A stretch of 37,427 bases of DNA. Origin: Deltaproteobacteria bacterium. GTDB taxonomy: Bacteria > UBA10199 > 2-02-FULL-44-16 > JAAZCA01. The stretch is from assembly GCA_018645265.1 (NCBI GenBank), contig JABGOS010000076.1:1-37427 (forward strand). The letters run 5' to 3'. The position numbers and the translations under genes were made by a program. Under the pieces are notes generated by a model. That model did no database searches. It was not told where the DNA came from and saw nothing but the letters and a program-made list of their open reading frames with translations. Shown here one piece after another: positions 1-37,427 of the stretch (within the stretch, counting starts at the first letter, position 1; each line of letters begins with the position of its first letter).

Positions 1-135
1 CGGATTATACGATGTAGGTTAACCTGCTGTTTCTATACCTTAAACTCTCCCTGCTTGGTAGCCAGAGATTTGGCATCCGCCTTGCACACCAACACCTGTG
101 GTTTGGATAGACAACAATTAAGAAGGGAGGGTTTT

Positions 136-711
136 ATGTTATCAGCGGGAGGAAAAATAACGCCTCATGTAGACCTGGACAGGAGGCCAACGAGGGTGAG
201 TTTCACGCCAAAGGATAGGGCCGCAATCAAAGCTTTGGCACCAAAGGTTGAGCGTGCGTTTAAAATGACAAGTGAGTATTTGAAAAAATTGGCGCCGCAA
301 TATGCCAGACTCAAAGTCTTTGATGACGCAGAAACTCTTGCGGGTCAGATAAGACAGCCTCAAACAGCAGGTCCTAAGAGCAGGCAGACGTATAATCTCA
401 CTTTTCGAGTAGAGCTCATGGATCGAAAGGGAAGGATCGTGCGGTACCATGAAATGAAAGCGCGACATCCGGTCAGGCCAGGTGCAGAAAAAGATGCTGA
501 GGGAAGAATATCGAGGAGTTTTCTATCATGGCCTACTAGAGAAAAAATGGCTGTGCACGAAGCTGTACATCCGGCAGATAGGTCGCGTCGTCTTAGGGTG
601 GATTTGGATAGACGTGATGCTGTTAGGATGTTCGCCACTGGACGTCACATGGTAGGAAGTCGTAGAGGACATTCCTATAGAATAGTAATAATCGGCGGCC
701 CAGAAAAGTAG
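136..711 (+). CDS. Hypothetical basic protein, 191 aa
   Basis: I do not recognise this protein. The ATG at 136 is chosen because a strong Shine-Dalgarno (GAAGGGAGG) lies about 5 bases upstream; the frame stays open leftwards to a TTG at 55, but that start has no ribosome site. The protein is rich in Arg and Lys with alternating Asp, has no signal peptide and no membrane segment, so it is probably cytoplasmic. Segments such as DLDRRPTRVSF near the start and DLDRRDAVRMF near the end show a loosely repeated DLDRR motif. It ends 44 bp from the convergent gene on the other strand. Function unknown; it could belong to a lineage-specific family. Confidence 0.6.
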   Translation: MLSAGGKITPHVDLDRRPTRVSFTPKDRAAIKALAPKVERAFKMTSEYLKKLAPQYARLKVFDDAETLAGQIRQPQTAGPKSRQTYNLTFRVELMDRKGRIVRYHEMKARHPVRPGAEKDAEGRISRSFLSWPTREKMAVHEAVHPADRSRRLRVDLDRRDAVRMFATGRHMVGSRRGHSYRIVIIGGPEK

Positions 712-755
712 GGTTAAGTAGATTGTTGTGATTTGCACCCGCTATTAATATGCGG

Positions 756-1823
756 TCATCGGTTGCATGGATAGTAATCCGGCTTGAGTCTGCAGACGGT
801 TTTGTAATGGTGCGTTGCCTGTAGGGGGTTCCTATCCATTGCGTATGAATTTCCTAGTAAGAAATGGTTCCTATAGATTGGAGAATATGAAAGTGCGCGT
901 TTAGATCTTTCAAGGCCGCACTTTGTGGTGATGCAATTTCTGGAAGTCGCATTCATTTCATAGATACCCAGGAGATGGAGATCATCAACAATTGTTGCGG
1001 AGTGTTTGGGGTGTGTCTGGGCTGTAATGGGTTTTAGAAGGGGGTCTAAAAATAAACTGAGACCTTTTGGTAATTTAAATGAAGTGTACACATGATCAAT
1101 ATCAGAATCACTGTACATGGTGTCATGAACGTTTGGTTGGGATAGACCCATGATTAGAGCGATTCCCTTTTCCAAGAATATTAATTCTTCACAGCGGGCA
1201 ATTTTTCTTTTTAACAGATCGTCGACTCCGAGTTCTCGAAGTTCTGGATCCGTGCTATAGCGTATGCCAAGACCTGATGCAGATTGAATCATCCGGTACA
1301 TCATTCGAGCCTGTATTTCTAAATCACCAGCGGGATGCGGTTTCCATGTTGCAGAACGCAGTTTGGATAGAACTGATTTAATGCTGTCTTCAGAGTAAAA
1401 AAACCAGGGGATGAACATTCCGTGCTGTCTGAGTTTAGAAGCAAGTAGAGCGCTGCTCTTTCTGGTACTCGTTCCATCCCTTTTAATCTCTGTAATCCAT
1501 TCCTTGTACTCTGTAGTAGCCTTTTCCAGTGCTAATTGTCGGACTTCCTGTGATGATACAGTGCCATCGGGCTCGGCAGGGGTAGTTTTGTATGGTTTTC
1601 TTGAAAAATCAGTAGTTGATACGCCGGTATCGAAATCGCTTTTTTGAAGGGTTGGATATTGTGTGACGAGTTCTTTACATATTCCGTAGCCTTCAGGATC
1701 GGTGCTCTTGAGTGCATTGCAAAAAGTTGCAGTCATTATCCTAACCCCAGATTGAAATAGGTTATCCCTCAATGTTCTTTTCGCATATTCTATGAAAAAG
1801 TTGTGAGGAAATTTGTAGTTCAT
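756..1823 (-). CDS. Hypothetical protein, 355 aa
   Basis: This is a long open frame on the minus strand that no overlapping frame rivals. No family is recognised. There is no signal peptide or transmembrane stretch. The sequence is mixed alpha-helical in character, with a Thr/Ser/Lys-rich stretch around residues 65-120. The ATG at 1823 has no clear ribosome site; an internal Met at residue 30 (ATG ending at 1736) has AGGA only two bases upstream, so the true start is uncertain. It converges on the neighbouring 191-aa gene and is divergent from the secreted chromo-barrel-like protein. Function cannot be inferred. Confidence 0.55.
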   Translation of the reverse strand: MNYKFPHNFFIEYAKRTLRDNLFQSGVRIMTATFCNALKSTDPEGYGICKELVTQYPTLQKSDFDTGVSTTDFSRKPYKTTPAEPDGTVSSQEVRQLALEKATTEYKEWITEIKRDGTSTRKSSALLASKLRQHGMFIPWFFYSEDSIKSVLSKLRSATWKPHPAGDLEIQARMMYRMIQSASGLGIRYSTDPELRELGVDDLLKRKIARCEELIFLEKGIALIMGLSQPNVHDTMYSDSDIDHVYTSFKLPKGLSLFLDPLLKPITAQTHPKHSATIVDDLHLLGIYEMNATSRNCITTKCGLERSKRALSYSPIYRNHFLLGNSYAMDRNPLQATHHYKTVCRLKPDYYPCNR

Positions 1824-1967
1824 TTGATTGCGATATTTCCAATGCTAGAGCACTGTGGGTGTTTATTCGGTCAATAGATATATTGTAATTATATCAATGG
1901 GTTGAGGCCATTAATGACAGGCTGAGATGAAAAGTGTATACATGTAAAAAAATGAAAGGGGACAATT

Positions 1968-2390
1968 ATGAATCGCAAAATATCATTTCTTATCGTTCTT
2001 GCTGTATTGACGCTCATCTGTTCGTCGATGGTTGGTGTCGCTCATGCCAAGGAATGTTCTGTTGGTGATAGAGCTGAAGTTTTGTGGAAGAGTAAATGGT
2101 ATGCCGCACAAGTGAAGAAGGTTGAAGGTGCTCGCTGTTACATTCATTACGATGGTTATGCTGACTCTTGGGATGAATGGGTAGGTTCTAAGAGAATTAG
2201 GGGTTGTACGATAGGTAAGAGTGATTCCTCTGGTTTGTATTCTGTGGGCACTGCGGTTCAGGTCAGGTGGAAGAAGAAATGGTGGCCGGCTCATGTGATT
2301 GCTGTCGGTAAGAATTCCTGGAAAATTCACTACGATGGTTATAATAATTCATGGGATGAGTGGGTAGGGCCGAATAGAATTAAGAAATAA
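1968..2390 (+). CDS. Secreted protein with two chromo-barrel/Tudor-knot-like repeats
   Basis: This is a 140-aa protein with a clear Sec signal peptide: basic MNRK, a hydrophobic core, and a likely cut after VAHA at about residue 27. The mature part is two copies of a module of about 50 residues. Each begins with VG and an xVxWKxKW(Y/W)xAxV strand and ends with IHYDGYxxSWDEWV followed by xxRI. The IHYDGxxxSWDEWV signature is typical of the chromo-barrel/Tudor-knot/agenet-like fold, known in eukaryotes from MRG15 and MOF and also present in some bacterial proteins. The start has a good GAAAGGGG ribosome site, and a hairpin follows the gene. In an exported bacterial protein the ligand is unknown; histone reading is not implied. 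Confidence 0.85.
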   Translation: MNRKISFLIVLAVLTLICSSMVGVAHAKECSVGDRAEVLWKSKWYAAQVKKVEGARCYIHYDGYADSWDEWVGSKRIRGCTIGKSDSSGLYSVGTAVQVRWKKKWWPAHVIAVGKNSWKIHYDGYNNSWDEWVGPNRIKK

Positions 2391-2431
2391 TCGATGAACC
2401 GAATCATATTTTAATAAAATTTTGATAATCG

Positions 2432-2478
2432 CAAAGCCTTCTGGTGAGATCTGTAAATCATCAGGAGGCTTTGTTATG
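2432..2478 (+). terminator. Probable terminator hairpin after the chromo-barrel gene
   Basis: CAAAGCCTTCTG at 2432-2443 pairs with CAGGAGGCTTTG at 2462-2473 over 12 bp with one G-U pair, leaving an 18-nt loop. A short T-rich tail follows. It lies about 40 bp past the stop codon. The rest of the gap up to the next gene at 2668 is AT-rich and shows no further gene. Confidence 0.5.
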
Positions 2479-2667
2479 AAATGAATCCAGAACATCAGTA
2501 TAGGCTTGATTTAGCTACGACAATATATTGACGTTAATCCTCTGTTTTGGCGCCTATCATCAGCATTAACTAGAATATACCTTTTAAATTCATGTCTCTA
2601 TAGAACCCATCATTGGTATAGAATATGCAAGTAATGTCCTTGCCTATACCTAAACGGCGGGGGGATT

Positions 2668-5600
2668 GTGAGGAGTATCCGTAAACAAACTACGGGGAAG
2701 CGAAAAGTGAGTTGGATGTTGTCATTATTACTTTCCTTCCTAATGATATTTGGTCCTACTTGGTCTTTTGCAGCAAATAAATATTCCAGTAGAGAAGGTG
2801 TTACGCGGATGAAGGTGCCGTATACGGCTCGTAAGTTTCATGCAGTCAAATCTCAAGAGCTCCCACGTGATTCGATTAGGTTCAACATGAACCAATATCA
2901 TGCAGGTGAAGTTGAAGTCATCGATGCTAGGCGTGAACTTTTGAAGCACGATGATGATTTCTACAGGTATCTAGCTGAGCTCGTCGTTGCTGTGGGTGAG
3001 AATTATTCAGTTGGTTCGCCTCCTAAAATGTTGCCGGTAAAGACTGATATTGCAAATCGTGCAAGCGATAATACACGTCGAGGGATGATGTCATTTAGTT
3101 TCTTCAGATGGATCTTTCAAAATGATGTGCCTCAGAAAAGAGGTGAAGCTACTCCTCTCCTTTTTCCTGACGATGCTGATCTGCAAGGGATATATTCAAA
3201 AATTCATAAGGCTTCTAAGGCGATGAAGCCGTATCTTGAGAAAGTTCAAGAGAGTGAAAGTAAGTCACTGAAACAATTTGATCTCTTCTGGGAGAGATAT
3301 TCATACGTTCCTGGCGATGAGGGTAGTGCTCAGTTGGCAACCAAAATTGCACTATTGGAAATGGCGCATTGGATAGCTTTTCTTGCACCAGAACTTCAGA
3401 TTATGCCGGAGCTGAAAGATGCTCCCCAGTGTCAGGGTGAGGATATACTGCGCAATCAAATAATTCCAGCGCTCTTCATGACATTGTTGGATGGCGACTA
3501 CGATCTATTTACCAAAAAACTTCAAGATTACCATGAGGGGCTCTTGTGTATAAACTCGGAACAGTCCCAGTGGCTCGCGATAGCCATGCCTGTCGCTTAT
3601 TACTACGTAACGATGAGTCATGATTACCCATTCCTTCGTGACAAGCTTGCAGAGGCACTCTTCGTGCCAGCGATGTTGCTCGCAGATGTTGTAAAACATC
3701 ATCCGGCAACTGTAAAACCTCTTGTCAACTGGTTGGGGCAACAGCTCGATGAACCACATAGATTGTTTGATGTGAAGAGTTTTTTAAAAACCAAAGGTGA
3801 TTTTGGAAGAGTATTTCTATTCAATAGGGAGCTTGGAAATCTTCAACAAGTTTTGATTGAACTTCCGAAGCTAAAAACAGCTGACGATTTTGGTGATGAG
3901 ATGGCAGGTTCCAGCATTCCTTCAAGATCGCAGGGTGCCATGGAAAGACAGTATGGTCGAGCAATGGCGCGTGGTGGGTATGGTGCTCAGAATATAGGCG
4001 AGTTAACCACGAGCTATGGCGTTCCTGAATCCGTCGCTTATGAAACTATCTGTATGGCAAAGCCCGAAGAGTGGCGCTCGTTTCGTGGGAACATGAAGTT
4101 TGGATATGAGAGTTGGGCTTACGAAGCTATTAGAAAATTACTAAATCCCGAAGCACTAGGTTACGGACTTATGGGATGGCACGAGAGTTTGTACAAGCAC
4201 GACAGTGTCAACCCTCCAGGAGTATGTCTACCGCAATCCGAGATAGTGCGATCGGGTGGAGGCGCTGCTGGAGGTGGCGATTCAGGATTGGGCGTATCGC
4301 CGACCCGTAGTCTCAGCTGTATTATTGACAGCGTAAGGCGCCCATCGATTGGCGAATGTATGGATGCGGTGAAGGTGGAGAGAAGGCAGGCGGTCAATCC
4401 GACAACAGCATGTATGAGTCCTGCTGGAGGTGATGATGCCACTGTGCCATCTTGGTATTGGGAGGGTCCAGGGGATGAGTTTAATGTTCCTGCCCCCGGA
4501 GGAGATGATGGTGACGGTGGAGATGATGGTGACGGTGGAGATGATGGTGAGAGTGGAGATGATGGTGATGGTGGAGATGATGGTGATAGTGATGGTGGCG
4601 GTGGTGGAGGAAAGAAGAAGAAAGGACCCAAAATACCAAATAGGGATAGAGAACCAAGGCAGCTTCCAGAAAGACCTGATGACCTTCCTCGGGAAAAACA
4701 GAAGGAGTTAGATAGTTTTAATCAGGCATATAATGAATATGTAAAAAGAGGTGTTCCGATCATCAATAATGGTTTTAATAGACGATTAACCGCTAATGAA
4801 ATCGATACCATAAAAAATGCTTTCGGTGATTTGTTTCATCACCCGTGGGTCTTAAGGGGATATTTCGATGGAAGTAGAAAGGCGATACAATTTCTAAAAA
4901 GAAAAGATGTACGCGATGTCGTTCGTCAGGTGCTAATATCAGAAGGCATTCCTGTCCAACCAAGTGGCGGTGATCCTGACGACATTCTTGATCAGGCTCT
5001 CGACCGGGGTGGCAGCCAGGCAGCCCTCTCTCCTCAGCCAGTAATTTTCTATGATGTAGGTGAAACGACGAGAACTGCAAGGGGTTGGGGTCAGGCCGCC
5101 ACCTCAAAAATAGGGGTTGGTATAATTGCTGCAGAAATTTGGAGTAATAATTTTGCTGACAAAGATAATATAGATGAGAGAGATATCACTTTTTTCAATG
5201 AAAACATGGAGACCTATTTCGCTCATGTGGTTGTTCACGAAGTGCTCGCTCACGTTCTTAGAAATATTCTTACTTTTAACACGGGAGGCCTCGGTCGTGG
5301 AGTATTTAGGGATCACGAAAGTATGCCGAGAATTTTTGAGGCTATGAAGGCAGCTGGCATTGGAGGGGTGCCATTTAACTTAACCGAGGTGATCGCACTT
5401 GAAAGGGAGCATATGCAAGAAACGGTTAACCCGTCTTGGGGTGGTGTAATGTATCCAGATTTGGATGCGGGAACATATGAATTTCATGTAGACGGTATGG
5501 ATGAAGATGCAGGCGGTAGTGGTAAAGGGGGTTCTTCAGGTGGTCTGAGGTCCTGCCCGCCATGGACGACAAGCTGCGGATGTAATGGTGCGATGGAACA

Positions 5601-5979
5601 GGTTTCGTCATGGCAGAGTTGTCAGCCAAAGGGAAATTTAATCAATAGTCAGGTGGAGGATTTGGGCGGAAACGTGAGCTACTATCCTGACACAGCTTCA
5701 TCACATAGTTCATTCCCATCGTGTACGACTGGTGCTTGGAATGATGCAAATTCCGGGACGATGGAATGCGCATTCATCGACTGCGGTCCGAGGCAGAAGG
5801 CAGAAAAGGGTACAGATGGACAATGTCATTGCGTTGCATCAGCTTCATCCACTGCCAATCCCCTTGAAGCATTGATACCCGATAAGGGCTGTCATGATCG
5901 CGATTGTTCGGGCGATGGTGGTGCACCAGGTTCGGGTGATGGTCCTCCAGGTGGCGGCGGTAATGATCCGCTCATGTGA
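2668..5979 (+). CDS. Large secreted protein with Asp/Gly repeat and HExxxH motif, 1103 aa
   Basis: The protein starts at a GTG with a GGCGGGGGG ribosome site. It has a Sec signal peptide of about 35 residues (basic N-terminus, hydrophobic LSLLLSFLMIF, cut near SFA-A), so it is exported. The region of about residues 40-500 is alpha-rich and unrecognised. Five in-register GDDGDG-type repeats lie at about 612-641, then a poly-Gly and KKKK stretch. The C-terminal half (about 670-960) contains HEVLAH (H857, E858, H862), a spacing of HExxxH that could bind metal but is not the classic HExxH. The last 130 residues are Cys-, Ser- and Gly-rich, ending in a Pro/Gly tail. Possibly a surface-associated or adhesin-like protein, or a metal-dependent enzyme; no family is recognised. 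Confidence 0.8.
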   Translation: MRSIRKQTTGKRKVSWMLSLLLSFLMIFGPTWSFAANKYSSREGVTRMKVPYTARKFHAVKSQELPRDSIRFNMNQYHAGEVEVIDARRELLKHDDDFYRYLAELVVAVGENYSVGSPPKMLPVKTDIANRASDNTRRGMMSFSFFRWIFQNDVPQKRGEATPLLFPDDADLQGIYSKIHKASKAMKPYLEKVQESESKSLKQFDLFWERYSYVPGDEGSAQLATKIALLEMAHWIAFLAPELQIMPELKDAPQCQGEDILRNQIIPALFMTLLDGDYDLFTKKLQDYHEGLLCINSEQSQWLAIAMPVAYYYVTMSHDYPFLRDKLAEALFVPAMLLADVVKHHPATVKPLVNWLGQQLDEPHRLFDVKSFLKTKGDFGRVFLFNRELGNLQQVLIELPKLKTADDFGDEMAGSSIPSRSQGAMERQYGRAMARGGYGAQNIGELTTSYGVPESVAYETICMAKPEEWRSFRGNMKFGYESWAYEAIRKLLNPEALGYGLMGWHESLYKHDSVNPPGVCLPQSEIVRSGGGAAGGGDSGLGVSPTRSLSCIIDSVRRPSIGECMDAVKVERRQAVNPTTACMSPAGGDDATVPSWYWEGPGDEFNVPAPGGDDGDGGDDGDGGDDGESGDDGDGGDDGDSDGGGGGGKKKKGPKIPNRDREPRQLPERPDDLPREKQKELDSFNQAYNEYVKRGVPIINNGFNRRLTANEIDTIKNAFGDLFHHPWVLRGYFDGSRKAIQFLKRKDVRDVVRQVLISEGIPVQPSGGDPDDILDQALDRGGSQAALSPQPVIFYDVGETTRTARGWGQAATSKIGVGIIAAEIWSNNFADKDNIDERDITFFNENMETYFAHVVVHEVLAHVLRNILTFNTGGLGRGVFRDHESMPRIFEAMKAAGIGGVPFNLTEVIALEREHMQETVNPSWGGVMYPDLDAGTYEFHVDGMDEDAGGSGKGGSSGGLRSCPPWTTSCGCNGAMEQVSSWQSCQPKGNLINSQVEDLGGNVSYYPDTASSHSSFPSCTTGAWNDANSGTMECAFIDCGPRQKAEKGTDGQCHCVASASSTANPLEALIPDKGCHDRDCSGDGGAPGSGDGPPGGGGNDPLM
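4501..4590 (+). repeat. Five tandem 18-nt repeats coding GDDGDG
   Basis: Five consecutive 18-nt units of the form GGAGATGATGGTGAxxGT lie at 4501, 4519, 4537, 4555 and 4573. They differ only at one to three bases. They encode an acidic, flexible linker inside the 1103-aa protein. The repeat length is a multiple of three, so copy-number change would keep the frame. Confidence 0.9.
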
Positions 5980-6106
5980 TGATATGTCGGTGAACTGATG
6001 ACAGCACTCATCACTCCAATTGACTTATTTATCTAATGATTTAACTACATGACAATATACGATGACTATCCGATTGAATAGATGTAGAATTATCGGATAA
6101 TCACGG

Positions 6107-7777
6107 ATGGCTATAATGAAAAGTCGCATAATCACAACCACTGTTGCCGTCTTGGCAATGTCGATGCTGGCTGGATGTCTCAGGACTGAGACAGATCCCT
6201 CACCATCGCATATAAATCCGAACGCTCCAATAGTTCCTCTCGAAGATGATAGGGAGGTGTACGACAATGAGGTCCCGGGAGTTCTGAATCTCTATGTGGA
6301 AGTCCTGCCTGGCGGTGCGACCATCGAAGAGGTTGATGATGACACGGACTGGACTGACGACTCCATTCCTGAAGCCAATGTAAGGGTTTCGGAAGATGGA
6401 TATACTTTTGGGAATGGTTCTACCTCTTCTGATGCGAAGTTGAGACAGCGTGGCCACTCAGCCAGAAGCGCAGCACAAAAATCCTATCGAATAAGATTCG
6501 ACGATGAAAGTACAGAGTGGAGAGATTTAAATACCTTGGAGCTCAACAAGCATCCTTACGATCTTAGCAGAATGCGTCAAAAGTTGAGTTTTACCTATTT
6601 TCAATCGATTTCAGATTTTACGAGCCTCATAACACAATTTATCCATCTCTACATAGATGGTACTGATTATGGTCTGTATACCCTTATCGAACGTTGCAAT
6701 GAGGAGTTTTTACAGAGGCATGGGTTGGATGAAGAGGGGCATCTCTATAAGGCTGAGGACTTTGCATTTTACAGATACCCGGACAACATTATGGATCCAT
6801 CTGATCCCAACTACAGTTTGGAGAAGTTTGAAGAGGTTTTGGAGATAAGGGGCTATGATGGAAACCATGAAAAACTCATAAATATGTTGGATGAAGTGAA
6901 TGACGAGGAAATCGATATTAACACGGTTATAGAGGATAATTTTCAGAGGGATAACTATCTTACCTGGTTCGCTATAAACATTCTTCTACAGAACTATGAT
7001 ACGAATTCGCAGAACTTCTATCTGTATAGCCCTACGAATTCGGATGGCTGGTATTTTTTGCCTTGGGATTATGATGGCGCGTGGGATTTTTATGGACAGG
7101 CACAGGAGGCAGCAGCAAACACAAGACCTAGATGGACTCAGGGAGTTTCTAATTGGTGGAATGTTGTTCTACACAAGAGATTTTTAAAGGATCCGGATAA
7201 TGTGCAAGCCCTATCCGATAAAGTTGCCGAACTTCTAAATGTATTCACTGATGTAGAGACTACACAGCTTGTAGAAATATTAAGTGGATGGATATTCGAC
7301 ATTGTTACTGCAGAACCCGACATAACAGATTTACCTACGATCGCCGACGATATTGACGATAAGATCGACGAATATGTTGATGAGCTGGATCGGCTTCCCG
7401 GTATTCCCGCTGAATCATATGATATCTATGCCGACACTTTGGACAGACCTATGCCTGTTTGGTTGGGTGATCCGATCCAGGGCGATGGTGTGATAGCATT
7501 TAACTGGGACGAGTCGTATGATCTGCAAGGTGATGCATTCACATATGACTTTCAGGTAAGCACAGATCCATCGTTTGCTGACGCCGACATCATCTATGAG
7601 AGCTTGGATCGTGAGAGTAATGAGATAGAGGGAGCGTCCCTAGACAGTGGAACATACTATTTTCGTGTCATTATAAGGGGTGTGGATGACCCAGATAATA
7701 ACTGGCAGATCGCGTTTGACCAGTATGAGGCTGGTGACAACTACTATTACGGTGTAAAACAGTTCGTAGTCGAGTAA
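6107..7777 (+). CDS. CotH-like kinase family lipoprotein
   Basis: The 556-aa protein opens with a lipoprotein signal whose lipobox LAGC places the acylated Cys at residue 24. The start may instead be the ATG at 6116, which gives a more typical signal. The CotH-family domain covers about residues 60-400. Visible hallmarks are RGHS at 115-118 followed by KSYRIRF, PYDLSRMRQKLS, DYGLYTLIER, and LPWDYDGAWDF with W320 and D321/D323. In this family the Asp residues bind metal-ATP; CotH of Bacillus phosphorylates spore-coat proteins, but most homologues are in non-spore-formers and have unknown targets. The last 110 residues resemble an Ig/FN3-like domain. It converges on the DUF4956 and VTC genes, its usual partners. 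Confidence 0.88.
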   Translation: MAIMKSRIITTTVAVLAMSMLAGCLRTETDPSPSHINPNAPIVPLEDDREVYDNEVPGVLNLYVEVLPGGATIEEVDDDTDWTDDSIPEANVRVSEDGYTFGNGSTSSDAKLRQRGHSARSAAQKSYRIRFDDESTEWRDLNTLELNKHPYDLSRMRQKLSFTYFQSISDFTSLITQFIHLYIDGTDYGLYTLIERCNEEFLQRHGLDEEGHLYKAEDFAFYRYPDNIMDPSDPNYSLEKFEEVLEIRGYDGNHEKLINMLDEVNDEEIDINTVIEDNFQRDNYLTWFAINILLQNYDTNSQNFYLYSPTNSDGWYFLPWDYDGAWDFYGQAQEAAANTRPRWTQGVSNWWNVVLHKRFLKDPDNVQALSDKVAELLNVFTDVETTQLVEILSGWIFDIVTAEPDITDLPTIADDIDDKIDEYVDELDRLPGIPAESYDIYADTLDRPMPVWLGDPIQGDGVIAFNWDESYDLQGDAFTYDFQVSTDPSFADADIIYESLDRESNEIEGASLDSGTYYFRVIIRGVDDPDNNWQIAFDQYEAGDNYYYGVKQFVVE

Positions 7778-7788
7778 GTAAGTATCAA

Positions 7789-8448
7789 CTAGTCAGGCTT
7801 TTTTTCTGGTATTGGAGTTTCCTTTTCCTGATAAAATAATCTTACATTCGCTGTGTCGGTTAGGAAATCAATTTCATTGATGAAAATGCTTACCACGTCT
7901 AGACCGGTGCGTTCCTTGAGGTCCGCTATCATCTCCGGTTTTTTATCGGGAGAGATGAGCTCGATTTTTTCATATCTCACTACCTTTGAGTTAAGTCCCC
8001 TTCGTAAAAATCTTAATTCAAGGAAATATACGCTCAACATGATTATCAAGTTGCACAACATTATTTCGGCGTAGCTTATCCTCTTCTTGGAAAGAGCGTT
8101 TAGGACGCCGATGATTATGCAGATGAATAGATATGTCATTTCTTTGATTGGAATCTGTTCCGTTCGATATCGTATGATCGAGAATACCGCGAACAGACCG
8201 AAGGCAAAGCCCATCTTGAGCTTAAGGCTGTTGAGCAGTATGCAGGCTAGAAAGACTGAGATGTTTATCAAAAAATATGAGATGGCGTAATTTTTCTGTC
8301 TATAGCGAGGGTAGAACACCAATCGTATGATAACAAAGACCACCAACAGGTCGAATCCGAAGCGCATGGCGAGTTCCCATACGCCTCGGAAGTCGATGAG
8401 CGGATTGCCAAATAGCTGTATATTTTCCAGGTTCGCTAAGAAATGCAT
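7789..8448 (-). CDS. DUF4956 family membrane protein
   Basis: This 219-aa integral membrane protein has about four hydrophobic segments near residues 28-47, 55-74, 105-119 and 127-146, and a soluble C-terminal domain of about 70 residues. The conserved family signature GFAFGLFAVFSIIRYRTE followed by IPIKEMTYLF is complete at about 80-108. DUF4956 proteins are commonly encoded beside VTC-domain and CotH genes, as here. The start is supported by a GGAGAAGGA ribosome site, and the gene overlaps the end of the upstream VTC gene by 13 bp, so the two are translationally linked. The biochemical role is unknown; a membrane partner or channel for the VTC enzyme is an inference from context. Confidence 0.9.
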   Translation of the reverse strand: MHFLANLENIQLFGNPLIDFRGVWELAMRFGFDLLVVFVIIRLVFYPRYRQKNYAISYFLINISVFLACILLNSLKLKMGFAFGLFAVFSIIRYRTEQIPIKEMTYLFICIIIGVLNALSKKRISYAEIMLCNLIIMLSVYFLELRFLRRGLNSKVVRYEKIELISPDKKPEMIADLKERTGLDVVSIFINEIDFLTDTANVRLFYQEKETPIPEKKPD

Positions 8449-9296
8449 ATTTTCCTTCTCCTATATGTCTGCCGTGAGGTGGACTGTTTGTTAAGAGCTA
8501 TAATCCTTTTTTTAAATCTACCGCTTCTCCTTGGGTTTTCCATTAAAAATATACCAGTACAATATTTGCTGAATGTACCTGGGTAGGAATTCAGTTCCTT
8601 TAAAGCTAGAGCAAACGGTGAACGCAAATTCAACCGTTCCTGTTTTATCTCTGCAATAGCGATTGTGTGTAGGTCCTTCTTTACGCCGGTCATATTCTTG
8701 AAGGTCAGATTAAAATCGATCGTGGCGCGCTCCTCAAGCTCACGGCTCGCCAGCGTCACTCTTGAAAAGGATATCCATATCTTTGGCTTCAGCAGTCCTA
8801 GGTCTACGATATGAGATGAGGGGAAACGATTTCTTATCTTGGTGATCATGCCATCGGAGAGTTTCGTGGCAACAGAGTCCTTTTCGTAGCGCTTCTTTAC
8901 AGTCCGTCTCTTGTTGTCCTTCAGTTTTACTTCAAAATATTGCAGTCCAGAGTCCATATATTTTCTGTGTCGGAATTTATATCGATTGAGCTTCTGGTTA
9001 TGATGATGTCGGTAGCAGGTGAGAGCGTCTGTATCAAAGTACAGGTTCTCATATTCAAAAATTCTCTTATTCTCAATTTCTAGAATCCTATAGTGTGGTA
9101 TCAGTTGCTCTATGAATCTTTCGAGTTTCTCTATAGGAAGCAAAAACTTTGTATCCTGCCTTTTCATAAGCCTTAATGAATCGTTGATATCGCTGATCTC
9201 TCCCAATGAGATCGTTTTGAAACTCTGTAATATGTTCAGCTGATCTTCCATTAGGAATTTGCGCCGCCCCCATTTGATATTGGAAGAAGGTATCAT
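8436..9296 (-). CDS. VTC-domain polyphosphate polymerase-like protein
   Basis: The 286-aa protein matches the VTC/polyphosphate polymerase fold of the triphosphate tunnel metalloenzyme superfamily. Basic and acidic strand motifs that line the tunnel are visible: TKF at 49-51, YFDT at 86-89, RYKFRHRKY at 105-113, YFEVK at 120-124, then ERATIDF, IAEIKQ and FSKYCTGI. In yeast Vtc4 this domain makes inorganic polyphosphate from ATP; the bacterial versions are mostly uncharacterised. The start is uncertain: the ATG at 9296 lacks a good ribosome site, and an internal Met at residue 16 (9251) is possible. It is co-transcribed with the DUF4956 gene, which it overlaps, and divergent from the DUF2490 barrel gene. 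Confidence 0.85.
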   Translation of the reverse strand: MIPSSNIKWGRRKFLMEDQLNILQSFKTISLGEISDINDSLRLMKRQDTKFLLPIEKLERFIEQLIPHYRILEIENKRIFEYENLYFDTDALTCYRHHHNQKLNRYKFRHRKYMDSGLQYFEVKLKDNKRRTVKKRYEKDSVATKLSDGMITKIRNRFPSSHIVDLGLLKPKIWISFSRVTLASRELEERATIDFNLTFKNMTGVKKDLHTIAIAEIKQERLNLRSPFALALKELNSYPGTFSKYCTGIFLMENPRRSGRFKKRIIALNKQSTSRQTYRRRKICIS

Positions 9297-9429
9297 ATTT
9301 TAAGGGGTGTTTATAGATCAAAATTGCTTACCTGTTTGGCTGTTGCTGGTACGGACAGGTTGTAAGTCGTTGAGATGTCAGTGAATATTGCTTTGATTCT
9401 GTATCGGATATGCTGTATAGGGGTTCTAG

Positions 9430-10113
9430 ATGAGGAATATTGTCAGAACATGCCTGATCATCCTTCTGCTATCCCTGCTCTCAACGGAGGCTGGAGCTAC
9501 CTCCGATTTTCGCCTCTGGTTTGAAGGGGGCATCAGATATAAAATTACGAAGAAGCTGCGCTTTGGATTCGATCAGCACTTTCGGTTGATGGATGATGCG
9601 TCGGATATAGAATCGATAAGTCCTGACGTACATATTCGATATCGATTGCTCAAGTATCTTAGAATTGGCGGTGGTTATCGGTTTATCATTGAGCCGCTTA
9701 AGAGGGATGGTGCTACACGCGTCGATTTAAGCCATCGTTTCTATGGCGATGTTATCCTTCGCAATACATTTAAGAAGCAACGCATAACTCTGAGTTACAG
9801 GTTGCGATATCAGGAGCAGATCGTAACGAGGAAGGGTGTTAGGGATACTGTAAGATTTAGGCATACTGTGAGAAATAAGCTCCAGTTTGATCTGAGGATT
9901 AAGAAGTGGGCCAAACCATTTCTCAACGCTGAGGTTTTTATTAGATTCGGTGATCCGGATGGATATCTACACAAGTGGCGTGTGGGAACTGGTGCGAAGT
10001 TCATGTTCAAGAAGGCTCACGAGTTTACAGTTTCATTTCGTGGAGAACAGTTTCTCGATGGGTCGGGCGATAAGGCTGCAATTGCATCGCTTGGCTATCA
10101 TTACCATTTTTAG
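9430..10113 (+). CDS. DUF2490-type outer-membrane beta-barrel protein
   Basis: The 227-aa protein has a signal peptide of about 23 residues cut near AGA-TS. The mature chain is a series of short amphipathic strands rich in alternating aromatic and charged residues (FRLWFEGGI, LRFGFDQHFR, LRIGGGYRF, ITLSYRLRYQ) and ends in YHYHF, the terminal aromatic typical of Bam-inserted barrels. This fits the DUF2490 family. An AGGGG ribosome site precedes the ATG. It is divergent from the VTC-DUF4956 pair, with which DUF2490 genes often cluster, and lies 27 bp upstream of the phosphodiesterase gene, so the two probably share a transcript. The transported or bound substrate is unknown. Confidence 0.8.
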   Translation: MRNIVRTCLIILLLSLLSTEAGATSDFRLWFEGGIRYKITKKLRFGFDQHFRLMDDASDIESISPDVHIRYRLLKYLRIGGGYRFIIEPLKRDGATRVDLSHRFYGDVILRNTFKKQRITLSYRLRYQEQIVTRKGVRDTVRFRHTVRNKLQFDLRIKKWAKPFLNAEVFIRFGDPDGYLHKWRVGTGAKFMFKKAHEFTVSFRGEQFLDGSGDKAAIASLGYHYHF

Positions 10114-10140
10114 ATGTAAGTAATTGGAAAGGAAGTAGGA

Positions 10141-11010
10141 GTGAAAAAAATGATCGCTGTGATTTGTTTGGCAATAATTTTGGTCGTAGTAGTTGTTATG
10201 TATAAGTTCTTCGTTTTTCATTCACCGAGGGATACCTCCTCGATATTTCCTAAGAAACAGTATGTTATAGCGCATAGGGGAGGTTCTAAGGTTGCACCTG
10301 AGAATACCATGGCTGCATTCAAGCTTTCGTCGGCGCTGGGTGTCCCCTTTGAACTGGATACGATGTTGTCGAGGGATGGTCAGTTTGTAGTCTTTCATGA
10401 TAAAACTTTAGAGCGGACGACCGATGGTGAAGGCAGGTTGGTGGATAAAACTGCTGTAGAGCTTGCGGCGTTAGACGCTGGAAGTCATTTTTCACATGAG
10501 TACAGTGACGAAGGGGTGCAAAGGCTTGAGGATGTGCTTGATTCCTTTGCTGATAAACAGACGATAATAATCGAAGTGAAGTGCAAGGGCGATACGTGTA
10601 ATGAAAAGATGTATGCAAAGGCGTTGGTCGATTTACTTGAGCGTAAGAATCTAAAAGGTAAAGTTCTTGTGGCATCCTTTAATCCATTTATTTTGGCGGA
10701 GGTCAAGAAAGCAGATCCGTCGATATTTAGGGCTCAGATATACTCTGATTTTAAAGGTGAGGACCTGCCGATCTATGAAAAGGTTCTGGTGAGAAACCTG
10801 TTGCTCAATAGGTTTTCGTCACCAGACGCTCTTATGGTCAATTATAAGTTGGTGGACGAAGGGTATGTCGCAAAGATGCACGATCATGGTTATAAAATAT
10901 TCGTTTGGACCGTTGACGAACCGGATGAGATGAGGCGGCTTCTAAGTCTTGGTGTCGATGGAATCATCACAAATGAGCCTGTCGTACTTTTGGGTTTGAT
11001 GAGTAGGTGA
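10141..11010 (+). CDS. Membrane-anchored glycerophosphodiester phosphodiesterase
   Basis: This 289-aa enzyme has one N-terminal transmembrane anchor (residues 5-26), so the catalytic domain probably faces the periplasm. The GDPD signature is complete: HRG at 45-47, PENT at 53-56, FELDTMLSRDG, FHDKTLERTTDG, IEVKCKG, and the terminal DGIITNEP. Such enzymes hydrolyse deacylated phospholipid head groups (glycerophosphodiesters) to glycerol-3-phosphate and an alcohol, using a TIM barrel and metal. The GTG start at 10141 has AAGGAAG upstream; an ATG at 10150 with AGGAG eight bases upstream is equally good. The glycerol-3-phosphate link to gpsA elsewhere in the window is only suggestive. Confidence 0.93.
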   Translation: MKKMIAVICLAIILVVVVVMYKFFVFHSPRDTSSIFPKKQYVIAHRGGSKVAPENTMAAFKLSSALGVPFELDTMLSRDGQFVVFHDKTLERTTDGEGRLVDKTAVELAALDAGSHFSHEYSDEGVQRLEDVLDSFADKQTIIIEVKCKGDTCNEKMYAKALVDLLERKNLKGKVLVASFNPFILAEVKKADPSIFRAQIYSDFKGEDLPIYEKVLVRNLLLNRFSSPDALMVNYKLVDEGYVAKMHDHGYKIFVWTVDEPDEMRRLLSLGVDGIITNEPVVLLGLMSR

Positions 11011-11029
11011 TCGAGCAGTGTATTTATGC

Positions 11030-11087
11030 TGCGTCATAAAGTAAATATCTATATAAATCATATAGATGAATCTTTATAAATGACGCA
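11030..11087. promoter_or_regulatory. Nested 58-bp inverted repeat upstream of the FAS operon
   Basis: Outer arms TGCGTCAT (11030-11037) and ATGACGCA (11080-11087) are perfect 8-bp inverted repeats. Inner arms ATCTATAT and ATATAGAT flank a 5-nt AAATC centre. AAAG/CTTT arms lie between them. It sits 73-130 bp before the preferred FAS start and 20 bp after the phosphodiesterase stop. Its AT-rich core contains TATAAA-like hexamers. It could be an operator overlapping the operon promoter, or a transcription-end hairpin for the upstream gene; it lacks a T-run, which favours the first. Confidence 0.45.
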
Positions 11088-11159
11088 AATGCGCTAATGC
11101 GGCGTACCGTGACATCTACCTACTGGACGTTAAATTACCTGGCTAATCAGGAGGAAACT

Positions 11160-14100
11160 ATGAAGAACGTTGGTACTGATCTGACATCAACTGCTGTAAA
11201 AGGAAGTGAAATCTCGGCATTGGCAAGGGGAATTGATGCTGGCGAATATGGGCTCTTTATCCAGTTTGGTGGAATGGCGAGTTCTTATTATTCTGAACTT
11301 AAATCCGCATGGGTGAGTTTTCCGCATACAAGGCTGCTTATTGAGGCAGTCTGTGATGTGCTCTCTTCAGAGTGTAGCAAGGAGGAGTTGTCATCTACGG
11401 GGTATTTCGACGAAGGAATTGATCCTCGCAAATGGTTTGACGGTGAAACGCCATCTGAGGAGCATCTGTTGAGTTCGTCAATAGCTCAGCCGCTGCTTTT
11501 TCTGACGCAGATGGTGAACCTTATGATTCTCACCAGGAACGGTGGTTTTGACTGGGATTTTCTTTCGAAAAACCTAAAGGGTGTTGCTGGTCATTCACAG
11601 GGAATTACCCCTGCTGTGCTTCTGTCGATAGGCCTCGATGATGATACGATCGTTGAGAGGGCGAAGGACGTTGCGGTTTGGCTTCTGTGGAGGGGTGTTA
11701 GGATGCAGCAGGCTTATCCTCCAGCTTCTATTCCTAAATATCTCCAGGAGAGAGCTGCGAAGAGCGGTGATGATTCTTACTTAGGGCCTATGGCCGCGGT
11801 GAAGGGCTTAGAAGAAGCAAGGCTTCACGAAATCCTATACAAGCTAAATGAAGATCTTCCAGATAATGAACGGATTTATGTTTCGCTGAAGAACGGTTGG
11901 AATAGATTCGTCCTCTCCTCCCACATAGGGTCATTGGTGTTGCTCAGGGAGTTGTTGGAGAAGAAAAAACAGATTGCTGCAAGGGATGGCGGTGAGGAGT
12001 TCGATTACGACTGGGAGTATCTCAGGGTAACGGCTCCATTTCATTCTCCCTATCAGCGACGTGCTATGGAGCTTTTTAAATGTGATACAGATAGGCTTGG
12101 AATTAAATTTCTAGGGGAAGACCTTAAAGTTCCGGTTTATTCCACCAGCGATGGTTCGGATCTTCGTTCGGTAGAAGATCTTACCGATTTTCTGATAGCC
12201 GATGATTTCTGCGGTGTAGTCGATTGGCCAAGAGTTCTAAAAAATGCATCAGCAGATAAGGGGATTACACACATCATCGATATGGGTGCCGGCGATTCGA
12301 CTGCCAAGCTTACTTATTTAAACAGGGTGGGTGATGGAATAAGGGTGCTTTCCTTTTCCACTCCGGATGGGAAAAAGGAAATCTTTTCGCACGATGATAA
12401 GCGAGTGCAGATAGGACAGGATTGGCGAAAATATGCTCCGAAACTCAGGCGGCTTATAGGTGTCGGAGATGATCATAGCCCGCGTTACACGATAGATAAC
12501 TCCTATACGAGGTTTACTAAGTCATTGCCTGTTTTTGGCGGTGGTATGACACCATGTACGGTGGAAACCGATGTCGTCTCTGCGGCTGCAAATGCAAATT
12601 ACATCGTCGAACTGGCTGGCGGTGGACAGGTGACGGAAAAGATCTTCAGGAAGAGGATGAAGAAACTTTCAGAGGATCTAGAGCCTGGCAGGGGTGTAGT
12701 TGTTAATACGATGTGGCTCGATCCCTATCTGTGGAATCTGCACTATCCGTTGATCATTCAATTAAAGAGGGAGGGGTATCCAATCGTTGGTGTTACAATC
12801 TCTGCTGGAGTTCCCGAAAAGGAGAAAGCGAGGGAGATACTTAAGGCGTTCAACTCAGTGGGGATCTGGTGTAACTCCTTTAAGCCTGGCGGTACGAATC
12901 AAATCAGACAGGTTCTGGAGATAGCCGATGATAATCCAGAGTTTAAAATTATGATGCATGTGGAAGGTGGAAAGGCTGGAGGACATCACAGCTGGTCCGA
13001 CTTGAGAAAGCTCATTCTGGAGAACTATTCCAAAATAAGGGGAAGGGGTAACGTAGTATTGTGTGTCGGCGGTGGAATTTGGGATGAAGAAAACGCTTCC
13101 AGCTGGCTGGCGGGTTCGTGGCATGGAATAGATAGTCTTCCTAAAATGCCTGTAGATGCTGTATTTTTGGGCACTCGTCTGATGGCATGTAAGGAGGTCA
13201 AAACATCGGCTCAGGTGAAAAAACTTCTCGTTGAAACGAAGGGGCAAAGTTCCTGGGTTAGGAAGGGAGAGTTTTTAGGTGGCATGACATCTGGGATATC
13301 ACCATTGGGTGCGGATATTCATTATGTTGATAATCATGCATCTCGTTTTGCCAGCTATCTCAATCGTGTGTCGGAGATGGGTGATGATGAGATCCGTGAT
13401 ATTAAATCTGAGTTGGTTGAGGGTTTGAATAAAACAGCTAAGCCATACTTTGGTGACCTCGATGATATGACTTATGAGCAGGTCTTAAGAAGGATGGCTG
13501 AGTTGATGGCTCCAGATAATATCGATCAACATATTCCGTGTGATGGTAGATGGTATGATGCTTCGTTTAAAGAAAGATTTCAGGAATTTGTAAGGAGGGC
13601 TGAAGCTAGATTTGGTGGTGGAGCTAGGAAGGTTCTGAATTATGAGGGTCGGCTCGATCGACCCGAGGATATTATCGATGAATTAAAGTCTGTATCTCCC
13701 GAAATATCCGAATTCAAACTTCATCCTGAGGACGTCGATTATTTTATAAGTCTTTGCAAAAAGCCTGGTAAGCCTGTGAACTTTGTTCCTAGAATAGATG
13801 GGGAGATTAAGAGGTGGTTTAATTCAGATAGTCTTTGGCAGTCTCACGATAGTCGATTTGATGCGGATGGAATATTTGTCATTCCTGGTCCTGAATCCGT
13901 TCAGGGTATAAAAAAGGCTGATGAACCTGTCGTTGATGTCCTGTTAGGGTTTACAGGTCAATTTATCGATGACCTGAAGAAGGAACTGAATGGCGATACC
14001 CTTGATGTAGTTAATTACATAGGTGAGGAGAGGAGGCGTGTGCCAGGCGGTGTAACGGGTTCGTTATCTGCCGCTCTCACATCACCTTTCATTATCGATG

Positions 14101-17100
14101 GCAAAAATATCACGCGAAATTTTATTAACGGATGGTTGAATGGTTCTGATAAGAGCGGTCTCTCCTGCAGGAAGGATAGTGAAGGAAATGTATATGAAGT
14201 ATGGCACAACGATGGTTGGTCTGTTTCAAGTAGAGATGGAAGGATTCAGGCATCGTACTACTATGAGAGTCCAGGAGGCAACGCCGCTCATCTCAGCTAC
14301 CAAATGGAATATAACCCGGACATAGGTATGGCACCGCTACGACTGTTATCCGGAGAGAGGGAGAAATCGGTAACTGAATTTTATAAGGCGGTGTGGGATT
14401 TAGATAGTCTAAAGAATAAGAGTGACGGGGTGCTCAGTGTAAAGATCGATGAAGGGCAGGTAGCTAAATATGCTGCAGCAATTGGTGACAACAATGTAGA
14501 GGTGGTGAGGGGGTTGAATGGTCATTTTGTTGCACCACTCAATCAAGTATTTTCATTTTGCTGGCCAGCCATTCTGACGTCAATATTCGATGTATTGGGT
14601 GAGTTGGATCTTCTTCGCCTTGTGCATCTTTCAAATGAATTCACGGAGGTGGAGGGGTGCATCTCAGAGGGTGACGAGCTGGAGATTGAAGCGATGCCTG
14701 CGAAGCTTGAGGAAGATCAAAACGGCACTAAAGTTCTTGTTCGATGTTTGGTGAGAAAAAATGCTTCAAAAATAATGGAACTCATAAGTGAATTCTATAT
14801 TAGGTCGGCCATTGTAAAAACGACAAGCGCGGGTGTTGGGGGGGCAATAGAACCGGATGCTGTGGATAATAGCTCTGAACTTCCTGTGCTAAATCCGGTT
14901 ACAGTTCTTCGTAAATATATAACATCTCCCAGGTCAGCAGAGACCTTTGCCCGTGCATCGGGCGATTATAATCCCATACATTTGAGCAAGGGCATTGCCT
15001 CACTGGCGGGTTTTGGTGAACCTGTGATGCACGGTATGTGGCTTAGTGGTTCCTCCTTGGGTAAGATAACTGAACATCTCTTGGGTGGGTCCTACGACAG
15101 GGTTCGAAGCTATCGTATCGAATTTTTACAACCGGTGTCTCTTGATGAAAGAGTTGAGCTCCAAGTTGATTATGTAGCTAATAAAGATGGAAGAAGTTGT
15201 TATGAAATGAAGGTGTTGAGTATCGATGGGAACGTTGTGGCTAGCGGTCGGCTGGAGTCCTCAAAACCTGATACCGCATATCTCTTCACAGGTCAGGGTT
15301 CTCAAAAACAGGGTATGGGAATGGATGGGTATGAAAGATCTTCTGCATCAAAGAAAGTGTGGGATGATGCGGATGCTTTTTGCAGAGGTGAACTTGGTTT
15401 TTCTATTTTAGAGATCGTCAGGGATAATCCACGTTCAATTAAAGTTGGAGGAGAGATTCTTTTTCACCCAAAGGGCGCGCTGAATCTTACGCAGTTTACT
15501 CAGGTGGCCTTGGTTGTTTTGGCGATGGCACATGTAGCAGAACTTAAGGAAGCTGGCTTATATGTAGATAACGCTGTTATAGCAGGGCACTCACTAGGTG
15601 AATACGCGGCTTTGGCTATAGAGGGTATAATATCTCTGAAGGAGGTTGTGAAGATCGTCTATCATCGTGGTTTGACTATGCAACACTTCGTTCCTCGTGA
15701 TGAGAAGGGTAATTCCCCGTACAGAATGATCGCTGTAAGGCCGAATATTGCGGGATTATCCCATGGTGATCTGATGAGTAAGGTTGAGTCCATAGCATCT
15801 GAAAATTGCGGACATATTGAAGTGGTCAACTTTAATATCATGGATGAACAGTATGCTATTACTGGCGAGCTAGCAGCACTTAGCAAATTCAAAGAGTTCT
15901 TGAGAACTCAAGAGCTAAAGATCGGAGCTGCAAAGAAAAGCTACATCGAGCTCTCTGGTATCGATGTCCCATTTCATTCTCAGGTCCTAAGGCCGGGCGT
16001 TGAAGTGTTTAGAGAAAAACTCAAGGAGACGATACTCTCCGATTTTGACTTTAAGCGTCTTGAGGGAAGGTATATTCCCAATTTGAATGCAAAGCCGTTT
16101 GAATTAAGTTGGGAGTATATTCAGGGCGTGTACGAATATACACAGAGTCGAGATCTGAAAGAGCTGATTGATAAAAAGCAGAAAACATCAATAACATCTG
16201 AAGCTGCTAGAACGCTGCTTATAGAGCTATTGGCTTATCAATTTGCATCGCCAGTTCAATGGATCAAGACACAGGATGTTCTTTTAAATGTTCTCAGTGT
16301 TGAGAGAATAATAGAAATTGGTCCGGCACCAGTGCTTGTTGGTATGGCGAAGAGAACCATGGGTAAGCTAAAAAACAGGATTAGATATCCGGATGTGCTG
16401 CACGTTGATGCTGACAGGATTAATGTCTTTGAGACGTCACCCGTCATTCATGATGAATGTACTGTTGAAAAGGACGCTGATAGCAATGAAGAGAATATTA
16501 ACGTCGTGCCTGCGGTTCAAGAGGTGAAAGCGGTTCAGATCGCATTACCTATCGAGAGATCTGAGGCATGTGATGCACCTGATATCACGGCTACTGTAAT
16601 TGATGCGCTGAAGGTAGTGTTAGCATTGAAAACCAAAAGGTCTGTCGATTGTATTGTTGATTCCTCTACGATAGAATCGCTTTCAGGAGGGAATTCCGCG
16701 AAGAGAAATGAAATATTGGCGGATATCAGTGCTGAGTTCAATATTGCTCAGATAGATAATGCTCATAATCTACCCTTGAGCGAGCTTTCAGCTCGGGTGG
16801 AGTCTGCGAGTAAATATACGGCTCCTGGTTCATTCCTTCGGGTCACAATAGACAAGGTTATTAAGGAGATCTTTCCAGTTGCGCTTGGGGATATCGCAAA
16901 GCACATGAAGTCGGAGTGGGGTTTCGGTGATAATCTGATCAATGCAATTATAATACATCTTCCTGTGTTTTCCAAAGATGGGGAGTCTGTTGACGGAGGT
17001 GCCCTATCAGAAATCGGTATAAAATCCAGAATTACAGATCATAATGCCGCTATTTCTTGGATAGATTTGATGATCTTGGAGTATGCAAAATCCAAGGGCA

Positions 17101-20100
17101 TAGCAATTTCTAAGCGTCAGGTCGCTTCTGGAAGTGGCGCTACTGTTGACTCAGCAGCGCTGGAGGAATTTGAAAGGAAGTACTTCGGTGTAGCCTCAAA
17201 CCTCTCTAAGGCAGCATCTGAAATTTTGAAAGCATGTGGTGTGGATATCTACGAGAGTATTCACCAGGAGGACGAGGGGATTGTAGCTGAACGGGAAGCG
17301 TTGGCATTGTATCGTTCGGAGTTGGGCGATGCATTCGAGCAGGTGATCACCCCCCGTTTCGATCGTGCAAGGCATGTTGCATTTACAAGTTCAATCCAAT
17401 GGTTGAAACGAGATCTCGTAGAGATGTTCTATGGCAATATGAACGATGAAAATGTCATGGATGATGCCATATGGAATCTGCTGAAGCGAAGGGTTGCCAG
17501 CGCTTCGAATGATAGCACTATAGTAAAGATGGTTAACTATTTTGCGTCCTCAATGCAGGATAGCAATATGGTCAATAGATGGAGCGAGCTTCAGGGCATT
17601 ATCGAGGGAACTGAGGATGTATATTGGCCGCAATCAAAGGCTCTCAAAATACTTGCAGAAGATTTGCTAAAGAAACGGGATTCATTTGATTGGTTACAGG
17701 TGGACGGTGACGCAACTCAAGGGTTGGTTAAGGAAATAATCAGCAAGTCTGCTGATAAGCCGTTATCCTTCCAGAACAAGACTGTTCTGATCACCGGTGC
17801 GGGGCCAGGGTCAATAGCCGAAGCTATTCTAAAGGATTTAATTTTAGCTGGAGCGAAGGTTATAGTTACAACCTCTGGCCTTAATAGGGAGCGACTAAAA
17901 TCATACAGAAAGCTCTATCAGGAGTATTCATCACTCGGTTCTGAGATGCATCTTGTGCCGGCATCGCAGGGTTCGAGAAAAGATATATCTGAACTTCTCA
18001 ATTGGTGTTTTGAGGCGGATCTGGCCCCTGACATTCTAATTCCATTTGGAGCATATACTGAGAAAGTGCCTCTCAATATGGTCGGACAAGCGAGATGGTC
18101 GGCTGATATGAGGGTGATGCTCGAGGGGGTTGAGTGTCTGGTTACGGGGATAGCCGACAGGTTGGGGCAGTCGGCTTCCGATCAAACTTGTGGCGTCGTC
18201 ATTCCGCTTTCACCTAACCATGGGACCTTCGGTGGAGATGGTGTTTATGCTGAAACCAAACTCGCCCTCGAAGCGATGATACATAAACGTTTTTCAGAAT
18301 ATGATTTCTGGGGAAGTAGGATGCGAATGATCGGCGTGAGTATTGGTTGGACGAGGGGTACCGGCCTTATGAAGGGAACTGATTCATTGGCGGGTAAATT
18401 GGAATCCAAGTATGGCATCAGAACCTTTTCCAATGAAGAGATGGCTTGGTTGATCGAAGCCCTTATGTCGGATGAAATATTCGATCTTTCAGACAAGGAG
18501 AAGGTGTTCATCAAGCTCCATGGGGGCTTTGATGGAATAGATGATATAGCTCAGGCTATTAAAGGCTTGGGTGATAATGTCACACCGGAATCGAAGGAAA
18601 CTCAAGAAAGTTCCCTTATGAGAAAGGCGAAACCAGGCTGGTTTTCCTTTCCCGAAACATGTCTGCGCATGCCAGAGCGTCTTGAGAATGATGAGTCATC
18701 TTTGGATGATACAATAGTCGTCGTAGGGATGGGTGAGGTATCGCCATTTGGTAGCCATCGTACGCGTTGGGATTTTGAGAGAAATGGTAATATTTCATTG
18801 GAGGGTATTGTAGAGCTCGCTTGGATGATGGGACTTATAAAATATGAACAGCGGGACAACTATGTCGGATGGATAGATGTTGCGAGTGGTGATTCTGTCA
18901 ATGATATCGATATGAAGAAGTTGTACGAGAAACAGATTCTTGAGAATACCGGTGTTAGGATAGCGGATCCGACGCAACTCGGTTTTGATCCCCAGAGTAC
19001 TCTGGTGTTAACAAATGTAGTTCTAGAAGATGATTCCTGTTTTCCTGTTTCTTCGTTGGATGAAGCAAAGGAGTTTCTACTTAGGAATGAAGGGTTTGCT
19101 GAAATAGTTGAGAAGGAAGGTGGCTTCCTTGTTCGCCTGAAGAAAGGCGCAGTTATTAAGGTTCCCAAATCAGTCAAATTGAAGCGTTACGTTTCAGGAC
19201 AGGTGCCTGCAGGATGGGACGCTGTGCGCTATGGTGTTCCGAGGGATATAATAGAACAGGCCGATCGCAATACTGTTTTTAGTATGGTGGCCACTGCAGA
19301 AGCGTTCCTTGCTGCAGGTATAGATCCCGAAGAGTTGTATGAATATGTGCATCCGGCTCGTGTTGGCAATACTCAAGGTAGCGGTCTTGGAGGAATGAAG
19401 GCAACAGATGATCTCTATCACTGCCATCGAGAGGATAAGGAACGAAAGGGCGATGCTCTACAGGAGCTTCTCATTAATGTTATGCCCGGTTGGGTCAATC
19501 AAACGTTCGTGGGTAGCTACGGTCCGACAGTTCCAACGGTTGCCGCATGTGCAACTGCCGCTGTTTCGCTAGGAGTGGGCTACGATCTTATCAAGTCCGG
19601 TAAGGCGGATTTTGTCGTTACCGGTGCTTCTGATGATCTGAACGAAGAGGGCTCGATAGGTTTTGGAGATATGGGTGCGACGGTGGATTGCGATGAGATG
19701 TTGGCTAAGGGTGTTGCCCCCAACCAGATGAGCAGGCCGAACGATAGAAGGCGCAATGGATTTATCGAAGGCCAGGGCGGCGGTGTGCTTCTTCTTGCCA
19801 AACTATCGAAGGCGGTGGAGATGGGATTGCCTGTATATGCAGCCTTGGCTTTTACAGCTACGCATTCGGATGGACATCAGACTTCCATTCCGGCACCGGG
19901 GCTAGGTCTCGTAAATATAGCCGAAAAGGATGCTGGTATCGATGGCGAAGCTCCACTTATTTCTGCGCTTAGTAAATTCAACCTAGGTGTTGATGATATC
20001 CATGTAGTTTCAAAACATGACACTTCGACCAATTTAAACGATTCTAATGAGAACGATCTACATCAGAGGATAGCGAAGAAGTTGGGACGTAAGGATGGCA

Positions 20101-20513
20101 ATCCTATTCTGGTTCATTCTCAGAAATCTATCTTGGGACATGGTAGGGGGGGTGCTGCGGCGTGGCAAGCGAATGCAGCTATTCAGATTCTTCTCGATGA
20201 AGTTGTTCCAGGAAATCCAAATTTAGACGATGTAGATCCTGCATTTGCTAAATATGATTTAATGACATTTACCGACAGGGCTATTCCGCTGCATAGACCG
20301 AAAGCCGTACTCCTTACATCTCTTGGTTTTGGGCATGTTGGCGCGGCGGTTCTCTTTGCACACCCTCATAGCGCACTTAATAAATTGTCTGAAACGAGTT
20401 GGGTGAATTATCGGGATAAATTGAAGAAGCGAAATGAACGCAGTGTCAGAAGGGGCTGGGAGAATATGTTGGGCATGTCAACGATGTTTGCCGTAGGAGG
20501 TAAGAACTTATGA
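11160..20513 (+). CDS. fas: Type I fatty acid synthase (FAS-I, fungal/mycobacterial architecture)
   Basis: This 3117-aa megasynthase starts at the ATG behind a perfect AGGAGG (an upstream in-frame ATG at 11097 has none). Domain order is AT-ER-DH-MPT-ACP-KR-KS. AT: GHSQG with Ser146, and PFHSP. ER: FGGGMTPCTVETD at about 459 and GGKAGGHHSW at 603-612 (FMN-binding type). DH: a double hot-dog with GDYNPIHLS, H1274. MPT: FTGQGSQ and GHSLGEY with Ser1478. ACP: SLSGGNSAKRNEIL, Ser1846 being the expected phosphopantetheine site. KR: TGAGPGS at 2212 and YAETK (Y2363, K2367). KS: AACATAA with Cys2797, His2953, K2989 and His2994. Length and order match mycobacterial Fas (about 3070 aa). No thioesterase is seen, so products are presumably acyl-CoA. 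The AT lacks the usual GQG at residues 37-39. Confidence 0.97.
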   Translation: MKNVGTDLTSTAVKGSEISALARGIDAGEYGLFIQFGGMASSYYSELKSAWVSFPHTRLLIEAVCDVLSSECSKEELSSTGYFDEGIDPRKWFDGETPSEEHLLSSSIAQPLLFLTQMVNLMILTRNGGFDWDFLSKNLKGVAGHSQGITPAVLLSIGLDDDTIVERAKDVAVWLLWRGVRMQQAYPPASIPKYLQERAAKSGDDSYLGPMAAVKGLEEARLHEILYKLNEDLPDNERIYVSLKNGWNRFVLSSHIGSLVLLRELLEKKKQIAARDGGEEFDYDWEYLRVTAPFHSPYQRRAMELFKCDTDRLGIKFLGEDLKVPVYSTSDGSDLRSVEDLTDFLIADDFCGVVDWPRVLKNASADKGITHIIDMGAGDSTAKLTYLNRVGDGIRVLSFSTPDGKKEIFSHDDKRVQIGQDWRKYAPKLRRLIGVGDDHSPRYTIDNSYTRFTKSLPVFGGGMTPCTVETDVVSAAANANYIVELAGGGQVTEKIFRKRMKKLSEDLEPGRGVVVNTMWLDPYLWNLHYPLIIQLKREGYPIVGVTISAGVPEKEKAREILKAFNSVGIWCNSFKPGGTNQIRQVLEIADDNPEFKIMMHVEGGKAGGHHSWSDLRKLILENYSKIRGRGNVVLCVGGGIWDEENASSWLAGSWHGIDSLPKMPVDAVFLGTRLMACKEVKTSAQVKKLLVETKGQSSWVRKGEFLGGMTSGISPLGADIHYVDNHASRFASYLNRVSEMGDDEIRDIKSELVEGLNKTAKPYFGDLDDMTYEQVLRRMAELMAPDNIDQHIPCDGRWYDASFKERFQEFVRRAEARFGGGARKVLNYEGRLDRPEDIIDELKSVSPEISEFKLHPEDVDYFISLCKKPGKPVNFVPRIDGEIKRWFNSDSLWQSHDSRFDADGIFVIPGPESVQGIKKADEPVVDVLLGFTGQFIDDLKKELNGDTLDVVNYIGEERRRVPGGVTGSLSAALTSPFIIDGKNITRNFINGWLNGSDKSGLSCRKDSEGNVYEVWHNDGWSVSSRDGRIQASYYYESPGGNAAHLSYQMEYNPDIGMAPLRLLSGEREKSVTEFYKAVWDLDSLKNKSDGVLSVKIDEGQVAKYAAAIGDNNVEVVRGLNGHFVAPLNQVFSFCWPAILTSIFDVLGELDLLRLVHLSNEFTEVEGCISEGDELEIEAMPAKLEEDQNGTKVLVRCLVRKNASKIMELISEFYIRSAIVKTTSAGVGGAIEPDAVDNSSELPVLNPVTVLRKYITSPRSAETFARASGDYNPIHLSKGIASLAGFGEPVMHGMWLSGSSLGKITEHLLGGSYDRVRSYRIEFLQPVSLDERVELQVDYVANKDGRSCYEMKVLSIDGNVVASGRLESSKPDTAYLFTGQGSQKQGMGMDGYERSSASKKVWDDADAFCRGELGFSILEIVRDNPRSIKVGGEILFHPKGALNLTQFTQVALVVLAMAHVAELKEAGLYVDNAVIAGHSLGEYAALAIEGIISLKEVVKIVYHRGLTMQHFVPRDEKGNSPYRMIAVRPNIAGLSHGDLMSKVESIASENCGHIEVVNFNIMDEQYAITGELAALSKFKEFLRTQELKIGAAKKSYIELSGIDVPFHSQVLRPGVEVFREKLKETILSDFDFKRLEGRYIPNLNAKPFELSWEYIQGVYEYTQSRDLKELIDKKQKTSITSEAARTLLIELLAYQFASPVQWIKTQDVLLNVLSVERIIEIGPAPVLVGMAKRTMGKLKNRIRYPDVLHVDADRINVFETSPVIHDECTVEKDADSNEENINVVPAVQEVKAVQIALPIERSEACDAPDITATVIDALKVVLALKTKRSVDCIVDSSTIESLSGGNSAKRNEILADISAEFNIAQIDNAHNLPLSELSARVESASKYTAPGSFLRVTIDKVIKEIFPVALGDIAKHMKSEWGFGDNLINAIIIHLPVFSKDGESVDGGALSEIGIKSRITDHNAAISWIDLMILEYAKSKGIAISKRQVASGSGATVDSAALEEFERKYFGVASNLSKAASEILKACGVDIYESIHQEDEGIVAEREALALYRSELGDAFEQVITPRFDRARHVAFTSSIQWLKRDLVEMFYGNMNDENVMDDAIWNLLKRRVASASNDSTIVKMVNYFASSMQDSNMVNRWSELQGIIEGTEDVYWPQSKALKILAEDLLKKRDSFDWLQVDGDATQGLVKEIISKSADKPLSFQNKTVLITGAGPGSIAEAILKDLILAGAKVIVTTSGLNRERLKSYRKLYQEYSSLGSEMHLVPASQGSRKDISELLNWCFEADLAPDILIPFGAYTEKVPLNMVGQARWSADMRVMLEGVECLVTGIADRLGQSASDQTCGVVIPLSPNHGTFGGDGVYAETKLALEAMIHKRFSEYDFWGSRMRMIGVSIGWTRGTGLMKGTDSLAGKLESKYGIRTFSNEEMAWLIEALMSDEIFDLSDKEKVFIKLHGGFDGIDDIAQAIKGLGDNVTPESKETQESSLMRKAKPGWFSFPETCLRMPERLENDESSLDDTIVVVGMGEVSPFGSHRTRWDFERNGNISLEGIVELAWMMGLIKYEQRDNYVGWIDVASGDSVNDIDMKKLYEKQILENTGVRIADPTQLGFDPQSTLVLTNVVLEDDSCFPVSSLDEAKEFLLRNEGFAEIVEKEGGFLVRLKKGAVIKVPKSVKLKRYVSGQVPAGWDAVRYGVPRDIIEQADRNTVFSMVATAEAFLAAGIDPEELYEYVHPARVGNTQGSGLGGMKATDDLYHCHREDKERKGDALQELLINVMPGWVNQTFVGSYGPTVPTVAACATAAVSLGVGYDLIKSGKADFVVTGASDDLNEEGSIGFGDMGATVDCDEMLAKGVAPNQMSRPNDRRRNGFIEGQGGGVLLLAKLSKAVEMGLPVYAALAFTATHSDGHQTSIPAPGLGLVNIAEKDAGIDGEAPLISALSKFNLGVDDIHVVSKHDTSTNLNDSNENDLHQRIAKKLGRKDGNPILVHSQKSILGHGRGGAAAWQANAAIQILLDEVVPGNPNLDDVDPAFAKYDLMTFTDRAIPLHRPKAVLLTSLGFGHVGAAVLFAHPHSALNKLSETSWVNYRDKLKKRNERSVRRGWENMLGMSTMFAVGGKNL

Positions 20514-20905
20514 AGGGAATCGGCGTTGATGTGGTGAGCGTATCAATCTTTAAAGAACAGGTTCAAAGTAGGGATCTCCCCTTTGTGAACAGCAGTTTTA
20601 CCGCCAATGAGGTTGAGTATTCCTTTGGAGCTGTAAGTGAGCGCCCAGAGCAACACCTTGCGGTTCGATACGCTGCGAAGGAAGCTGTGATAAAGGCGCT
20701 TGATCAAGCTAGGGGAGAGTTATTTCAGCCTATCGCTTCTGTGAATTATAAGCATATAGAGGTGCTGTTGGATTGTGCTGGTCGACCGTACATCGAATTA
20801 AAGTCTGAATTGAAGGTGTATGCTGATGACCTTGGCATAAGAGATATCAAAGTCAGCCTTTCACACGACAACGATTATGCGATCGCACAGGTTTATATAG
20901 CCTGA
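20510..20905 (+). CDS. acpS: Holo-ACP synthase (4'-phosphopantetheinyl transferase)
   Basis: The 131-aa protein has the AcpS signature: GIGVDVV with Asp7, FTANEVEY with Glu34, and RYAAKEAVIKAL with Glu58 and its flanking lysines; these residues bind Mg and CoA in the family. It transfers phosphopantetheine from CoA to a carrier-protein Ser. Its ATG overlaps the FAS stop (ATGA), implying translational coupling and pointing to the FAS ACP domain (Ser1846) as substrate. Mycobacteria also place acpS directly after fas, and fungi fuse this domain to the FAS alpha chain. Whether it also serves a separate type II ACP in this organism cannot be seen. Confidence 0.95.
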   Translation: MKGIGVDVVSVSIFKEQVQSRDLPFVNSSFTANEVEYSFGAVSERPEQHLAVRYAAKEAVIKALDQARGELFQPIASVNYKHIEVLLDCAGRPYIELKSELKVYADDLGIRDIKVSLSHDNDYAIAQVYIA

Positions 20906-20926
20906 CGAATGCGATCATGGAGATCT

Positions 20927-23900
20927 ATGCAGAGCAGATATTTAAAAATTTCTAAGACTATCCGGCGACTCCTCATAGCTAATAGAGGTGAACCTGCGAT
21001 GCGGGCCATCCGGACCTGTAGAAAACTGGGCATCGAATCTGCAGTTATCTATTATGGTGATGATGCAGCGAGCGATTGGGTAAGTTCGGCTGATTTTGCG
21101 TATAGGCTCTTTAAGCCTGAGGAAGTTGAGGAGAGTCCATATCTGGATGGAGAACAGATCATTCAGGTGGCTCTTGATAACGAATGCCAGGCTGTATGGC
21201 CGGGGTGGGGTTTTCTCTCAGAGGAATCTTCCTTTGCCCGTGAAACTAATGCGGCAGGCCTTATTTGGGTTGGGCCGTCAGATTATGCCATGAGCTTGTT
21301 GGGTTCCAAATCGGAGTCTTCGAGTTTGGCGCGTGAGTGTGGTTTTGAAACTATACCTGAGATCATGCTCAAGGATGGTGAAACACTGTCATCAGAAATT
21401 GATATGAGCTATCCGGCCGTTATTAAACCCGCACTGGGTGGCGGTGGCAAGGGACAGGTGATAGTTCAGTCGGAGGATGAACTTAGATCGAAGGTGGATG
21501 AGGTCGCTAGGCAGGCGAGAACATTGTACGGTAGTGGTGAATTGGTTATTCAGAAATATTTGGAAGGTGCAAGGCATATAGAGCTGCAAATTATTTCCGA
21601 TGGGAAAGGTTCCTCGTGTATTCTGGGAAGCAGGGATTGTTCTATTCAGAGAAGGAATCAAAAGATTATTGAGGAGGCTCCTCCTATATCACTTAGCGAA
21701 GCTCTTTTAAAAACTGCATCAAAGGCGGCTAAACTACTTTTCGAGAAATCGATGTATTCCAGTGCAGGCACGGTTGAGATGCTTCTGTACGGTGAGCATC
21801 TATATTTTCTAGAGGTAAATACGAGGTTGCAGGTTGAACATACCGTAACTGAAGAGAGCATTAGGGTCTCCGATGATCAGGGGATGGCGAAGTTGGATAT
21901 CCTGGCTGAGATGCTCAACATTGCAAGTGGGGAGAAATTGTCCTTTTCAGAGGATGATATCAAATCTCACGGATATTCCATTGAGGCTAGAATCTACGCC
22001 GAGGATCCCGAAGAGGGTTTTGTACCGACGCCAGGAAGGGTGTGTTTTGTAAGGTTTCCAGAGGGTGAAGGTATTCGTGTCGATACTGCATTTGTAGGTC
22101 CTGAGGTAATGGTAAGTAAATATTTTGATCCGATGCTTGCTAAGGTCGTAGCGAGTGGAAAGACCAGGGAAGAAGCCATTGGAAGGTTGATAGATTCCTT
22201 GGGAAGGACTGTTATCCTTGGCATCAAAACCAATATAGACTTTTTGCGACGCATCGCAAGCCATCCAGATTTTTCTAAGGGCGCGTATCATACGGGTTTT
22301 CTTTCAGAGGCTGGGGAGTCTCTTTCGCCATCTAAGGATCGCATCTATATGGCATGTTCTATTGCAGCATCAATTGCATATATGAGGGCGAATGCTGAAT
22401 CGTATAGGGGGATAGGAGATTCTAGAATTGTCAATCTTGAGGATGCTCTGGGAAGGTTGCCTGAGAATCGTATAGACTATCAGGTTACAGCAATGAATGA
22501 TGATTATGTATGTGAGGTTGGCGAGTGGAACGAGGGGCAATTTGCAGTCAAGAGTGGTGATAGTTGGCTATTTCTAAATATCGATACACTGAGTCCGTAC
22601 GTCTACACTGTAAGGGATTCCAAGGGTAAGTCCCATGAGACCTTTCTCTATGCTACCAATGGCAAGTGTCAGATGGTCTTGGATGGGGAATACTATCATC
22701 TAAATGTGGTGAAGGAGGGTGCGGGACAGGATAGACGCGATCCACATGCTGCACCTTATGGGGGCAGGATTATCAAAATATGCGTAAACGAAAACGATCA
22801 CGTAGAGCCTGACGATGAATTATACATACTGGAAGCTATGAAGATGGAGAGTAGGGTGCGCTCCATATCTTCCGGTGTGGTGAAGGGTGTTCTTCTTTCC
22901 GATGGTGATGCTGTGGAGGTCGGTGAGACGGTGTTGTTAGTCGATTCTGATGAGGTCGTTGGGAGTGAGCGGGTGGCTAGGAAGATCTTAGATCTTCATT
23001 CACAGGATGATTTGAGGAATGACCTTTTCTCCAAACCCCATTCGTTGATGGAAGGTGATAATGATATTCATATTGCCTGGAGTAAGCATTCCACGTTTAT
23101 ACGCCAGATACCGGAATTGTATTTCAAGGGATACGATATTGCTGCCGATACTGCGAGCGTGGCTTTTGATATGGTATCGAAAAGGGATGCTAAGGCATCG
23201 ATAAATATTTTATCGAGAGTGGCTAAATATCTGATTGCTGCGATAAGACTTAGAGATGAAGATGTAGCCGACGATCTTTTGAATTTCATAAAATATCCAA
23301 AGAAGCAGTCAGCTGAAGCCAGCGTTCCTAGTGTGTTTAAAGATGCCTTTGAGTATTTTGGTGTAACCAGTATCAACAGTAGGGATGAGCTCAGTAAAGT
23401 TTTGCCTCGCATGCTTCGCTGGATAAGAAACACGGATCCAAAACATCTTCATGTTATGGTGAGTATGATTGAAAAGCATTCTTTGAAAGGAGCTGGCTCT
23501 TCAGAGCTGGTTGCCACGATAATTGGGTTGGTTCAGTCTGGCATATTTGATCTTGAAGGCGAATTGAAAAGTAAGCTTCTTGGGTTTCTTCGCCTAATCG
23601 ATGTAAATGAATATTATAAAATCATCAAACCGCCAGTTTCCTTGGATTATCTGGATGAATACGAAATGCATAGAAGTAGGCCCCTATCAAATCTTTCAGA
23701 AGCGGAGCTCTTGCGAATGAGGGAATGTGCGCAACATGGTGAGAGGTTGTATTATAAGGATGATTTTTCATCCCTTCCACAGTGGCTGAGCGTGCTTTTT
23801 GATAGGTGGTATGAAGGTTTTTATATGAAGGAGATGGCTGTAGGTGATGGTACGAGCAGTGCTGGCGTTCAATTGTTTGAGCTTAGGAATAAACAGAATT

Positions 23901-26467
23901 CCGGCGACAAGCGTTTGCTAGCGATAGCCATTGTGGATACGGAAAATGGACATGAGAAAGATGGAAAACTATTCCTGCCAAACCTTGAAAGGGCTGGGAT
24001 TGAGGCTTACAGGAGTATAGCGCAGTATGTAGCCTTGGGTGCAAAATATCCTTTCAATCATGTCTTCGTGATTACTCCCTCCGATCTCGTTTTACCATGG
24101 AAGGCTTCAGGCAGTGAGAGTGGGTCGTTCTCACCTATCAAGATAAGCGACATTTCTTCGAGAATTGCGGGTTTTGCACGAAATATTAATGTCAGCGCAA
24201 CTGAAGTTATTTTGAACTTAGAACGTCAGGGTAAAGTGCTGAGCCACATTCTGGAGATCAGGCATGCTGATCCCGTCGGTGTTATTAATAGACCGCCGTA
24301 CCCTATTGCGGAGAGAGTTCCAGAACTTATGAAAGGGATGAAGGGGCAGCTCGATGATAAGCAGCATCGTCTGGGTAAGCTCCTCAATGAGGATCGAGCG
24401 CGCGTACTTTTCGATGATGGTGAATATGATGAGGTATTCTTTCCTGAGGTTGATTTGGAGAATCAATCACCGGTGGGTCTTCGCGTTTTTAAGGGAAAAA
24501 TTAGCGGGGCTATGTCGATAGCTTATGCAGGTGATTTTAGAATCAAGGGAGGTGCGCTAGGTGAGAGGGAGGGTAAGAAGTTGGCGGCCTCAGTCGTTTT
24601 AGCCTATGTCTCAAATGTTCCGTTGGTGGGAATACATGATGGTGCTGGTGCGGATATACGCGGTTCGGTTGCTTCGCTAGGTTGGGCTGGTGCTTATTTT
24701 GGTGCCATAGCTAATACTGGCGGCTTCTCCAGTGTAGAGCGATTTTGGGAATGGTTCAATGGTCATCATGGCAGGGATTATTTTGAAATGGTTTTGGAGT
24801 CTCAAGGTTTTAAACCTAATGATGATGGTAGGTGGGTAGCTAGGTCGTTGTCGGGTTATAAACGCATGGGAAGTAAATTCGTACATTTGCATCTGAATCT
24901 AGGAGCTACGGTTGGTATGTTGGTCTATGGTGCAGCGATATCCTCGATGTCGCTGATGGTCAACAAGCCACAGGCATATCGGGTGTTGACAGGTGCCGGT
25001 ACCGTGAAGAAGGTTACAGGTGAAAGTATCAGTAATTATGATTTGGGAGGTGCGAAAGTTCATTCCATGCATTCCGGCGATATCGATGTTGAGTTCGATA
25101 GCGAGGAGGAGGTGCTGGAGTGTGCGAGAAAACTTATTATTTCATTTAGTCATTGTAACAGAGCGAAGCATACTGTTGCAATTGAGCCGGATCACTCTGC
25201 TGATCCATCAGTTGATAGTAATAAGGTTGTTAAGGGGTTTGATTGCGATTCATTTTTGGAAACTAAGGCTGACTTAAAGGGGGCCTCTAAGCTTCTTACT
25301 GGTTTTGGGTCTCTCGGTGGTAGAGTTGTGGGTATTTCTGCAAGTATGTCCAATTATGGTCTTAGGAATTCCAGCACACTAAAAAAACTATATGCATCAT
25401 ATTCAGGATGTCAGGAATTCGACGTTCCACTGATCCTGATAGTGAGGGATAAGTGGTATGGTATTCCTGAAGGTGCTACTTCTGATGTGATGCATGCCAG
25501 GGCCGAGTGTGACAAACTCTTTCCTCAACTTACAGTTCCGCGAATTTCAATAGCTATCGGTCCGCGATCGCTGGATGTGGGAGTTCATCAGATCGCCGAT
25601 ATCTGTTGTTATATCGCTGACGGGACTGAATCAGATTATGACATCAATCGTGCAAATGTAATGGCACACATGCAGTATAAAAATATCTCTGAGTGTTTGG
25701 ATGGGATCTCGAAACTTATATCGTATCTGAGTAGGGATGTTTCCGATGTGGAGGTGTCGAGTGGTTATCCCGAGTTGAAATTACCGCAGAACTATGCGCA
25801 AGCCTACGACATCCGAGATTTCATTCAGAGGCTGGTTGATAGAGAGAGCTTCTTGGAATTTCATTCTAACGATGATCTGCCGCTGATAGTAGGCTTCGCA
25901 TTAATGGCTGGAAATGCCGTTGCTATTATCTCCGACAATCCAAATGTAAACGCGGGTGCTCAAACCGCTCACGCTCTGGGTAAGTTTACAAGGTTCAACA
26001 GGATATGTGAGCGCTTTTCCATACCCATCGTTGAATTAAATGATAGTCCGGCATTTCAACCAGGAAGTAAGCAGGAGAGGCTCGGTATTCAGGGTGAGGG
26101 AGGTAGGTCGCTTCGTGAGGAGTGTTTGGGATCGGTTCCTAAGATGGCGGTTACGCTCAGGCAGAATTATGGTGGAAGGTATATTCACGCAAATCTAAAG
26201 ACCCTGGGACCTAATAGGGAGGGGCTTGTCTGCGAAGGTGCTAGGGTTGGAGTTATGGGTGCGGAGGGGGCGGTTGGAATTCTCTACGGCAAGAAGTTAA
26301 ATGCTCTCGATCCATCGGAGAGGGATGCCGCACGTCAAAAATTTCTCACCGAATATGTCGAGAAGAGTTTGAATCCAGAGACAGCAGTGAAATTGGGTTA
26401 TGCTAAGAAATTGGTTTCTCTGGATAATCTGAGAGTCGAACTGCATGAATGGATAAAGAGTATCTGA
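20927..26467 (+). CDS. Single-chain multidomain acyl-CoA (acetyl-CoA) carboxylase
   Basis: This protein of about 1846 aa carries all activities of a biotin-dependent carboxylase. Biotin carboxylase (about 10-470): LIANRGE, KPALGGGGKG with K167, and EVNTRLQVEH at 296. BCCP (about 600-670): EAMKM with biotinyl Lys639. A region of about 450 residues (about 680-1130), rich in charged helices, is not recognised. Carboxyltransferase N and C lobes (about 1150-1846): HDGAGADIRG near 1237, NDSPAFQPGSKQE with Asp1706, and GVMGAEGAV. It should make malonyl-CoA for the adjacent FAS. The ATG at 20927 is preferred for GGAG six bases upstream; an ATG at 20909 adds six residues. It resembles eukaryotic ACC in being one chain. 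The substrate acyl length cannot be read from sequence. Confidence 0.93.
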   Translation: MQSRYLKISKTIRRLLIANRGEPAMRAIRTCRKLGIESAVIYYGDDAASDWVSSADFAYRLFKPEEVEESPYLDGEQIIQVALDNECQAVWPGWGFLSEESSFARETNAAGLIWVGPSDYAMSLLGSKSESSSLARECGFETIPEIMLKDGETLSSEIDMSYPAVIKPALGGGGKGQVIVQSEDELRSKVDEVARQARTLYGSGELVIQKYLEGARHIELQIISDGKGSSCILGSRDCSIQRRNQKIIEEAPPISLSEALLKTASKAAKLLFEKSMYSSAGTVEMLLYGEHLYFLEVNTRLQVEHTVTEESIRVSDDQGMAKLDILAEMLNIASGEKLSFSEDDIKSHGYSIEARIYAEDPEEGFVPTPGRVCFVRFPEGEGIRVDTAFVGPEVMVSKYFDPMLAKVVASGKTREEAIGRLIDSLGRTVILGIKTNIDFLRRIASHPDFSKGAYHTGFLSEAGESLSPSKDRIYMACSIAASIAYMRANAESYRGIGDSRIVNLEDALGRLPENRIDYQVTAMNDDYVCEVGEWNEGQFAVKSGDSWLFLNIDTLSPYVYTVRDSKGKSHETFLYATNGKCQMVLDGEYYHLNVVKEGAGQDRRDPHAAPYGGRIIKICVNENDHVEPDDELYILEAMKMESRVRSISSGVVKGVLLSDGDAVEVGETVLLVDSDEVVGSERVARKILDLHSQDDLRNDLFSKPHSLMEGDNDIHIAWSKHSTFIRQIPELYFKGYDIAADTASVAFDMVSKRDAKASINILSRVAKYLIAAIRLRDEDVADDLLNFIKYPKKQSAEASVPSVFKDAFEYFGVTSINSRDELSKVLPRMLRWIRNTDPKHLHVMVSMIEKHSLKGAGSSELVATIIGLVQSGIFDLEGELKSKLLGFLRLIDVNEYYKIIKPPVSLDYLDEYEMHRSRPLSNLSEAELLRMRECAQHGERLYYKDDFSSLPQWLSVLFDRWYEGFYMKEMAVGDGTSSAGVQLFELRNKQNSGDKRLLAIAIVDTENGHEKDGKLFLPNLERAGIEAYRSIAQYVALGAKYPFNHVFVITPSDLVLPWKASGSESGSFSPIKISDISSRIAGFARNINVSATEVILNLERQGKVLSHILEIRHADPVGVINRPPYPIAERVPELMKGMKGQLDDKQHRLGKLLNEDRARVLFDDGEYDEVFFPEVDLENQSPVGLRVFKGKISGAMSIAYAGDFRIKGGALGEREGKKLAASVVLAYVSNVPLVGIHDGAGADIRGSVASLGWAGAYFGAIANTGGFSSVERFWEWFNGHHGRDYFEMVLESQGFKPNDDGRWVARSLSGYKRMGSKFVHLHLNLGATVGMLVYGAAISSMSLMVNKPQAYRVLTGAGTVKKVTGESISNYDLGGAKVHSMHSGDIDVEFDSEEEVLECARKLIISFSHCNRAKHTVAIEPDHSADPSVDSNKVVKGFDCDSFLETKADLKGASKLLTGFGSLGGRVVGISASMSNYGLRNSSTLKKLYASYSGCQEFDVPLILIVRDKWYGIPEGATSDVMHARAECDKLFPQLTVPRISIAIGPRSLDVGVHQIADICCYIADGTESDYDINRANVMAHMQYKNISECLDGISKLISYLSRDVSDVEVSSGYPELKLPQNYAQAYDIRDFIQRLVDRESFLEFHSNDDLPLIVGFALMAGNAVAIISDNPNVNAGAQTAHALGKFTRFNRICERFSIPIVELNDSPAFQPGSKQERLGIQGEGGRSLREECLGSVPKMAVTLRQNYGGRYIHANLKTLGPNREGLVCEGARVGVMGAEGAVGILYGKKLNALDPSERDAARQKFLTEYVEKSLNPETAVKLGYAKKLVSLDNLRVELHEWIKSI

Positions 26468-26470
26468 CCG

Positions 26471-26528
26471 AAAAGGTGTCCGACACTTTTTCAAAGAATT
26501 GTGCAAAAAGTGTCCGACACCTTTTTTT
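26471..26528. repeat. REP-like element, copy 1 (GTGTCCGACAC pair), likely terminator
   Basis: Two near-palindromic units with a GTGTCCGACAC core (26471-26491 and 26505-26528) are separated by about 13 bases containing GAATTGTGC. The units are inverted relative to each other and can form a 21-bp stem with one C-C mismatch, followed by a run of seven T. It lies four bases past the carboxylase stop, so it probably ends the FAS operon transcript. It shares its layout and spacer with the element at 28156. Confidence 0.8.
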
Positions 26529-26694
26529 AATTACAGATTGCAGGGCAAGCTCTAACATAATGATATGTAAGAGTAATATCGATTTTTCACGATTTGAATA
26601 AATTCGTCGGATAAACAAGATAGTTGATTGCCGAATATACTCGTTTGGTGAATACTCTGGCATAGATTGAATTCTTACACTGCTCGGAGGTCCC

Positions 26695-28137
26695 GTGATC
26701 TGGTTTGCTGCTCTTGCGCTTATAGCAATTGGTACAGGTGCTGCTGGATGCAACCGCAATAAAGGAAATGGCGGCGGTGATGTCGATCTTGATGGCGGGC
26801 TTGATGCGGATGGTGGGGTGGATCTGTCGGATGGTGGGGTGGATCTGTCGGATGGTGGGGTAGATGCTGACGCGGGAGTGCCGCTGCCGCCAGGTTGTAA
26901 TACACAATTCTTTAAACCAGGATGTAAGATTACCGATATAGATGCTTATGGTAAAACTGTTGCGGTTGTGTGCAGTGATCTGGTTCCCGGTGATAATAAT
27001 AAAAAATTCTTTCTAGGTGAAGTTGCAGATCCTATGCAGCCGCATAACTTCACACGTTTCAATGCGACATTGGATGCGCTGTCGGCCACCTATAGTGGTG
27101 ATCAAACAGGTATGTTCTCAGTAGTGCCTCAGCAAATTCAAAGGGGGGCAGTCGGTTTGTATGATGGCGAGTATTATTCTATTTTTGCGGGCGTTGGTCC
27201 CACATGTTTGAGCGGAATTACTTTTAATATCGACGGTTCTAAATACACCAGCACTTTGGATGATTATGTATATCCGGCTCTCAGTCAGGAATATCCACAG
27301 GTTAATTACTGGCGTCCGTGTGAGGTTGGGTCATCGTTGATCACTCAGAATGCTGGCGGGTACAAAATGTGGTTTCCCGCTAGTGTGGAGTCGACACAGA
27401 ATAAATTGGGTATACTGAGGGTTTATGATCTTCCTCCAGATACGCCTTATGAATTTTTCGATAAGGATGGTAATCATGAAATTATTCTTTTGAGTGGTGA
27501 AGAGCCTACGGCCATTGCGAAGGTCCCAACTGCTTTTTATGATCCTGTAAATACTGATTACAATTTTGCTGCAGTCCTAAACAGTAAGGGCTTTGGTGTA
27601 GTCGCTCCTAGTTATGGAATGGCTAATGCGAGTATCGATGTAGTGCGCTTGAATCACCGGGAACCGCACATTGCGGTGGAGGCTACAATTGATCTAGGTG
27701 CGTCTCAAGTATTTCCGATGAAGGAGTTACCAATTACAGCGGATGGAAGGTATGTTGTAGTTATAGGTTCTATAAATAATAGTCTGGCGTTGATGGTGGT
27801 TGATATGCAGAGCGCCGCTGTAGTTGGTACGCTTGAGGATAGTGCATTGGATATGAATGCTGTAAGTGATGTGGTGGTTAGAGGAAGTACTGCTTATATT
27901 GCCACAAATGGAGAAATCAGAATGTATGACATCTCCAATCCTGCATCTCCGATCAGGAAAGAACAGGGTGGTCAGGAAATATTGCCGATTCCCGTTGGTG
28001 CTGGCCTGAGTGATATCACGGTCGACGAGGATGGGATCATATATGCTGTGACGGATGACCCTGATGATACTGCTGGTGATGATTCTGCCGTATATGCTAT
28101 CGATCCTCAGATTCTGACCGATCGGGGATGTCAGTAG
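26695..28137 (+). CDS. Lipoprotein with Asp/Gly linker and beta-propeller-like domain, paralog 1
   Basis: The 480-aa protein starts at a GTG with CGGAGG upstream. A lipobox GAAGC places the lipid-bearing Cys near residue 19. A linker of about 45 residues follows, rich in Asp and Gly, with an exact 21-nt tandem duplication encoding VDLSDGG. The globular part begins at PPGCNTQFFKPGCK and shows repeated strand patterns such as ITDIDAYGKTVAVV and DVVVRGSTAYIATNGEIRMYDISNPASPIR. The latter looks like an LVIVD-type beta-propeller blade. The protein is probably attached to the outer membrane. A second, highly similar gene lies beyond gpsA (29444-30967). Function unknown; the linker style is typical of deltaproteobacterial surface lipoproteins. 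Confidence 0.82.
   Translation: MIWFAALALIAIGTGAAGCNRNKGNGGGDVDLDGGLDADGGVDLSDGGVDLSDGGVDADAGVPLPPGCNTQFFKPGCKITDIDAYGKTVAVVCSDLVPGDNNKKFFLGEVADPMQPHNFTRFNATLDALSATYSGDQTGMFSVVPQQIQRGAVGLYDGEYYSIFAGVGPTCLSGITFNIDGSKYTSTLDDYVYPALSQEYPQVNYWRPCEVGSSLITQNAGGYKMWFPASVESTQNKLGILRVYDLPPDTPYEFFDKDGNHEIILLSGEEPTAIAKVPTAFYDPVNTDYNFAAVLNSKGFGVVAPSYGMANASIDVVRLNHREPHIAVEATIDLGASQVFPMKELPITADGRYVVVIGSINNSLALMVVDMQSAAVVGTLEDSALDMNAVSDVVVRGSTAYIATNGEIRMYDISNPASPIRKEQGGQEILPIPVGAGLSDITVDEDGIIYAVTDDPDDTAGDDSAVYAIDPQILTDRGCQ
26818..26859 (+). repeat. Tandem 21-nt duplication in the lipoprotein linker
   Basis: Two exact copies of a 21-nt unit at 26818-26838 and 26839-26859 encode VDLSDGG twice. The length keeps the frame. 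The paralog at 29444 has a different, longer Asp/Gly linker, so this segment evolves faster than the globular domain. Confidence 0.85.
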
Positions 28138-28155
28138 TAAGTCCTTCACAATCAC

Positions 28156-28212
28156 AAAAAAAGTGTCGGACACTTTTTTAAGGAATGGTGCAAAAGGTGT
28201 CGGACACTTTTT
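28156..28212. repeat. REP-like element, copy 2 (GTGTCGGACAC pair), bidirectional terminator candidate
   Basis: Two units with a GTGTCGGACAC core (28156-28179 and 28192-28212) are separated by a 12-base spacer containing GAATGGTGC, close to the spacer of copy 1. A and T runs border both units, so hairpins with T-tails form on either strand. It lies between the convergent ends of the lipoprotein gene and gpsA and could terminate both. Confidence 0.8.
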
Positions 28213-28221
28213 GAGTTATTG

Positions 28222-29229
28222 TTAGAATTCCTTCTTAAGCTCCCTTGACATGAGCATCTCAAATGCGTCCTTTGGTGCTAGGCCTTCGTATAGAATCTTA
28301 TAGATGTGTTCCATATTTGGGAGATCGAGATGCCTCTGTATCGCGATTTCATGCACGGCCTTGGATGTTGGCACACCTTCGGATACATGTGGCGTTGATT
28401 TTAGTATCTCCTCAATTTTTTCACCCCTACCAAGTCGCAGACCGGTCTGACGGTTTCTTGAAAGGTCACCCATGCAGGTGAGTATCAGATCACCGATGCC
28501 GGAGAGGCCGGAGAAAGTCTGAGGTTGTGCACCCATCTCAACTCCCAGCTTTATCATCTCGTGCAGGGAGCGAGTGATGAGGCCCGCTCGGGAGTTTTGA
28601 CCGAAGCCCAGGCCGTCAGATATGCCGACGCCAATCGCAATTATATTCTTTAAAGCGCCACCGAGCTCTACGCCCTTGAAGTCGGTTGAGGAATAGAGAC
28701 GAAACCACTTTTGACTGAGCGTCTCGCGAACCCTCACGGCAATATCCTCATTTTGACTGGCGACACATGCTGCCGTTGGCATTTTTTGATAGATTTCACG
28801 AGCGAAGCTGGGTCCGGAAATTGTAGCATAGCGCTGCAATATTTCATCACCCAGGAGATCCGAAAAAATTTGTGATGTAGTCTTCGCTGTCTCAACTTCA
28901 ATGCCTTTTGCAAGATTAGCTATTATGCAGTCGGTAGGTAATATGTCAGCGGATTGCTTGAGAAATGATCTGATGTGCTGACATGGAATTGCAAATACAG
29001 CTATCTCTGACCCGTCAGCAGCTTCACCGGCATCGGATGTTACAAAGAAATTCTCAAGTCCGGCATCGGGGAGAAATGTCGTGTTCTCTCTATTATTCTT
29101 GATGGAGTCGACAACTTTGGGCTCTCTGGCCCAGAGCTTGATATCATGCCCTGCCAAAGCCAACATGTTGGCTATGCACGTTCCAAATGCCCCAGCGCCG
29201 AACACAGTAATTTTGCGATTATTGATCAT
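28222..29229 (-). CDS. gpsA: NAD(P)-dependent glycerol-3-phosphate dehydrogenase
   Basis: The 335-aa enzyme is of standard length for GpsA. The Rossmann motif GAGAFGT lies at 11-17. Further family motifs are AIPCQHIR, NLAKGIE, SGPSFAREI, GALKNIIAIGVGISDGLGFGQNSRAGLITR, and LSGIGDLILTC. It reduces dihydroxyacetone phosphate to sn-glycerol-3-phosphate, the backbone for phospholipids, in the cytoplasm. The gene stands alone on the minus strand between two paralogous lipoprotein genes, so it is monocistronic. Its location close to the FAS operon is compatible with lipid supply but is not proof of co-regulation. The ribosome site is weak. Confidence 0.97.
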   Translation of the reverse strand: MINNRKITVFGAGAFGTCIANMLALAGHDIKLWAREPKVVDSIKNNRENTTFLPDAGLENFFVTSDAGEAADGSEIAVFAIPCQHIRSFLKQSADILPTDCIIANLAKGIEVETAKTTSQIFSDLLGDEILQRYATISGPSFAREIYQKMPTAACVASQNEDIAVRVRETLSQKWFRLYSSTDFKGVELGGALKNIIAIGVGISDGLGFGQNSRAGLITRSLHEMIKLGVEMGAQPQTFSGLSGIGDLILTCMGDLSRNRQTGLRLGRGEKIEEILKSTPHVSEGVPTSKAVHEIAIQRHLDLPNMEHIYKILYEGLAPKDAFEMLMSRELKKEF

Positions 29230-29443
29230 ATATCCACTAAGCTAATATTATTCATAGTTTAAGGCAAATTCCTTTTCCAGGTGATCTAACTTTGTGAGCC
29301 TTGTAATGCGTTGATATATATAAGTATTCAAGCGGGTAGCAATCGAATACCATTAACTTGGCAACAAAATCGTAAAAATGCCGAACACCCCTATATAATG
29401 AATGATCGAGGTTGGATTTGGGCTGTTCTATTTGGAGATTGAT

Positions 29444-30967
29444 ATGATCTGGTTTGTGGCCGTGGCTGCGGTAGCACTTCTCGCTGGTGGATGTAATTCC
29501 AGCAGCGATGAAGATAGTGGTGCTGGTGATGTGCGTCGCGACGCGAGGCCAGATGGTGATGCCGATGTTAATGATGGGGACTCAAATTGGTGGAGCGATG
29601 CTGGTATAGATCAGGATGATGGTGGTAGACCGGATGGGGATGATGAGATCAATCAGGATGGGGGTCGAACGGATGGGGATGGTGGTTTCGATCAGGGTGA
29701 TGGAATACAGATACTCCAAGGATGTAATACCCAATTCTTCAAGCCAGGTTGTAAGGTTACCGATATCGATGCTCATGGTAAAACCGTTGCGATTGTGTGT
29801 AGTGACCTAGTCCCAGGTGACAATAATAAAAAATTCTTTTTGGGCGATGTTGGCGATCCTATGCAACCTCATCATTTTACTGATCTCAATGCTACATTGA
29901 ATTCCCTCTCTGCAAACTATTATGGCGGTCAATCCGGTATCTTTTCGATAGTACCTCAACAAATTCAGAGGGGGTCGGTCGGTTTGTATGATGGTGAATA
30001 TTACACCCTCTTTGCAGGTAATGGTCCCGTGTGCCTGAGCGGCGTTACCTTTAACATCGATGGTTCTAAATACACCAGTACGTTGGATGATTATGTATAT
30101 CCCGCTCTCAATCAAGAGTATCCGCAGATTAACTATTGGCGGCCGTGTGAAGTTGGTTCCTCTTTAATCACTCAAGGCAGTGTCGGGTATAAGATGTGGT
30201 TTCCAGCCGCCGTCGAATCTGCACAAAATAAATTAGGTATATTGAGAGTTTATGATCTTCCTCCAGATACACCATATGAGTTTTTCGATAAGGATGGAAA
30301 TCATGAAATAATTCTTTTAAGCGGTAAAGAACCGACCGCTATCGCCAAGGTGCCGACCGTATTCTATGATTCCGTAGAGACAAAATATGATTTTGCTGCC
30401 ATTCTAAATAGTAAGGGGTTCGGAGCCGGCGCTCCAAGTTATGGAGCTGCCAATGCGAGTATTGATATAGTGCGTTTGAATCATTTGGAACCTGATATTG
30501 CTGTTCATGCAACGATCGATCTTGGGGCTTCACAGGTGTTTCCCATGAAGGAACTGCCGGTTACATCTGATGGAAGGTATGCTGTGGTTGTAGGTTCTGT
30601 GGGTGTCAATTCAGCGTTGAAGATTATTGATATGGAAAAAATGGATACTGTGGGTACGCTTGAAGACAGTGCCTTGAACATGAATGATGTTACCGATGTG
30701 GTTGTAAAGGATGACACTGTGTATGTCGCATCGAACGGTGAAATTAGGATGTACGACATATCCGATCCTGAAATGCCTATAAGAAAAGAGGAGGGCGGTC
30801 AGGACCTTCCACCAATATCTGTAGGGGCTGGTTTGGGAAATATAACTGTAGATGAAGATGGAATTATATATGCCGTTACAAATGATCCCGACGATCCAGA
30901 TGGTCAGGATTCAGCTGTTTATGCAATCGATCCTTATATCGTTACTGACCAGGGATGTATGGAATAA
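29444..30967 (+). CDS. Lipoprotein with Asp/Gly linker and beta-propeller-like domain, paralog 2
   Basis: The 507-aa protein is read from the ATG at 29444, which has GGAG six bases upstream and yields a compact lipoprotein signal MIWFVAVAAVALLAGGC; an earlier in-frame ATG at 29402 would add 14 unlikely residues. After the lipidated Cys (residue 17) comes a linker of about 75 residues, rich in Asp, Gly and Arg. The globular domain closely matches paralog 1 from CNTQFFKPGCK to the C-terminal CM(E) end, including the LVIVD-like blade EIRMYDISDPEMPIRKE and conserved Cys residues. The two genes flank gpsA and probably arose by duplication. Function unknown; surface location is inferred. Confidence 0.82.
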   Translation: MIWFVAVAAVALLAGGCNSSSDEDSGAGDVRRDARPDGDADVNDGDSNWWSDAGIDQDDGGRPDGDDEINQDGGRTDGDGGFDQGDGIQILQGCNTQFFKPGCKVTDIDAHGKTVAIVCSDLVPGDNNKKFFLGDVGDPMQPHHFTDLNATLNSLSANYYGGQSGIFSIVPQQIQRGSVGLYDGEYYTLFAGNGPVCLSGVTFNIDGSKYTSTLDDYVYPALNQEYPQINYWRPCEVGSSLITQGSVGYKMWFPAAVESAQNKLGILRVYDLPPDTPYEFFDKDGNHEIILLSGKEPTAIAKVPTVFYDSVETKYDFAAILNSKGFGAGAPSYGAANASIDIVRLNHLEPDIAVHATIDLGASQVFPMKELPVTSDGRYAVVVGSVGVNSALKIIDMEKMDTVGTLEDSALNMNDVTDVVVKDDTVYVASNGEIRMYDISDPEMPIRKEEGGQDLPPISVGAGLGNITVDEDGIIYAVTNDPDDPDGQDSAVYAIDPYIVTDQGCME

Positions 30968-30998
30968 CATCCTTAATCCGAAAAGCCTCTATAGAGCT

Positions 30999-33041
30999 CT
31001 ACTTTCCAGTCCACTCAGCTAGCCACTTATACACTTCGTCATGCCATCTCTTGCTATTCAGAGGTCGTAGTACCCAGTGGTTTTCATCAGGGAAGTAGAT
31101 GAGTCTTGCTGGAACACCGCGTCTTTTAAGGGCTGTGAAGGTGGAGAGGCCTTCTGTATCGACTACGCGATAGTCGTTAGCTCCATGGATGACCAACATC
31201 GGAGTCTTCCAATTATGCACGAAACGGTCGGGTGACCAGCGTTCAAAGTTTCTAGGATTCTCGTAAGGTGTTCCTCCCATATCCCATTCAGGAAACCATA
31301 ATTCTTCAGTGTTGTAGTAGGCTGAGTAGGTTGAGAAATCACCATCGTGATTGACGAAACATGCGAAGCGATCGGTGTGCCCCTCCATCCAGTTGACCAT
31401 GTACCCACCGTATGATGCTCCCAGTGCGCACATCCTGTTTGAATCGATCCACCTATGTTTTTTGAGAACGTGATCCAGGCCTAGCATGATATCGCGGTAC
31501 GGCTTTCCACCCCAATCGCCTTTGATAGAATCGGTAAACTTCTGTCCGAAGCCAGGAGATCCATGAAAGTTGACGGTTGCAGTCGCATAACCCTTTCCCG
31601 CAGCTATCTCCATGTTCCATCTATAATGAAAGCGATCGTTCCATGGCCACTGAGGACCCCCATGAACGAAATACGCGAGTGGGTAGCTCGTTCCCTCGAT
31701 ATATCCAGTTGGTTTTATAAACCAGCCCTGGATCATGTCGCCGCCTGCACCCTTGAACCAAAATTTTTCGGGTACGCCCATCTCAACAGAATCCAGCACC
31801 TTTCCATTGAGATTTGTTATTCTCTTAACATCACTTCCATCCATATTGCTTACAAAGATTTCTGCTGGACTCGTGAAACTGTCCTGAGTGAATACTAATT
31901 TGTCAGCTGTTACCGAGACGTTTCCATTCTGGTGATTCTTTATGACCTTCTTCCACGTTCCGGAATCGATGCTGAGGGCGAATATCGGTTGTTCACCTTC
32001 GGACGCCGCTGGTGCGAATATGGTTTTACCATCCTCTGCCCATGCGAAGGACCAAGGTGAAAAATCCCATTCCTTGGATAGGTTTATGCTCTTACCGGTC
32101 GATTGATCGATGAGTGTAATTCTTAATTTGTCGGATTCATAACCAGGTCTCTCCATAGAAAGATACGCAAGATATTGACCATCTGGTGAATAAGCGGGTG
32201 ATGAATCCCATCCCTTATTCTCACATGTCAGGCAGGACTCTTCTCCTGATGCTATGTCTATCGAAAAAATGTCGGCGTTTGTGTTTCTCTCGGGGTTGGG
32301 ATCCTTTTTGCTCGTATAGAGAATTTTTTTGCTATCCGGCGAAAAAGTAATCTCCTCCGGTCCGCCCCATGGCCTTGTCGGTATGTCGTTCTTTGATCCC
32401 GGGGTAAGGTCCGTTGGTTTTCCTCCTGTGGTTGGCATTATAAATAGATGGCCGCGTTTACCATCCTCCCACCTGTCCCAGTGTCTGAAGAGAAGATCAT
32501 TGTAGATCTTAACTTTCACTGGATCCTCAGATTTCTTCTTGTCACGCTTAGCTGTACACGCGAGTGTTCCGCAATCAGGGTATACATCGGCTGTGAACGA
32601 GAACAGCCTGCCATCTGGGGAGATGCCCAGGCTATCGACATCCACGGGAAGGCGTGAAATTTGAGTTTGTGTTTTGGTGAAGGGGTTCATCGTCCAGATC
32701 TGAGCGGTTTTATTGTGGACCTTTATGAAGGCGATTTTGTTTCCCTTCGGAAACCAGCGAACGTTGTATTCCGTGTTTGCATCGTTTGTTAGGCGCTTTA
32801 GTGTTTTTCCATCGATTGAAACAAGCCAAAGGTCCTTTAGATTTTTGTTTTTCTTTAGGTCAGGTTTTGATGTGTTGAATATGATCCATTTTCCGTTCGG
32901 GGAAAGTTGCGGATCGGATATCCTATACATCTTGAGCATGTCATCTGTCCCGAAGGGATGTTTCCCTTTGGCATGTGCAGGAATGTTTATGAGAAAAATG
33001 GCAATTAAAGAGATTATAATGGCTGGTAGTGCTCTTTTCAT
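30999..33041 (-). CDS. Secreted S9-family prolyl oligopeptidase (acylaminoacyl/dipeptidyl peptidase type)
   Basis: The 680-aa protein starts at the ATG ending at 33041, which has a perfect AGGAGG; a longer frame to 33071 lacks one. The signal peptide MKRALPAIIISLIAIFL...AHA is cut at about residue 24, so the enzyme is exported. The N-terminal half is a beta-propeller with TolB/WD40-like blades (DPQLSPNGKWIIF, ISPDGRLFSF, FSPDSKKILYTS, YSPDGQYLAYLS). The C-terminal alpha/beta hydrolase has the triad Ser543 in GASYGG, Asp623 in HGANDYR and His655 in DENHW, plus HGGPQWPW for the oxyanion hole. It probably hydrolyses short periplasmic peptides. It converges on lipoprotein paralog 2 with a 31-bp gap and is divergent from ispE. 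Confidence 0.95.
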   Translation of the reverse strand: MKRALPAIIISLIAIFLINIPAHAKGKHPFGTDDMLKMYRISDPQLSPNGKWIIFNTSKPDLKKNKNLKDLWLVSIDGKTLKRLTNDANTEYNVRWFPKGNKIAFIKVHNKTAQIWTMNPFTKTQTQISRLPVDVDSLGISPDGRLFSFTADVYPDCGTLACTAKRDKKKSEDPVKVKIYNDLLFRHWDRWEDGKRGHLFIMPTTGGKPTDLTPGSKNDIPTRPWGGPEEITFSPDSKKILYTSKKDPNPERNTNADIFSIDIASGEESCLTCENKGWDSSPAYSPDGQYLAYLSMERPGYESDKLRITLIDQSTGKSINLSKEWDFSPWSFAWAEDGKTIFAPAASEGEQPIFALSIDSGTWKKVIKNHQNGNVSVTADKLVFTQDSFTSPAEIFVSNMDGSDVKRITNLNGKVLDSVEMGVPEKFWFKGAGGDMIQGWFIKPTGYIEGTSYPLAYFVHGGPQWPWNDRFHYRWNMEIAAGKGYATATVNFHGSPGFGQKFTDSIKGDWGGKPYRDIMLGLDHVLKKHRWIDSNRMCALGASYGGYMVNWMEGHTDRFACFVNHDGDFSTYSAYYNTEELWFPEWDMGGTPYENPRNFERWSPDRFVHNWKTPMLVIHGANDYRVVDTEGLSTFTALKRRGVPARLIYFPDENHWVLRPLNSKRWHDEVYKWLAEWTGK

Positions 33042-33132
33042 TTTGCAACCTCCTTGAAAGTTGCCCGACAAGATAACAGATGAGTTGAAAAGTCAATTGA
33101 CTGTGGGAACTCGCTGGGATAGCCAAGGTGCC

Positions 33133-34005
33133 ATGAAAAAGATAGAGGTCAAAGCACCTGCAAAAGTTAACACCCTGCTTAGGGTTATTGGGAAAAGACC
33201 TAATGGCTACCACGATCTTGAAATGGTGATGGTACCCTTATCCCTGGCAGATGAGCTTACGCTCACCTCTATTCCATCCGGGATTGAGATATCAGTCGAT
33301 GGTCAAAGTGATGATGGGATGCTGGGGGAAAAGAATCTCGCATATCGGGCTGCCGTTGCCTTCAAGGAGGCGGCCTGTATCAAGGATGGCGTGAGAATCG
33401 ATCTCAAAAAGCGAATTCCTGTAGCGGCAGGTCTTGGAGGTGGGTCGTCGGATGCTGCCTCGGTATTGATCGGGCTCAACGATCTGTGGGGTACAGGTTG
33501 GAGTCCTGATCAACTGGCAGGGCTAGGTGTGAAGCTGGGTGCCGATGTGCCCTTCTTCTGCTATCAGGCTCCAGCCTATGTAGAGGGTATAGGGGATATA
33601 GTAACACCTTATACTTCCTTCCCTAACTTATCGTTTTTGCTGATAAATCCCAATTTTGCGGTATCGACACCCTGGGTTTACCAGCAAATTGATTTGGAGT
33701 TGACTCAAAATAGGTCCGATGCTAGGGTCCGCCCACAATTTCAGGCATTTAGCGATGTTTTGTTGAATCTCCACAATGATTTGGAAGTTGTTACCATCGA
33801 GTCATTTTCTGAGATCGCAAGGATCAAGGATATGCTTATGAAATTCGGGGCGGCTGGTGCGTTGATGTCAGGGAGCGGACCGACCGTCTTTGGTGTGTTT
33901 GAAAATAGAATATTACGCGACGAAGCTTTAACAGCGATGCCGAAGAATAACTGTAGGTTTTTCGCTGCTGAAGGTATTTTTTCTGGCAACTTGGTTAAAA
34001 CATAG
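33133..34005 (+). CDS. ispE: 4-diphosphocytidyl-2-C-methyl-D-erythritol kinase
   Basis: This 290-aa GHMP kinase has the family motifs: APAKVN at 8-13 with Lys11, PNGYHDLEMVMVPL, the ATP loop AAGLGGGSSDAA at 98-109, GADVPFF with Asp138, and the C-terminal GAAGALMSGSGPTVFG. It phosphorylates CDP-methylerythritol in the non-mevalonate (MEP) isoprenoid pathway. The ATG at 33133 is chosen for AAGG six bases upstream and because it matches the family N-terminus; the frame extends upstream to a TTG at 33061 without support. It is 11 bp before spoVG and opens the spoVG-tRNA-prs-rplY-pth-rpsF block. Confidence 0.96.
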   Translation: MKKIEVKAPAKVNTLLRVIGKRPNGYHDLEMVMVPLSLADELTLTSIPSGIEISVDGQSDDGMLGEKNLAYRAAVAFKEAACIKDGVRIDLKKRIPVAAGLGGGSSDAASVLIGLNDLWGTGWSPDQLAGLGVKLGADVPFFCYQAPAYVEGIGDIVTPYTSFPNLSFLLINPNFAVSTPWVYQQIDLELTQNRSDARVRPQFQAFSDVLLNLHNDLEVVTIESFSEIARIKDMLMKFGAAGALMSGSGPTVFGVFENRILRDEALTAMPKNNCRFFAAEGIFSGNLVKT

Positions 34006-34016
34006 AGGGGGTGGTT

Positions 34017-34328
34017 ATGGAGATCACCGATGTTCGCGTATTCCCAGTCGAAGAGGAGAAGTTAAAAGGCTACGCTACGATTACGTTCGATGATTGTTTC
34101 GTCGTTCGTGATCTGAAGATCATTTCCGGAACGAACGGATTGTTCGTGGCAATGCCATCTAAGAAGCGCAAGGATGGGACGTATAGAGATACTGCCCATC
34201 CACTGAACAGTGAGATGCGTAACGCAATTGAATCAAAAGTTCTCGATGCGTATCAGGCTGCAAAGGGTGGCGAAGAGTCTTCGAATGAAGAGGGAAAGAC
34301 CCAAGAGGAAGAACAACCGAAAGAATAG
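34017..34328 (+). CDS. spoVG: SpoVG family regulatory protein
   Basis: The 103-aa protein matches SpoVG: it opens MEITDVRVFPV, then LKGYATITFDDCFVVRDLKII, GLFVAMPSKKRKDG and YRDTAHPLN, the most conserved block. A Glu-rich disordered tail follows from about residue 82. SpoVG proteins bind nucleic acid and act as global regulators in Bacillus, Staphylococcus and Borrelia; in Gram-negatives their role is largely unknown. The name does not imply sporulation. The ATG at 34017 with GAGGGGGTGG upstream is preferred to a GTG at 34011. It follows ispE by 11 bp and precedes tRNA-Gln by 24 bp. Confidence 0.96.
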   Translation: MEITDVRVFPVEEEKLKGYATITFDDCFVVRDLKIISGTNGLFVAMPSKKRKDGTYRDTAHPLNSEMRNAIESKVLDAYQAAKGGEESSNEEGKTQEEEQPKE

Positions 34329-34352
34329 TTCATAATTCTTCAGGTAGTTTAT

Positions 34353-34424
34353 TGGGGCGTCGACAAGTGGTAAGTCACCAGATTTTGGTTCTGGCATTCG
34401 GAGGTTCGAATCCTCCCGCCCCAG
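34353..34424 (+). tRNA. tRNA-Gln (anticodon TTG)
   Basis: A complete 72-nt cloverleaf: acceptor stem TGGGGCG/CGCCCCA, a 3-bp D-stem GAC/GTC, anticodon stem CCAGA/TCTGG with loop TTTTGGT and anticodon TTG (34385-34387), T-stem GGAGG/CCTCC with loop TTCGAAT, and discriminator G424. The CCA end is not encoded. The order spoVG, tRNA-Gln, prs is shared by several deltaproteobacterial genomes, by my recollection. Confidence 0.97.
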
Positions 34425-34512
34425 CAGCTCGACTCACCTCGCATTTGTAAGGTTTGTTTGGTGTGTATCCCTGGCTTGGAAGTGTCCGATTAAAATAACA
34501 ATTGGAGATTAA

Positions 34513-35463
34513 ATGTTTGGCAACAATGATATTAAACTCATTACTGGAAACGCTAATAGAGAGCTTGCTGAAGCAATAGCATCCTCTCTTAATACGACAG
34601 TCAGTGATGCTACTGTAACCCGTTTTTCTGATAGTGAGACATGGGTTGAGGTTAAGGACAATGTACGTGGCGCCGATGTATATGTCATTCAGCCAACATC
34701 TTCTCCAGCTAATGAGCATCTCATGGAGTTGCTGGTGATTATCGATGCGCTGAAGCGTGCTTCTGCGGATCGCATCAACGCGGTCATACCTTACTATGGT
34801 TATGCAAGGCAGGATAGAAAGGTAAGTCCTAGAACTCCGATTAGCTCAAAGCTGGTGGCGGATCTTCTTACGGCAGCCGGTGCAGATCGTGTTTTGACTA
34901 TGGATCTTCACGCAGGTCAGATTCAGGGCTTTTTCAATATTCCGGTGGATCACTTGTTCGCCAAGCCTGTGCTGATTGAATATTTGAAAGAGAGGTTCAG
35001 TAAAGAGAATGTGGTTGTCGTGTCTCCTGATGCAGGTGGTGCGGAGAGAGCGCGTTCATTTGCTAAGCTCCTAAAGTCTCCGATGGCTATGATCGATAAA
35101 AGAAGATCAAAACCAAACGAGAGTGAAGTTATGCATGTAATTGGTGATGTCGATGGACTTCATGCGGTTATCATCGATGATATAATCGATACCGGTGGGT
35201 CAATGGTAAAAGCCGCTGAGGCGTTGATGAATAATGGTGCTACGGGAGTCTGCGCATGTGTTACGCATCCAGTTCTTTCAGGGCCAGCAATCAGTAGGAT
35301 TGAGGAATCCGTAATCGGCGAGGTCGTCGTTACAGATACCATACCACTCTCTGATAATGCTAAGGGATGTGAAAAGATCAAGGTTCTCTCTGTTGCGGGC
35401 CTGTTGGGTGAAGCTATCAGGAGAATTCATTGTGCTGATTCGGTATCACTGTTGTTTGTTTAA
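34513..35463 (+). CDS. prs: Ribose-phosphate pyrophosphokinase (PRPP synthetase)
   Basis: This 316-aa enzyme has the class I PRPP synthetase hallmarks: [11 protein letters not shown] near the start, [38 protein letters not shown], and the PRPP loop [12 protein letters not shown] at 219-230. It makes 5-phosphoribosyl-1-pyrophosphate from ribose-5-phosphate and ATP for nucleotide, His and Trp synthesis. The ATG has GGAG upstream and the length is that of family members. It lies between tRNA-Gln and rplY, and is followed by an imperfect inverted repeat. Confidence 0.98.
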
Positions 35464-35482
35464 TTTTGAAATCATGATGTAG

Positions 35483-35542
35483 GAAGTATGAAATAAGAGG
35501 TAAGATTGTTAAGAATTTATCTTATCTCATATCTCATACTTC
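35483..35542. repeat. Imperfect 24-bp inverted repeat between prs and rplY
   Basis: The left arm at 35483-35506 begins GAAGTATGA and the right arm at 35519-35542 ends TCATACTTC. The arms match at 21 of 24 positions around a 12-nt loop. The arms themselves contain degenerate TATGAGA-like heptads, as in some intergenic repeats. There is no T-run, so it is not a standard terminator; it may be a regulatory hairpin in the prs-rplY mRNA or a small dispersed repeat. Confidence 0.6.
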
Positions 35543-35586
35543 GTACTTCAACATTGGAAATGAAAGAAGTTTCAAGGAGGAAAGAA

Positions 35587-36279
35587 ATGAAGAAGGTAGC
35601 ACTGACAGCTGAAAAAAGAGAACGAGGAAAAGGTGTTTCACGGCGTCTTCGCTCTGATAAGAGGATACCAGCGGTACTTTACGGGAAGAGCGTGGATCCG
35701 ATGCCGATATCTGTTGATTGGCTTGAAATGGAAAAACTCGTGAAGGGCGAAGCCGGCATGAACGTCATGGTCGATCTTTCGATCGCAGGCGGTGATTCAG
35801 GTATGGCGCTTATTCGTGATTATCAAGCTGATCCTTTCAAGCGCAAATTCACACATATCGATTTTCAGGCTATCACGATGACGGATAAGCTTGAAATCGA
35901 AGTGCCGATTGACCTCGTTGGACAATCGATAGGTGTGAAAGAGGGCGGAGTTCTTGAACAGATGCGTCGTACGCTTCATATTGCGGCGCTGCCGGATAAA
36001 ATTCCTTCGAAGATAGAGATCGACATCACAGGGCTTAATATTGGTGACAGTTTTCACGCCAATGAAATCAACTTGCCTGAGGGCGTAGAATTTCCTCACG
36101 TAGGAAATTATACGATAGCAGCTGTAGTTCCCCCGACCAAGGTCGAGGAGACGGTTGCAGTTCCTGCTGAAGGTGCTGAGGGTGTAGCTCTTGCTGAGGG
36201 TGTTGAGGGTGCAGCTCCTGCTGAAGGCGCAGCTCCTGCTGAAGGTGCTGAGACGAAGCCTGAGGAAAAGAAGGAATAG
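35587..36279 (+). CDS. rplY: 50S ribosomal protein bL25 (Ctc/long form)
   Basis: This 230-aa protein is the two-domain Ctc form of bL25, which binds 5S rRNA. The N-terminal domain has KRERGKGVSRRLR, IPAVLYG, and HIDFQAI; the C-terminal TL5-type domain has VPIDLVGQSIGVKEGG, IEIDITGLNIGDS, and IAAVVPP. A tail from about residue 195 is Ala/Pro/Glu-rich with short APAEG repeats. The ATG at 35587 sits behind AGGAGG; an upstream in-frame start at 35506 would add 27 residues taken from the inverted-repeat region and is rejected. pth starts 2 bp after the stop. Confidence 0.97.
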   Translation: MKKVALTAEKRERGKGVSRRLRSDKRIPAVLYGKSVDPMPISVDWLEMEKLVKGEAGMNVMVDLSIAGGDSGMALIRDYQADPFKRKFTHIDFQAITMTDKLEIEVPIDLVGQSIGVKEGGVLEQMRRTLHIAALPDKIPSKIEIDITGLNIGDSFHANEINLPEGVEFPHVGNYTIAAVVPPTKVEETVAVPAEGAEGVALAEGVEGAAPAEGAAPAEGAETKPEEKKE

Positions 36280-36281
36280 CT

Positions 36282-36839
36282 GTGAAGCTTATCGTTGGAC
36301 TTGGAAATCCAGGTCGGAAATATGCCTCGCATCGACACAATGTAGGATTCGGATCTGTCGATCTGTTGGCGGAAGAACTGAATATAGAGATCGGAAAGCG
36401 ATCGTTTGGTGCCCTGGTTGGGCAAGGCTCATTGAAAGGCGAAAAACTTTTGTTAGCAAAGCCGCAAACCTTTATGAATCTGTCGGGGGATGCGGTGCAG
36501 CCGTTGCTTGGATACTATAAGCTTCCTCATGATGATTTAATTGTGGTCCATGATGATGTGGATATCGAATTGGGAAAGCTGAAAGTAGCTTATCAGGCCG
36601 GCCACGGAGGTCACAACGGCATACGATCGATAGTCGATAACCTGGGCGGAAATGATTTCTACAGAGTTCGGTTGGGGGTTGGAAGACCTCCTGAAATGAT
36701 CGATACAGCTGATTACGTTTTGCATCCATTTTCCGAGGATGAGCGTGAGGTATCAGAGAAGCTAATGAAGAATGGTTCAGATGCTATAAAAACCTTAATC
36801 GAAAAAGGATTAAAAGAGGCACAACAAGAGTTTCATTAA
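36282..36839 (+). CDS. pth: Peptidyl-tRNA hydrolase
   Basis: This 185-aa protein starts at GTG, 2 bp after rplY, with AAGGAA upstream. Motifs: GLGNPG at 6-11, RHNVGF with catalytic His19, KPQTFMNLSG, VVHDDVDIELGKLK, GHGGHNGIRSI, and RLGVGRP. It frees tRNA from prematurely released peptidyl-tRNA in the cytoplasm. Coupling to rplY suggests joint translation. Standard length and complete motifs indicate a functional enzyme. Confidence 0.98.
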   Translation: MKLIVGLGNPGRKYASHRHNVGFGSVDLLAEELNIEIGKRSFGALVGQGSLKGEKLLLAKPQTFMNLSGDAVQPLLGYYKLPHDDLIVVHDDVDIELGKLKVAYQAGHGGHNGIRSIVDNLGGNDFYRVRLGVGRPPEMIDTADYVLHPFSEDEREVSEKLMKNGSDAIKTLIEKGLKEAQQEFH

Positions 36840-36864
36840 AATATAAATAATTCAATAACTCCTT

Positions 36865-36887
36865 AGTCCCGGGATAGTCCTGGGGCT
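36865..36887 (+). promoter_or_regulatory. Perfect 10-bp hairpin in the rpsF leader
   Basis: AGTCCCGGGA (36865-36874) and TCCTGGGGCT (36878-36887) pair over ten positions including two G-U pairs around a TAG triloop. No T-run follows, so it is not a classic terminator. It lies 26 bp before the rpsF start and may be part of a ribosomal-protein leader; an S6:S18 binding element is known in some bacteria, but I cannot confirm the match. Confidence 0.35.
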
Positions 36888-36913
36888 TCTGGAAAGAACC
36901 AAAGGGAGGTCAT

Positions 36914-37427
36914 ATGAGAGAGTACGAAACCGTACTAATCACACAACCTAACATTACTGATGCTGATCAAACAAAGATCAACGATAAGATCGCTTCGTTG
37001 ATCGAGAAACACAATGGCAAGCTGTTTTTTGCGAAGAGTTTGGGCAAAAAAAGCATGACCTATGCTATCAAGAAGCAGACGAAGGGGTATTATACCTGCA
37101 TCGACTTCACTGCTGAGGGAAATGTAGTGAATGAAATGGAAAAGGGCTTGAGGATCGACGAAAATGTTCTCAGGTTTCTCACGGTGGTAAAGAATGAGAA
37201 CGTAGACATTGAAGCCAGGCTCGCCGAGATAGTAGCTCGCGGTGAGGATGCTCCTGTAGAGGAGATGACAGCTGCAGTTGCCGCAAAACCGTATGCTGCT
37301 GCTGCCGTCACCACTGAGGTGAAGAAAGAATTGGCGGAGCAAAAGGTTGCAGCTCCTGCTGAAACACCGGTTGCAGCTCCTGCTGAAACACCGGTTGCAG
37401 CTCCTGTCGAAACAGAAAAGACTTCAG
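36914..37427 (+). CDS. rpsF: 30S ribosomal protein bS6 (partial, runs off the window)
   Basis: The frame is open to the window edge (171 codons, no stop). The ATG sits behind AAAGGGAGG. The N-terminal 95 residues are bS6: MREYETVLITQP, KIASLIEKHNGKLFFAKSLGKKSMTYAIKKQTKGYY, and LRIDENVLRFLTV. After residue 110 comes an Ala/Pro/Glu-rich extension with 24-nt repeats coding VAAPAETP, longer than typical bS6. It binds 16S rRNA with bS18; rpsR probably follows outside the window. Confidence 0.95.
   Translation, partial: MREYETVLITQPNITDADQTKINDKIASLIEKHNGKLFFAKSLGKKSMTYAIKKQTKGYYTCIDFTAEGNVVNEMEKGLRIDENVLRFLTVVKNENVDIEARLAEIVARGEDAPVEEMTAAVAAKPYAAAAVTTEVKKELAEQKVAAPAETPVAAPAETPVAAPVETEKTS
37346..37414 (+). 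repeat. 24-nt tandem repeats in the bS6 tail
   Basis: Two exact copies of a 24-nt unit at 37346-37369 and 37370-37393 and a third variant from 37394 encode VAAPAETP. A related GCAGCTCCTGCTGAAG repeat codes the tail of rplY at about 36210-36245. Confidence 0.85.

Follow-up and report, generated by a model that had tools for sequence, protein, structure and literature searches.

A type I fatty acid synthase operon with its own carboxylase is the likely sole route to fatty acids in a bacterium of the UBA10199 lineage

FAS-II is regarded as the bacterial default for fatty acid synthesis, and FAS-I of the kind considered here as a speciality of fungi and actinobacteria. A 37,427-nt contig (hereinafter the window; C45 of the assembly) from a Deltaproteobacteria bacterium of the UBA10199 lineage codes for a FAS-I, a holo-ACP synthase (AcpS) and a single-chain acyl-CoA carboxylase (ACC) in one operon, raising the question of whether this unit stands in for FAS-II or makes a dedicated lipid, and whether it was transferred or anciently retained. 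The source is a metagenome-assembled genome (MAG) of 2.24 Mb in 161 contigs, 95.6% complete and 0.34% contaminated; all evidence on the operon comes from sequences of MAGs.

Pfam searches with the fas product recovered, in order, SAT/AT, ER with a helical domain, meander, DH, MPT, FAS-alpha ACP, FAS_I_H, KR and KS (Table 1). The FAS-I-specific helical domain PF08354 scores 296 bits, and PF17951, PF18325 and PF18314 accompany the catalytic domains in FAS-I order. The catalytic residues and the carrier serine are intact, as seen in the motifs GHSQG (AT), GDxNPIH (DH), GHSLG and HRG (MPT), LSGGNS (ACP), YxETK (KR) and ACATA/KHDTST/KxILGHG (KS), bearing out the AT-ER-DH-MPT-ACP-KR-KS reading of the original prediction, whose coordinates were right. 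The best solved relatives are the mycobacterial FAS, followed by the fungal alpha and beta subunits; by its domains and motifs, the protein is a FAS-I of the kind known from fungi and actinobacteria. Like the enzymes of M. tuberculosis and M. smegmatis (PDB: 4v8v, 6gjc), it is one chain with the same domain order, has no PPT domain of its own and is encoded directly upstream of acpS; however, it is only ~33–35% identical to actinobacterial FAS-I and occupies a separate tree branch. The actinobacterial fas loci examined have no adjoining single-chain ACC, and the host has no FAS-II beside its FAS-I. Fungal FAS (FAS1/FAS2; PDB: 4v58, 2uv8) is likewise homologous throughout, with the same domain order, but the solved fungal enzymes consist of two chains; the host protein is about equally distant from the fungal and actinobacterial enzymes.

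The longest fas frame opens at 11097 (3138 aa), but the ATG at 11160, giving 3117 aa, is probably the preferable start because a perfect Shine-Dalgarno sequence (AGGAGG) precedes it. The adjacent gene product matches TIGR00556 with 94.5 bits (cut-off 45) and TIGR00516 with 56.0 bits, just below the cut-off of 59.8, and has the GVDVV and KEA motifs, placing it in the AcpS family. The 4-bp overlap of fas and acpS noted earlier is indeed present, as ATGA at 20510, and the ACC frame opens 3 bp past the acpS stop; a second candidate ACC start at 20927 is preceded by GGAG. No terminator was found 3′ of ACC in a terminator scan. Further along, four copies of GTGTCSGACAC (0 expected) form two mirrored pairs, 34 bp apart within each (26476–26520 and 28163–28207), that flank a gene at 26695–28137; another copy lies on contig C35 (L140:1836). 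Elsewhere in the window, adjoining genes for CotH kinase, DUF4956 and VTC-domain proteins (6107–9296) are preceded by a 1103-aa ORF (2668–5979) that matches no Pfam family.

Table 1. Positions of the operon genes, their domains and related features. Coordinates refer to the window except in the last row; fas and ACC domains are listed below their genes.
Feature	Position	Strand	Evidence
fas, FAS-I on one chain, 3117 aa	11160..20513	+	ORF, Pfam, motifs, Shine-Dalgarno
AT (acetyl transferase) domain, GHSQG	11217..12476, approximate	+	Pfam, motif
ER and FAS-I helical domain PF08354	12504..14051, approximate	+	Pfam, ER tree
Meander and DH region, GDYNPIH	14064..15206	+	Pfam, motif
MPT (malonyl/palmitoyl transferase), GHSLG and HRG	15279..16376, approximate	+	Pfam, motif
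Internal ACP domain; LSGGNS holds the carrier Ser (codon 16695–16697)	16581..17105	+	Pfam, motif
KR, YAETK	17778..18371	+	Pfam, motif
KS, Cys-His-His; the genome's only FabF match	19206..20360	+	Pfam, motif, FabF search
acpS, holo-ACP synthase, 131 aa; overlaps fas by 4 bp	20510..20905	+	ORF, Pfam, motifs
ACC on a single chain, 1852 aa; substrate probably acetyl-CoA; second candidate start at 20927	20909..26467	+	
Biotin carboxylase (BC) domain of ACC	20954..22318	+	Pfam
BCCP of ACC, biotin Lys in EAMKM	22763..22936	+	Pfam, motif
ACC central region; modelled fold resembles the central domain of eukaryotic ACC	22976..24328	+	Predicted fold
ACC carboxyltransferase (CT) domain, PccB/AccD-like	24356..26443	+	Pfam, CT comparison
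gpsA, glycerol-3-phosphate dehydrogenase; outside the operon	28222..29229	-	
Contracted yceD-rpmF-acpP-rpiB operon	L140:7515-9044 (contig C35)		

For the carboxylase, the predicted order BC-BCCP-CT on one chain held, whereas a region of ~450 aa between BCCP (EAMKM) and CT had been missed. Profile searches with this central region returned no sequence match in the PDB (E 10) or Pfam (E 1), and PF08326 is absent from the operon ACC in Pfam searches. When an AlphaFold2 model of the region, built on five homologues (pLDDT 77), was compared with the PDB, the best 24 fold matches were all eukaryotic ACCs (E 1.5e-6 to 0.03; first unrelated match at 0.08), with low TM-scores (0.24–0.30) and a well-superposed part of ~170 columns at 4 Å. 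The predicted fold matches the yeast ACC central domain at these scores, and a shared fold with the eukaryotic central domain is accordingly offered as a lead. Eukaryotic-type ACCs and SACE_4237 of Saccharopolyspora, a multidomain ACC supplying malonyl-CoA for fatty acids (PMC6491548), share the BC-BCCP-central-CT layout on one chain; unlike the eukaryotic type, however, the operon ACC has a shorter centre without detectable sequence match and a PccB-like CT (258 bits, versus 22 for eukaryote-like CT and 69 for LCC). The single-chain long-chain acyl-CoA carboxylase (LCC; 1093 aa in PDB: 4rcn) also joins BC, BCCP and CT, but LCC-type enzymes lack a central domain (PMC4833862), and the ~450 aa in the 1852-aa operon ACC rule out that type. 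The operon enzyme would work like a multidomain ACC while standing outside the eukaryotic ACC sequence family, with acetyl-CoA as its probable substrate.

We then asked what other fatty acid synthesis genes the genome holds, using searches for FabF, FabZ, AccA, PlsX and LpxC that each detected the control genomes. A six-frame FabF search of the whole host genome yielded a single match, the KS of the operon FAS, and nowhere in the class does a FabF exceed the curated cut-off; free-standing KS proteins occur in a few class genomes (G009, G037, G043 and G045). FabZ, present in 4 of the 46 class genomes, was not found in the host, nor was a separate AccA, the sole AccA-type match being sub-threshold and inside the operon ACC. 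PlsX and LpxC were each found in none of the 46. With the MAG ~4% incomplete, single genes could escape detection, yet the host is rejected as a FAS-II organism as far as FabF, FabZ, AccA and PlsX are concerned, a result covering these rather than FabH, FabD, FabG, FabI and FadD individually. Two short-chain dehydrogenase matches were seen in the host genome. FAS-I-bearing relatives in other phyla, in contrast to the host, retain canonical FabF.

The acpP neighborhood tells a similar story. In operons of this kind, plsX and fab genes sit upstream of acpP; on host contig C35, yceD-rpmF-acpP-rpiB-glyA-nrdR-ribD-ribE-ribBA run contiguously without fab genes, with rpmF ending at L140 position 8352, the acpP frame at 8367–8609 and rpiB immediately after. 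By comparison, three Myxococcales/Deltaproteobacteria genomes with FAS-I have rpmF-acpP gaps of 1.8–2.2 kb and acpP-rpiB gaps of 1.3–1.4 kb, the latter holding canonical fabF. The contracted order recurs in the remaining class genomes inspected at this locus (G002, G004, G005, G009, G023 and G040, and as yceD-rpmF-acpP only in G010). Moreover, the free ACP of the host reads GADDLD instead of GADSLD, with Asp for the phosphopantetheine Ser, which makes the FAS carrier domain the evident client of AcpS; G002 has GADTLD (Thr), and GADSLD is kept in G004, G005, G009, G010, G023 and G040.

Because the only FabF-type KS found lies in the FAS, searches for FabZ, PlsX, LpxC and a separate AccA were negative, the acpP operon is devoid of fab genes and the free ACP has lost its Ser, the three-gene operon has most likely replaced FAS-II and is, in our judgement, likely the cell's only system for de novo fatty acid synthesis, the host probably making fatty acids in the fungal/mycobacterial manner. 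Between the two roles first proposed, replacement of FAS-II is thus the one supported, and the notion of a self-contained unit that makes malonyl-CoA, activates the carrier and synthesizes chains agrees with the domains, motifs and operon layout. The carboxylase would convert acetyl-CoA to malonyl-CoA, and AcpS would place phosphopantetheine on the carrier domain within the FAS. The synthase itself would load acetyl (AT) and malonyl (MPT) groups, condense them (KS), reduce by KR and ER, dehydrate by DH, and release acyl-CoA through MPT. PlsB-like and PlsC-like acyltransferases, both present in the host genome, would transfer the chains to glycerol-3-phosphate, for which gpsA in the window could provide substrate; their presence fits an acyl-CoA product feeding phospholipids. 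We infer the enzyme activities, the acyl-CoA product, the acetyl-CoA substrate, assembly into a barrel and the essentiality of the operon from these comparisons.

Two observations run counter to a sole synthase: G023, G038 and G039 encode FAS on one contig and ACC on another, and in G002 and G003, of the host's own family, both FAS-I and a strong KS match are lacking, which makes it plausible that members of this family take up fatty acids. These two relatives, which presumably import fatty acids, together with the occurrence of FAS-I in just 13 of the 46 class genomes, lend some appeal to the alternative that the operon makes a dedicated lipid (e.g., very long or secreted chains) and bulk membrane fatty acids come from prey, hosts or the environment. 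We regard this as unlikely: no tailoring, export or secondary-metabolism genes stand beside the operon, which brings its own malonyl-CoA supply and has the domain set of a housekeeping FAS-I, and the genome yielded no second KS for bulk chains.

We computed ER (36 rows) and KS (30 rows) trees, both without an inferred root, which agree in grouping the host FAS with those of G023, G028 and G038 (and G039 in the ER tree; 95/91 and 100/98), i.e., with five class genomes including the host from four families. The Myxococcales, Deltaproteobacteria and Planctomycetota FAS fall between this clade and a compact actinobacterial group. Own-type ACC occurs in all five class genomes with own-type FAS versus 2 of the 41 others (G001 and G043; Fisher p=1.5e-5, ignoring kinship), and the CTs of seven homologues from the class form their own clade (100/100). 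The two genes are neighbors in the host and in G028, where the intervening gene matches AcpS over its last 54 residues only. An acpS directly after FAS is also seen in Myxococcales, Deltaproteobacteria, Planctomycetota and actinobacteria; the Myxococcales genome MAG-90 even has fas-acpS-ACC, but because that ACC is different and only distantly related, the pairing probably arose more than once.

An actinobacterial source, to which fas-acpS adjacency and domain order in mycobacteria might point, is very improbable: the host FAS groups with four other class genomes outside the group that includes actinobacteria, a clade made up of only the host group and actinobacteria is rejected (AU p=0.004), fas-acpS adjacency extends to the other phyla named above, and codon usage is native. 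Trees and codon usage likewise reject a recent transfer of the operon. That the contig is an assembly chimera of foreign and host DNA is scarcely credible even for so fragmented a MAG, given its flat G+C (0.41–0.48), operon codon usage that resembles that of flanking genes (correlation 0.82) and of genes on other contigs (0.80) but not that of a Mycobacterium fas (-0.40), the placement outside actinobacteria, and the same order of FAS and ACC in the independent class genome G028. Of the two origins first considered, transfer or ancient retention, the latter fits best because five class genomes in four families share the FAS clade and the ACC family, though descent with losses looks the same as exchange within the class. 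Judged from these trees, the host enzyme is an old, non-actinobacterial FAS-I branch found in several families of its class.

Several class members show departures from the single-chain layout. G023 (L048:367–8755) has a cleanly split FAS-I, with AT-ER-DH-MPT and ACP-KR-KS ORFs, the second having its own ribosome-binding site; this resembles the two-chain arrangement of fungi, except that the cut falls at the MPT/ACP border. A fungal-style split was rejected for the G038 FAS, whose frames are interrupted within MPT, with nonsense to either side of the break, indicating a frameshift. G011 (L043) has a 5655-aa FAS-I frame with ~1750 N-terminal residues lacking a Pfam match, and G020 (L045) an oversized FAS-I of 4081 aa, each followed by acpS. 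G001, of the host's family and without FAS-I, codes for a 6068-aa frame with four KS matches on its contig C8, perhaps another megasynthase solution, and has the own-type ACC elsewhere.

A second, fungal-type FAS-I, much nearer to the enzymes of fungi, is found in G011, G022, G027, G032 and G044 (L043, L042, L052, L041 and L025), with the ER scoring 573 bits to fungi versus 343 to actinobacteria. Fungal FAS sequences nest among these in the ER and KS trees, again with no root inferred, and a single clade of the two FAS-I types of the class is rejected (p=6e-9). Adjoining its fungal-type FAS, G022 additionally encodes an ACC of 2556 aa that contains PF08326 and whose CT is eukaryote-like. We tentatively raise the scenario, doubtful as a whole, that FAS-II and lipid A disappeared from the class, after which separate lineages regained fatty acid synthesis through megasynthases, one with the FAS-I, AcpS and ACC operon and the other with fungal-type FAS beside eukaryote-type ACC, fungi having obtained their FAS genes from bacteria of the second branch.

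The Gram-negative character ascribed to the neighbors of the operon fits the gene order, but sits less easily with the lack of LpxC in all 46 class genomes, because of which conventional lipid A is not expected in the class; with PlsX also missing throughout, both lipid A and acyl-phosphate chemistry seem to have been lost class-wide. In the open-licence literature, neither this operon nor a comparable lineage relying on FAS-I alone was found described, a negative result of little weight. A class lacking actinobacterial ties has lost FAS-II genes at their classical site, along with PlsX and LpxC, and some of its members appear to depend on a FAS-I system encoded, together with a carboxylase of its own, in one operon. 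Three questions thereby become open to test: can FAS-I serve as the only synthase of a bacterium, how do bacteria with such a gene order manage in the absence of lipid A, and were such bacteria the source of fungal FAS?
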